Origin: Trachythela sp. YZ-2020
Lineage: Eukaryota > Cnidaria > Anthozoa > Malacalcyonacea > Clavulariidae
DNA length: 64,000 nt
NCBI GenBank assembly: GCA_016169945.1
Contig: JADLSH010000073.1
Location: forward strand, 1,798,001 to 1,862,000
Direction of reading: 5' to 3'
Part shown: one piece after another, positions 1-64,000 of the stretch
How the letters are laid out: the number at the start of each line of letters is the position of its first letter
Position numbering within the stretch: the stretch's first letter is position 1
Program-made: the position numbers and the translations under genes
The notes under the pieces: generated by a model
Database searches by the model: none
What the model saw: only the letters and a program-made list of their open reading frames with translations
Told to the model about the DNA's origin: nothing

Positions 1-76
1 TACGTAAGTAGTTTAATCAATGAATTAGTATTAATTGCGTTTGGGCAGTAGCATATTGTGTGCAGAGTAGATGTAC

Positions 77-172
77 TTTTTGTTTACTCGTTGTGAAGGA
101 TCGCTAAACGCACTCGTTCGCTGCACTCACTCGTTTGTTTAGCGATTCTTCACAACTCGTAAGTAAAAATCG
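77..172. repeat. Imperfect inverted repeat (foldback)
   Basis: A left arm containing TTGTGAAGGATCGCTAAAC is matched in inverted orientation by GTTTAGCGATTCTTCACAA, with about 20 bases between them. Weaker pairing continues outward. The rest of 1-546 shows no coding exon. As PSMD11 continues leftward, this stretch is probably intron. Confidence 0.6.
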
Positions 173-546
173 TACCAACCATGAAGTACATGTAATCTAT
201 ATGTCTGTTGTCTGTTGAAAACTTCTATCTCTTGTCTAGTCTAGCGCTTGATCTCGTCGTATGTGCAAGATTCTCGTCTACTGTCAACTCCCCAGAGGCC
301 TACGTAACTCGATAGAAGCGCGAGCCACATTTTTCCAGGATTGTAGCTCGCGCTTGTAAATTACTAAATGCATGATTATTATGATTACATGCCTTTGTCA
401 TTAGGTGACCTCGATGAACAGGAGTGAGCTTAAAATTATTGTGGGTGGGATTAAGGTGTGGCGAGATTAAACAAATTTCATTAAGTTGTCTTAACCGCTA
501 GACTACCTCGTTACAAGCAAACCTACAACCTAAAGCCTACATGTAC

Positions 547-658
547 CTTGATTTTGGAATATTCTTTAATGAGTGATATATTTTGCTTTCCAATAACTGT
601 ACTTCGACAAGTAACATCTTATCATCCAGTTTTTTCAACTCTTTTAATAATTTAGAAC
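547..658 (-). CDS. PSMD11: PSMD11/Rpn6, internal exon e
   Basis: The fifth recognisable exon of the proteasome lid subunit encodes a segment reading [20 protein letters not shown], then a [10 protein letters not shown] motif, the conserved PCI/TPR-like part of the Rpn6 family. It is bounded by a polypyrimidine tract plus AG (intron AG at 659-660) and a GT donor at 545-546. The first two bases complete a Gly codon begun by exon d; 36 codons and two bases follow. The following exon should lie beyond the left edge of the window; none was found in 1-546. Confidence 0.9.
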
Positions 659-775
659 CTAAAAAAATAATTCAGTAGATAACGTTCTTGTCCTATTAAA
701 TTCAAAACGGCGTTAAGTAATAAGCCATATACGATATGACACTGTTTTCAACCTTGTTAGTATGTAGAAACATAC

Positions 776-833
776 CCACTGACAGAGCCTTTGAGTATTC
801 CTTCACACCATAGTATAAACCAACCAATCTCGA
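776..833 (-). CDS. PSMD11: PSMD11/Rpn6, internal exon d
   Basis: A short exon of 19 codons plus one base encodes SRLVGLYYGVKEYSKALSV followed by a split Gly. It corresponds to the ARLVSLYFDTKRYQEAL region of animal PSMD11. Intron AG lies at 834-835 and the GT donor at 774-775. It starts in phase 0, continuing exactly from exon c, and its last base joins exon e in phase. The chain of five phase-compatible exons is the strongest evidence that this is a real gene rather than a processed copy. Confidence 0.88.
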
Positions 834-2175
834 CTAAAATATTAACATCAAGAATACTTATATTAATAGTTTTCCTTCAATTCCATCCATTCTGTAGTAC
901 TGTATGCTTGAAGGTTTGTAGGAGCAAACCACCTGAAAAATAAAACAAGGACTTCCATATTTCGAGCGAAGACTCTTCGTTTGAAACGTCGAAGTTCTTA
1001 TGATATTTTCCAAGTGGTTAATTTGATCCCGCCATAGACAATCGAGAGGAACAGGGTTCTGCCCACGGTGGGCGGCGCCGGGCGGTAGCGCCAGCACTCA
1101 TCAGTGCCGCCCGGCACTCTCGCCAAAGCGGACTTCTTGAAAGGTTTCAAATATGCAGTACGAAAACCTCAATGTTCTACTTTGTAATAGATATTTTATA
1201 CAAGTAATTTTGTATTTTTTGGGGGAAATCTTTTGTTTTAAACTGTAGCATTAGATGAAATTCAGCACTACAATGTGCACATTATTAGTTACTGGTGATT
1301 TGGAGAAATACTCTATCCCCTAAAGCCAGAGAGACGTCTGATGAACGGCTCTAATCACTTTGCACTCGTGCTTCAAGCTACGTTATACTATCATGGCTGA
1401 GACCAGTCCATCAAGTTTTAAAAGGATTGTCGGCAGGGTGGGCGAGGGTCATGCCTTCAGGGTTACAGATACCAGGCACTGACATGGTCCTGCGCAGAAC
1501 CGTAGAGGAAGATTTGTCACTAGCAATCGGTTTATAAAATTCTTATGGAAGAAACATTTGCTCTCGAGTTACAGAGTTAATTTTGCGAAGCTCGCTTGAA
1601 CAATAACAATGGCTAACTTGTACAGTACGCGCAATTACAGATGTCTGAGCCTGCCAGCTATTTCTGCCAAATATAAAATCAAAGACAAACACATATAATG
1701 ATAGTTTCGTACTGTATATCTATTATCAGACTACTAAAACAAAAAACAATTTAACGTATTGAATCTTGTTGTAATCGGCAACAAAATTCAACGGGTTTTC
1801 TTGCATGTCAAACAGATAAATAAACAGCTACAATTTATGTTTCCGTTTCGTAAATATTTTGTTTGAGGTTATAAACATTTCATTGAAAAAGCGTAAAAGA
1901 TTATGACTCTTAATTTCCAGGGTTCGCTTTGATAGGGGTTTAGCCCATATCACGGATGTCGCAAATGACGACAGTTTTTTCATTGGCGTTTCCATTCCAT
2001 TCCTCTCGATAGTATATGATCCCACAACCCTCATTATTCCGTTTATCCCTACCTATATTAGAACCATACATTCATTGCGACATTGCGTAATACAGTACAT
2101 GTACTACCATGTATTGCTATTCGCGTAAAATACTCATATGCAAGCTGGTAAACATATGCTACACATTAGCCATAC
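834..2175 (-). other. PSMD11 intron with repeat debris
   Basis: No exon-like sequence was seen here. At about 905-1015 lies a fragment of the repeat whose other copies end at 17705-17860, 18628-18725 and 62360-62480. It contains TTCGAGCGAAG and GAAACGTCGAAGTTC in opposite orientations. A small GC hairpin (GCCGGGCGG at 1077-1085 against CCGCCCGGC at 1107-1115) follows. Confidence 0.6.
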
Positions 2176-2247
2176 CTCTAAAGCTTGTCGTAAAAAGACT
2201 CGCTTCTCACTTTTTGCCCACTCGATGCATTCAAGGCACAACTCGAC
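2176..2247 (-). CDS. PSMD11: PSMD11/Rpn6, internal exon c
   Basis: Exactly 24 codons, phase 0 at both ends, encode [16 protein letters not shown] and then VFLRQALE. These are among the most conserved blocks of PSMD11. Splice signals are intron AG at 2248-2249 and GT at 2174-2175. PSMD11/Rpn6 is a non-ATPase subunit of the 19S regulatory particle lid that helps hold the lid against the 20S core. Confidence 0.92.
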
Positions 2248-2756
2248 CTAAGATTACAGTATTTATAATTTAGAAAATTTATCTACCAGGTTACGTACTG
2301 GTATTACGTTTGCTCAACATACCAACAGTATTACTGTTTAAAGCATGTGGAGCAGTTCCTCAGTGTAAAAATACAATCATCTGGCGAACGCAAAAATTAA
2401 CAACGCTGTAACAATTCTACTCTCATATTAAGCCAGAATATTTTGAAAGAGAAAAGAACATTAAAGTTTTTACACATCTTTACAAATCAAATATTTATGA
2501 ATGTTTAACTTAAAAATAGTTTTGCTATCAAGCAAATGTCTGTAATACATAACTTAAGAGATGTACATGTACTGTAGCTTCTCAAACATTTTAATAAGTT
2601 TTAGAATGTTTTAAGCGCTGGATAATAGGACTTGGGGCAACCACATTGGTGTGATGGCACTAATTATTCACTGATTGAATGGAGAGGCCTACAGTAATTG
2701 ATGACTAATTACTACTGTATATAGACAATATATTCCCTTTGCAGGCCAATATATAC

Positions 2757-2881
2757 CTCTGTACCAGTAGATACTTCCATATCGAGGAAAAGATCCAGTA
2801 GTTCACGGACCATTTTAGCAGCCTTTGCTTTGGAAATTAGCAGCATGAATGGTTGGATAAACTTCACTAGACATTCAAGTT
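2757..2881 (-). CDS. PSMD11: PSMD11/Rpn6, internal exon b
   Basis: The exon has two bases finishing the split Glu codon from exon a, then 41 codons. The product includes [19 protein letters not shown] and [13 protein letters not shown], clearly homologous to the N-terminal helical repeats of the proteasome lid subunit. The acceptor is a TTTTGCAG tract with AG at 2882-2883; the donor GT is at 2755-2756. The gene is on the minus strand and its introns here range from 117 bp to about 1.3 kb. Confidence 0.93.
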
Positions 2882-3979
2882 CTGCAAAATTCAACAACAT
2901 TATTAACAAAATCCTAATATATACATAAGAAATCATACAGTCATATGCATCATGTTTCATCTTTCAAAAGAACTTTTCTGCTTGACAATATCTTGTTCAG
3001 TTCTAATCTTGCAGATTTACTTTTGTCAATAACCATTCTACAGTACAGTACTGTATTATACAGTATCAAGGTTGCTTTATAGCCACTTTTAATGTATGTT
3101 TACTCTATCAAATTTAAATAAAACGGTTTTACTAACATGTTTTACCAAAAGGGTTTGTGTTTAAAAACTTTTATGAAATACATAATTATTAAATTTGGTG
3201 CTACATAGATTCAGACAGTGCACTTTTCATGTGCCAGATTTAAAAATAAATTTTGGCACGTCACCTGAAGTAATAACTAAAATGTAATGGTAATTTTCAT
3301 CCAGATTCTTTAATATTAGATATGTAACCACCTGCCATTGACTTGCTTGAAAACTCATGTTTTATTAAGTAGATTTGTGTTTCCTGTGCTTTGTCAAAAC
3401 CTAACCCTTCCATCTTAACTGTGCTGAGCACTGTGATCATACATGGGCCATAGTCACATTTGAGCTCCGTCTTTGGATTTCAGCAAGCTGCTACCTATAC
3501 TCTTTACCTAATCTGACAAAATTTGTTGAAGCCATTGCCTCATTCACTTTGTCTAACAATGCTACCAGCACATACTGTAGGCATACGGGCCCAAAATTTA
3601 GGGGCGCAGAAACATTTTTCCCAGCTGACACTGACAATGCCCAACTTTAATTCAACCTTACTCCACCTCCCCCCTCTCAACACACACAGGTAAAAACAGG
3701 TACGTGTTCAAGTAATAGATGGTTCAAGTCTTTGAATGAATTTTGAGTGAATGTTTCGTTGTGTTGATTAACAAAAAGCATATTTTTGCCTGATTTGGGA
3801 TGAAAATTTGCCCAATTTGATAAAAATCTTGCGATTTTTAAAAAGAAAATATTTGTATGCATCTAAAATCCTCTCTATTAGTATAACAAGTATGCACTAC
3901 AATCAAAAGCTAAAGCCAGCGACAGGTACAATTTGTGTGGTGAACTATTCATCTGGATTCCTAAATGCAAACTGATTAC
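2882..3979 (-). other. PSMD11 intron
   Basis: A 1.1-kb AT-rich intron lies between exons a and b. I see no coding sequence or recognisable repeat in it. Confidence 0.75.
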
Positions 3980-4081
3980 CTGCTGCACGACCATTCTTGG
4001 CTAGCAGTAAACCTAGATCCAAAATAGCTTGTTCTTTTGTTCTTAGATCATCTTCATTAGCAACATCAACTTCTCTTTTGA
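3980..4081 (-). CDS. PSMD11: PSMD11/Rpn6, N-terminal-proximal exon a
   Basis: This is the first recognisable exon of PSMD11 in transcription order. It encodes KREVDVANEDDLRTKEQ followed by AILDLGLLLAKNGRAA, aligning with the region just after the N-terminal helix of animal PSMD11. Acceptor AG is at 4082-4083 and donor GT at 3978-3979. Phases (2 bases + 33 codons + 1 base) fit exon b exactly. The preceding exon, which should hold the start codon and about 30 residues, was searched for in 4082-5797 and not found; it may lie further right, in which case the LTR element at 5798-11993 sits in an intron. Confidence 0.9.
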
Positions 4082-4083
4082 CT

Positions 4084-5797
4084 TAAAGAAACAAGAAAAG
4101 TATTACGACTTACAGTATTTCTATAAAATGAGATGTAGCCAAAATAATCTGCAGTATTACTTGCAATGTGCCAGTAAATACTCTCTTCTTCGCAAAGATA
4201 AATGCGCTCCCGACCAGCGGTCCCGAACCCTGGTCGTCTGAAGCGGATGGGGCTGGGGACCCCCCCCCCCAATAATTTGTGTACATAATTTATTATCTTT
4301 CCCCAAAACACGCTTTTCGAAGATAATTACATGCTAGCATATTTATAATTACAATATATATAAATAAGGTAAAAATCTAAAGTTCAAAATTCACTAAATC
4401 TAGATTAATGCATAATGTATAATAACAAAAAATGAATATTAACTATTAATGCACAAACGTATATAATATAAAAGTATCAACCACTGATATCAACTATACT
4501 AGAAATACATTCATGCAGAATCCCCTCGCCCAATTGACAATTAGTCGCCGAAGGCGAGGTAATTACAAGCCTATAGAGTATAGTCACTGAGCCGAAGGCG
4601 ACTTAGTAGAAATTTCAAAGAGAAAAACACAGACGGCAGAAAGTTAATATGAGGGGAAAGTTTTAAAATATATAATACAAAATTCATGCATCGCTTTACT
4701 AATGGCCGGTTTTATACATGCCGACCTGTAGAGGTCGCAGGGCCGTGGGTTCAATTCCTGCCAGAGGACCTAGTGTTGCATTTTTCGCAACCGTTCCTGG
4801 TTAGGTCTTAAATTGTGTATATATCTACTCACTTGGATTATCCACCAAACCCAGTATTCTAGTTCAACCAAGTGAAGTGCAAAAAATCTTTGATGTCAAC
4901 GCGAACACTTTATTGGGAGTTCGTTGTAAAGAAGCTAATTTTTATGTGCTTGCTTTTTGGGCCGAGAGTTAGTCTCTGTTGTCCATGTTTCTAAAAAATA
5001 TAATACCAGATCAGAATTTCGTCAGAACCCGTATTAGAGAGGAGTCCGTAGGGAGAGTTTTCACTGTACAAATGTTGCCCAAATTATACTAACACCTGTA
5101 CAACTTCTAGAAGCAGCATGAGCATAGTTTTTTAGAATGTTTTTGAATTGATTTGTGGCAAAAGGGAAACCCAGAAAACTTGCTTAGAGAAGCAAATTCC
5201 TTAACTCTAAAACGCTGAAAATGTTTGAATAAGAATTGAAGTCCTTTTTATATGACAACATCTACCCACTGAGCTTTAGAAATTTTCGTCTCGCTTCATG
5301 TATGTTGATATTGCTAAACGCCACACACAGTGTATTTTCATTCGTCTTAACACTGTTCAGATTGTCTCTGACTTTACTAAAGTTTATGTTTGAGTATAAA
5401 GTTCCATGATTACTGTAGTTAGCCTATACTACTCTTTGTGATCTGTACAGTTCTTTATCAGAATACAAATTGCGCGCTGGTATTTGCTCGCTTGCTTGTC
5501 ATGCTTGTCATGCGTGGCTTTGTGATTCTAGATAATTGTTAGTATCTGCCTGGTAAGTGCTTATTTAATAATATACTGTAAATCGCTAACCAAAACAGTA
5601 ACAGACTGAACAGAAATGACTGTAATTTTGGCATATCCGAATATAATTGCGAAGATTATTCCGGATCATCTTATCGAAGGTCAGGGAACTGGACATTCTA
5701 TTGAGAGACATGCATATGTCGTAATTGTAATTACTATATTATATTGTTCCTCTGCAATACATCTGTTGTGTGTTTAGTACTAAACCATAGTTGTATA
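4084..5797. other. Non-coding interval, no gene recognised
   Basis: The interval is AT-rich. It includes a C13 tract at about 4259-4271 and a motif at 4511-4541 that is the inverted counterpart of GGGCGAGGGGATTCTGCATG near 22311-22329 and 25362-25381, indicating a shared dispersed repeat. It also holds the tRNA-like fragment listed separately. Confidence 0.5.
4700..4830 (+). repeat. tRNA-like SINE fragment
   Basis: A B-box-like GGTTCAATTCC in CCTGCCAGAGGACC context is followed by the tail TTTTTCGCAACCGTTCCTGG and TTAGGTCT. The same tail follows the complete tRNA-like units at 15.4-16.8 kb and 40.7-41.1 kb. The A-box half is degraded in this copy. Confidence 0.6.
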
Positions 5798-6371
5798 TGT
5801 TACATGATAGCATAATCATGTAATGTTTCCTATATATTATATCTATATAGCAGAGAACTTAATTAACCATACGTGCATGAGTAAGCAAATAGTTTTAGAG
5901 ATTTAAAGACAATAACAGGACAACGTCTCGTCCCACAAACTAACGTAAACGGACGTAGCTTGGCTTGGCGTTGGTCGATTTGTGGTTTCTGGAACATGCT
6001 TTATCATACTGTATTGCGTAGGGGAAATAAGTCATAGTTTTGTAGTTTCTTCCCCTAACAAAACGTATAAAAGTCTGAGCACAACTAGGCAATTAAGAAA
6101 GACATATTATACCAAAGAAGATATTGAATCATAAACGAAAGTATTACAACTGAAAGAATTACCAAAGTTAAAGAGTTGTGCTCAGATCAGATAAGTTTGA
6201 ACCATTAAGAATTATATATATTTAAAGTTATAGAGACGCTAATTGTTAAGATAAAGTAATATTGAGTTATAGAAAATATATAGTTGAAAAGTAACTGGTT
6301 TCGCATTCTTTTGTTGAGAGTGAAAAGAACCAAAAGCGGCCAAATCAATTTCATTCGGGACGCACGTAACA
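5798..6371 (+). repeat. 5' LTR of the Gmr1-like element
   Basis: The 574-bp terminal repeat starts TGTTACATGATAGC and ends GGGACGCACGTAACA. It is aligned throughout by the 3' LTR, which is 64 bp longer because of internal insertions (for example near 11650-11695 and 11745-11790). Confidence 0.95.
6066..6071 (+). promoter_or_regulatory. Probable LTR TATA box
   Basis: AACGTATAAAAGTCTGAGC lies centrally in the LTR and is conserved in the 3' LTR at 11632-11637. The position fits a U3/R promoter, about 300 bp before the LTR end. Confidence 0.55.
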
Positions 6372-6374
6372 AAG

Positions 6375-6391
6375 TGGGGGCTCGCCCGGGA
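6375..6391 (+). other. Primer binding site, tRNA-Pro type
   Basis: TGGGGGCTCGCCCGGGA begins three bases after the 5' LTR. It is complementary to the 3' end of animal tRNA-Pro including CCA, with one mismatch expected at the eleventh base. Minus-strand DNA synthesis would start here. Confidence 0.8.
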
Positions 6392-6609
6392 ATAACATTT
6401 TGACGTTATAGAATTTTAACGATATGTTTGAGAGTAGTTGCATGAATCAGAATTAAAAGAGTTAAGTAGAAAAACGGAATGTCAAAGTTTGCCATAGATA
6501 GAGGTTTCAGTTAAAAGATTAAGGAGAATATTTCAACGTAAAAAGGTCGTAAAAAGTAATTAAAACAAAATTTTCAAAGTTTAAGTATATGTGAAACCAG
6601 TTATTTAAA

Positions 6610-7865
6610 ATGTCTGCATTCAACCCAGAAACTTTCATGGTGGAACCAAACCAGACTATATTTGACGAATTAAGAAAAGATGATTTAATAGTGTTAGGCA
6701 AACACTTAAAACTAGAATCTAAAATTAAAAGTTCGATGCGAAAACGAGAAATTCAAAAACTTATTATGGAACACTTAGTTAAAGAAACAAGAGCATTTGA
6801 ACAGTCTGTTTTAGAATCATATGATATTACACAACCGGAAAAAAACACAGTCGAATCAGGTAGCAGCGATAGCGTAGAAAACGTAGACAGAGAAATCGAT
6901 GAACGAGAGAAAACTAGAGAGAAAGAAAGGCAGTGGCAGAGAGAACAGGAAGAAATAGCATGGCAGAGAGAACGAGAGAAGCACGAGTGGGAGTTCAGAT
7001 TAAAAGAGCAGGAAATAGAAATGGAAAAATTAAAACTTCAACAAGCTAAGTCTGATAATCATACACATGGTTCAAGTTATTTCGATGTAACAAAGCACAT
7101 AAGAATGGTTCCACCGTTTCAGGAACGGGAAGTTGACAAGTACTTTTTGCATTTCGAAAAGGTCGCCGCAAATTGTCACTGGCCTAAGGAGAGTTGGACA
7201 ATGCTTTTACAAAGCGTCCTTGTAGGTAAAGCTCGTGAGATTTTTTCACAACTTTCGGTCGAAGATTCCTCGAAGTACGATACAGTTAAGGAACTAATCC
7301 TGAAAGGTTACGAGTTGGTCCCCGAAGCGTATCGCCAAAAATTTCGCAATCTTGGCAAAAACAGCACCAAAACTTTCATTGAGTTTGCGCAAGAAAAGGC
7401 TCAGCTTTTCGATCGATGGTGCACGTCAGAAAAAATCGACAGTAATTACAACCTTTTACGCGAACTTATTTTGATTGAAGAATTTAATAATTGCCTTAAT
7501 AATGATGTTCGAACTTTCGTAAATGACCAAAAGGCTGAAACACTAAATGACGCAGCACGTTTCAGTGGCAGCACGCAGCACGTTTGGCAGATAATTTTTC
7601 GCTAACACATAAGTTGTCGACCACGGGTATAAAACCAAATCCGTCCTTTTCTCCGCGAGGCAGTAACCATACTGCATTTGACAATAACCGTCCACCTCCT
7701 AGACAATTTCAAGGACGAAATCCAAGCAATGATTTCGGCTGTTATAACAACAAACCACGCAATGACACGCAATAATTTTACCGTAGCAACAACCACCGTT
7801 TAAGTCAGTTACTTGTGATTATTGTAAACGAAAGGGTCACATAAGGTCGGAATGTTACGCACTTA
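6610..7865 (+). pseudogene. Gag of the Gmr1-like element
   Basis: A 331-codon open frame (6610-7605) starts MSAFNPETFMVEPNQTIFD. It has a charged coiled-coil stretch of E/K/R/Q repeats (residues ~95-155), then a capsid-like region (KYFLHFEKVA, LLQSVLVGKA). The product continues in another frame (7584-7775). A zinc knuckle, C-X2-C-X4-H-X4-C (CDYCKRKGHIRSEC), is encoded at 7814-7855 beyond a further stop, so the C-terminal part is broken by at least two lesions. The start is the first Met after the leader and gives the full coiled coil. Confidence 0.8.
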
Positions 7866-7989
7866 AAGCGAACAGACCGCCACCGAAACCACCAGGTTTT
7901 ATTTCTTCATCAAAATCAAACACGCAATTTCACAGCAACAACAACCACAGAGATCGGTTTTTGATAATAAACAATTTATCCGCGACGCC

Positions 7990-8561
7990 AAAAAGGAATT
8001 TGAGGTCAAGTGCTCTGCTGACCCTATGGACATATTTAAGCCATTAATATTTGACGGTTCTATATCGCTATCAAATGACCAAACAAATGTTTATATACCA
8101 ATCAAAATATTACGCGATAGGCTACTGGTGCTTCGCAATCGTTGATACTTACAAAAACCTTACCATTTTCTGAAAGTTAATACTCGGGCAAAAATATTTT
8201 GATACGTGGAGTTGATTCAAATGATTATCGTTCAATCCCATTGCACAATATAAAATTGCAGTCTGAATCTTTACCTTTTGACGGTATACATTTATTACTA
8301 GGAAACGATTTAACCGGTGATAAAGTCAAAGTTAATCCGATTAGAACAAACAAACCATCTCAACAGCATGATCCTGTTGAACAAGTTATTCCAGATTTAT
8401 ATCCATCGTGTGCGGTTACTAGAGCCATGCAAAAACGACAAGAATTAGATGAAAATGTACAAACAGATGAAATTGACATTTCCGACACTTTTCTTTCAAA
8501 CGTATTTGAAATTCGGAAACAAAGGATATTCAAAATGATTTTTCGAGATCCAACCTTATAA
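7990..8561 (+). pseudogene. Aspartic protease region of the Gmr1-like element
   Basis: The TGASQSLIL signature of retroviral-type proteases is visible at 8124-8150. The catalytic Asp codon is separated from it by a short out-of-frame insertion, and a stop follows after about 18 codons. Downstream an open frame (8199-8561) encodes IPLHNIKLQSESLPFDG and HLLLGNDL, the flap-to-C-terminal region, then a linker to integrase. The protease is therefore inactive in this copy. Confidence 0.65.
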
Positions 8562-8590
8562 AAGAAGAGCAAAATGATTCAGAGATTTCC

Positions 8591-9968
8591 GTGCTTTATC
8601 AAAAAGCTTCAGACGAGATAGACGCAGCAGGTGACCCTGTGTGCTATTTTATTAAAAACGGAGTGTTGATGAGAAAATGGCGACCTTCAGATGTTTCTGT
8701 AGATGATGAGTGGGCGTTTCGATATCAAATCATAATTCCAAAACCTTATAAGTCTGAAATTCTTAGTTTGGCACATGATACCCCACTTTCAGGTCATTTG
8801 GGAATAAATAAAACGTTACAAAAAACAACTTCTCATTTCTATTGGCCAGGTGTTAGAAAAGACGTCGTTCAATTTTGTAAAACCTGTCACACATGTCAAA
8901 TTGTTGGTAAACCAAACCAAGTAATTCCTAAAGCACCACTAAAACCAATCCCAGCTTTCGAAGAACCATTTAGTCGATTCATGATTGATTGTGTCGGACC
9001 ACTTCCTAAAACAAAGAACGGCAACCAGTACTTATTAACGATTATGTGTGTTTCGACCCGATTTCCAGAAGCAATACCATTAAGAAATATTAAAGCGAAA
9101 ACAATCGTGCAAGCGCTGACAAAATTCTTTACGTTAGTTGGCCCTCCAAAATCTATTCAATCGGACCAAGGTTCAAATTTTATGTCTGCATTATTTCAAC
9201 AAGTCATGCACGATCTCGGCATCAAACAATTTCGATCGAGTGCTTATCATCCGGAAAGTCAAGGGGCACTAGAACGATTTCACCAAACTTTAAAAAATAT
9301 GATTAAGATGTATTGCCAGGATACCAAGAAAATTGGGATGAAGGCTCTGCTCGCGATTCTGTTCAGGAATCTTTAGGTTGTAGTCCATTTGAGCTTGTTT
9401 TCGAACATACCGTTAGAGGACCACTCAAACTTCTGAAGGAGAAGTTACTTTTAGAAGACGAAAATTCCTTAAATCTTTTATAGTACGTGTCGGATTTTCG
9501 CACAAAACTTACGAAGGCATGTGAATCGGCACGAGAAAACCTTAAGTCGGCCCAAAAGTGCATGAAGGATAAGGACGACAAAAATTCTGTAAAACGCAGT
9601 TTTCAGGCTGGTGACAAAGTACTTGCGTTCATTTGCATGCTAGGTATTTGGGTCCCTATAATGTGGAAAGTAAAGAGAATGAATTAAATTATATCCTTGC
9701 AACCCCAGATAGACGTAAGAAAAAACAGCTTTGCCATATTAATATGTTAAAACCGTATCACGAAAGAGAGAAAGTAGAGCAGTTGGTTAACGTAGTCAGC
9801 TCAGGAAGTGATAGTCATTCAACAGCTGAAGAGCTGGTAAACCTTTTTAACTTGTCTGAAACAACTAAACTGAGCAACTCTGATATTCTTCGACAACTGG
9901 ATTCAAAACTAACGCATCTCAACCCAAGTCAACGCGACGATATCCAGCAGCTCGTTCACGAATATTGA
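8591..9968 (+). pseudogene. Integrase of the Gmr1-like element (upstream of RT)
   Basis: The open frame at 8591-9376 holds an H2C2 zinc-binding region (SGHLGINKT ... FCKTCHTC) and a DDE core: FMIDCVGPLPKTKNGNQYL, then IQSDQGSNFMS, then HPESQGALERFHQT. Two further frames (9487-9687, 9633-9968) encode a C-terminal module with a GPYNVESKENE motif resembling the GPY/F domain, then an acidic linker. Frameshifts near 9340 and 9640 break the product. It ends about 50 bp before the RT frame on the same strand and between the same LTRs, so the INT-RT order is not due to a separate element. Confidence 0.85.
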
Positions 9969-10021
9969 AACCTATTCCCTGATATTCCTTCCCGAGCCAC
10001 CATGATTATCATATCCACGAT

Positions 10022-11285
10022 GTGGATGTTGGCGATGCGGCACCAGTCAAGCAACACCCCTATCGTCTTAACCCATCCAAACAAGAATACCTCGACCAAG
10101 AAGTACAATACCTCCTACAATACAATTTTATCGAACCGAGTCAAAGTTGTTGGAGTTCCCCATGCATTTTAGTTCCAAAACCCGATGGAAGTTACGCATG
10201 TGCACGGACTATCGAAAAGTAAACAACCCCACGAAGACAGACACATGAACGAAGACGTGAACAAAATCGGTAATGCAAATTACGTCTCGAAGTTTGACTT
10301 ACTGAAAGGGTTTTGGCAGATTCCTCTGAGTGAACGTGCGAAAGAGATATTGGCATTCGTCACACCACGTGGTCTGTACCAATATAAAGTTATGCCTTTT
10401 GGTATGAAGAACTCCCCAGCAACCTTCCAACGACTCGTTAATCGCCTCATCGCTGATATTGATGGTTGCGAAGCGTACATCGACGATGTTATAATCTACA
10501 GCGACACTTGGGAAGCACACCTATAAATTCTGCGAAAGTTATTTCTACGCCTAAGTGAAGCTAACCTCACAATTAATCTGGTGAACAGTGAATTTGGATG
10601 TGGTCATATCACGTACTTGGGGCATATTGTTGGTCAAGGTAAAGTTAAACCTATTAACGAAAAGATTGAAGCCATTTCTGCATTTCCCCAACCCTCAACA
10701 AGAAAGCAAGTTATGCGTTTCCTCGGCATGGCAGGATACTATAGAAAATTTTGCCCAAACTTCTCGTCTGTAAGTGAACCCCTAACTGAGCTTCTTCGAA
10801 AGAACCCCAAATTTGTTTGGACTGATTGTTGCCAGTTAGCATTTGAACGACTTAAAGCCCTTCTGCAAAGTGCTCCTGTTTTGTCGGCCCCAGATTTCAA
10901 CCGCCCCTTTAAGCTAGCCGTCGATGCAAGTAACATTGCTGCCGGAGCAGTACTATTGCAAGAAGATCAAGATGAGATCGTTCATCCGGTAGATTATTTT
11001 TCAAAGAAGTTCAATAACCATCAACGAAATTATTCTACCATTGAAAAAGAATGTCTTGCCCTCATCCTCGCGTTGCAACATTTTGACGTATATGTTACTT
11101 CACCCGTTGTTCCTCTCGAAGTGTTTAGTGATCACAGCCCATTAGTGTTCATCCACAAACTGAAGGACAAGAATCAACGTCTGTTACGTTGGAGCCTAAT
11201 CTTATCAGAATACAATATGAATATCCAACACATTATAAAAGGACAAGATAATCTGATTGCTGACTGTCTTCTAAGACCATTATAG
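10022..11285 (+). pseudogene. Reverse transcriptase-RNase H of the Gmr1-like element
   Basis: The RT begins with HPYRLNPSKQEYLDQEV and SSPCILVPKPDGSY. It is frameshifted near 10195, then continues through KFDLLKGFWQIPLSERA, FGMKNSPATFQ and the catalytic YIDD (10476-10487). A stop at 10524 precedes the thumb (YLGHIVGQGKVKP) and a long frame (10581-11285) with FLGMAGYYRKFCPNFS. RNase H motifs are KLAVDASNIAAGAVLLQ, TIEKECLALILAL and FSDHSPLVF. The frame ends 59 bp before the polypurine tract, so nothing follows RNase H. All residues of the YIDD box are intact despite three lesions. Confidence 0.9.
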
Positions 11286-11343
11286 AACACTTATACGAAA
11301 ACGGTAACATTAAAAAGAAAGTTTTAGCAAACTTTCTTTCTTT

Positions 11344-11355
11344 GAAGGGGGAGGG
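11344..11355 (+). other. Polypurine tract
   Basis: GAAGGGGGAGGG lies immediately before the TGTTACATG start of the 3' LTR, in the expected plus-strand priming position. Confidence 0.85.
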
Positions 11356-11993
11356 TGTTACATGATAGCATAATCATGTAATGTTTCCTATACATTATAT
11401 CTATATAGCAGAGACCTTAATTAACCTTACATGCATGAGTAAGCAATAGTTTTAGAGATTTAAAAACAATAACAGGAAAACGCCTCGTCCACAAACTAAC
11501 GTAAACGGACGTAGCTTGGCTTGGCTTGGCGTTGGTCGATTTGTGGTTGCTGGAACATGCTTTATCATACTGTATAGGGGAAATAAGTCATAGTTTTGTA
11601 GTTTCTTCCCCTAACAAAACGTATAAAAGTCTGAGCACAACTAGGCAATTCATGCATTATTCATAAGGCGTTAGCCGGAATAGCATCACTGCTATAAAGA
11701 CATATTATACCAAAGAAGATATTGAATCATAAACGAAAGTATTACCAAAGTTACAAAGTCACAGAATAAAGTTAAAGAATTGTCGAGAGTTAAAGAGTTG
11801 TGCTCAGATCAGATAAGTTTCAACCATTAAGAATTATATATATTTGAAGTTATAGAGACGCTAATTGTTAAGATAAAGTAATATTGAGTTATAGAAAATA
11901 TATAGTTGAAAAGTAACTGGTTTCGCATTCTTTTGTTGCGAGTGAAAAGACCCAAAAACGGCCAAATCAATTTCATTCGGGACGCACGTAACA
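11356..11993 (+). repeat. 3' LTR of the Gmr1-like element
   Basis: The 638-bp copy of the LTR has the TATA box at 11632. Relative to the 5' LTR it contains an extra segment with CATGCATTATTCATAAGGCG and a second short insertion. The two LTRs have diverged by indels as well as substitutions, so the insertion is not recent. Confidence 0.95.
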
Positions 11994-11997
11994 TATA

Positions 11998-12950
11998 AAA
12001 GTGATTTAATTGTTTTCTAAACAGATAATGGACTGGAAAATTGAGAAAAAAGATTGGCGTCGAACGTTGATATATCGTATGCATTTGTAATGAGGTTGGT
12101 GTGCTTTCGTTTTATAAAACAATGTACAGTCTGTATGCGAAATATGGGAGACATTTGGATTTCTAAAGACTCTAGCTGCGACACCATTTCAAGCATTCTG
12201 AGGCAATTTTTAGCTTACCTAAAAGCTACAAACTGATGGACTTTATCCATTTATTGAAAGAAGGCACTTTTTTAAACCAGAAAGAGGAAACTTTCATTCC
12301 ATTTTCAGAATAGTAGGGGGGCACTGCTCCCCTCTCCAGTTTCGCGACCCCTGCTGAAAAAATATATTGCCGTTATCAACCGTGCGAAAACTAATTGATC
12401 TTCGAGCACCATTTTACATGACATCGTGACGACTTGAACAGTTTCATATAAATATTTCAAATCTTTCGGTCTTAGCTGAATGTTATTATTCAACTTTAAT
12501 TTTATGATTTTGCCATTCACAACATTGGTAAACCATACTAATACTTATTGAAACATTTTGGACTTCTGGCTGAATGAATAACCTGCCGCTTTAAAGTTTT
12601 GTATTCATGAAATAATTTGCGCACAATTTAGTTGTACGATTGCTTTGTACAGATCTTGACACTCTTTTAGCTGTATACTGTGTATAACTGAGGTTTTAGT
12701 GACAGTACGCGACTTGTAAATTGATATATACGAATATCAAGTCATGCCATATAAACACAGCGCTTAATCGTCATCAATTACTCCTTCACTTATATTTGAA
12801 ATAAGCTATTTGCAATAGATATTAATTCATAAAAATAAGTAATAATAAACAATTTAGTTTATATTATATTAATGTAGATCTGATTTATTTTGCCTCTCCG
12901 GTGCTCCATGCTGCTGCTCCTGCTTTCACTAATAGCCACTCGAAATCAGT
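11998..12950. other. Interval without recognised genes
   Basis: The sequence is AT-rich with only short, biased open frames. I see no family signature, splice-bounded exon or repeat shared with the rest of the window. Confidence 0.5.
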
Positions 12951-13135
12951 CTCGTATCCAGGCGCTTTTAAGGAAAAAAATCGCATTCAGCTATTTATAT
13001 AGATCAGTGGCTAAGCTGAGCGAGCGCGCGGGGGTGCTTGGGGAGGTCACGCGCGCTCGCTCAGCTTAGCCACTGATCTCTATAAATTAGCTGAATGTGT
13101 TTTGTTTTTTTTCCTTATAGCGCCTGGGTACGAGG
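12951..13135. repeat. Long palindromic foldback / MITE-like element
   Basis: Two arms of about 80 bp are nearly perfect inverted copies. The outer ends read CTCGTATCCAGGCGC and GCGCCTGGGTACGAG; the inner ends are GCTGAGCGAGCGCGCG and CGCGCGCTCGCTCAGC. The spacer (13031-13049) is about 19 bp. It lies at the 3' end of the LINE fragment that follows. No clear target duplication was seen. Confidence 0.75.
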
Positions 13136-13474
13136 CTAACTCGAAACACCATTGTCCTTTTCGTTCGCAATTTGCCGAACAAAGTAAATAAATACCCAGT
13201 AGTTTTACCGATTTAACAAGTTCAAAGCATTGACCATTTAAAACCACACGATCATCAGTCATAGGTCTCCTAGTAAAGTCTATTCCGAGTTCTTTGCACT
13301 TTATAGCCGGATTTAATTGAAATTTGTTTTCATTGCACCAGTCCGCAACTTGATCTACTGTGTCTTGTTGGCCGCTTTCCGTATTTCTTGGGATGACTTA
13401 AGAAATTGTCGTGTCGTCTGCGAACTTGGTGGTCCTTTGATGCCTAGATCGCTAATCATGGTTAAGAATAGCCA
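13136..13474 (-). pseudogene. LINE A, 3' part of the RT domain
   Basis: Reading leftward from 13474 the translation begins WLFLTMISDLGIKGP and, one frame over, KFADDTTIS with the catalytic FADD at 13413-13424. It then gives VVLNGQCFELVKSVKLLGIYL, a typical LINE RT palm/thumb block. The RT sequence upstream of this block is at 19636-20794, ending GVPQGTRIGP, so this is the other half of the same copy. It stops at the foldback near 13136-13160. Several stops and frameshifts mark it as dead. Confidence 0.85.
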
Positions 13475-13960
13475 CACTAGAAATTCCGCCGTGTTGTAAG
13501 AACACGCCATTTTGTCCGCGTATACGACACGGTAAAAGCGTGTTGAACACGTTTTTGGTGTGTTCTGTTCAAGGCGTGTTGTAGATTTGGTGTGTTGTAG
13601 GAACACGCCAGCCGTATTGTAGGAACACGCCAGCCGTGTTGTAGGAACACGCCTGCCGTGTTTTATAGAACACACTTTTGGTGTGTAATCGTAAATCCAA
13701 AGAACACACCATTTTGTCCGCCTATACGACACGGCAAAAGCGTGTTGTGTGTTCCAAGAACACACCGGTGTGTTCTTAGAACACATGGTGTGTTCTTTCA
13801 GCACATCAAGCATAAAACATTTCAGGCATACAACACAGCTATCAAACAACACACCAAGTATAGAACACATCAAGCATACAACACGGCTGTCGGGCAACAC
13901 ATCAAGTATAGAACACATAAAGCATACAACACGTTAAGCGGATATCTGCAAAGACTTGCA
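13475..13960. repeat. Left subterminal repeat region
   Basis: AACACGCC, AACACACC and their complements recur every 10-40 bases, with longer repeats such as CGCCTGCCGTGTTTTATAG. The first ~415 bp are repeated at 29760-30092. The multi-copy GTGTT motif could be the transposase-binding array of an EnSpm-type element. Confidence 0.75.
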
Positions 13961-14830
13961 GGTTAAGATTTTATTTAAAGAAAACGCTCTTCGACTTCAA
14001 CTTCAACAAAACAAAATATTAATTGACATTCAAATCCTGTCTCTTTAAGTCTCTCGTAAACCGTTTGTACTTTGCTCGATAAGAAGACTTTTAGCGCTTT
14101 ATTCTTTCTGTATGCGCCCAATGGCAATGTGTTTTCGTTGGCCTGTTTTACTTCAATAAGCGTTGAAACGGTCCTGTAGCATCAATCTATTTGGAATATA
14201 AATAACAAAAAAGGAATTGGTGTATTTCAAACATTGTTCTAACTATCTCCATATTTGTGACCGAATGGAAACCACACGGCGTGAATGCTATTTCAAAACT
14301 TGGGAATGAGATTGTAAAAAGTTAAAAAGTGTGTTACAAAATCTTGAATTCTGAGGTGTAAAAACCTCACAACTACGATAAAAATTCCTCTCAGGAAACA
14401 CGGAAAATGCACATGTGAGACTTCAAAAATGCGAAATTTTCTCCAACGGTTTGAACCCTAGGTTGCTCCTCCCCCCAATAACAATTTACTTCCGACGGCA
14501 ACGAGCCCAGCGCAAAACCTATCCTTACATAACGCTGTAAAAGTGCTTCTGGCAAATTACTATTAAAACACTAAAGCCCCGTACAGACGAGCACGTTTTC
14601 CTTGACAAGTTTCTTGGCGTTTGTGTGTACAGCAAGCACATTTTTTCGATCAATTATTCCTTTTCAGGTATAATTAGCTTTTAAACAAGGCTCCTTGTCA
14701 AGGAAAACTTGTAATTTTTTGGTCATACACACGAGTAAATAAAACATGTCAGGGAAAACATTTCAAGAAAAACTTGCTAGTCTGTATGGAGCTTAAATTT
14801 TTTGGTCACGTTATTACTGCGATTTGTGAC
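13961..14830. other. Element interior, no recognised feature
   Basis: About 870 bp show no coding frame or repeat shared with other parts of the window. They lie between the left subterminal repeats and the CTTAG minisatellite. Confidence 0.45.
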
Positions 14831-14837
14831 AACTACC

Positions 14838-15432
14838 CCTCCCCCCCTTAGCTTACCTTAGAGTATCTTAGCATACCTTAGCCTACTTTACATTACCTTA
14901 GCCTAACACACATTAGCTTATTAGACTACCTTAGACTGCTTTAAACTACCTTAGGGAATCTAAGGTACTCAAGGTCTACTAAGTGTTTCTAAGCAGTGCT
15001 GGAAAATGTCCGGCAGCGCCAGCAGCACCGCTGCCAGGAAATTTTTGACAAAACGTCTTCACAGGAAATTTTTATGTCTCACAGGAAATATTTGTCATTT
15101 TATATATCAAACAATAGATAATTAGCTTGTTTGTGATATAAAATAAAATTATAAGGCAGTCTAAGGGTATTATAAGGGTATTATAAGGGTATTATAAGGG
15201 TATTATATAGTGGTATTATAAGGGTATTATAAGGGGCTTATATAAGGGGCTTATAAGGGTATTATAAGGCAGGGTAAGGTAGTCTAAGTTATGCTAAGGC
15301 ACTCTAAGGTCGTCTAATGTAGGCTAAGGTACATTAAGGTAGTCAAAGATGGTCTAAGGTAAGCTAAGGTAGTCTCAAGTAGTCCAAGGTATGCTAATAT
15401 AGTCTAATGTAGGCTGAAGTAGTCTAAGGTAG
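14838..15432. repeat. CTAAGGTAG / CTACCTTAG minisatellite, left block
   Basis: Degenerate units of about 10 bp run first as TTAGACTACC-type (to ~14960) and then in the opposite orientation as CTAAGGTAGT-type (from ~15260). Between them is a short array of AAGGGTATTAT units (15165-15260). The same minisatellite resumes at 16820-17705 and 18725-18830. Confidence 0.8.
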
Positions 15433-16057
15433 TCTTAACAATTGGAGGGTTTTGTAGATAGAAAATTATTGAGTGTAAATTATATACATATATTAGACCT
15501 AACCAGGAACAGCTGCGAAAAATGCAACCACAGGTCCCTGGCAGGAATCGAATCTGCCGCCCTGCGATTCCGGTGCAGCGCTCTAACCAACTGAGCTACA
15601 GAGTCCAGTTGTCGAGTTCTAACCACAAGTTCATACATGTATATATACTAGGGTACTGCCATGTTAAGTTGTGCGTAAATATCTAGATTTTGTTGGCATC
15701 TCACTCGAATGAATAACAATTGGAGGGTTTTGTAGATGGAAAATTATTGAGTGTAAATTATATACATATATTAGACCTAACCAGGAACAGCTGCGAAAAA
15801 TGCAACCACAGGTCCCTGGCAGGAATCGAATCTGCCGCCCTGCGATTCCGGTGCAGCGCTCTAACCAACTGAGCTACAGAGTCCAGTTGTCGAGTTCTAA
15901 CCACAAGTTCATGTATATATACTAGGGTACTGCCATGTTAAGTTGTGGGTAAATATCTAGATTTTGTTGGCATCTCACTCGATTGAATAACAATTGGAGG
16001 GTTTTGCAGATGGAAAATTATTGAGTGTAAATTATATACATTTATTAGACCTAACAT
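15432..16057 (-). repeat. Tandem tRNA-like units, minus orientation (2.2 copies)
   Basis: The unit is about 280 bp. On the minus strand each full unit contains a tRNA-like segment (15529-15607; 15807-15885) with A box TAGCTCAGTTGG and B box GATTCGATTCC, followed by CAGCTGTTCCTGGTTAGGTC. The D and T arms can pair. The anticodon stem has a mismatch and position 33 is not U, so these are SINE heads or tRNA relics, not functional tRNA genes. Confidence 0.8.
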
Positions 16058-16821
16058 TTATTAGACAACTGGACTCTGTAGCTCAGTTGATTAGAGCGCT
16101 GCACCGGAAACGCAGGGCCGCAGATTCGATTCCTGCCAGGGACCTGTAGTTGCATTTTTCGTAGCTGTTCCTGGTTAGGTATAATAAATGTATATAATTT
16201 ACACTCAATACTTTCCATCTACAAAACCCTCCAATTGTTATTCAATCGAGTGAGATGCCAACAAAATCTAGATATTTACCCACAACTTAACATGGCAGTA
16301 CCCTAGTATATATACATGAACTTGTGGTTAGAACTCGACAACTGGACTCTGTAGCTCAGTTGATTAGAGCGCTGCACCGGAATCGCAGGGCCGCAGATTC
16401 GATTCCTGCCAGGGACCTGTAGTTGCATTTTTCGTAGCTGTTCCTGGTTAGGTATAATAAATGTATATAATTTACACTCAATACTTTCCATCTACAAAAC
16501 CCTCCAATTGTTATTCAATCGAGTGAGATGCCAACAAAATCTAGATATTTACCCACAACTTAACATGGCAGTACCCTAGTATATATACATGAACTTGTGG
16601 TTAGGACTCGACAACTGGACTCTGTAGCTCAGTTGGTTAGAGCGCTGCACCGGAATCGCAGGGCCGCAGGTTCGATTCCTGCCAGGGACCTGTAGTTGCA
16701 TTTTTCGCAGCTGTTCCTGGTTAGGTCTAATAAATGTATATAATTTACACTCAATAATTTTCCATCTACAAAACCCTCCAATTGTTATTCATTCGAGTGA
16801 GATGCCAACAAAATCTAGATA
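16058..16821 (+). repeat. Tandem tRNA-like units, plus orientation (3 copies)
   Basis: This is the same ~275-bp unit, now on the plus strand, head-to-head with the preceding array around 16045-16070. tRNA-like segments lie at 16071-16146, 16344-16419 and 16617-16692. The last has perfect pol III boxes (TAGCTCAGTTGG and GGTTCGATTCC). Neighbouring units differ by only a few bases. Confidence 0.82.
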
Positions 16822-17705
16822 AGGTAGTCTTAGCCTGCCTTAGACTACCTTAGACTTCATCAGGGTACCTTAGACTACCTTAGCTCAAGTTTTGACTAGT
16901 TTATAATACCTTAGATTACCTTAGATTACCTTAGGGTACCTTAGACCAGAGGTGGAAAAGTTTTTTTCTCCTGGGAGCCTGGGTTTCAGATTCAAAATTA
17001 ATAATTAAATTAATGAGGTTCAATGATCATTGATTGATTTTGACATTGGACTGATTGGAGTGTTGTTTCATGATATTTAGTGATGTTCAATTAGATATAG
17101 TGAATACAAAATGCATTACAATTACTAGTCTAAACTAGAGCATGCTCTAGTTTTGTTATTACGGATCAGTTCATTATGAACTTAAGGTATTTCTGTGAAA
17201 AATGTTCTGCAAAAGCTCAAATCCAAAAATATTTCTGGCAACTAGGTTCCCATGATCCGATACCTTTTCCACCTCTGCCTTAGATTACCTTAGAGTGCCT
17301 TAGCACACCTTAGATAGTCTAAGGTACCCTAAGGTAGGCTAAGGTAATCTAAGGTAGTCTAAGGTATGCTAAGATAGTTTAAGGTAGGCTAAGGTACTCT
17401 AATGTAGACTTAGCCTGCCTTAGACTACCTTCGACTACCTTATGGTACCTTAGCCTAACTTAGAGTTCCTTAGCATATTTTAGACTACCTTAAACTACTT
17501 TAGACTACCTTAGCCTACTTTAGGGAATCTAAGGTACCCTAAGGTAGGCTAAGGTAGTCTATAAATGTACCCTAGGGTAGTCTAAGGCAGGCTAAGGTAC
17601 GGTACGGTATGGTATGCTAAGGCACTCTAAGGTAGGCTAAGGTACACTAAGTTAGTCAAAAGCACACTAAGGTAGGCTAAGGTAGTCTAAGGTAGTCTAG
17701 CGTAC
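16821..17705. repeat. CTAAGGTAG minisatellite, right block, with unique insert
   Basis: Units such as CTAAGGTAGT and TTAGACTACC occur in both orientations. They are interrupted at about 16945-17275 by a non-repetitive stretch bounded by AGAGGTGGAAAAG and CTTTTCCACCTCT. Those are 13-bp inverted copies, so this insert may be a small TIR element of about 340 bp. Confidence 0.7.
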
Positions 17706-17860
17706 CCTAAGGTATCTCGAACGTAAGGTGCCAGTGTCGGTAGGGTAAAGCAAATACGGCGGTTGACAGTTGTGTAAAACTACCTGAAAAATACAATAAG
17801 AACTTCGACGTTTCGAGCAACGGTCCTTCGTCCGGAAGTTAGTAGAATGGGAATGAAAAT
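17705..17860 (-). repeat. Penelope-like terminal repeat, minus orientation
   Basis: On the minus strand the sequence reads GGACGAAGGACC ... GCTCGAAACGTCGAAGTTC, then TTTTTCAGGTAGTTTTACAC and a tail with AACCGCCGTATTTGC. The ACTTC-core-GAAAC-GTC-GAAGT layout resembles the type I hammerhead motif known from Penelope-like elements, but the first core box is CGGACGA instead of CUGANGA. No RT frame is attached. Confidence 0.5.
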
Positions 17861-18238
17861 TCAATCTGTGTCCCATTTCTGGTAGTAACGATAGCCGCAA
17901 AAGCCAAGAAATGTGTCTCATTTCTCAACTTGTCACCATTCATCCTCTCTGCATTAATGAGCGCCTCTCTCACATTTAACTCATATTTGTTTATGCATGC
18001 CATCAGCAGATACTCTACATCTCACCTTATCTCATATTTCATTCCTTATTTTCTGTCTTTCTTGCTTTGTTATTTTTGTTTGCTGCTCCTTATATGCTAC
18101 TATATTTTGTGATGTGATTTCCTTATTTTGTTTATGGGTTGTTTTTATTAAATCCATCTGATTGGTGTATTTTTTATCACGTGATCGCTTTTGTATTCAC
18201 TATAAAAGCACATGTTTTTGCCCGACCCATTCTACTAA

Positions 18239-18627
18239 GGGCCTGTTTATATGATCCCGTCTAGGCGGACAGGACGTTTCCATCCCGCCTAGCAGGGAAA
18301 CTCGCCTTGGCGGGATGGCGTGTTTATATGGAGAAAATACATTGCCGGGATGAAGCCAGTTCGGTGCTTGACGTCATATTTCCTTGCAGAAAAGGGATTT
18401 ACACATGCTCAGAAGAAAAGTTCATCCCGCCTGGCCAGGATAGAGTGTTTATATGGGAATTTTTCGTCCCGGCTAGGCGGGATCCCGGCAACAGATGTGG
18501 GATTCTGTCTAGGCGGGATAGAAGCGGGATCATATAAACACTCAATAGAATTTATATTACAAGCGGGATCTCTGCAACTTAACTGTCCCATCCCGCCTAA
18601 ATAAGCCGGTATCATATAAACAGACCC
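18239..18627. mobile_element. Harbinger-type MITE, 389 bp
   Basis: The ends GGGCCTGTTTATATGATCCC and (inverted) GGGTCTGTTTATATGATACC form 20-bp TIRs with two mismatches. TAA flanks both sides (18236-18238, 18628-18630), and removing the element restores a continuous ACTAACTTCC match to the surrounding repeat. A three-base TWA duplication and GG-starting TIRs are typical of PIF/Harbinger. The interior repeats GGCGGGAT motifs. There is no transposase. Confidence 0.82.
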
Positions 18628-18725
18628 TAACTTCCAGACCAAGGGCCTTCGCTCGAAACATCGAAGTTCTTAATTATTGTATTTTTCAGGTAGTTTTACA
18701 CAACAGTCAACAGCCGTACCCTGTA
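18628..18725 (+). repeat. Penelope-like terminal repeat, plus orientation
   Basis: This is the inverted partner of 17705-17860. It reads ACTTCCAGACCAAGGGCC, then TTCGCTCGAAACATCGAAG and TTTTTCAGGTAGTTTTACAC. The hammerhead core is further eroded (CAGACCA). Together the pair brackets 17861-18627 as two facing ends, interrupted by the MITE. Confidence 0.5.
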
Positions 18726-19300
18726 AAGGTAGTCTATATAAGGTAGTCTAAAGTATGCTAAGATAGTCTTAGGTAGGCTAAGGTAGTCTAAGGCAAGGTA
18801 AGGTAGTCTAATTTAGGCTTAAAAACCGACTGTTGAGCAACAAATTTTACAATCCATATAAACTTGAAAATACGATTATTTAAACGAAAAAATATGCATT
18901 TTTATTATAACATAAAAATATAATATGTCAGTACTAACCTTTATTGTCAATTTCTGAGTTATCCCTGAAACTCGCCGCTCTGACTTTCCAAATTAAGTTT
19001 TTCCTTTGGCTTCGTATAAAATACGGACTAAAATCATATTTGTCCTTTTTGTTTTTCATACCGATTTTATTTCGACTATTTCAAGTCCAAATTTTGAGCT
19101 AAATGGTCAAAAACCTTCTAACATCGTCGAACTATTGTTTCAAAGTCTCTGACAAAATTTTTTCATTGCTTTAGACAACAAAAGATAAAAAAACTCCCTG
19201 CAAAAGAGTATTTAGCTTCAAATTTTAGAGTTATGGCGGTTGTGTTTCTTGTCCAAACTCGTCAGCAAAACTCACGACGTGATTGGCCAACTTTCCCGCC
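18726..19300. other. Minisatellite remnant and unassigned interior
   Basis: CTAAGGTAGT units occupy 18726-18830. After that, about 470 bp of AT-rich sequence shows no recognised feature before the right subterminal repeats. Confidence 0.5.
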
Positions 19301-19635
19301 ACGTTCACAACACGTTGACGTGTTCTTTCAGCACGCTAATTTCTTATGAAACAACAACACACTGTTGTGTTGTTTAAGCACGCTGCGTGTTCTACGGCCT
19401 TAAAAACACACTTTTGCTGTGTTGTAGTGAATTTTTGACGTGTTCTTGCTTTCTGACGGTGTGTTGTTAAATCTGGCGTGCTGTTCAGACACACCTGCCG
19501 CCATACTGGTGTGCTGTTCTGTAATGAAAAACACACCATCGTGTTCATATCCAAATTTTGCAGCACGTCAGCGTGTTATATAAGCACGCTACCATGTTCT
19601 TAAAACACACCGACAGCACGGCAGAATTTCTAGTG
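19300..19635. repeat. Right subterminal repeat region of the TIR element
   Basis: GTGTTCTT, AACACAC and GTGTTGT motifs recur in both orientations up to the right TIR. The content mirrors 13475-13960 but is not a simple inverted copy. Confidence 0.75.
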
Positions 19636-21570
19636 CATGGTCCAATCCTGGTTCCTTGCGGAACCCCCACTGAGACTTCGGATACACCTTCAGTTGATAT
19701 CTTTACTCGTTGTGATCGATTTCGCAAGAAGTCCGTAATCCAATTTATGACTGTGGGTCTTCTCCATAACTGAGTAGCTTTGCGATTAGCAAATTGTGAT
19801 CGACTAAATCGAAGGCTTTCCTGTAATCGAGTAAAGCCACTCTTATTGCTGAGCCAGTTCCATCGGTTTCGGTTAACCATTTATGTAACATTGAGATAAG
19901 AGCAAATGTTGTGCATGATCCTGGTACAAAACCAAATTGTGATGGGTCCAGTGATTCAAACAATGTCGGTTTCACTCCTCTATCGATAATGAATTCTTCT
20001 GACACTTTTGATAGGGTTGATGTCAGCGAGATTGGCCTTAAATCTTCGTTGAAGTCTGTGATCTTTGATTGTTTGGGGATGGGAGGTACGTCAGCCCTCT
20101 TCCATGCTTGTGGGACTTTACAGGTTTGAAATGAGCAGTTGATGATGTCAGTAACAGCAGATGCTAAGATATCGGCATATGTCTTAAGTAGCCAGTTAGG
20201 TAATCCGTCGGGGCCATTGGCTTTTGCGACGCTTATTTCTCGTAACTTTTTCGCAACCAACATTATGGTGACTTGTATTGCCTCATCATCGTCATCATCC
20301 AAAACATACACATCGTTTGTTAGCGGTTCGTAGTCTGCCATAACACTGATAAATTCTTCATTGATCTTATTTGCTAGTTCGTAGTCGTTGCAATTTAAAT
20401 TTATATTCAATCTTGACCGAAAATCAGGCCGATGGTGTTCCAAAGAACCGCATAGCTGTTTAATTTTGTGCCACCATTTATGCGGTTTAGTTTCTTTTAG
20501 GTCACGTACTTTAGTTTGGTAATAAATCTTGCGGCATCGTTTTCTTTCGCGGTTTACTTTATTTCTTAAGCGCCTAAATAAGCAAACATTTCCTCGTGAA
20601 AACGCCTTTTGTCTTTGATTAATAAGCCGTTTTAGTTGATTAGTAATCAATGGACGATCAGACACGTGAACTCTGACAGATCGTTCTGGCATAATAATAT
20701 CCAACCCGCAGTGTATGAGTTCGCTAAAAATTTCCAATTTCCTATCTACGGTCGGAGCTGTAGACAACACGTCTTCCCAAGATATATTTGACAAGAATCG
20801 TCCAAGACTTGCAACTTTACTTGACCTTTTATCCCGCGCTTTGATTATTCTCCTTTGGAACTTAGTTCTTGCTCGTATTGTTGGAAATATTAAGATAGTT
20901 ATGTGATCGAATAAACCAAATGGGGGACCGGGAATAGGTTCTGCTTAGAATTTGTGTAAATTAGTAAACACTTGATCCAGAATGTTTGAACCTCTTGTAG
21001 GAAATGTCACAGTATGTTTAAGCTGGAAACACTTGGCAGTAGGTTTAAAATCTAGTTTATTGAAGTCACCGGCCAAAATGATCGCACTATTGGGGTACGT
21101 GGTTTCAATGTGTTCTAGCGAGTTTTTTAAATGTTCCAGCATTGGCTGGACTCCGGTCATACTCGGCCCATTGACAGACATCATTAATACCTCATTTACC
21201 ACCTCGGCATTCCCTGAGTCCTGGAAAATTGCAGAAATTAAACCTTCCACGGGGCAACCTTTCCGGACGGAGCAGTAGCCATAGGATTTCGTAATCGTCG
21301 GCTTGGAGATCCAACACAATTTCACTTTCAATAGAGACTTTAATGAACGCACAAACTCCCCCATGTGATCCATTTTTGCGGTCGCGTCTAAATAGCTGGT
21401 ATCCAGCGACTTTGATTGATTGGTCTGGTATCGATTCTCTAAGCCAGGTCTTCGTAAAAACAGCTGCATCGGGCTTTTCCAGTTCAAGCGTGTAGACAAT
21501 TTCGTCAATCTTTGGTACAATCGACATCGTATTTGACAGCAAGAGAGATGGAACAAACTGAAACTTGTTA
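19636..21570 (-). pseudogene. LINE A, endonuclease and 5' part of RT
   Basis: Reading leftward from 21570, an apurinic-type endonuclease shows PDAAVFTKTWLRESIPDQS, RRDRKNGSHGGVCAFIK and, after a frameshift near 21240, ILAGDFNKLDF and TRGSNILDQVF. The RT follows (20794-19745): ISVAKANGPDGLPNWLLKTY, LRPISLTSTLSKVSEEFI, DPSQFGFVPGSCTTFALI and LLDYRKAFDLVDHNLL. It continues one frame over to WITDFLRNRSQRVKISTEG and GVPQGTRIGP at the TIR-element junction. The style is that of Jockey/CR1-related LINEs. ORF1 is not attached. The catalytic FADD lies 6.2 kb away at 13413. Confidence 0.88.
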
Positions 21571-22330
21571 TTCCCGAGCCGGCGCTTCGCGCCGTGCGAG
21601 GATACTAATACCGCTCGGATATTTACACCCGAGTATGTGAAAACATTGTGGAATGCAAAGTTGTCCGCCATTTTTTTGTCATGGACTCGACGGTTTTGTA
21701 AGTTATGCGCATGCGCGAGTTCAAGCCGAGAGAAGACTTCTTTTTTGCAAACTTTTTTCAAAAATAGTTTTGCACTCATTTTATAAGCAAGTCTCTATGT
21801 AAGGAAGTTTATATGTTAATTCTCCAAAACAAGATAAATGAAAATTATTTAGAGGACAAATTAACAAGAGGAAAAACGGTCGAAAGACCGAAAAAAGAGT
21901 GTTTTAAACGGGCAAGTGTTTATTTTGCATGCTTGCTTTGCCGATTTATAGCATGCTGTATAGTTTGTGAATTTGAAAATGTGTAGAGCATTCTGTGTGA
22001 TCAATACAACATTGATTGATCTTAAGAGTATTTTAGTATTGATTCAAATACGTTATAGAAAAATAAAATACATATTAAATCTCAAAAACTTCATTTCAAA
22101 AGCAAGTGCGAAGTATAAGTTTTATGAAAATTTCGAAACATTTTGTGAAGGTCTAAGGTACGTTGAATGTTACAGTAAATCAAAGCTAAAAGAGTACATA
22201 ATAGTAAATATAAAAATATATACAGTTTTGCGTGTTACCATGGTTACATTGGTCGACTCAGTACTTCATGTTACAATAACTTTTGGGGAGTAAATTGTTT
22301 GGTTCAAATGGGCGAGGGGATTCTGCATGC
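21274..22330. repeat. LINE 5' block, copy 1 of a 1.06-kb duplication
   Basis: From AGTAGCCATAGGATTTCG to GGGGATTCTGCATGC this block is matched almost base for base at 24325-25382. I count roughly ten differences. It includes the LINE endonuclease start, a dispersed repeat starting CCCGAGCCGGCGC (also at 40325), and about 540 bp of non-coding sequence. The short open frame 21967-22293 is conserved in both copies simply because the DNA is. Confidence 0.85.
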
Positions 22331-23430
22331 ATATATTTCTAGTAAGATTTTGATACTTGTGGCGTTGTAAGCACTTGATTACTATTGATTTTGTTAGCAT
22401 TGATCGAAATTCGTGTATCCTTTTTAACACTAATTAGGTTGTAATAATTAACTCCTCGTGTCTCCCTACGCCATCGTTGGCGTGACGAAACTCTGACTTC
22501 TAGGCGCTGCATTATACATAAGTTAAGAACTTCCCTTTGACTTCGTGGGTGATATTCATTTCTCTAATTTTTTTTTTGATTGCCAAGACTCACAGTAAGT
22601 TGACAAATCAGGCCAGAAATTTTGTTGTTGCACTAACGAAAAATCAGTAGAACGGAAATGGACTTTAGCAGATATTATACCTTTCCTTTTGCTTGGAAAA
22701 ACTGAGATATTAACTACTTACTAACTGAGCGTGAGGTCTGTACGGTAAAATATCAAGCTGAGGTCTTGCTGTATTGACCGAGCGATAGGGAGGTCAATAC
22801 AGCAAGACCGAGGCTTGATATTTTACCGTACAGACCGAACAGTCGAAGTTAGTAAGTTGTTTATTATATGGCATTTCAGACAACAAAAAACAATTCATTT
22901 TGCCAAAAATTGGTCACGCGAGGGCAAAGTCCGAAACTCAAAGCCGGTCATTTTCAAATGTCAAAATAATTTCAATGATAGCTACGAATTTGTCTTAGTT
23001 TTTTACAAATTTATCTAATCTTAGCTTAGTAAAACTACTCTACAGTACCATTTATAGAATAAAATATAAAATTAATAGAAAATATAGTGATATTGAGCTA
23101 TCGGATTAAGGACAAAAACAACTTTTAATGTTCGAAAAAACAAAAATATTCTTGACTGTTTTAGTTAAAAAACATCGTAAAATTTGCCTTAATATTTCGA
23201 CTTGAGCCAACAAAACTTGATTTTATCCCTTGTAGTTATCCCTTTTCCGTATTTTCCGTTTATTTTTCATTGTTTTAAATTATTTTTAAGGGTTTTTTAA
23301 TGCTTTTATTGGTTTGAAATGTGTTCAAGTCGTCGCAGGGCGATAAGAATACCGTATTGCCCGTGGGCAATACGGGAAAATCCTGCCTCGTCAGCGACCA
23401 ATCAGATTGTGAGATTCACCAAAACAAACA
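22331..23430. other. Unassigned interval with a palindromic element
   Basis: No gene is recognised. A long inverted repeat lies at 22708-22865. At 23346-23385 ACCGTATTGCCC and GGGCAATACGG form a small perfect hairpin. Confidence 0.5.
22708..22865. repeat. Foldback / MITE-like inverted repeat
   Basis: GGTCTGTACGGTAAAATATC on the left is matched by GATATTTTACCGTACAGACC on the right. GGTCTTGCTGTATTGACC and its inverse lie inside, around a 12-bp loop at about 22779-22790. Weaker outer matches (ACTTACTAAC and GTTAGTAAGT) extend the arms to about 70 bp. Confidence 0.75.
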
Positions 23431-23434
23431 CTTG

Positions 23435-24290
23435 CCATATAATAAATGTACGTATTACATTTCGTTGTTTAAGGTAGAAAAGGATTTGACTTTCCTTTAC
23501 GTTATCAGCTATACCGCTTAGGAGAACTTTCTTTACTTTGTTACCTTTTCGATCTACACCAACAAAACCATCAGCAAAATCACTAGATGGCTCGATGATT
23601 CCATGCTGAGAATTGTTCCGGGATGGATTGCAAGGAGATTTTTCAAGTGCGTTGCAGGTATTATTAGATGCAAAGCTTCATGCCACTACCTCCGCATAAG
23701 TTGCTTGATTATTGATTGTTACTTGTTTATTGTCATGTTCAGTAAATTCAGAAGAGGTTGCCGCTTCTACAGACGCAATGGAGTTAATAACATCGTCATT
23801 ATGTTTTAAATCTTCGTCCTCGATCTCCGAAAGGTTTAATGGGTTTACCGAGTTAATAGGTTCATTAAGCTCGTATTAGTTTATATTGCAGACGCTTGTT
23901 CGCCTATCATTTGTCGACGCGCCATCATCCATAACATCTCCTATACAAATAGTTGATTGTTCGATAACAATTGGTTTATTAATTCCTTCCTCATTAACAT
24001 CGCAAACATGTGCCTGTTTTACATACTCAGGGTATTGACTTAGATTTTCTGTGGTATTTCCCAGTTTAGTTTGACTTAGAAATTATTTATTATTGTCAAT
24101 AAAGTTTCGAAAATTCCGCATGGAAGTGGTTACATATAAAATCGAATCCGATAATGATCGAATAGCTTTAGTATTGATCAACTGACCTTCTTTAAGCTCC
24201 TTTACATTAGCTAAGTTATCAGACAACTCAGTCGAGCGATAATCAGGATGTTTTAATCCTTTCTCCAAGAAATCACTGCCGAGGTTCCGC
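23435..24290 (-). pseudogene. Retroelement ORF1-like relic (unassigned)
   Basis: The minus-strand translation, with several stops, gives NVKELKEGQLINTKAIRSLS, DSILYVTTSMRNFRNFID, then LKHNDDVINSIASVEAATSS, NNQATYAEVV and finally DGFVGVDRKGNKVKKVLLSG with IADNVKESQI. The lysine-rich DGFVGVDRKGNK block resembles the ORF1 product I associate with cnidarian non-LTR elements, but I cannot name the family. It is not in frame with, nor correctly placed for, the LINE block at 24325. Confidence 0.4.
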
Positions 24291-24324
24291 TATGAAAAAC
24301 CTTCTTATCCCCTCCAGGATGAGA

Positions 24325-25382
24325 AGTAGCCATAGGATTTCGTAATCGTCGGCTTGGAGATCCAACACAATTTCACTTTCAATAGAGACTTTAATGAACG
24401 CACAAACTCCCCCATGTGATCCATTTTTGCGGTCGCGTCTAAATAGCTGGTATCCAACGATTTTGATTGATTGGTCTGGTATCGATTCTCTAAGCCAGGT
24501 CTCCGTAAAAACAGCTGCATCGGGCTTTTCCAGTTCAAGCGTGTAGACAATTTCGTCAATCTTTGGTACAATCGACATCGTATTTGACAGCAAGAGAGAT
24601 GGAACAAACTGAAATTTGTTATTCCCGAGCCGGCGCGAAGCGCCGTGCGAGGATACTAATACCGCTCGGATATTTACACCCGAGTATGTGAAAACATTGT
24701 GGAATGCAAAGTTGTCCGCCATTTTTTTTGTCATGGACTCGACGGTTTTGTAAGTTATGCGCATGCGCGAGTTCAAGCCGAGAGAAGACTTCTTTTTTGC
24801 AAACTTTTTTCAAAAATAGTTTTGCACTCATTTTATAAGCAAGTCTCTATGTAAGGAAGTTTATATGTTAAGTCTCCAAAACAAGATAAATGAAAATTAT
24901 TTAGAGGACAAATTAACAAGAGGAAAAATGGTCGAAAGACCGAAAAAAGAGTGTTTTAAACGGGCAAGTGTTTATTTTGCATGCTTGCTTTGCCGATTTA
25001 TAGCATGCTGTATAGTTTGTGAATTTGAAAATGTGTAGAGCATTCTGTGTGATCAATACAACATTGATTGATCTTAAGAGTATTTTAGTATTGATTCAAA
25101 TACGTTATAGAAAAATAAAATACATATTAAATCTCAAAAACTTCATTTCAAAAGCAAGTGCGAAGTATAAGTTTTATGAAAATTTCGAAACATTTTGTGA
25201 AGGTCTAAGGTACGTTGAATGTTACAGTAAATCAAAGCTAAAAGAGTACATAATAGTAAATATAAAAATATATACAGTTTTTCGTGTTACCATGGTTACA
25301 TTGGTCGACTCAGTACTTCATGTTACAATAACTTTTGGGGAGTAAATTGTTTGGTTCAAATGGGCGAGGGGATTCTGCATGC
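24325..25382. repeat. LINE 5' block, copy 2 of the duplication
   Basis: Nearly identical to 21274-22330. On the minus strand it encodes the LINE endonuclease N-terminus (PDAAVFTETWLRESIPDQS). Here the usual Glu of the ETWL motif is kept, whereas copy 1 has Lys (KTWL). Both boundaries are abrupt: left of 24325 is the ORF1-like relic and right of 25382 is the gypsy B remnant. Confidence 0.85.
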
Positions 25383-25399
25383 TTCGACTCCCAGTGGCT

Positions 25400-26231
25400 T
25401 GTGGTCAAGAGTGGCTTGTGGTCAGTCTCCAGCTCGAACTCACGATATTAAAACGTTTACAAGCCCATACAAGTGCAAGTGCTTCCTTCTCCGTTTGAGC
25501 GTAGCGCCGCTCCACATCCGAAAGATTCCCGGAAGTATAGACACCGCATTTCACTGATCTCCTTGCAGTTGCAACAACACAGCTCCGATGCCTTCCGGTC
25601 TAGCATCCGCAACAATTCTCGTTTTGCAATCGTTCCTAAAATAAGCAAGTGTCACTAGTCATTATCATATTCAGCTTGTCAAACGCTTCCTACTGCTTCG
25701 ACTCCCAAACAAACGACTGTCCCTTTCTAAGCATTCTACGCAACGGCTCTGCGATCTATGCAAAGTCTGGGATAAACTTCGCTGAGTATTGTACCAATAA
25801 TCTTACTTCCGAAACATTCTGCGGTGGTCTTGCGTTAACCACCACGGCAGTTTTCGTCTCCCTTGGCGCCACTCCTTGAGCACTTAGCTTGCGTCCACAG
25901 AAAGTCAACTTCGGAAGACTAAATTGACATTTGTCTCCGTTTACGGTGAGACCTTTCTATCGCAGACGTGTTAGCACTTTAGGCAAATTTGCGTTCGCCT
26001 CCATAAACAATGAGATCATCCGCGATATTTGCAACTCCGTTGCATCCAGCCAAAACATCAGTCTATCTTCTGATATTTTTCTGGAGCCGATGTGATTCCG
26101 AACATTAATCGACGATATCTATATAACCCCCAGTGGGTCACAAACGTTGTTGTCTCTTGAATCTTCCTCAAGTTCAATTTGATGAAAGCCCCACTTGAGA
26201 TCAATCTTGTTAAACGCAGTTGCTCCGTTTA
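25400..26231 (-). pseudogene. Gypsy B, RT C-terminal part and RNase H remnant
   Basis: Leftward translation from 26231 gives NGATAFNKIDLKWGFHQIEL, then (after stops) NGDKCQFSLPKLTFCGRKLS, SAKFIPDFA and EPLRRMLRKGQSFVWESK. It then gives RNase H remnants ending YAQTEKEALALVWACKRF. These are Ty3/gypsy RT/RNase H blocks in correct order. The RT active site region is degraded (DRLMFWLDATELQISRMIS). Its 5' half is at 27489-28100. Confidence 0.75.
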
Positions 26232-26384
26232 CAGTGGCGAAGCCAGCCCGCCGATTTGGTCCCGCTATGCAAATTTCAAATCATTATCATTATTCATTTC
26301 TTTAGAAATTGATTGTTTTCACCGTCAATGAACGCGAACAAATTTGCATAGCGGGACTAAATCGGCGGGCTGGCTACGCTACTG
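26232..26384. mobile_element. hAT-type MITE, 153 bp
   Basis: CAGTGGCGAAGCCAGCCCGC on the left and CAGTAGCGTAGCCAGCCCGC (inverted) on the right form TIRs of about 45 bp with few mismatches. The 8-bp duplication TCCGTTTA flanks it exactly (26224-26231, 26385-26392). CAG-starting TIRs with 8-bp duplications define hAT. It sits inside gypsy B. Confidence 0.93.
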
Positions 26385-26393
26385 TCCGTTTAA

Positions 26394-27488
26394 TGAAGTT
26401 TAATATGTTGAAATATATCGTAAAGTACTTTGGGCAACTGGCAAAATCAGCAGACAACACACACAACAGACGCATTTTGTGGCATATATTTTGGGCAAGG
26501 AAGTGCTCGAACAGTCTAGAGGCTCTAGCGAACCTACGTTTTTACCTAGAGGAGACGGAGGTCCTCTAGATGGCAGAGGGTTGAGCCAGCTCTGGCATGT
26601 TGTTCAGCGAGTTGAGACCTGATGATCTAGAGACCACCCTTAGTTATACTGAGACAGTAAGGGCACTCAAGACCTGACAGAGCATGCAAAAACTGTAGGT
26701 TATTCTAGAGGAGACGGTGGGCCTCTAGATAACGGGGGGGACGGCGGCCCCCCGTTCAGGTCAGTCAGCTCGTTGAAATTGAGTCCTAGTTGGACTTGGT
26801 GACCAACCATTGGTGCAGGGTACTCAACTATGTATGACTGACCCATCGAGTCTCTAGGTCAGGTAATTAGGTCGCATTTACGACCTGAATGACCTGTAAA
26901 ATGCACTTCACGTGGCGAAGTGTTGTCCCAAAGGACAGCACTTCCCTGCCATTATTTATTTAATTCAATTCTTTGAACAATTTATAGTTACAAATTTACA
27001 AGTTACATATACATAATCTTGGAATATATTTGAGCATGTAAATTTAATTGATAGATCAGTACTCGGCTCTGCCTATGGGGAGGTGGGTGGGTATTTTTGT
27101 GGTACAAGGTTTGATACCTTGAAACAAACTTTGAAAAATTTCACCAGCACTGTTTACACACTGAACGAAATCTTGCGAATGAGCAGCGGACGCATAAACT
27201 GTACCCAAATGCCTTTAGTACAAAGAGCGCCATTGATGGTGACAAGTTTGCATCAGTTGTTCACATGCTAAGTTTCCAAAGTTCAAGTTCGTATCATATT
27301 TTATATTTATTAACAGGACACGAGAATAAACGCCTTGTTCTATCAAGGTACTTGAGCTTTCCCTGAGCTATAATTGTTAGCGCATGCACTAATTGTACTG
27401 ACAGACTGGCAAGGCCTTAGGGCAAATGTAATCTTCTTGAACATATTACTTCATTAACCGCAATTTTTAGCTTTGCATAAATTGAATA
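26394..27488. mobile_element. Unidentified 1.1-kb insertion in gypsy B
   Basis: TTTAA is duplicated at 26389-26393 and 27489-27493. Excision joins YDL with NGATAF, restoring the gypsy RT reading. No terminal inverted repeats, poly-A or coding frame were seen. It contains locally repeated TCTAGAGGAGACGG and CCTCTAGAT motifs around 26530-26735. Confidence 0.6.
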
Positions 27489-28105
27489 TTTAAATCATAC
27501 AACACTTCTTCTATGGTCGGGATTGGATGTCTTTCTCTCACAATTCATTCGTTCGCCCTTCTCATATCGACACACACTCGTATATCCTTTCCATCTGCCT
27601 TTGGGACAACGACTACTGGTGAAACCCATCTTGTAGGTGTTGCTTCTGGCAACTCTTCAATGTCGTCAACTTTGTCCCTTAAGGCAAATGGTAGCCTACG
27701 TTCAGGCTGTGCAACCGGCATAACGTTCGCGTCAATATGTAATTTCAGCTTGTGATCCTTAAGCCACCCGACTCCAGTAAAAATATTGGCAAATTCCTCA
27801 CGAATGTCCGAATCACTTCCCTCTTCTGTGACAGTGTTAACAGTTCCTTTTGATATTTCCTCGGGTCCGACCCCAAGGACTTTCAACTGTTCTGCCGTCT
27901 TCTTTCCAAGTATAAATTTTCCGTTTCCTTTAATCACGGTGAACTCGTCTACACATTTTGCTCCATTCGTCTCACACACGACCTCTGCCGTAAATATCCC
28001 CACAACGTCGATTGGCTCTTTCTGTCCATACGCGAACAGTTTCTTATCGAATATCTTTGACTCACACTTAACACGATTTTGCTTGAGATAATTGCAGCTC
28101 TTGTA
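27489..28105 (-). pseudogene. Gypsy B, protease-RT N-terminal part
   Basis: A 152-codon frame (28003-27545) encodes EEFANIFTGVGWLKDHKLKL, AQPERRLPFALRDKVDDIEE, TPTRWVSPVVVVPKADGKDI and RVCVDMRRANE. It continues out to HPIPTIEEVLYDLN at the insertion. The upstream portion (FTVIKGNGKFILGKKTAEQL) is the protease-RT connector typical of invertebrate gypsy elements. The protease active-site motif itself was not identified. Confidence 0.82.
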
Positions 28106-28138
28106 ATCAATTAAATTGCAATTTCACTCCTCCAATTG

Positions 28139-28815
28139 TTAACTTAACTTCACCTGCATCTTTTTGTCCCTGTTGATCAATACCAAAAGCATAGTTATCT
28201 TTAGGTAATTTGTCCTCGTCCTCAGCAACTTGATATGCCTTTTCTTTCTTCTTGTCCTTCTCCCCTGACTGTTTCCCCTACAGCATGCTGAGAAATGGCT
28301 CTTTACCCCGCATTTATTGCAGTTTTTGGTCTTTGCTGGACAACATGGATCTCGGGCGAAATATCCAATCATATTACAGTTGTAACATCGCTGTTTGTTG
28401 TCCTAGTTGTCATACCCAGTCTCCTAGGCTGGTGATCTGCGCTCATTCTGATTTGCATTATACCCCTTTCTTCGTTGTCCATTCGAACGCAGTTTCTGAC
28501 TTAGAGCGTTTACCGTATTTGAGGCTTCCATTGACTTCAACTGCTCTTCTACAGCCTCATTTGCTCGCGCAATATCTTGTAAATCCTTGAGGGTTGCATT
28601 AACTCGTTCAAGAAACTTCCGTCTAAGTTTTGAATCACAACATTTCTCAATAACTTGGTCTCGAATTGCTTCTTCCATGTTGTCAAACTTACACGTAGTA
28701 GCCTTCTGTCTGAGCCGAGAAACAAATTGATCCACTTTCTCGCCGCTCGTCTGCCTCATTTGTCGAAACTGGTGCCTCTCAAACGGCAAGTTCACTTTAG
28801 GAACAAAATATTCAT
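28139..28815 (-). pseudogene. Gypsy B, Gag with two zinc knuckles
   Basis: The Gag capsid part reads EYFVPKVNLPFERHQFRQMR, SGEKVDQFVSRLRQKATTC and IEKCCDSKLRRKFLE. Downstream, near 28290-28400, a first degenerate knuckle (NMIGYFARDPC) and a second, CNKCGVKSHFSACC (C-X2-C-X4-H-X4-C), precede a basic tail. The 5' end is cut at about 28815, where the homology to Gag stops abruptly; no LTR was recognised. Confidence 0.8.
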
Positions 28816-29290
28816 ATAGAATCTTAACACATAGTCGGCCGGCCAAGCTGGCGAAAGATGACGTTTGATGGCAATTCTTTGTGAGAAGCATATAAATTAA
28901 ATGTGATATATAGAAGCGAAAATAGCTTCTAATGACGGTTTGAGTTGTTGCCAAGCTCAAATCGGTATTTTTGTGCCCAAAAATGGAGGGTTTTTGTAGT
29001 AGTATTATAGCACTCTTTAGCCAGTTTCGGAGCGCGATGAAATACATTCGTGTGGCTATGCGACGAAGAAAAGATTCTGATTGGCCCTGACGTACATTTT
29101 GCGTGCGCCTATTGGCTGATTTATTTCGTCGGAAGTAATATGCTTAGCAAAGTGTAAACAAAGACAAAATTTAACAAAACTATGACAAGAAAGCAAATGA
29201 TGTTTTGCGGGGGAACCCCGTAAAATAAATAAATAAAAATGAAAGAATAAATTTGTCCTTCAACAAAGCCAAAAGGGTAAAGCTAAAACG
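28816..29290. other. Unassigned interval upstream of gypsy B
   Basis: An open frame runs through 28816-29047 on the minus strand, but its product has no family signature and joins Gag only by chance of frame. No promoter or LTR was recognised. Confidence 0.4.
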
Positions 29291-29525
29291 TCAAAGCCAA
29301 GCGCGAAAACTAAAAATTGTCGTCAAACTTCTAGTTCTTGGCCTTGGCCAAAAAGCTTTGACCCTTTGGCCTTTTAGCTTCAAAATGACTTTTTGGCCTT
29401 CGTCTTTTAGCTTCTGTGCTTAGACATTTAATAATTTTGCTCTTTTCAGCTTTGCCATTATTGGCTTTGGCCTTTTAGCTTTGGCCTTTTACCTTTGGCC
29501 TTTTTAGCTTTGGTCTTTTAGCTTT
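29290..29525. repeat. Degenerate TTTGGCCTTTTAGCT minisatellite
   Basis: The motif TTTGGCCTTTTAGCTT and variants recur about ten times, with opposite-orientation AAAGCTAAAA and AAAAGCTTTGACC units at the left, giving a loosely palindromic cluster. Confidence 0.75.
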
Positions 29526-29759
29526 GGTCAGTATACCCAAGTATAGTATTAAAATTATATAATTACAAGCTATTATTAGAATTTAGAAAATAATATACTA
29601 AATCTAAAAACGAGATTCTAACTCGATAGCTCGATAGTTATAATACGACTGTTGGTCTTATTAAAAAAGTGATATTTTTTGAGTTTTTTCGCTTATACAT
29701 GTTAATGAAACGTCTAACCTTTTTCGTCGCTCTTTTCTGTTTTTCTTCGATATAACTTG

Positions 29760-30092
29760 CACTAGAAATCCGCCGTGTTGTAAGAACACGCCATTTTGTC
29801 CGCGTATACGACACGGTAAAAGCGTGTTGAACACGTTTCTGGTGTGTTCTGTTCAAGGCGTGTTGTAGATTTGGTGTGTTGTAGGAACACGCCTGCCGTG
29901 TTGTAGGAACACGCCTGCCGTGTTTTATAGAACAAGCTTTTGGTGTGTAATCGTAAATCCAAAGAACACACCATTTTGTCCGCGTGTACGACACGGTAAA
30001 AGCGTGTTGTGTGTTCCGGTGTGTTCTTAGAACACATGGTGTGTTCTTTCAGCACATCAAGCATAAAACACATCAAGCATACAACAGGGCTG
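29760..30092. mobile_element. Truncated end of the CACTAG TIR element
   Basis: It starts CACTAGAAATCCGCCGTG and follows the left end of the 13475-19635 element through the GTGTT/AACAC subterminal repeats. It then stops at ACAACAGGGCTGCCC. No matching right end was found within the window, so this is a solo end or a 5'-only fragment. Confidence 0.75.
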
Positions 30093-30344
30093 CCCGGTTT
30101 TCCAAGTTGGTGGGAAAAGTTATCGCTGGAGAAAGCTGGTTTTCTTTCCGTGCGATATTTTTTCCACCATCGGGTCTTTTAAATCAGTATCCCATCCACT
30201 TTTTATATAACATTTTACTCTAAAAGTGAGAATAAATATATACTCAGCAACTGAAGACGTCGTAAACTTAGCTATATAAGCATATATTGTCAGTAGCAAG
30301 AAAAAATTCACAAACTTTTAATAAAACAGACTTTGTCCCAGTAG

Positions 30345-31592
30345 TTGAAACACTTTTCCTGCATCTTCGTGGCTAATCAAGTAACTGATCATATGGTATG
30401 CAATAATCTTTTCCCTACTGAACAATCAGCTTACAGAAGGCATCATAGCACTGAAACAGCTTTGTTAAGAGTGAAGAATGACATTCTAATGAACATGAAC
30501 AAACACGAAGTTACTCTCTTAGTACTGCTTGACTTAAGTGCAGCATTTGATACCATAGATCACGACATCTTACTAAATCGCTTGCGATCTATGTTAGGAA
30601 TATCTGGATCAGTCTTCGACTGGTTCTCGTCTTATTTGTCTGGAAGAACTCAAAATATCTGTATAGATGGTATCCAATCAGATGCATTCAGGGTGGAATT
30701 TGGTGTTCCTCAAAGTTCTTGTCTTGGCCCACTGTTGTTAATTATTTACGCAAGTAAACTGTTTGATATTGTTAAAGCTCACCTTCCTCATGCTCATGGT
30801 TACGCAGATGACTCCCAACTGTATCTCTCATTTAAATTAGACACATCTACTCAACAGCAGGAAGCCATTGCAGCTATGGAAGCATGTATTTTGGACATAC
30901 GTAATTGGATGACATCTGATAAACTTTTGCTGAATGACAGTAAGACAGAATTCTTGATAATTAGCACTCGACAACAACTAAGTAAGGTTGATATCTCGCA
31001 TATTACCATTGGGGATAATCAGATTATAGCTGCTTCTGTTGTTAAGAATCTTGGGTCTTGGTTCGATTCAAAAATGACCATGACCAATCATGTTGGGAAA
31101 CTTTGTTCATCAGGGTTCTATCATTTGTATAACATTCGACGAATTCGAAAATTCCTATCGCGTGAGTCTATTGAATCACTTGTTCATGCTTTTGTTTCAA
31201 GTCGACTGGACTATTGTAACAGTCTTTTGTTTGGCCTTCCAATAACCCAAATGAGTAAACTTCAGAGAATACAAAATGCTGCTGCAAGACTGATCTTCAA
31301 CGCTTCGAAATTTTTCCATATCTCACCATTGTTGGTTGATCTCCATTGGCTTCCCGTCAAATATCGGATTGATTTCAAGATTCTCGTTATAACTTTCAAA
31401 GCATTACATGATATGACTCCTGGATACATCAAGGAATTGTTAAACATCAAACAATCCTCTAATTACAATCTTCGATCAAATGACAGTATACTTTTGAAAC
31501 CGCCAACAGTGAAGACATTTGCTACGTTGGGTGACAGAGCATTTGCTTCGCCTTCACCTAAACTATGGAACATACTGCCTGCGGCAACTTGA
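30345..31592 (+). pseudogene. LINE B, RT domain (L2/CR1-like)
   Basis: A 415-codon open frame covers most of a LINE RT: NLFPTEQSAYRRHHSTETAL, LLVLLDLSAAFDTIDHDILL, WFSSYLSGRTQNICIDG, GVPQSSCLGPLLLIIYAS and catalytic YADD (30801-30812). It continues through SDKLLLNDSKTEFLII to the C-terminal SSRLDYCNSLLFGLP, LQRIQNAAARLI and LHWLPVKYRIDFKI blocks. The LSAAFDTIDH and C-terminal wording are those of the CR1/L2 group. The endonuclease is missing (5' truncation just before 30345) and the PQGS box reads PQSS. The frame ends slightly early through a frameshift near 31590. Confidence 0.92.
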
Positions 31593-31765
31593 CTGTCTTA
31601 CGACTAAACTTAAGACTTTCTTATTTAGATCTGCTTTTTTAAATTAGGGATATATTTTTATAGGGATATATATTATTTTTTATATATATTGTAATACAGC
31701 TTCGGCGCATTTGAACATATCCAGATGAAAATTGCGCCATATATAAATGATTAAATGTTAAATCT
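31593..31765 (+). repeat. LINE B 3' end
   Basis: Shifted remnants of the last RT codons (KLKTFLFRSAF) are followed by a short AT-rich 3' UTR containing GCTTCGGCGCATTTGAAC and GAAAATTGCGCCATATATAA. It ends near ATGATTAAATGTTAAATC without poly-A, as is usual for CR1/L2. Confidence 0.6.
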
Positions 31766-32810
31766 TAACCACTTTACTAGTTTATTCTTTGTAAATTTTC
31801 CAGATTCTAAAAATTCCTTTGATATTTCTGCCCCTTCAATATATTCTGGCAAAAGTTTTAATGTTTTTTTTAAAGGACAGGCAGCCGAAGATATAATTTT
31901 TTAATGCATTTTTACTAGCATTTTAAATTTCCCGCTCACACCAAGGCTCGTTTTCATGTTTGAAATATACCGGAAGTAAAAAGCCCGCATAAGAGCCATT
32001 AAAATAACATTAAATATAAATAAAATACAGCATTCGACTAATATCCCATCCTTCGAAATGTTTTAGAAAAAACCTTCAAATTTTAGCACATAAGTAAAAA
32101 ATTACGGTTAGCAAACACTCACCCTCAAAATAAACACTATCGTAAGACATTTTGCCTTTTTCGTAGTTTCATGCTTGTAACAAAAAATGCCATTATCATT
32201 TCGTTCAAAGGCAATTCGTTGTATTTGTAAAAGTAAATACGTCTTAAATAGACGCATATATAAAACAACAAAAATCTTTACATTCGTCGCATTTCCGATT
32301 AACCACGTATTGGATATCATTTACGGTTAGGATGAAAAATGAGAATGACTGACCTTCTGACGCCTTTATAGAGCTCGCCACAGCGTCTTTTGGGGGCCAA
32401 ATGCAGATCCACTAGCATTTATAATGTGGTTTGCTATTTCATGTAGCTGTATTTGGGGTGTTTGGAGTAAATGGTCCATCATAATATACTCTTCATGATT
32501 AAATAAGGTCACGCTTCCAGTTGGGCGACCAAGACGGCAAGGCAATCACCCGTGTTCAAAAATGTGTAACAGTCCGGTAAACAGTTTTAGGACAAACAAA
32601 TAACTGTGATGCTATTTCATCATAACTGCTTTGGTAAAATAATCGCTGATATATATATCATTCTCCATCGTAAATCGTCCGAATACGCATTAAAGAAAGC
32701 GCTAATCGAACGCGCAACTGACACGCGCTGTAAAATCACGCGCGAGTTGTCGCATATTAATTATCACGTGATCGATATTTATATATATTTATAGATATCA
32801 TCTGGTAATG
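31766..32810. other. Interval without recognised genes
   Basis: The sequence is AT-rich. A minus-strand frame at 32108-32320 has no family signature. Just beyond it a minus-strand ATGTCTTACGATAGTG followed by GGTGAGTG looks like a short first exon with donor, but nothing else supports a gene. Confidence 0.4.
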
Positions 32811-32854
32811 AGAGTAAATATATATAGTCACTCGCATCTAGACTGCGTTACAAG

Positions 32855-32898
32855 CTGCACTGACGAGCCGTTGAACGGCGAAACATGCATGTCTGCAG
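32855..32898 (+). ncRNA. Type I hammerhead ribozyme, copy 1
   Basis: The order is: stem I CTGCA/TGCAG; core CTGACGA; stem II GCCGT/ACGGC with triloop TGA; core GAAA; stem III from palindrome CATGCATG; cleavage triplet GTC. All invariant hammerhead core positions are present. The segment is inverted relative to copies 2-4. Confidence 0.9.
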
Positions 32899-33077
32899 AT
32901 TTGACTATATATATCGTATTTATACATCATGCTCTTGCCCTCACCAAGGGCATGTGATACAATACTCAGACACATGCGCATCCAGACATGCGTGAAGTGT
33001 CTTGGGGCCACAAGGGAAGTGAGCTTTTGCATTATAGTTATATTGCATTATATATATATATATATATATATTCAAAT

Positions 33078-33121
33078 CTGCAGACATGTATGTTTCGCCG
33101 TTCAACGGCTCGTCAGTGCAG
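33078..33121 (-). ncRNA. Type I hammerhead ribozyme, copy 2
   Basis: It has the same fold and core as copy 1. Stem III reads ACATACATGT, so one base breaks the palindrome while the outer pairs are kept. Predicted cleavage lies between plus-strand positions 33083 and 33082 (after the C of GUC). Confidence 0.9.
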
Positions 33122-33351
33122 CTTGTAACGCAATCTAGATGCGAGTGACTTCGTATTTATACACCATACGCTTGCTCTCCCAAGCGCATGTGGTACAATA
33201 CTCAGACACATGCGCATCCAGACATGCGTGAAGTGTCTTGGGGGCAGAGTGCTCAAACGACCACAAGGGAAGTGAGCTTTCGCATTATCGCTTATAGCCA
33301 CCAATTAACCTCACAGAGTGCTCAACAACACAAGTGAAGGAGCTTATATAG

Positions 33352-33385
<34 letters not shown>

Positions 33386-33389
33386 AAAT

Positions 33390-33433
33390 CTGCAGACATG
33401 CATGTTTCGCCGTTCAACGGCTCGTCAGTGCAG
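33390..33433 (-). ncRNA. Type I hammerhead ribozyme, copy 3
   Basis: Identical in its 44 nt to copy 1 (opposite strand). Predicted cleavage lies between plus-strand positions 33395 and 33394. The distance to copy 2 is 312 bp, which defines the natural monomer. Confidence 0.92.
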
Positions 33434-33613
33434 CTTGTAACGCAGTCTAGATGCGAGTGACTTCGTATTTATACACCATACTCTTGCCCTCACCAAGCGC
33501 ATGTGGTACAATACTCAGACACATGCGCATCCAGACATGCGTGAAGTGTCTTGGGGCCAGAGTGCTCAAACGACCACAAGGGAAGCGAGCTTTTGCATTA
33601 TAGCTTATAGCCA

Positions 33614-33657
<44 letters not shown>

Positions 33658-33759
33658 AGGAGAGAATGTTCTCGAGTGATGTATTTCATAATTTCCAGAT
33701 CATATTACCGAGTGAACAATAACACAACATAATATATATATATATATATATAGTCAAAT

Positions 33760-33803
33760 CTGCAGACATGCATGTTTCGCCGTTCAACGGCTCGTCAGTG
33801 CAG
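33760..33803 (-). ncRNA. Type I hammerhead ribozyme, copy 4
   Basis: Identical to copy 3. The distance to copy 3 is 370 bp because about 80 bp of non-repeat sequence (33655-33735) separates two (TA)n tracts there. It is the most upstream ribozyme for a minus-strand transcript. Confidence 0.92.
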
Positions 33804-34080
33804 CTTGTAACGCAGTCTAGATGCGAGTGACTTCGTATTTATACACCATACTCTTGCCCTCACCAAGCTCATGTGGTACAATATTCAGACACATGCGCAT
33901 CCAGACATGCGTGAAGTGTCTTGGGGCCAGAGTGCTCAAACGACCACAAGGGAAGTGAGCTTTTGCATTATAGCTTATAGCCACCAATTAACCTCACAGA
34001 GTGCTCAACAACACAAGTGAAGGAGCATATATATATATATATATATGTACATACATATACGTGTAGGTTTATATTAGGTC

Positions 34081-34256
34081 TACGAAACGCAAAGAGTGCT
34101 CGACAACATATAGTTAGAGCAAATTATAGATTTTCGCTTATCTCAAAACTGGATTGTGATAGATGGTCCAGGAAACGCAAAGAATGCTCGACAACATATA
34201 GTTAGAGCAAATTATAGATTTTCGCTTATCTCAAAACTGGATTGTGATATAGATTG
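34081..34256 (+). repeat. 88-bp tandem duplication
   Basis: GAAACGCAAAGAGTGCTCG at 34084 recurs as GAAACGCAAAGAATGCTCG at 34172. The following bases, through TTTCGCTTATCTCAAAACTG, are identical. It directly follows the hammerhead array and shares its AGAGTGCTC motif, so it may derive from a related repeat. Confidence 0.85.
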
Positions 34257-35626
34257 TGAATGGACTTAGTGTTTAAATAAAGATGTCTAAAAGTAATTTG
34301 ATTCTACATCTCTTAAAACACAAAATTTTGTTGGCCTTATGAACATATGAATAACATGAACAACTTCTCATTATCAAATCGATTTAAATGTTCGGTCAAC
34401 AAAGCGAAGGGTGTAGCCCCAGACATCGCAGGGGAGTAGGAAGCTTTTTCGGATTTGGGGGGGAGGGGGTGAAATTCACCGAAAATCAACCGACGACGCA
34501 TGGCAAAAAAAACGTTGTATAGGTACTAAACCTACTAAACCATGCAGCAAGCGCATAAGGTTACTAGTCCGTCGCGCAAATTGCTATTGGGGGCCGAACC
34601 TAGGAATTTTCCGTGCTTCCTGAGAGGACTTTTCAAAGTTGCGTAGTTTCTAAAACCTAAACATTCAAGGCTTTTAACGCACTTTTTAACTTTTTAGAAC
34701 CTCATGTGGTCCGTATACAATTACAAGCGTCGGTGAATTAGTTTTGTTCCTTCTGATATATATACACGATGTAAAAGTAACGCCAAACTATTACAGATGA
34801 GTGGATTGCAGTTGGCTCTGCAAGAAATAGATAGAGTATGAAAAGAAGTACAATCCTGGATGAGCAAATTATTGCCGACGGCCCTGTGGCTGCGATTGTT
34901 TAAAATTTTCCGAGCAAGTTACTTTCAAATTCTACGTTTGAACTGACGAAGGTCAGTGATCGACATTGGGTTGTAACACCACCTACACCTCCCCCACCCC
35001 CGATCGGTACGCCAATGTCCAAACGTCTTTGGTAGTTAGGCTAGTGACTTAAATCTGTTTTCCAAGAGTTACTGAAGTGTTTCTGTTTAATAATTGTAAA
35101 TGAAACGGTTAACTGAAATCAATTCCAAATTTTCCCACAAATTATTGGGGGGGGGGGGGCTACAGCCTCCCCCAGTTGCTGCGGCCCTGCATCAAGGGAC
35201 TACAGTGATGTTAGACATTATCCGTTGAAAACTTCGTACAAGATAAAGTGACTGTAAACGAATTTGATTTAAATCCGCGAATAATTGCCAATGGCTTTTG
35301 TTTGACAAAATCATTCCTAGTTTAACTTTACCCAACTTTTTACGCAAACATTAAAATCAATGTTTCTATGTTATGAGATCTACACGTTCTGAAGCGATTT
35401 TATATTATATATAACTATTTCCAATAATGGTTATACTAATAATTAATGTGCTAAGGATTTGTTAATGTTTGCTAATTACTTGTTCTTGTTAAATATATAC
35501 CTTCGTAGCTCAGTTAAGAAGTTTAGACGATGACAACATGTTATCAGTTTCTCAGACAAAATTATTTGAAATTTCTCCTAGTACACATGCATTGGAGAAA
35601 ATCTTTCAAAATTAAGTTATCCTGCA
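34257..35626. other. Interval downstream of the NLR-like gene
   Basis: No gene is recognised. It includes a G13 tract near 35147-35159 in ATTATTGGGGG context, the inverted counterpart of the C tract near 4259, suggesting a dispersed repeat end. No clear poly-A signal was assigned for the TPR gene. Confidence 0.4.
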
Positions 35627-36445
35627 TCATAATAAAATACATAGCTTCTTGCGAGAACCAGCAACTTTAATTTTGTATGTCGACCCGAAATGTTCTCCCC
35701 GAATTTCCTGCGCGTGTTGGCGATAATTCTTTGCACTTTCAAGTTCGCCTGCATCCTGATACAGTAAGGCTAAGTTGTTGTAAGAACTAGCAACGTTAAT
35801 ATGGTTTGGTCCTAACTGTTTTATTCGAATTTCAAGTGCCCGTTGATGATAATCTTTAATATCTTCCAGTTCACTTTTTCTCCGACACACATTACCTAGG
35901 TTGTTGTAAGAAGCAGCAACGGCAGTATGGTTTGGTCCTAACTGTTTTATTCGAATTTCAAGTGCCCGTTGATGATAATCTTTAGCTTTATCCAGTTCAC
36001 CTTCATCCTGGCACACATCACCTAGTTTGTTGTAAGAACGAGCAACGTCAGTATGGTTTGGTCCTAACTGTTTTATTTTAATTTCAAGTGCCCGTTGATG
36101 ATAATCTTTAGCTTCTCCCATTTCACCTTTATCCTCACACACTAAACCTAAGTTGTTGTAAGAAGTAGCAACGGCAGTATGGTTTGGTCCTAACTGTTTT
36201 ACTTTAATTTCAAGTGCCCGTTGATGATAATCTTTAGCTTCTCCCAGTTCACCTTTCTCCTGGCACACATTACCTAGGTTGTTGTAAGAAGCAGCAACGT
36301 CAGTATGGTTTGGTCCTAACTGTTTTATTTGAATTTCAAGTGGCCGGTGATGATAATCTTTAGTTTTATCCAGTTCACCTTCATTCTGGCACACATTGCC
36401 TAGGTTGCCGTAAGAAGCGGCAACGTCAGTATGGTTTGGTCCTAA
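35627..36445 (-). pseudogene. NLR-like gene, C-terminal TPR part beyond the TAG
   Basis: In the same frame as the main open frame and directly after its TAG, 272 codons continue the TPR array: six more 42-residue repeats, each around LGPNHTDVAASYNNLGNVCQ. The last degenerates (LGPNHINVASSYNNLALLYQ, then EIRGEHFGSTYKIKVAGSRK) and ends in a normal stop. The sequence is free of other lesions. It is either an untranslated tail left by a recent nonsense mutation, a polymorphic allele or a sequencing error. The first internal Met (36394) is not a likely start. Confidence 0.8.
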
Positions 36446-39400
36446 CTATTTTATTTTAATTTCAAGTGCCCGTTGATAATAATCTTTAGCTTCTTCCAGT
36501 TCACCTTCATCCCCGCACACAATACCTAGGTTGTTGTAAGAAGCAGCAACGTCAGTATGGTTTGGTCCTAACTGTTTTATTTGAATTTCAAGTGCCCGTT
36601 GATGATAATCTTTAGCTTCTTCCAGTTCACCTTTACCCCGACACACGACACCTAGGTTGTTGTAAGAAGCTGCAACGTCAGTATGGTTTGGTCCTAACTG
36701 ATTTATTTTAATTTCAAGTGCCCGTTGATAATAATCTTTAGCTTCTTCCAGTTCACCTTCATCCCCGCACACAATACCTAGGTTGTTGTAAGAAGCAGCA
36801 ACGTCAGTATGGTTTGGTCCTAACTGTTTTATTTGAATTTCAAGTGCCCGTTGATGATAATCTTTAGCTTCTTCCAGTTCACCTTCCTTCTGGCACACAT
36901 TGCCTAGGTTGCCGTAAGAAGCGGCAACGTCAGTATGGTTTGGTCCTAACTGATTTATTTTAATTTCAATTGCCCGTTGATAATAATCTTTAGCTTCTTC
37001 CAGTTCACCTTCATCCCCGCACACAATACCTAGGTTGTTGTAAGAAGCAGCAACGTCAGTATGGTTTGGTCCTAACTGTCTTATTTTAATTTCAAGTGCC
37101 CGTTGATGATAATCTTTAGCTTCTTCCAGTTCACCTTTACCCCGACACACGACACCTAGGTTGTTGTAAGAAGCAGCAACGTCAGTATGGTTTGGTCCTA
37201 ACTGTTTTATTTGAATTTCAAGTGCCCGTTGATGATAATCTTTAGCTTTATCCAGTTCACCTTCATTCTGGCACACATTGCCTAGGTTGCCGTAAGAAGC
37301 GGCAACGTCAGTATGGTTTGGTCCTAACTGTTTTATTTGAATTTCCAGTGCCCGTTGATGATAATCTTTAGCTTTATCCAGTTCACCTTCATTCTGGCAC
37401 ATATTGCCTAGGTTGCCGTAAGAAGCGGCAACGTTAGTATGGTTTGGTCCTAACTGTTTTATTTTAATTTCAAGTGCCCGTTGATGATAATCTTTAGCTT
37501 TATCCAGTTCACCTTCATCCAGGTACACATTGCCTAGGTTGCCGTAAGAAGCGGCAACGGTAGTATGGTTTGGTCCTAACTGTTTTATTTGAATTTCCAG
37601 TGCCCGTTGATGATAATCTTTAGCTTTATCTAGTTCACCTTCATGCTCGCACACATTGCCTAGGTTGCAGTAAGAAGCGGCAACGTCAGTATGGTTTGGT
37701 CCTAACGTTTCTTTGCGAATATTAAGTGCCTTATGTAAATAGTTTTTTGCTTCTTGGAGTTCACCTAATTTTTTATTTAATATACCGAGTTGGTCGTAAA
37801 TATCAGCCACATGAAGATTTTCCTTCCAGCCTTTCCAAATTTGAAGATTTGATTTTAGGAATTCCATAGACAGCTCAAACTCGCAATATTGATGTAAAAT
37901 GTTCGCAAAAAACAGGTATACTTCAGAAATTCTAGTTTTCTCAAAGTCTAAACTTACTGAATTTAACGCATGCTCTGGAAATAATTTGTTAATATCTGTG
38001 TGGAATGTTTTCAAATGTGGGATCAATTTGTTTTTATCTTCTCTATCTCTGAAGTAAAAAAGTATTTTTACAACTTCGTGAACTATACATTTCCCATTAA
38101 CATGACATTGTGTTCCTTCGTGTCCATTGGGAGTATTGCTCTGCGTAAAATTGTCCATTTCAGATCGTTTGCAATGGCAAAATGACTTAACGGCTTCATG
38201 AACAACACGATGTAGACGGATATCGCGCTCTTCATTTTCAACCGGAATGAACAACGAACAATCAATTATTGCAAGACAGATATCTTCTGCATCTATCTTT
38301 TCATCTTGTTGCCGAATGAATTTGACAATAAGATCAAGTGGTAGTGGTTCAAAAGATATCAGGGAGAAAAGTTGGAATGCGTGTTTCAAAATTATATTAC
38401 TTTCTGCACATTTTTGAACAGCTAAAAACACAGCAGCGGACATGGTGGACGAATATGCTGAATTCATCTTGCGAAGACGTTCTTCTGTTAATTCTCTTTT
38501 ACCTTTTTCTAACTTGCGTAAATAGTCTTGCCACGTAAAATCAGGAGAACAATTTGGCTCGATGACTTGTCTCATGTACACAGCAGCCGCGGCCATTGCC
38601 AGGGGTTGGCTATCCAACGTCTCTGCAACTTCATCTAACAACGGGTCACTGGCGTCAGTTTTTGATAACAGGGCAAGAAGCTTGCGACATTCTCGCTTAT
38701 TCATACCGAGACTTAGTGAAACATGTTTAGTGAACAAACTATCAGGTGGGACAGAAGTTCTGCTTTGTGTTGTTAAAATAATTTGGCCATTATTCCAAAC
38801 TTCGTCGCCCATCTGAGGCAGTAGAGGGGAAATGTTGGCCAGATTTTCCACATTGTCTACTATAATCCACCACCTCTTCCAATTCTTAATTCTAGTGGTT
38901 ATTTGTGATCTTAAATCTTTGATCTTCTTATCTTTTGGTTTGGATGAATTCACAATATGTTCCAATGTACTTTCATTGCAGTTTAGACGTCGACAAAAAT
39001 CTTGATATGAGTATAGAAGAGAATCTAAATCTTTTCCGTCTATTGTCATCACAAATGTTGTTTCGGTTTGCCAATTTACACCTTTGTAAATATCATCGCA
39101 AACTTGTCTGGCGAGTTGAGATTTTCCACTTCCAGGATTTCCAGAAATATAGAGATATGTAAGTTTACCGTCGTTATCGCTGTACAACTTTTGAAGGTCT
39201 TGACCTATTTCACGTACTTTATCAGAACGGTAAACGACTTCGTGTACCGGCTTGGAAGGTAGAACTTGAAACGATTTGTAAAGGTTTCTCTCAACTTTAA
39301 TTCGAACGACTTCATTGGTTGGAAGTCCCAAGGCTTTTAATGCATTTTCAACGCGAGTTGTCATGGTTTGAAAGTCTCTATCGGCGAGTTTCCCTTCAGA

Positions 39401-39778
39401 ATGCATAATGTCATTTCGTATTTTTCTAAGATCATCGACTTGGCTCTTTATTGTTGGATTAAGGCTTGCTTGACCAATCGAAGTAGAGTAAAGAATTGCG
39501 TCAAAGAGCACTGAACAATCCCACTGATTTGTATCTCCATCTTGAAATTTTGCCTGGTAGGCATTCTTGTTTGGTCTTCTTCGTGTTTTTTCCAGATGAA
39601 AGAGCTGCTGACCACTTACGTTGGTGTCATCCCATGCCCCAAAGGAAGGCTGGTAACGATTGTTCCACTCTTGTTTAAAAATTGTTCTCAATCCTTTACT
39701 TACAACATCATTCACAATTTTTCCCATACAAATATAATTTTGTTCCTGCTCGTTTTCCCATGGTAGTATAGTTGACAT
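36446..39778 (-). CDS. NLR-like protein: HEPN-like, STAND NTPase, TPR array
   Basis: An 1110-codon single-exon frame. Residues ~20-150 form a helical domain with RNDIMH at 121-126 (R-X4-H, the HEPN signature; compare DZIP3-like HEPN). Residues ~185-400 are a STAND/NB-ARC NTPase: Walker A GNPGSGKS (213-220), Walker B WWIIVDNVEN (303-312), sensor-like IILTTQSR (333-340) and SQPLAMAA (390-397). A helical/winged region follows, with LHRVVHEAVKSF. From ~650 onward are TPRs of 42 residues, kinesin-light-chain type, with ten LGPNHT motifs before a TAG at 36446-36448 that replaces the CAG found in other repeats. A role as a cytosolic immune sensor is inferred from architecture. An upstream non-coding exon is possible. 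Confidence 0.88.
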   Translation of the reverse strand: MSTILPWENEQEQNYICMGKIVNDVVSKGLRTIFKQEWNNRYQPSFGAWDDTNVSGQQLFHLEKTRRRPNKNAYQAKFQDGDTNQWDCSVLFDAILYSTSIGQASLNPTIKSQVDDLRKIRNDIMHSEGKLADRDFQTMTTRVENALKALGLPTNEVVRIKVERNLYKSFQVLPSKPVHEVVYRSDKVREIGQDLQKLYSDNDGKLTYLYISGNPGSGKSQLARQVCDDIYKGVNWQTETTFVMTIDGKDLDSLLYSYQDFCRRLNCNESTLEHIVNSSKPKDKKIKDLRSQITTRIKNWKRWWIIVDNVENLANISPLLPQMGDEVWNNGQIILTTQSRTSVPPDSLFTKHVSLSLGMNKRECRKLLALLSKTDASDPLLDEVAETLDSQPLAMAAAAVYMRQVIEPNCSPDFTWQDYLRKLEKGKRELTEERLRKMNSAYSSTMSAAVFLAVQKCAESNIILKHAFQLFSLISFEPLPLDLIVKFIRQQDEKIDAEDICLAIIDCSLFIPVENEERDIRLHRVVHEAVKSFCHCKRSEMDNFTQSNTPNGHEGTQCHVNGKCIVHEVVKILFYFRDREDKNKLIPHLKTFHTDINKLFPEHALNSVSLDFEKTRISEVYLFFANILHQYCEFELSMEFLKSNLQIWKGWKENLHVADIYDQLGILNKKLGELQEAKNYLHKALNIRKETLGPNHTDVAASYCNLGNVCEHEGELDKAKDYHQRALEIQIKQLGPNHTTVAASYGNLGNVYLDEGELDKAKDYHQRALEIKIKQLGPNHTNVAASYGNLGNMCQNEGELDKAKDYHQRALEIQIKQLGPNHTDVAASYGNLGNVCQNEGELDKAKDYHQRALEIQIKQLGPNHTDVAASYNNLGVVCRGKGELEEAKDYHQRALEIKIRQLGPNHTDVAASYNNLGIVCGDEGELEEAKDYYQRAIEIKINQLGPNHTDVAASYGNLGNVCQKEGELEEAKDYHQRALEIQIKQLGPNHTDVAASYNNLGIVCGDEGELEEAKDYYQRALEIKINQLGPNHTDVAASYNNLGVVCRGKGELEEAKDYHQRALEIQIKQLGPNHTDVAASYNNLGIVCGDEGELEEAKDYYQRALEIKIK

Positions 39779-40690
39779 TCCAGCTATATGGCTCTTGAAA
39801 TTTCTAAATTTAGCGAAAGAAATTTGTTAGAATATCGTCAATAAATTAATTCTATTTCAATGAAAATCTTAAATTAATCACATTTCCCCGAGTCAGCGTG
39901 GGTACTAAGTCCGCTCGCATATTCACACCCGGGTATGTGATTGAACATAGCGGACTGCGAAGTCGTCACACAGGCGACTTGCACTAAGGGGTCACGCGAC
40001 CTTAATCTGCTTAAAATAGTAGGTATGGATTTATAACACTAGATAAAGTATACTGAGTTGTATTTCAATTCCGAAATTTTGGGTTTTAAAACTGATATTG
40101 ATTAAGACAAAATGGCAATGTTCTAACTTGTCACGTGACTAATATAGAAGTTTTAAGCATGTGCGAAATTATTTACATTTACACGATTAAAGACGGAAAA
40201 ATCCTTTCAAGATATCACGTCAACTACTATTAAAAATACTTATTAAAAAATAGAACCAAGTATAATATATAGTGAATATATAAAATAAAATATGTTCAAC
40301 TACGGTTCAATTACGGTAGGCTATTTTCCCCGAGCCGGCCCGAAGCGCCGTCGGAGGGTATTAATTCCGTTCGGATATTTACACCCCGGTATGTGACAAC
40401 ATGGCGGAATGCAAAGTTGTCCGCCATTATGCAATTGACGGTTTTCTACGTTATGCGCATGCGCGATTTGAGGCCGAGAGAAAACTGGTAACTAGAAAAC
40501 TTATGATTGGCTAAGAGAAATTTTTTTTTATCTATGCGTCAGAAATTTAACTGCCATTTTGGAAATTTTTAAAAAAAAATTTGTACTATGGATTCGGGAC
40601 ATAAACAGACAAGCAAAGTCTCTAAAACGAGATAAATGAAATTATTTAGAGGACTTCACATGTTAAAATTAACAGCAGGAAAAAAAATAT
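39779..40690. repeat. Dispersed CCGAGCCGGC repeat fragments
   Basis: At 40325-40660, CCCGAGCCGGCCCGAAGCGC, TGTCCGCC and TTATGCGCATGCGCG follow the same order as in 21571-21900 and 24625-24950, but the copy is diverged. A second fragment at 39890-39975 shares CATATTCACACCCGGGTATG. The region directly 5' of the NLR-like gene has no obvious TATA box. Confidence 0.6.
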
Positions 40691-40726
40691 GTCAAAAGAC
40701 CGAAGAAAGATAAGATTTTCGAGTTT

Positions 40727-41095
40727 TAAAGCGATTCCTGCCAGATGGTCTAAGGTTTCATTTTTCCCCAACTGCACCTGGCTATGCCTAAAAATGTATA
40801 TAAATTTTCGTTCTAATATTCCATCCATAAACACCATGAACTATTATTCCAACCGAACGAGATGCCGAGGAAAATCTTAGTATTTACCCATATACCATAT
40901 ACTGGCATCCCTCCCATATATATACACGAACTTGCGGTTAATGTTGAGCAACTTGATTCTGTAGCTGAGTTGCTTAGAGCACTGCACCGGAATCGCAGTT
41001 CCGCAGGTTTGAATCCTGCCAGAGGGCCTAAAGTTGCATTTTTCGCAACTGCTCCTGGCTAGGTCTAAAAATGTATATAAATTTTCGTTCGAATA
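40727..41095 (+). repeat. Tandem tRNA-like units (diverged, 1.3 copies)
   Basis: A complete tRNA-like segment at 40955-41029 (TAGCTGAGTTGC; GGTTTGAATCCTGCC) is followed by GTTGCATTTTTCGCAACTGC and TCCTGGCTAGGTC. The partial unit at 40727-40800 lies 279 bp earlier at the CCTGCCAGA position. That spacing equals the unit length in the 15.4-16.8 kb arrays, so the family amplifies as tandems in more than one place. Confidence 0.75.
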
Positions 41096-41159
41096 TTCCA
41101 TCCAGAAACACCATCAACTATTATTCCCATCGAACGATATGTCGAGAAAAATCTTAGTA

Positions 41160-42890
41160 TTTTTAAAAAGGTCAACAGATTTGGTAGTAACAGTATCTGA
41201 TGGAAGTTTATTCCACTCACTAATTGTGCTAGGAAAAAAAGAATATTTAAAAATATTTATTCTTGCTCAGGGGATTCTAAATTTAAACTGGCGACTACCC
41301 CGTGTCCTCATCTCATTATTTCGGATTAAATATTCTCCCCAGTTGCCACCTAGATAACCATGGCACATCTTAAACATAGTGACAAATTTTGCTCGTTTTC
41401 TCATATTTTCGAGGGTGTCCCAATTCAAATTTTGTAGCATATTTGACACGCTTGGTGTTTGGTCATACTGTCCACGACAGAAACGGGCTGCCTTTCTTTG
41501 ACCTCTTTCAATCGCTTTTATATCTTTCTTGAGATATGGATCCCATGCGGTACAGGCATATCAAAGTTTTGGTCTCACAAGAGTCGTATACGCAATTTCC
41601 TTCACATTTTGTGGACAATTTCAAAGTTTGCGTTTGATCACTTACTCAGTTTGCCTTAGATGTGATGTTTATATTAAGGGGTGACCATTTAATTTTGACT
41701 CCAATATATGAATGCGATTCAACTTCTTCCAATACTTCACCACAGAACACGTATTGACGCCTAGGTGGTGGCTTACCTTGGTCGTAATTCATATAATTTT
41801 ACATTTCGTTGGGTTAAATTCCATCTGCCATTTTTGTTGCCAAATTTCTAGACGATACAGGTCACCTTGAAGGTCGATGGTGTGTTCTACGCTTGTGATT
41901 GTAGCGTACTGCAGCGTATCATCAGCAAATAATCTCACAGAAGAACCAAGATCATCGGGAAGATCATTTACATAGAGCAAAAACAGCAATGGGCAAAATA
42001 CTGTTCCTTGAGGGACACAAAAATTTGTATATACGGAAGAAGTAGACACCCCTCGTAAACCACTGACTACGTACGTCCTATTAGAAATGATTCAAACCAA
42101 GGAAGCAGCGAGTCATGTATAACATTTATCAAAAACCATTAAAAAATGAAGAATTGCTGCATGGACTATTTTATTGGCTTGAATGATATTTGCTATGTCA
42201 TGAAAAGTACATATCAGTTTTGTTTTAGTTGATCGTTTTGCTCTAAAGCCACGCTGATAATCAGTGAGGACCTCGCACTTGGCAAGATGCTTGACAACCT
42301 GGCTATGGATAATGTGCTCAAGCACTTTGGATGCGATGCAGGTAAGCGATATGGGCCTAAAATTGGATGGATCCGATCTTTTCTCTTTCTTATGAATTGC
42401 ACATACGTTAGCTTTCCTCCATTCACTCGGTATGGTTCCATTATTGATTGATTGTTGGTATATATTGCTACGAATCTTCGGTTTTTCGTGCGAATTCTCT
42501 TTAGGAACCAGGGCGGAATTCTATCTGGACCATATGCTTTGTCAGACTTCAACATACTTAATTGTTTCACGTACCGACACCTATGGTTGAAATAATTTTT
42601 TCTCCAATTGGTGCTATTGGATTTCCCTTAACATCTGGAATCATATTTGTTTCTTCTGTGCTAAAGACACTAGCGATCTGATTATTTAGCACATCAGCCT
42701 TTGATAAGTGCTGAGATATCACATGATTGTCGACTGTAAAATCTGGTATTTCAGTACCTTCATTTTCCAACTTTTTAATATGAGACCAGAAAGCCTTGGG
42801 GTTTTCTTCGATAGAGTTACCCAAGAAATCAGAAAAATAATTATTCCTCGAGTTTTTCAAGTTCCGATGTAATTGTTTCTTTGCAGCTGT
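41160..42890 (-). pseudogene. LINE C, RT domain
   Basis: Minus-strand order: NNYFSDFLGNSIEENPKAFW, IPDFTVDNHVISQHLSK, MLKSDKAYGPDRIPPWFLK, VLEHIIHSQVVKHLAKCEVL, TDYQRGFRAKRSTKTKL, FCVPQGTVFCPLLFLLYVND and VRLFADDTLQYATI (catalytic FADD). Then come WQQKWQMEFNPTKCKII and the 3'-terminal SNMLQNLNWDTLENMRKRAK. Frameshifts or stops break it in at least five places. There is no endonuclease. The 3' end is at about 41160 and the 5' end abuts gypsy C. Confidence 0.85.
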
Positions 42891-42976
42891 GACGATACGC
42901 TTGAATTAATTGTGTGACTTTACGCTCGATTGAGTTACATTGGTGTAAATATTGTAATTTAATTGTATAGTTTGTG

Positions 42977-42983
42977 TATAAAA
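42977..42983 (+). promoter_or_regulatory. LTR TATA box of gypsy C
   Basis: TGTGTATAAAAAGGCTGC lies about 105 bp before the LTR end, a normal spacing for a short LTR promoter. Confidence 0.5.
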
Positions 42984-43190
42984 AGGCTGCACCAGGCGGA
43001 ACTTTGTGTTAAATTTTCTTATAGTGTTGTTGAAAAATAAATATAGTTAAAGACATTTTCCCTGACGTGCTTAACGTAAACACAACATTTGGTAACTCCG
43101 CCAGGATAGGAAATGGATGCTCCTTTAACGAACGACGAGAATACAGAAAATATAAACTCGTACTTGCTCATGTAACAGCAAGTCGAAATA

Positions 43191-44157
43191 TTGATGGAAC
43201 AAAAGGAATTACAACAGCAGTTATTCGAGCGACAGTCTAAAATGGCCAGTAAGTTTGATCAGAAAGTAAACGAGGTATTACAACGGCAATCGCGTATGGA
43301 AGAACGGTTAGTTGATCGTTTTGTTGGGCTACACGAAAGAGTGTCGGAGATCGAGGAGCGTGCGGTGCACTGGGATTCTCAAGGAGCGATTAATCAAAGT
43401 TAATGCCCAATTGGTTAAAGACATCTATGCAACCTTTTAAAAAAGGAACTAATCGAAGAAATAAAACGCTAGGTTAAAGCAACAAAAATTCAGCAATGCT
43501 TTACGATGACAAAACGTCATGGGAGTCGTATTTGCTCAATTCAACATGATAGGTGAAGTGAATGGTTGGCAAGAGCAACAGAAGGCTGTATTTTTGGCCA
43601 CGAATTTTATCGGCACTGCCCTAAACGTTCTTGCGAATCTGCCGTTTTGGTACAGCTCGTCGTACAGAATTGGCAACAGCGCAATTTAGAAACAAAGTTA
43701 AACAGAAAGATGAGAATCTGCCTGCTTTGGCGGAGGAGATCGAACGTTTCGCCCGATTGTCCTACCCTGACGCACCATCTAGCACTGTGGACATATTGGC
43801 AAGGGATCAGTTCATCGATAGTTTTGCAGAGGACAGTATGAGATTGCGTTTCAAGCAAGAACGACGCCAGTCCTTGCAGAGAGCCGTGGCGTTGGCGATT
43901 GAGCTCGAGTCGTTCCAGCTGGCTAGCCGACATCTCAGAGGACAAACACCAAGAGTAACACAGCTGTATTCAGCCGAAACCGAAGTTGAAGACGAAAAAC
44001 ACAAGCGTTAGAATGAACGTAAGGCTGCAGAAACAGATGACCAGAACCTCAGCACAGCCTTGTTGAAGCGTCTAGAAAAAACGCCGCACGGAGTCCTCCT
44101 CGGTCCTATGAAGGCTGCTGGAAATGTGGTGCACTTGATCATTTACAAAGAAGATGT
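43191..44157 (+). pseudogene. Gypsy C Gag
   Basis: An N-terminal coiled coil (KELQQQLFERQSKMASKFDQ) ends at a stop (43401-43403). After frameshifts, a capsid block follows (43631-44011): LPALAEEIERFARLSYPDAP, DILARDQFIDSFAEDSMRLR and RRQSLQRAVALAIELESF. A zinc knuckle CWKCGALDHLQRRC (C-X2-C-X4-H-X4-C) is at 44116-44157 in another frame. Confidence 0.82.
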
Positions 44158-44347
44158 ACACAATTTGAGGTTCCTAAATCAAGTTCCCCATCCACGTCCA
44201 ACGGAAAAACCCTTGGAGACCAAAACACGTTAGAACGAAAAGCACAGAATTCGGCGGGAAACGCCTCGTAGCTGGGTCTGCTGGGCAAGAATTGGCTACG
44301 TCTAAAGACAAAGCCCCCACAGTATGTGTTAAAACAGGGAGAGTTAA

Positions 44348-45639
44348 CCCTATTTATACCGGGAGTGCGCACAATCAGCGCACCCCTATAAATTTCTATG
44401 CGTCATTCCTGGGGAAGTGAACCGATTTGTCTGAGCTTTAGTGACTTTTAATATTTTTTTAGTGCGGTTATAACTGTAAAATTTTTTTAGAAAAATTAAA
44501 AGTTGTGCGGCACTTTCACGACATCTGTCAAACAGGGCGTCGGTGTCCAGAATCTTAAATGGTGCAAAATGGTATTTTTTTGCTGGATTTATTGCAAATG
44601 GACACTTATGACACATTATAATATGAATGTTGTAAAAGTGGACTATTGTGGATGATTTTCAAAGTAACAAATGCATAATATATTCTAAAATGTAATATAA
44701 TGTGTTATATATAATATATTTTCATATAATATATACAAATTTATATTGTTTGTATACAGTAAAAATATACAAAATACATCTATTTCTTTGTACCTTTCAG
44801 GTAAAAACTCTCCTTGATTTGGGAGATCTCCAAACATTCATATTTCACCAATAAATTGCATGTCGTACCACATAATTTGCAACAAATCTTTTCCATATAT
44901 CCACATATTTGTACGGCATATTTGTCAATATTTTGAAAGTAAAATACAGTTCTTCGAGAAAATACTGCAGGCTCGTATCCTACATGAATTATACGTCGTG
45001 TAACACATAATATAATGACCAAATACTGAAATCAACTGTGTTAGCACTGCTTTTATAGTCATTCAGTCTGCGATCAGATACATTTGTTGACTTTATTGTA
45101 TACCTTACGAGAGGAAAAACACCATCGAAAGGGGCAAGAATTACAGCAGAAGTTCCTTTTGGAAAAATTATGCGATTTGTTGAATATTATGAGAACATCA
45201 GTGATCATGAATGTCAGAAATCCAAAATCATATGAGACAAATTGTGCAAAGCAGGTAAATAAAAATAGACAGTGGTTTTTCATAGGCATTGAGGTATGGA
45301 ATAGCAGTTTTATGTTGTAAAAAGTATGTCTTATCAATGTAAAATGAACAAATAACATTAGATCAAAATATTTTTTACCTAAATATGAAAAAATTAATTA
45401 TGCAAAATATCAACAATATTTACCATTTTTGGATGGGTGGCCATATTGAAAGAGGCCAAACCAGAATATTTTGGATGTAAAATCAGCCATTTTTATATTT
45501 TCTAGTAGAATAGAGGTTAATAATAATAAAAATATAAAATTTAGCATTGTAACCATTAATTGGCCGAACTTATGAGGGGTGCGCCCAATCAGCGCACTCC
45601 CGGTAGTTTTTACCTCAAATGTACCCGGTACGAATAGGG
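44348..45639. mobile_element. piggyBac-type non-autonomous element, 1.29 kb
   Basis: TTAA flanks both ends (44344-44347, 45640-45643). The TIRs are CCCTATTTATACCGGG and, inverted, CCCTATTCGTACCGGG. Subterminal palindromes (GGAGTGCGCACAATCAGCGC and its relative at the right end) add symmetry. The TTAA target and CCC-starting ends are piggyBac hallmarks. Internal frames (45084-45320 plus; 44780-45022 and 45074-45358 minus) carry no transposase motif I recognise, although 44780-45022 is Cys-rich (KICCKLCGTTC). Confidence 0.82.
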
Positions 45640-45689
45640 TTAAGGCTATGGCGAACAGTATTACTGTTGCTCTATAATTTGAAAGAGTT

Positions 45690-46994
45690 GCTTGTCAGAT
45701 GGTTGTGGACACTGGATCAAACATTACCATTGTTCGTCCCGATATTTTGGAGAAAGCGAAGAAAGTTGATTGATTGATTTTGATTGATTGATTGATTGAT
45801 TAAATTAAGATCACATGGCAGTAGGAACTGAATTGCGTGACTTATTAACATAGGTAATTTACTGTAAGATCTTAAAGGTTCTACTAATCTTAAAATACCC
45901 ATAAATTATTTTATTTACAAAATTTCCTTATAAAAAACGTTTAAAAGTTTCGTCAACCTAAAATGTACATTTCTTATTTAATTGATTATATGCCTTGCTA
46001 CCAGCAATTATAAATGAGTTAGAAAAACGTTTAGTTTTAGTTCTTGGCACTACTAAGCGGTATTGTACCCGCAGGTCATAAGTTTTAGATTCGTGTCTTT
46101 CCCGTAGCAGGTGTTTCAGCTTGCTATAGGGACTTTCCTTTATGTTCTGGAATAATTTGTTAGTGAGGGCTTCGTGATGATCGTCAATGGATTGTATGTT
46201 AGCTAACTCCAGGGCGGTAGAGTACGGAAAACCTGGAACGATACACCTCAACGCTCTTTTCTGGATGCGCTCTAAGTCTTCTCTTAGATATGTTGGAAGA
46301 GCAAAATGAAAAACAGGACAGGCGTAATCCAATGTTGAGCGTATGCATGCACAATAGTATTGCACTATTTCAGCGGCATCTACCCCGGACCGTTGAAAGG
46401 CACCCTTCATGATTGGTGATTATGAAGCTGTGCATGATGTTTGGATTGCCGTAATAACCGACCAGTGTATTTTGAGACTAGATTTCTGGGTTGCTAATGA
46501 CTGTCATATTAGTGTGGACGGTGCGTATTCGGTATTCCAATCAAGATCCATTAAGTAGCTCTACCGAGTCGGGAGAAGCATTGCAATTTCGAAGAGTAAT
46601 TTTAGATGAGAAGGTAGTAGTGCCACCCCGAAGCGATGCAATCATTGCAGAGAGATTGGATGCAGCTGCACCCAAATTGTGGGACACTGTAGGACTAGTT
46701 CGAGGAACTTTACAGTATTTGATAGTAGCTAGGACATTAGTAGACCTACAGTCCAATGTTCTTCCTGTTCGTGTCTTCAACCCAACAGACCAATATCAGA
46801 GTATTAAAGCTGGAACTTGTGTAGCGAGCTGCGAACCCATTGTTTACGTAACGAGCGTGGAACAAGCTGAAACGTTAAATAGAAAATTGTTCCCAGCAAA
46901 ATCTGGGGTTCCTGCCCACCTCCAAGAGCTGTACGAGAGAAGTAAAAGAGGGCTTAAGCATGAAACAAAACGAAGAGTTAAAGCAGTTGCTTAA
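45690..46994 (+). pseudogene. Gypsy C protease and protease-RT connector
   Basis: The protease active site MVVDTGSNITIVRPDILEKA is at about 45709-45765, with catalytic DTG at 45718-45726. After the LINE insertion the frame resumes (IGDYEAVHDVWIAVITDQC, LRLDFWVANDCHI). The 167-codon frame 46491-46994 holds the connector: VVVPPRSDAIIAERLDAA, IVARTLVDLQSNVLPVRVFN and QYQSIKAGTCVASCEPI. It ends where RT should begin, and RT is missing. Confidence 0.82.
45768..46405 (-). mobile_element. 5'-truncated LINE tail inserted in gypsy C protease
   Basis: A minus-strand frame encodes a LINE RT C-terminus: YYCACIRSTLDYACPVFHFA, LPTYLREDLERIQKRALRCI, LTNKLFQNIKESP and RVQYRLVVPRTKTKRFSNSF. The 3' end is a (TTGA/TGAT)n tract at 45768-45800, typical of LINEs ending in short tandem repeats. 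Only about 150 codons are present. Confidence 0.85.
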
Positions 46995-47280
46995 TGAATT
47001 CGAAGACATACTGTATTTAATTTACGAAGTACTACTAGCTGTCGTCTCAAAATTTCCACTACGTACCATCTTAACGGACGTGAATTTAGGGTTCGAACGG
47101 GCCACTCGACAATTTAGTGGTTAACAAACTTCAGAAGTCCGGAGGGACAACTTGCAAGATGGATCGAGAAATCACAAGTTGATGACTTTAAGATTGTTCA
47201 TCGTTCGGGGAAGGCACACCAAAGCGCGGATTCCCTCTTCCGTTGGCCGTGCTTAATGATAGAATGGAAGTCTTGAGATC

Positions 47281-47677
47281 GTTTAGAAGAGAGAGAGAGG
47301 AGTTTCAATGTAGACGATATGAACTGTGAATGTGAAAACGCTGGATGTACAAACCAAGGTATGGCATTCCATTGTGAGGCAGTTTTCGGCCCGAGGAAAT
47401 AATGCTAAGGCAGCTATATATTTCGTTAGCAAGTTTCTTAGTACGAAAAACTGTGCTTGATTTATTTAAATTGAACCTTTTTAACCCCTTGTAGCTGGCA
47501 AGAGAAAATTATGCCAGACATAGCTTTAACCACCATGATTAGTTCTTAAAAACCTTTCGTATATGGATATCAAACTACCAATAACCAATACCAAGTAAAA
47601 TGTTGTCAATATTATCCAGTACACAACTATACATGTTAAAAATAGTTACGTTAGGTACGATGAAATTTATTTGAATT
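47281..47677. other. Junction interval between gypsy C and BEL/Pao
   Basis: There is no coding signature. From 47595 to 47675, AATGTTGTCAATATTATCCA and ACACAACTATACATGTT match 62838-62918 and are the left flank of the BEL insertion site. Confidence 0.6.
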
Positions 47678-47959
47678 TATTTCCATTGTCGGAAATCGCC
47701 TTAAGATAGTGTTACCTAATGTTTTATCTAGATCTAATTATATACGAACTACGTCACTAGTTAATACGTTATTGAACTCATATAATATTGTTGTGTTAAA
47801 AGATAAGGAGTCTGCATGATCTAATGATGAGTAGGTGAGCTATGTGAGCGAGAGCTGTATCTTGTGAAATATAAGATTTTTACATTACTGTTAACTGTGA
47901 GTGAATTTTGTGATCTTGTGGGATCGTACTGAACGGGACCGAACCTGCCGTTCCCCACA
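47678..47959 (+). repeat. 5' LTR of BEL/Pao (5'-truncated)
   Basis: It aligns with the 3' LTR from TCGCCTTAAGATAG onward. Upstream, only a short CATTGTCGGAA stretch resembles the 3' copy, so its 5' end is missing or rearranged. It ends at 47959 (CCCCACA). Confidence 0.85.
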
Positions 47960-47963
47960 TTAT

Positions 47964-47981
47964 TGGCACCTCCGACGGGAT
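47964..47981 (+). other. Primer binding site of BEL/Pao
   Basis: TGGCACCTCCGACGGGAT begins four bases after the LTR and has the TGG start needed to pair with a tRNA CCA end. I could not name the tRNA with confidence. Confidence 0.6.
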
Positions 47982-48009
47982 TGTGTGTGTGTGATTTAAC
48001 GTTTCGGAC

Positions 48010-49228
48010 ATGAAGAAACAACAAACAGAATTGGATGCGAAGCTCAAGGCGTTGAACTTCAGAATCAAACGCAGCGACGAAGTACTCGGGCATGGCGATA
48101 GAACAGCCGTAGACAGACACCGTAAGTCAATTACAACAATTGTAAGTACAATTATTATTCTAAAGGGTTCCATTGAAGAAGCCAAATTCGCGCAGAGCGA
48201 ATCTGTTGAATCAATAGAACAATGGTCTACAGATATAGACAATTAAATTGCACTGGCTGACAATTGTACGCAGAAACTTGCCAATTTCGTGAAGGAAATT
48301 GATCGAAACGCAAAAGAGATTGAGTTGAAGCATACACAAGAACAGACAATGCAATTTGAAAAGCAATTACTAGAGCAAAAGCTAGAAGCCGCACTGAAAC
48401 AGAAACAAATGGCTGAGAAAGGCGTGCGATTACCTAAACTTAGCATAGCTAAATTTAATGGGAAACCGCATGATTGGGTGCGTTTCAAAGGGCAGTTTGA
48501 GGCGATGGTCGACTCGCAAAACGTTCCACCGATAACAAAGTTTTCCCACCTTAAAGAGCTCGTTGACCCAAGCATTAGATGCGCGATTGATTGTCTCCCA
48601 TTTACTGACGAAGGTTATTCTCGTGCCTTGAAATATTTAGAAGATAGATATGGACACCCTAGCGAAGTAGCTGGTTCATACGTAGTTAGTCTCTTAGAAT
48701 CACCAACCATTAGTGAAAGGGACGTATCCAAAATCCATCGATTTTACGAACAGCTATTGTTTAACATTGAGAGTTTGGAAACACTGGGGAAACTTAATGG
48801 TATTGAAGGCACGGCCTATTACGTGTTGCGCAAACTTGAAGTCATTAAAGCAGAGCTTATAACTCATGTTAAGACCGATTGGAGGGATTGGACATTCAAG
48901 GATTTGCTTGAATCCTTGAAAAAATGGACGGAGACAAACATAGTTAATACTAAAGTTACCAAGCGCAGTAGATTTGGAAGGGATTTCAACAATCAGTCCG
49001 CGGGTGGGCGAGCATTTGGGTCACGCGATCATGGGATAAATTGCGTGTATTGCGAAAGTACAGACCATAGAGCCAAAACGTGTGACAAGGTGTTGACACC
49101 ACTCGAAAGAAAGAAAATCCTCGCCAAAAAGCGTTTATGTTTCAATTGCGCAAGTGGTCAGCATCACGCGAATTCGGGTAAGAGTAAGATTTGTTGGACG
49201 ACATCATTCCTCAATATGCGAGAGTAAA
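48010..49228 (+). pseudogene. BEL/Pao Gag
   Basis: One frame carries one TAA (48244-48246). Residues before it are helical and charged. After it come a coiled coil (QEQTMQFEKQLLEQKLEAAL) and the Pao Gag core (DUF1759-like): LPKLSIAKFNGKPHDWVRFK, FEAMVDSQ and FSHLKELVDP. Two zinc knuckles follow, CVYCESTDHRAKTC and the start of CFNCASGQHHAN. The last is cut by a frameshift near 49190, where the pol frame takes over. Confidence 0.85.
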
Positions 49229-52200
49229 AGCCCTGGTGAAACAAACGACGGAATAGGTTGCACAGCCAGCTGTAAAACATCTGTAATTCATCCTGTAGTG
49301 TTAATTAACATAAACGGACAGACATTCCGCGCATTGCTCGTCAGTGGCGCCAGTCACTCATATGTTTCCTCAACCTTAATCGAACAGATTAAAGCGCGCT
49401 CTGTTAAAACTAGTACACACCGAATAGCTACCTTAATGAGCACAACTACGTCTAAAGTTGAAGAATACGATTTGTCTCTAGAAGCAATAAAATGGAAATT
49501 TGCTATCAACGCCAGAGTTACAAAAATAAACAAACGTGAATTATTAACTTTGGATAATCCTAAGTACGAACAGCTTTTAACTAAATACCAGCACTTGAGA
49601 GGTGTTACCATTGACGACATGACCGATGACAGACGATTACCTGTACATCTTATAATTGGCGCTAATGAATATGCCAAAATTCGAACGCAAACCCAACCGC
49701 GCGTTGGTAGACAAGGCGAACCTGTCGCTGAATTAACCCGTTTTGGCTGGGCTATCATGGCACCTGGAGACGAAGTCAATCTTACAAACTGGTTTCTCGC
49801 ATTTAACTCCACCAGCGATTATGACCGTTTGTGCACTCTTGACGTTCTTGGTCTAGAGGATTCACCCACCGGCGACCAGGGGGAGGTCTACAAAGAATTT
49901 CGCGAGCAGCTGACCCGCCATCCAGTCGAAGGTTGGTACGAGACCAACCTAACGTGGAAAGGAAATCACCCATCACTACCACCCAATCGCTCTGGTAGCC
50001 TCACTCGCATGAAGACCCAAGTGAATAAATTGAGACGAGACGGGAACTTCGAAGTGTATGATGCGATCATTCGAGAACAACTTGCCGAAGGGGTTGTTGA
50101 AAAGGCACCCGAGAAGGTCGTGGGAAGAGAATGCTACGTGCCACATCGAGCCGTGATCCGCGACGAAGCCGAAAGTACCAAGATGCGAATCGTTTACGAT
50201 TGCTCTGCGAAAGCCGACCGAAATTCCCCTTCGCTCAACGACTGCCTAGACCCAGGCCCCCCTCTACAAAACAAATTATGGAATGTGCTAGTTCGTGGGA
50301 GATTTCACCCTGTATGTTTAACTGGAGACTTACGCAAAGCCTTTCTTCAAGTTCGAATTAGAAACGGTGACCATGATGCTCTTCGGTTCCACTGGTTAAA
50401 AAGTCTCGATTCGAATGAAGTAGAGATATTTCGATTTACTCGTGCGTTGTTTGGTCTGGCACCTTCACCCTTCTTACTTGGTGGTGTTATCGAGCAACAT
50501 CTCATTGGTTGGGAATCAAGACATCCTGAAAGTGTAGAAGAAATCCGACGCAGTTTATACTTAGATGATCTCATCTCAGGTGGCACAACTGTTAACGAAG
50601 TACAAAAGCTTAAACAAGACGCAATTGAGATTTTCTACGACGCCAGTTTTCACCTTCATAAATTGCACTCCAATGTTCCAGAATTAGAGACTACGGAGCC
50701 GAATACCGGAAGTCCTGCTGATATGGAACCCTCATTTGTTGACCAACAGTTGAACACTGCTCAGTCTAATCAGTGTAACAAAGCAAACATTCTTGGCTTG
50801 CCTTGGGATTGCAAGCAAGATACTTTGAGCGTGACGTTTCCAGAGAAGATCATTGAAGAACCAACGAAATGAGGGATTCTTGGAAAATTGGCGAAGATCT
50901 ATGACCCTCTTGGTTTGGTTTCTCCGGTCACTCTCGAAGGCAAGTTAATTTATCGGAACGCCTGCGAGTTGAAGATGAGTTGGGCTACACCAATACGCGA
51001 GCCACTGTTAAAGGAATGGCTGAAGTGGGAAGGTTGCTTACCCGAGCGAATAACCACCGACCGTGCTTTGGTCCCGCATTAAGAGCCCATTGAAGCAGTG
51101 GAGCTACACTCGTTTGGTGATGCCAGTGGCCGTGGTGTTTGTGCTGCAGTATACGCAGTTGTTCGACAGCAATCTGGAGTTAGTCAAGGTCTTGTCGCAG
51201 CTAAATCGAGAGTAGCGAAACATGGTTTAACTATTCCTAGATTGGAATTGGTTGCTGGGCATATGGCGGTCAACCTCGTCCAAAACGTGCGAGAAGCAAT
51301 CGTGGGCTTTCCTGTAACCGGAGTGTACTGTTGGCTTGATAGTACAGTCGCTCTCCACTGGATCTGTGGGAATGGGGAGTACCGCCAATTTGTTGCCAAC
51401 CGAATTCGGAAGATACAAACACATGATGTTGATGCTTGGAGACATGTACCCACAGCCCAGAATCCTGCAGATCTCGGTAGTCGTGGTGGACCTGTCAATG
51501 ATGTGCAACTCTGGTGGCACGGCCCTGTGTGGTTACCTTCTACCGAATCATGGCCTGAGAATCTAGTGACCAATGAGACCGCAGAATCTGCTGCCGAATC
51601 TAAGATTATCCAATCTGCTCTTGCCACCGTTGAAGATGAAAATGATGTATTCGATGCGTTGCTAGAAAAATATGATCTACCCACTACGTTGCGCGTTTGT
51701 GCATGGATGACGAGGTTTGTGCAGAATTCCCTGGGAAAGTCAGAGATCTACGGCTCTCTTACCGCGGAAGAAATGGAGCGACGAAGAACCTGGTGGATAC
51801 TAAGAGAACAAATCCGTGCGAAGGCTCATCCCAAGTTTGTTGTCGACAGCGTCCAACTGAATCTACAAAGGAATTCAGCAGGAATTCTCGAGTTCCGTGG
51901 TCGTATTCAAGGAGTTTATCCAATGTATCTCTCACATATTGGAACATTTGCAGAGAAATTAGTAGCACAAGCCCATATCGACACCTTACACGGTGGTATG
52001 CTGCTTACCATGGCGAAAATCCGCGTGCGATTTTGGATTCCGCGTCTGCGAAGCTTAGTGAGACGAGTCATTGGACGGTGCTACAGATGTAAACGATTTC
52101 AAGCCCAAGCCCTTTCGAATCCACCACCTGGTTTGTTACCCACTACGCGTACTGAAGGTTCGAGAGCGTTTGAATCGGTTGACGTGGACTTTGCAGGTCC

Positions 52201-53434
52201 TATTCGCTATCGTCGTAAAGTGAAAGTGGAGTCGAAAGCTTATCTTGTCCTCTATGCCTGTTGCTTGACTCGAGCCTTGTTCTTAGAAGTGTTGCCTAGC
52301 CTCGAAACGACCGAGTTCATCGGAAGTTTGAAAAGATTTATTGCACGGCGTGGTCGTCCTAAACGAATCTACTCAGATAATGGGAAAACCTTTGTTGCGG
52401 CAGCTCGATGGATTAGAAGGGTTCAGCGAAACGAGAAGCTGAACAAATTTCTCTCTGAGCACTCCATTGCCTGGTCCTTTAACCTCAGCAGAGCTCCATG
52501 GTGGGGCGGACAGTTTGAACGGTTAATAGGGGTGTTCAAGTCCTCGTTTTACAAGTCTATTGGTAATGGTTTACTTACATGGCCAGAATTGTCCGAAGTT
52601 GTGTTGGATGTCGAAGTGGCTCTCAACAACCGTCCCCTAAGTTACCTGGAAGAAGACATGCAACTACCAGTGTTGACGCCGGCCTCATTTTTGTTCCAGG
52701 GGCCCCTCTTGCTACCAGAGCAAGATCCAGATGTCCTGGAAAACAAAGATTTACGAAAGCGCGGGAAATACCTAAGAAAGTGTAAGGATCACTTGTGGTC
52801 TCGTTGGACCGCAGAATACCTTCGCGCATTGAGAAAACGAGACTGTATGAAAAACGGTAAAACGGAATCGAAGTTGCAAGTTGGAGACGTTGTAGTTATC
52901 AAGGCTCAAGAAAGAAATCGTGGGAAGTGGCCTTTGGGGATTGTCGTAAGCCTATTCAATGGAAAAGACGGTATCGTGCGAGCTGTGAAGTTACGGGCAG
53001 GTAAAGATCATTTAGAACGTCCAATTCAGCATCTCTACCCGTTAGAGTTATCGTGCGATCGTTCCGAGAAGGAAGTCTTACGCGCTGATGCACCGGTGTT
53101 CCGACCTAAACGTGTGGCTGCTGTACAAGCGAACGAGAAAATCAAGAGACAAGTTGCTATGGAAGAGAGCTTAGTGACTGAACTTATATACCTTTATTCT
53201 TATATATTATTTATTAATATTTTTATATTGACATTGTTGTGTTATTTGACGAGACGTTCCTCCTTTTATGTCTTCCTTCTTCCACATAACACACATTGTC
53301 GAAGAAATAATCGCCTTAATATAGTGTTACCTAATGTTTTATCTAGATCTAATTATATACGAACTACGTCACTAGTTAATACGTTATTAAACTCATATAA
53401 TATTGTTGTGTTAAAAGATAAGGAGTCTGCATGA
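49191..53434 (+). pseudogene. BEL/Pao Pol (protease, RT, RNase H, integrase)
   Basis: The single frame has TGA at 50870 and TAA at 51080. The A17 protease region reads ALLVSGASHSYVSSTLIEQ; the catalytic Asp position is Val (codon 49340-49342). RT: VPHRAVIRDEAESTKMRIVY, LTGDLRKAFLQVRI, FGLAPSPFLLGG and catalytic YLDD (50558-50569). RNase H: HSFGDASGRGVCAAVYAV, LDSTVALHWI and PTAQNPADLGSRGG. Integrase: RCYRCKRFQ, ESVDVDFAGP, IYSDNGKTF and WWGGQFERLIG give D, D and E. C-terminal LQVGDVVVIKAQERNRGKWP resembles DUF5641. The frame runs into the 3' LTR before stopping. Confidence 0.92.
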
Positions 53435-53574
53435 TCTAATCATGAGTAGGTGAGCTATGTGAGCGAGAGCTGTATCTTGTGAAATATAAGATTTTTACAT
53501 TACTGTTAACTGTGAGTGAATTTTGTGATCTTGTGGGATCGTACTGAACGGGACCGAACCTGCCGTTCCCCACA
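53311..53574 (+). repeat. 3' LTR of BEL/Pao (aligned part)
   Basis: The 264 bases differ from the 5' LTR at three sites. The true LTR start is further left, perhaps near TGACTGAACTTATATACC at 53176 after the purine-rich GGAAGAGAG. It cannot be fixed because the 5' copy is truncated. Confidence 0.9.
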
Positions 53575-53576
53575 CC

Positions 53577-53960
53577 ATATTTCTGTCGTCGAAGTCTTTA
53601 CTGGGCCCCAAATAGGTATTTCAATCCACTCTCCTTCGATAATGTTGGAACATTATTCGGTATAACTATACATTTTAACAATGCAACAAAATTTAGAGCA
53701 ACTCACCTTCAAGGGATTCACAAATACTTTGAACCAACCACAATAACTTTATCGAATCAGGCCAAATAATATTTCCCAATTATCCTGAAAAGAAAATTTT
53801 TTCTCAGGTTCATATGAGGCTAATAACTTAATATGACATATTGCAAAGCACTGAGATATATGAAGCAACATTTTTTATTGAGTATGGGAAAATCCCGGCA
53901 TACTTTAAGTCTGTGGGTTGACAAAAAGTTGCTGACTAATTCACAGTGGCCTAGGTAGCG
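53577..53960. repeat. Dispersed repeat, right flank of the BEL insertion
   Basis: TTCACAAATACTTTGAACCA, ACCACAATAACTTTAT and GGGAAAATCCCGGCATAC follow the same order as at 62987-63410. The paralogue there is continuous with the left-flank homology, so it represents a near-empty site. Confidence 0.8.
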
Positions 53961-54226
53961 GTCCTTCTCGTCCTGCCCAGCAGGACTAAATATTTCCACA
54001 AAATAAGGAAATAATTTTTCAAAATCCAACTAAAACATTTCTTTGTTTATCTAAAGCTTTAAAAATGTATCATTGTCATTTATCTGGACTTTTTTATCTG
54101 AATTTTGATTCATATGTATGATCAGTCCTTTATAGACTAGTCCTTAGTGCGCTCTTGCATTAGAAAACATGTAATATTCAGATATATTCTAGGCTCTATG
54201 GAAAATATTCCCATAGATGTGGATAC

Positions 54227-54340
54227 ACAACAGTCAACAAATACAACAGTCAACAAATACAACAGTCAACAAATACAACAGTCAACAAATACAACAGTCA
54301 ACAAATACAACAGTCAACAAATACAACAGTCAACAAATAC
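54227..54340 (+). repeat. 16-bp minisatellite (7 copies)
   Basis: ACAACAGTCAACAAAT is repeated perfectly seven times. As 16 is not a multiple of three, all three frames read through it as QQ/TVN/STN-rich peptides, so the open frames here are repeat artefacts. Confidence 0.95.
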
Positions 54341-54599
54341 ATCTGAAATTAATTACCTCCCTATTCAGTATTTGTGTGAACGACGTGATCAGCTTCCTTC
54401 ATTTCTGTTAACTGCTATTCTGACTTATTTTTGGGTCGTGATGAGTGTTCTCTTAGTGCAACAGTGCCAGGCTTTTTAGCTTCGCACCAATCTATCAGCC
54501 ATTTGTGTTCTTGAATACCAAAAAATTATTGCGGCTATTTTTGCCTAATAATTCTGGACTCCGAAAAAGGCATTATATGAAATTTCAGGAAGAACCTCT

Positions 54600-55490
54600 C
54601 CTTTAGTTTTCCTAAGGAGTGAGTAGTGAGAGTCAGTGAGACTGAAAATTGTTTTGATTGTGTCACTTTTTATGAGGAATATGGAATCTTATACACCGTT
54701 TTTGTATCTGCGTAGCAGATATAATGCCGTCGCCTCTGTAATGTAAGAGTGTGTAATGTGTGTTAACTTGTAGCCATTCAGCGACGAGCTTATATCAGCC
54801 AATCAGCGATTAGCTTGCACCCGTTTGACCAATCGGTGACGGTATAACGGGATTGATGTTGATTATTTCAAGATGGCGGACTACTGAAGGGCGAGCATTG
54901 TAAACATGAGCATATGTTTTTATAATTTTACGATGAAAATTATACGTCAAACCAACAAAATTTTTACTTGCTGTGCTATTCCGAATATGGCAAATGTTGA
55001 GGGAGTATTTTCAGTAAGTAATGGAAGTGTTTTGAAAATATTTTTCTCTTTGGAAATGATTTGCCGATTTAGAAAAAGTCAAAATGGACTGACTTGACTT
55101 GACCTGCTATATCAATGTCATTTGAATAAGGAAAGGAGGTAAGCCTTTTTAAATATTGTACGAATATCCTGCATTATTTGAGCCTTTCTTTAGATGAAGT
55201 TCACTCTCATAAAAGTATTAAAATCATGCCATATTGCCAATTGTATTCTCAACACTATTTCAGGAGGCAAACCGACATTCGACAATAGCACATGGCCTAT
55301 GTATTGTTGCATGTTCTAGCTTGCCCTGCTAAATATTAATGACATTTGAATCAGGAAGCATGGTAAGAACTAGCAGGTAGCAAATTGTCCTAAAACCTAG
55401 CGTTTAAATTTTGCTACTCGTTACTCTGCTCATTTGAATGTGTCTGCCAACATTTGACCAATACGTGCGCGCGATTAAATGTCTCACTCG
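54600..55490. repeat. Duplicated block, copy 1
   Basis: From TTTTCCTAAGGAGTGAG through TTGTATCTGCGTAGCAGATA, TCAAGATGGCGGACTACTG and ATACGTGCGCGCGATTAAAT, the sequence is matched in order at 56320-57520. No family signature was recognised. Confidence 0.8.
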
Positions 55491-55790
55491 CCTTCGGCTC
55501 CAGATTTCGCGCGCTTTTCTTAACTCTCGCAACATTCCCGCGTGTTTGGATCAGGCCATCCAAACACAGAAACCATAAAGTAATTGTATAATACTGTATA
55601 TTCATGTTCTGTACCGTATTGAATTTACTGTGTGAATTGAATAACTAGGTTTTGTTTTAAGTAGATTGTACCTTCTACTACCTTGTAATATCAAGTAAAA
55701 TAAGACAAGACAAAAGGACAAGACAAGGCATTATGACAAGACACAACACAATGCAATATAATACAGTTCAGCACACTGATCTGAGAGTAC
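55491..55790. repeat. Dispersed repeat with right half of a palindromic element
   Basis: TCGCGCGCTTTTCTTAACTC, TTTGGATCAGGCCATCC and a tail rich in AAGACAAGACAAAAGGAC match 60853-61130. The left palindrome arm present at 60750-60829 is absent here. Confidence 0.75.
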
Positions 55791-56319
55791 ACTGGATAGA
55801 GCAACCGTACCTATGAAAAGTGAAGCCAACCTCGTTCCCGGGCTCTTTACCTACGCTCAACCCGCTGCGGAAAATACCCTGGTTCAGACTGGTCACGTGA
55901 CACCCCAGAATCTGGGGTGTTTTCAATTAGCGCTTTGAAAACACTGAGGGAGGGGTGGTTCAGTAAACATGTCAATTTTACATTGATGCACGAGTGAATA
56001 ATGGGCGTAATAAATACAAAAACATGGGTTCACCTGTCCAGATTAGCAATGGCTCAACTTAAGGAAACACCGAAAAAGATATACGGAAAATCAATTTCAA
56101 ACTCCGAGTCTATGTGTCGACTTTGTTGCGGCATATGAGCCAAAATATGCAAAAAACCTGTACAATAAAGCAAATGTCAAACTACTGGCTTTTGCTGAAG
56201 CGGTCCATGGTGAGAGAACTCCCTTCCTCGCCTCGACAATAAGAAAATGATCTTATCACTATTTTACCATATTGTTCAAAAAATAAAAGAAACATAATAC
56301 AGCGTATTCTGCACAATAT
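55791..56319. other. Spacer between duplicated blocks
   Basis: No gene or repeat is recognised. A short pair CCAGAATCTGGGGTG marks a local palindrome at about 55904-55918. Confidence 0.4.
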
Positions 56320-57520
56320 CTTTAGTTTTCCTAAGGAGTGAGTTGTGAGAGTTATGATTGTGTCACTTTTTATGAGGTTAATTCTTGGTTGAAACTGTCC
56401 TCAGAATGCTGCAAATAGCGTTTCCGAGCTTAAAAAATTAAGGTCCAGTTATAGGTGGTGTGCAATCAATCTCATGGCGATTTAAAGGACAAAGAGATTT
56501 TCGTTATTTTAGATAAAATTTGAGTTGCAAGCAAGCAAAATCCTTTGTCAAATTCACCCAACGTGGGGCGATGACGTAACATGCACACCAGGAATATGGA
56601 ATCTTATACACTGTTTTTGTATCTGCGTAGCAGATATAATGCCATCGCCTCTGTAATGTAAGAGTGTGTTAACTTGTAGCCATTCAGCGACGAGCTTATA
56701 TCAGCCAATCAGCGATTAGCTTACTCCCCGTTTGACCAATCGGTGACAGCTAGCTTAAAATGACGTAATTATATTGTACTCTTTGATCTCGATCTATAAC
56801 TGGATTGATGTTGATTATTTCAAGATGTCGGACTACTGAAGGGCGAGCATTGTAAACATGAGCATATGTTTTTATAATTTTACGATGAAAATTATACGTC
56901 AAACCAGCAAAATTTTTATTTGCTGTGCTATTCCGATATGGCAAATGTTGAGGGAGTATTTTCAGTAAGTAATGGAAGTGTTTTGAAAATATTTTTCTCT
57001 GCGGGAAATTATTTGCCGATTTAGACAAAAGTCAAAATGGACTGACTTGACTTGACCTGCTATACTAGTAGTTACTATCGCAAGGAAAGTGCTGCCTAGG
57101 CATGTTTTGTACTATTAAACGTACTAAATAATAAGCATGTTTTGCAAATTTGAATAAGGAAACGAGGTAAGCCTTTTTAAATATTGTACGAATATCCTGC
57201 ATTATTTGAGCTTTTCTTTAGATGAAGTTCACTCTCATGAAAGTATTAAAATCGTGCCATATTGCCAGTTGTATTCTCAACACTATTTCAGGGGGCAAAC
57301 CGACATTCGGCAATAGCACATGGCCTATGTATTGTTGCATGTTCTAGCTTGCCCTGCTAAATATTAATGACATTTGAATCAGGAAGCATATGGTAAGAAC
57401 TAGCAGGTAGCAAATTGTCCTAAAACCTAGCGTTTAAATTTTGCTACTCTTAAATATCTTATCGTTACTCATTTGAATGTGTCTGCCAACATTTGACCAA
57501 TACGTGCGCGCGATTAAATG
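56320..57520. repeat. Duplicated block, copy 2
   Basis: This copy carries three extra segments relative to copy 1: about 56384-56590, 56745-56800 and 57060-57145. Otherwise it is highly similar. The minus-strand frame 56750-57028 lies wholly in the repeat and has no family signature. Confidence 0.78.
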
Positions 57521-57808
57521 TCTTGCGTATTCCACTGTATACATTTTTATTCCACATTCTTTTGTATTCTACTGAATACTTATATCGAGGGTGTTCAAGC
57601 GTTTCGGTCAATCGAATTCGAAGTATAATAATTAGGAGCGATAGGATTATCTTAAAATATTGCAAGACGTAGGGAGAACTAAGCTCTTCGGTTTTCTTGT
57701 AAAAACTTGACCCGTTTACAGTGTAAAAATTATCAAGAATATGTGACGGCTGACCCTTGAACTCTAATAAATAGCTCGTTATTGCGCGTTTATGTCTGAA
57801 TTATATTT

Positions 57809-58563
57809 CATAGGCGTACGGGAGGGTGGGGCTGGGGGACTGCAGCCCCCCCATTTTTTTGAGAATTTATCTATTCGGGCAAAAATTGTCTTGTCATTCG
57901 GGCAACGACGGTCTGGTTGGTTAGACGAATATATTGATCCATAAAGCGGAACAGAAGTATTATTTCAACAAGTTCAACTTTTACAGGTTCAATCATGCAC
58001 TGTAAATCTGTAATGGCAACGTTTGTGTATATTTATCAATACCATAGATCGCATAGCCGGATTCAAGCATGTTGCGTCAGGTTAACCTTATTAAAGGTCA
58101 AGTGCTCTAACTTAATCGGATTTGGTTTTGATTTTTACGCACATACTGTACCACAGACGTAAATCCCCTCAGAAACGGCTAGAACGAAGGAACAATTGCT
58201 ATGGCTACCAATAAAATGTCACTACTGTATTCATGCCTATATTCAGCAGTTTACCTAGCATAATGTAGGCTATGCAACTATTAAACTATATAAGTATATA
58301 GTATATAGCTACACATATTGCGAAGGTGTGGTATCATAAGTGTGGGTAAATCGTAATGAATATATTTAGCTTATAATTGAAATGGCTAAGGACGACATAT
58401 TTCTTTTTATATCACGTTTGTCAATCTTCAAAGGAAAGCCTTTCATTTGTAGTCTTCTCAGATTATATAATTTTATGATGACGTCACGAAATCTATGACG
58501 TCATGTCATTCGGGCAAATTCAGTCCAGCCCCCCTCCAAAAAAAATGTGCCCGTACGCCTATG
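57809..58563. mobile_element. hAT-like non-autonomous element, 755 bp
   Basis: Ends CATAGGCGTACGGG and CCCGTACGCCTATG are perfect 14-bp TIRs. The flanks TTATATTT (57801-57808) and TTATATTC (58564-58571) agree with an 8-bp duplication with one substitution. Subterminal G/C runs (GGGGCTGGGGG; CAGCCCCCCTCC) and repeated ATTCGGGCAA lie inside. There is no transposase. Confidence 0.78.
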
Positions 58564-58571
58564 TTATATTC

Positions 58572-60119
58572 AACACTGATTTCTATAGTTTCTCTTTAGT
58601 TTCCCACAAATACAAATAAATACCCACGTATGGTTCGTTCAAACTATCGTAGAGTGTAGATGTTTTAGAGCGATGCGCTTTACGATCTTCAAGTCTTGAA
58701 GGCGCAATGTTTGTTGTTGGAAATATAATACCCTCGTATAGACTGAAGTATGTCGAATATTTTACATAGTGCGTTTCTCGTTCGTATTGCACTTACATTT
58801 ATAGTATTGTTTCCTTGATACGTTATTGATCTAGTTAAAACACAAGTACAATTATTCTAAGATGCACACAAGAAAATTGCATGCGTTTTGTGTGAGTGAC
58901 TTGGGTGACTGTGGAAGTGCAAGTTTGTGACACCCCAAACAAGCCACGACGACTTGGCTCTGCCAGCCGTAGTAACTATATACACCTCGTCCCAATGGGA
59001 ATACTTGTCCCTAGAGTCATCCTATTGTTGCTTTATTGTGTTTGCCCCCTTTGACACTTTGCTAAGTGGCGTCCGTAACTGCGTAATTGCCTATTGTTGA
59101 ATTATTGAATATTACTCCTTCGTGGGCAACTGTGGACTGTGGCTCGCCATGAGCAGATACATGTACGCTTACTTAGCGTACCTATTTTTGTTAAAAGTTG
59201 ACCAGATGGAAAGGCCCTTCAAGGCCGCCTACGCTACGCGTGATTAAATTTAAATTTGATAAATATCCAACCTAGATGGTTAAGTGAACACCAATTTACC
59301 ATTACCATGCAATTTATGCGCTATTTATCAAATTTATTTTTACAATTAAATTTCATTGCATGCCTTTCACAGGTTTGCTTAGCAATTGATTTCGTTTATA
59401 ATCAGATACAAAGAGTGAGATATTTTTGGTGAGGCCACAGTTTGATAGCATGTTTACAAAAGGCTATGACCACAAGTCAATCCATTGTATTTCACAAAAA
59501 GCAGCACAGGAATCAGTGAATCACTCATTCATATTTTCTCTTGCGTGAAAATCAATCCGGATCCAAATTTAAAAGCATGAGGTAATTTCACGGTTAGCCA
59601 GACGATATGAACTAACATAAAGATGTAAATTTAATTCGGTAAATATTGCTGAATATCAGGGAGACATAAAATAGATAGAAAATGAAACAGCAGGCTATTC
59701 ATACAGTGTATAATATATATTAAAGAAGCGTATAAATAATCTTTTGGTACGCGTGGTAAAACAGTAATAACTGGGCTTCGTTATTCATGTTCATTTCAAG
59801 ATCGTTGTTTCACACAATCTAGCCTTAAATACAACAGCTAAATAGTGTATATGTGTGTACTTACAGATATCGAGATGTTGTATCCAACCACATAAAAGAA
59901 GGGTTATTGTTGCCTTCGATATAACGAAACTATTTTAATGACGTGTTTTCAAGAACCTTCTAACACTTTAACGACATTCAAAGAATCATCATTTTTTTCT
60001 AGACGTACAATGCGATAGACACGGAAATCAACACCTCAAAGTTTGTTTTGAATTCCGGAAATACCTTGTCATAACAAAACAGGGTTGGACAATCAGGTTC
60101 TCTCTGACAATGAAATTAT
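58572..60119. other. Interval without recognised genes
   Basis: The sequence is AT-rich with no coding family signature. A segment near 60051-60078 (GAATTCCGGAAATACCTTG) recurs at 60523-60550. Confidence 0.5.
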
Positions 60120-60271
60120 GCACCTATCAATGTAAATCCCGGGGGGAGGGGGTGCGCGTAAGAGGTGTGGTTTCCCTTGAACACTCATCCCAGCCCTTGG
60201 GAATTTGAACATCAATTTGATCCCCACCCCTGGCCCGCACCCCCCTCCACCGGGATTTACATTGATAGGTG
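60120..60271. mobile_element. MITE-like element, 152 bp
   Basis: CACCTATCAATGTAAATCCC at the left and its exact inverse at the right form TIRs of at least 22 bp. The interior is GC-rich with G and C runs. The target duplication is unclear (TAT on both sides is possible). Confidence 0.75.
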
Positions 60272-60700
60272 TATTACTTGGAAATGCAATCGATTTTCAT
60301 ACAATCAACATTTTATACTTTTTAAGAATCGATAAAATTTTCGCAAATTTCTTGTAAACTGTGAAGGGGCCAAAAAGAAGCCAAAAGGCCATACTTTTAT
60401 ATCGTGGCCAAAAGAAAAATAAAGAAGCCAAATTCGAGTTATTTGGTTACCATGAGGCCATCTACCAAACCAGTAACAAAACCCACGTTATTTGATAAGG
60501 TTCTAAGGTTCAAGGACACATTGAATTCCGGAAATACCTTGTCATAACAAAACCCACGTTACTTTGATAAGGTTCAAGGACACAGCGCGATAGTGTTTTT
60601 TTGTCAAACCAGCTCAATAATGCAGTGTACGACAATTTATTTTATAAATAAAATAACATGTATATAACGCGTGCTCTGATTGGTCGAAACCCGTGTTTGG
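60272..60700. other. Interval with a short local duplication
   Basis: ACAAAACCCACGTTA, TTTGATAAGGTTC and CAAGGACACA occur twice (60476-60520, 60549-60585). Nothing else is recognised. Confidence 0.45.
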
Positions 60701-60936
60701 ATCAGGCCATCCACACACGGAAGACTATCGTGTTGTTGTTATTTTATAAAACAATTACTTTATGGTTTCCGTGTTTGGATGGTCTGATCCAAACACTTGG
60801 GAATGTTGCTCGGGTTAAGAAAAGCGCGCAAAATCACTCGCCTTCGGCTCACTGATTTCGCGCGCTTTTCTTAACTCTCGCAACATTCCCGCGTTTTTGG
60901 ATCAGGCCATCCAAGCACGGAAACCATAAAGTAATT
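60680..60936. repeat. Palindromic element with 80-bp arms
   Basis: The left arm (60750-60829) holds ATTACTTTATGGTTTCCGTG, TTTGGATGGTCTGATCC and TTAAGAAAAGCGCGC. The right arm (60857-60936) is its inverse. The loop contains CTCGCCTTCGGCTC. A further GTGTTTGGATCAGGCCATCC at 60691 shows an extra partial copy at the left. Confidence 0.8.
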
Positions 60937-61756
60937 GTATAATAGTGTATATTTATGTTCTGTACCGTATTGAATCTACTGTGTGAATTGAATAACTAGG
61001 TTTTGTTTTAAGTAGATTGTACCTTCTACTACCTTGTAATATCAAGTAAAATAAGACAAGACAAAAGGACAACACAAGGCATTATGACAAGACACAACAC
61101 AACACAATGCAATATAATACAGTTCAGCACTGTACAGTACAGCGTTCCACAATACAGTGCACTACAGCACAGTATGCTAGTGTGAGCAAAGAGCAGTATA
61201 GTACACAGGGGCAGATCCAGGGGGTGGCAAATGTGGCTCAAGCCACAGACAGATTTTTGTCTGCAACATTTTAAAATACTTCTATTGCATTTTCTACGGA
61301 AATTCTTCACCCGAGTCAAAATTTCACCAAATATTTACTTTAAAATTGCTGTATACCTATTTGCGAGAATGGGGGAAACCCGCAATGAATAGTTTGCTTT
61401 ATTTTGCATATTAAATTTCTTGTTACGAACTCAATTCTTTAAGTTCGGAAAGAACTCGTAACATGCGACTGCGATTTTGATACATTTTCAGCCACTCTGG
61501 ATGGTGGCAAATCAATCACAGCGCGAGTTTTCGTGACGTGCGTGGCCACCCCAAGCTAATTTTGCAATGGCATGCAAGATTGTTTTATAATGTTAATCCA
61601 GACTTGAACGCAGCTTTCCTGGTGTAATTTATAGACAAGGAAAATTTATACGAAATTAACGCTGCCACAACACATAATATTTATATTACTTCATAATTTT
61701 GAAGCCACGCAACTTGCTACCAGGTAACCCTTACCCACTTTAACAGCAAATATAAG
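60937..61756. other. Repeat tail and unassigned interval
   Basis: 60937-61130 repeats 55580-55780, with a low-complexity ACAAGACA/CAGTACAG stretch to about 61200. The remainder has no recognised feature. Confidence 0.5.
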
Positions 61757-61914
61757 CCTGGTTTTCATAAGTCGCCGATGGTCGGCGATGCACTCATGGA
61801 CGATTGTTAATGATCATTGAAGGAAAAAATAATTTCAGGTAGACAAAGGATTTTACTCATCAATGATCTATGACAATGGCACTGCGAGAACATCGCCGAT
61901 ATATGAAAACCAGG
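61757..61914. mobile_element. MITE-like element, 158 bp
   Basis: CCTGGTTTTCATAAGTCGCC on the left and CCTGGTTTTCATATATCGGC (inverted) on the right form TIRs of about 24 bp. AATGATCATT and ATCAATGATC add internal symmetry. The target duplication is not obvious, so the superfamily is left open. Confidence 0.7.
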
Positions 61915-62830
61915 TTTTAGTCTCAAACCCTAACCCGTTAAATTCGTGCGTAGTCAAGAACTTTTAGTAACTCTAAAGCACATAAAGCGAATGTTCACTA
62001 GACAACTTGAAGGAAAACAATACACCGCCAATAATTTGTGTCCGTGTCCGTGCTTACAAATTTATTCAATACCACTGCAAATGCATGGTTGACTAGTCTT
62101 ACTATTCGGGAGTGAAAATCCTTATGTAAATTAGAAGCCAAACTTTGGACGGAACAGTTTACTGACGAGCGTAAGCATTTTGTTTCCTCATGCCAGACGA
62201 AATAGCCAAGCAAATTTTTTCCGCCACAAACTTATAAACATGGACGCAGATTTACTGCCAGAATATATAATATCAACTGTAAATAAGTTATCTTTATCGA
62301 GTTGTGTTGTGAGAAACTAGCACATTTATGATACTAACGCATTTTATATGATAGTATCTCCACTATCTCGAACGTGCGGTGCCAGTGTGGGAAGAGTATA
62401 GCAAATACGGCGGTTGACTGTTGTGTAAAACTACCTGAAGAATACAATGAGAACTTGGACGTTTCGAGCGAAGCAAAAACGGCCTAAAACAGCCATATCC
62501 ACATTAATCTCAATTAATTCAGTATGCGGACTTTGCGCATTAATTGAATAATGGGGTACTATTTGACATTCTATAAAGGCTGCATATTATTTAATATTCA
62601 GTTGGGACTTTCACCGATAATAAGTGTTAACTACTTCATCAGTCGTATTGAATGAATCCCTGTCTATTATGAGACACATATTTCTGAGGTATATCACTGT
62701 CTATGAACGAATTTGCTTTTGCTTTCGATTCCTAATTCATAAACACTTCCCAACGACAGAACGTATCGAATGACCACATGAAGTCGAAATCGCGAATCTA
62801 TATATTTTCAAAAAAAGACATAGACCCTAC
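61915..62830. other. Interval with a Penelope-like end
   Basis: At 62363-62478 CTCGAACGTGCGGTGCCAG, AAATACGGCGGTTGACTG and GACGTTTCGAGCGAAG repeat the 17705-17860 end (minus orientation), truncated after the GAAAC box. A minus-strand frame at 61998-62213 has no recognisable family. Confidence 0.5.
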
Positions 62831-63420
62831 TTCGATAATGTTGTCAATATTATTCAGTACACAACTATACATGTTCAAAATAGGTACGGCTTACGATGAA
62901 ATTTATTTGAATTGTTTAGAGCTCATCAACAGTAATTTCTTCCAGTAATATATTAATATAACACAGGGATGCCGAGATGTACAAGTACAAGTTTAGCTAC
63001 CAGCCAGATTTTTGTCATCGAAGTCTTTACTGGGCCACAAATAGATATTTCGATCAACTCTCCTTCGATACTGTTGTGAACATTATTCAGTATAACTATA
63101 CATCTTAACTATGGAACAAAATTTAGATCAACTCACCTTCAAGCGATTCACAAATACTTTGAACCAACCACAATAACTTTATTGAATCAGGCCAAATAAT
63201 ATTTCCCAATTATCTTGCATCGCAGCAAAGCGGATTAACTATTGAAAAGAAAATATTTTCTCAGGTTCATCTGCAGTTAATAATTTGATATGACATATTG
63301 CAAAGCACTGATATATATGAAGCAAATTTTTTTTTTGAGTTTAGATATGGGAAAATCCCTGCATACTTTAAGTCTGTGGACTGACAAAAAGTTGCTGACT
63401 AATCCATGGCTTTGGGGTCA
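62831..63420. repeat. Dispersed repeat, near-empty-site paralogue
   Basis: The first part (to 62918) matches the left flank of the BEL element and 62987-63420 matches its right flank. About 70-100 bp in between (62919-62986) has no counterpart at the BEL site. On the minus strand WPDSIKLLWLVQSICESLE followed by GGTGAGTTG can be read in both copies, but it is unsupported as an exon. Confidence 0.75.
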
Positions 63421-64000
63421 AAACTAACGGGGGGTATGCGTGGGTGTTAATCCTAAAGGTTGTACAAACAAACCGCTAGCTTTAATAAATATACGGTAAA
63501 ATAACAAAAGTAAACGGCATTTTTCGCCGGAATATGTTTTTTTTACCAAATTGTTTTCTCTCACCACACGAAGGATAATACAAAGTGCCAAATTTGTGTT
63601 CAGATTTTGCGAGATTTTTTAAAATGCGTTTGGGAGAGTACAAAGTATAAACGGGTATGGTGAGCCGTACGGCTGTTATATAGTTAGCTTCAATCTTTGA
63701 CAGAAATTACTATATACAAAGCTACAGATTATAGAAATATTATAGAAATATTATATAAATGCGTGTACTTATATCTATGGAACATAATTCTTGTGATTGC
63801 GTGGCTAAGCTTGTTGCGCAAATAGGTTCTAGTGTTAGAATTAGTAAGAACTAGTCTATAAGTGTATTTTAAACTAAAATTATGATTTTATTCTGTATAC
63901 AAAAGTGTGTTTAGTGTTTTGATGCAGCGCAGTATTAGAGAGCGGTGCTCTTTAGAAAATATTCTATTTGTATCTGCCTTCACAACGGAATTGCGCATTT
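63421..64000. other. Right-edge interval
   Basis: I see no gene or repeat shared with the rest of the window. Confidence 0.5.

Follow-up and report, generated by a model that had tools for sequence, protein, structure and literature searches.

A retrozyme family of Trachythela sp. YZ-2020 inserted into (TA)n, and a hairpin that it has in common with PLEs of the same genome

Metazoan non-LTR retrozymes, as described in the excerpts of PMC7229834 on which we draw, have RNAs of ~170–400 nt and a GC content below 50% according to the text or below 45% according to the legend of Figure 1. Elements of this kind are recognized by units of 150–450 bp in tandem copies, by tertiary contacts between loops 1 and 2 of the type I hammerhead and by efficient self-cleavage, and they have neither LTR nor protein-coding region. 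The second system of interest here is the Penelope-like element (PLE) of Anolis. In vitro, its reverse transcription starts inside the RNA at two adjacent sites, on AT-rich DNA, most often within a stem loop rich in AC. The interval between these start sites corresponds to the genomic 'tail', cleavage by the hammerhead ribozyme (HHR) is dispensable and the dominant substrate is unprocessed RNA (PMC11167929, in the part available).

We analysed a 64-kb window (the whole stretch of DNA considered here) and identify in it a repeat that, as judged from its sequence, adds a new member to the metazoan non-LTR retrozymes, which are a known kind of element. The motifs, the unit, its fixed 3′ end, the (TA)n, the common hairpin and the PLE ends reported below are direct observations.

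Hammerhead motifs and layout of the locus

The window contains four exact 44-nt type I HHR motifs, three on the minus strand and one inverted, each with CUGACGA, GAAA and GUC, stem I CUGCA/UGCAG and stem II GCCGU/ACGGC:

33760..33803, minus strand: type I HHR of copy A, predicted cleavage between 33765 and 33764
33390..33433, minus strand: type I HHR of copy B, predicted cleavage between 33395 and 33394
33078..33121, minus strand: type I HHR of copy C, one base changed in the stem III loop
32855..32898, plus strand: type I HHR of the inverted fragment E, core and stem pattern

When the core and stems I–III were required, these four sites (one on the plus strand, three on the minus) were the only matches, and 40 first-order Markov windows gave none. 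The loose core pattern also occurs four times, against a shuffle mean of 0.69, and none of 100 shuffles reached four. The initial annotation had recognized four type I HHR segments, three of them on the minus strand at spacings of 312 and 370 bp; the exact core and stems and the coordinates bear this out, and the minus-strand orientation assigned to the three copies is correct. It had also proposed that a covariance score below threshold would reduce the locus to an ordinary satellite. Taken to the letter, the outcome goes that way: no hammerhead family reached its gathering score in an Rfam search of the window. When the threshold was relaxed, Hammerhead_3 (cut-off 48.5) gave 18.5–19.2 bits at the four sites and RAGATH-1 (cut-off 56.3) gave 19.6–22.6 bits at three of them; Hammerhead_1 was not among the matches listed. 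A search at curated thresholds alone would thus miss the four HHRs. However, this shortfall is outweighed by the copy number, the lower substitution in the HHR core and the dispersal of the family, all described below. A MIR810 match (99.8 bits, gathering score 170) is, in our reading, an artefact that arises because the inverted fragment faces copy C. The minimum-energy fold of the unit or circle, under an energy model without tertiary contacts, does not contain a complete HHR.

As read from the arrangement of its parts, the 'array' of the window consists of individual insertions into (TA)n that follow one another in a chain, starting beside a PLE fragment:

34077..34249, minus strand: 3′ end of PLE family C in two 88-bp copies without HHR core; the hairpin is intact at 34096–34120 and altered in the other copy, at 34184
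34028..34045: (TA)n tract separating the PLE fragment from copy A, and probably the target into which the latter inserted
33753..34033, minus strand: retrozyme copy A, one full 281-nt turn from ACTATATA site to ACTATATA site, with its 3′ end at 33753
33733..33752: (TA)n 3′ tail of copy A
33617..33654: (TA)n on the 5′ side of copy B
33383..33616, minus strand: retrozyme copy B, 5′-truncated at unit position 60
33355..33382: (TA)n 3′ tail of copy B, adjoining copy C
33071..33357, minus strand: retrozyme copy C, almost one complete turn, with the (TA)n tail of copy B as its insertion site
33049..33070: (TA)n 3′ tail of copy C
32914..33042, minus strand: retrozyme fragment D, unit positions 67–213, without HHR, adjoining inverted fragment E
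32826..32905, plus strand: inverted retrozyme fragment E, which carries an HHR and has the usual 3′ end, here with a short TA run
33836..33844, minus strand: GTATAAATA, a possible TATA box, also at 33466–33474, 33154–33162 and 32917–32925

On the minus strand the order is thus two PLE family C 3′ ends, (TA)n, copy A, (TA)n, 78 nt of other DNA, (TA)n, copy B, (TA)n, copy C, (TA)n, fragment D and inverted fragment E. Where a tandem repeat of units had been annotated, the window holds separate and partly 5′-truncated insertions, and the 370-bp interval also contains the 78 nt of non-retrozyme DNA. The 64 kb contain five (TA)≥6 tracts and, by pattern, two PLE marks, and all of these fall at this locus. 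No open reading frame (ORF) of at least 120 aa is listed at 32811–34046.

Several other features of the window were recorded. Six tRNA-like copies, two of them on the opposite strand, lie at 15533–16690 and 40958–41023, three of the six inside a 273-bp tandem repeat (16064–16821); they probably represent a tRNA-derived SINE or a tRNA-like repeat. At 14846–18819, tRNA-like copies are surrounded by densely packed 10-bp repeats (CTTAGACTAC / TAAGGTAGTC type), and at another locus (L050) a retrozyme is followed by a similar tRNA-like stretch. A large TPR-repeat gene (35627–39778, minus strand), with 15 copies of 126-bp internal repeats, has octocoral proteins as its nearest named relatives. For the 1109-aa repeat protein of the window, the organisms named among at least 120 relatives listed are the octocorals Dendronephthya gigantea, Paramuricea clavata and a Xenia, in keeping with an octocoral host. 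Adjoining large ORFs at 48289–53434 (plus strand) resemble, by eye, a retroelement polyprotein (protease, reverse transcriptase, integrase-like), and further retroelement-like ORFs were seen by eye at 6610–11285 and 30345–31592.

The retrozyme family and its insertion ends

The family unit measures 281–282 nt and carries one type I HHR. Its copies are dispersed and partly tandem and number thousands in the 578-Mb assembly; a BLAST search of the genome with one window unit gave at least 101 matches. Genome-wide, 1427 direct unit-to-unit junctions and 2373 (TA)n-tailed ends were counted at up to two mismatches, each against 0 for the reversed-pattern control, and true head-to-tail 281-nt arrays are found at other loci. 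A chain comprises 1 to 8 hits. Substitutions amount to 0.69% in the catalytic core and 2.49% elsewhere in 125 aligned unit pieces, among which units of the same array are not independent. The GC content of one unit (47.7%) falls under the text limit and over the legend limit of PMC7229834. No LTR was seen by eye, and the retrozyme itself, a 281-nt unit with no ORF of at least 120 aa, encodes neither a reverse transcriptase nor an endonuclease. The description 'retrozyme-like' in the initial annotation is thereby upheld, since dispersed units of ~281 nt, tandem in part and with a single type I HHR, compare with those reported from corals in the available part of PMC7229834. Its unit of ~312 nt has to be replaced by one of 281–282 nt, because the spacings of 312 and 370 bp include (TA)n tails; nor is a distinct family marked by (TA)n boundaries supported, these tracts being 3′ insertion tails or targets.

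Two loci (L061, L062) carry a divergent subfamily, 76–80% identical. In L061, stem II of the HHR has changed in a compensatory way, GGCGU/ACGCC replacing GCCGU/ACGGC. The start site there, ACTATTTACGCTC, is without the long TA run; one copy nonetheless ends in (TA)n.

Insertion ends were analysed by linking the BLAST hits of 33 loci (L031–L062 and the window) into 62 chains. The point at which copies stop is an internal UAUAUA, 12–13 nt beyond the site of HHR cleavage, and from there the sequence continues as (TA)n. The 3′ end is exactly TGCAGATTTGACTA(TA)≥4 in 34 of the 62 chains and in 46 when small differences are allowed, in a set of loci chosen by a query that contained TA tracts and including duplicates by common flanks (L038/L049, L040/L041 and pieces of L046/L051). 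By eye, three further chains (L045, L047, L061 minus) are near variants of this end. The other 13 comprise some junctions to another retrozyme piece, one cut at a locus edge, ends just past the first of the two hairpins described below (L051; L052, also a join), one just past the second (L051), two at unit position 197 with a common flank, and single ends elsewhere. The 5′ ends are variable, 21 of 61 lying at unit positions 60–95 and 13 at 5–13, and the 5′ flank is TA in 36 chains and not TA in 25.

Ends distributed in this way are those expected of retrotransposition in which reverse transcription has one prevailing start. As the start lies beyond the HHR cleavage site, an RNA that has been cleaved and is still linear cannot supply the 3′ end. 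Consequently, the template would be either ligated or uncleaved.

A hairpin common to the retrozyme and PLEs

A bulged hairpin, GCUC-stem-loop-stem-YY-GAGCAC, occurs twice per retrozyme unit. SL1, GCTC-CTTCACTTGTGTTG-TT-GAGCAC, lies just 3′ of the start site, and SL2 further on:

34001..34026, minus strand: SL1 of copy A, GCTC...TTGAGCAC
33318..33343, minus strand: SL1 of copy C
33932..33960, minus strand: SL2 of copy A
33562..33590, minus strand: SL2 of copy B
33249..33277, minus strand: SL2 of copy C

The 3′ ends of PLEs in the same genome likewise run from GCTC through a short stem-loop-stem and a YY bulge of 2 nt to GAGCAC, and several PLE families end in (TA)n either before the hairpin or roughly 27–48 nt after it. 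The HHR core pattern was found in all five PLE 3′ ends chosen by protein. Hairpin types A (L038), B (L046, L067), C (L044, L042, L054), D (L045) and G (L066) come from loci in which an HHR core and a match to the PLE protein are both present. For type E an HHR core was seen but not a protein match; for type F, protein and HHR are present in copies ending before the hairpin (L063–L065) and the hairpin in another copy (L031). Further hairpins occur without PLE protein match or HHR. Pfam and NCBIfam returned no match to the PLE proteins, so a structure model was used, which predicts a GIY-YIG endonuclease domain in neighbouring PLEs. The protein database lists precomputed PF26215 for many relatives, and PDB sequence searches gave nothing useful. 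Pieces of L046, to which Pfam had no match, contain by eye FDV..FYPSI and YRDDGL, candidate motifs of a telomerase-like reverse transcriptase. In L038 and L049 a retrozyme chain is joined to PLE family C at a 7-nt common sequence, possibly through a template switch within one reverse-transcription event.

The pattern GCTC-N8–26-GAGCAC matched 194 times in the fetched loci (158 the retrozyme's own, 36 others), compared with 0, 3, 3, 5 and 8 times in Markov sequence. Fourteen distinct non-retrozyme hairpins show pairing in 99% of cells and changes on both sides at three pairs. Their covariation score was 0.358, against 0.150 ± 0.029 when shuffled and at most 0.069 when slid, the input being arms without loops in an alignment fixed in register, which the slid control covers in part. 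In a set of 25 distinct hairpins treated as non-retrozyme, 16 reach three or more inner pairs with the 2-nt bulge, against none in the other registers that were tried; by eye, the remaining nine are three tRNA pieces, four unfiltered retrozyme SL1 variants, one nested match and one changed PLE hairpin. Nine of 11 hairpins from the genome-wide list, some of them of the same types, fit the fold and two do not pair. In the retrozyme hairpins the outer stem and UU bulge fit, and the inner stem has only 1–2 contiguous pairs, weaker than in PLEs, followed by eye by a 2×2 internal loop. GAGCAC is nearly invariant among retrozyme copies (0.21% substitutions in SL1, 0.50% in SL2), and the GCTC arm is as variable as the rest of the unit in SL1 (2.27% substitutions), with 5.1% indels in SL2. 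Genome-wide, GCTCT..GAGCACT followed by (TA)6 within 15–45 nt was counted 1088 times on the plus strand, with controls of 0, and 5320 times on the minus strand, a number inflated by counting one place at several TA phases. PLE relatives and the hairpin with (TA)n were also sought in viral contigs and none was found.

The simplest reading would be that a PLE protein copies both PLE and retrozyme RNA, and we consider it likely that the retrozyme chain arose through such a reverse transcriptase/GIY-YIG endonuclease, acting in trans and copying RNA from SL1 into (TA)n. Retrozyme RNA would cleave itself at GUC|UGCAG; the PLE-encoded enzyme would recognize SL1 (GCUC...YYGAGCAC) and begin copying at ACUAUAUA, directly 5′ of SL1, on (TA)n DNA cut by the PLE endonuclease. 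The reverse transcriptase would then pass the HHR and follow the RNA, in a line or in a circle, over anything from part of one unit to several, the other end being joined at TA or other microhomology. Such copying would leave a 3′ end fixed 12–13 nt past the cleavage site, a (TA)n tail and variable 5′ truncation. Copying of more than one unit would produce head-to-tail 281-nt arrays, and insertion into one another's tails a chain like that of the window. Transcription, cleavage, the circular template, the identity of the enzyme and hairpin binding by that enzyme are steps that we infer. Least certain among them is the circular template, because HHR cleavage is dispensable and unprocessed RNA dominant for the Anolis PLE (PMC11167929, in part), which also counts against the PLE acting in trans as outlined. 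The same is true of the weaker inner stems and variable GCTC arms of the retrozyme, the 25 of 61 5′ flanks that are not TA, the 13 of 62 3′ ends of other kinds, the minimum-energy fold, the two non-pairing hairpins of the genome-wide list and the TA tracts in the locus query. More tentatively, and somewhat short of what we would call probable, animal retrozymes may in general parasitize PLEs via the bulged GCUC...YYGAGCAC hairpin, which would set an internal start of reverse transcription 12 nt past the ribozyme junction and thus beyond the cleavage point, so that only ligated (circular) or uncleaved RNA could be copied, with circles giving rise to arrays and (TA)n possibly made by telomerase-like copying of UAUAUA.

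A rather doubtful but tenable alternative is that PLE-driven insertion uses linear, uncleaved, multimeric read-through RNA and not circles, the HHR being unneeded for copying. The arrays present could yield multimeric transcripts. Moreover, among 118 variants that differ within an array (nine arrays, some array pairs being duplicates), 71 are also found in another array, as expected if mixed arrays were copied. However, 106 of the 118 occur in a single unit of their array, as expected if one circle was copied and its units were identical at birth. A linear template is also at odds with the lower variability of the HHR core and with the 13 of 61 5′ ends at unit positions 5–13, which correspond to approximately whole turns, although TA microhomology is an alternative cause of these. 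It is unlikely that the hairpin is a relic and the retrozyme a PLE 3′ end reduced by deletion and now moved by a (TA)n-favouring LINE or other element. The resemblance of TTGACTATATAT-GCTC in the retrozyme to TTAACTATATTAT-GCTC in PLE family F would suit such a descent, as would the proposal in a review (PMC11722881, in the part available) that retrozymes are reduced PLEs; the near invariance of GAGCAC and the 3′ ends placed just before the hairpin in retrozyme and PLE alike argue against a relic.

Head-to-tail arrays of up to eight hits per chain recall an ordinary satellite amplified by unequal crossing-over with the HHRs as passengers. This origin is very improbable, since the copies lie dispersed in thousands of places, vary at the 5′ end, mostly agree at the 3′ end and carry (TA)n tails; satellite amplification was rejected on these grounds of dispersal and end structure. 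The probability of a chance motif or algorithmic artefact is negligible: Rfam scores below gathering would agree with it, the 40 empty Markov windows and the thousands of copies would not, and the copy number refutes it.

Comparison with known systems

The proposed link between retrozyme and PLE, through a specific RNA element and an insertion site, appears to be new as far as the literature was searched; it was drawn within one genome, from sequence. It addresses a gap named in the available part of PMC7761336 by providing a candidate motif, with compensatory changes among PLE-type hairpins, and a matching insertion footprint. The PLE hypothesis can thereby be put to a direct test using a PLE protein and a short RNA, and the hairpin offers a search handle for pairs of autonomous and non-autonomous elements in other animals.

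Like the metazoan non-LTR retrozymes of Acropora millepora and other cnidarians (PMC7229834), the family described here consists of short non-coding units with a type I HHR, forms dimers to multimers and has a cnidarian host. Its unit of 281–282 nt differs from those of A. millepora (about 225 and 245), and we found no mention in the excerpts of PMC7229834 of a fixed 3′ end in (TA)n or of a hairpin in common with PLEs. Plant LTR retrozymes are likewise HHR-processed non-autonomous retroelements with proposed circular RNA intermediates, but unlike the coral one they have LTRs, PBS/PPT, a type III HHR and 4-bp TSDs (PMC7761336, in part). With Penelope/Poseidon-type PLEs, as portrayed in the accessible parts of PMC11167929 and PMC3846280, the retrozyme has in common an HHR near the end, an internal start of reverse transcription in a stem-loop region, two alternative ends (the optional 'tail') and AT-rich targets. 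In contrast to these PLEs, it has no protein, a full stem III, no pLTR-ORF-pLTR structure and (TA)n as its target. Around the hairpin, the ends of the coral PLEs fall into a two-site pattern similar to that of the Anolis PLE, and the retrozyme mostly uses the first site.
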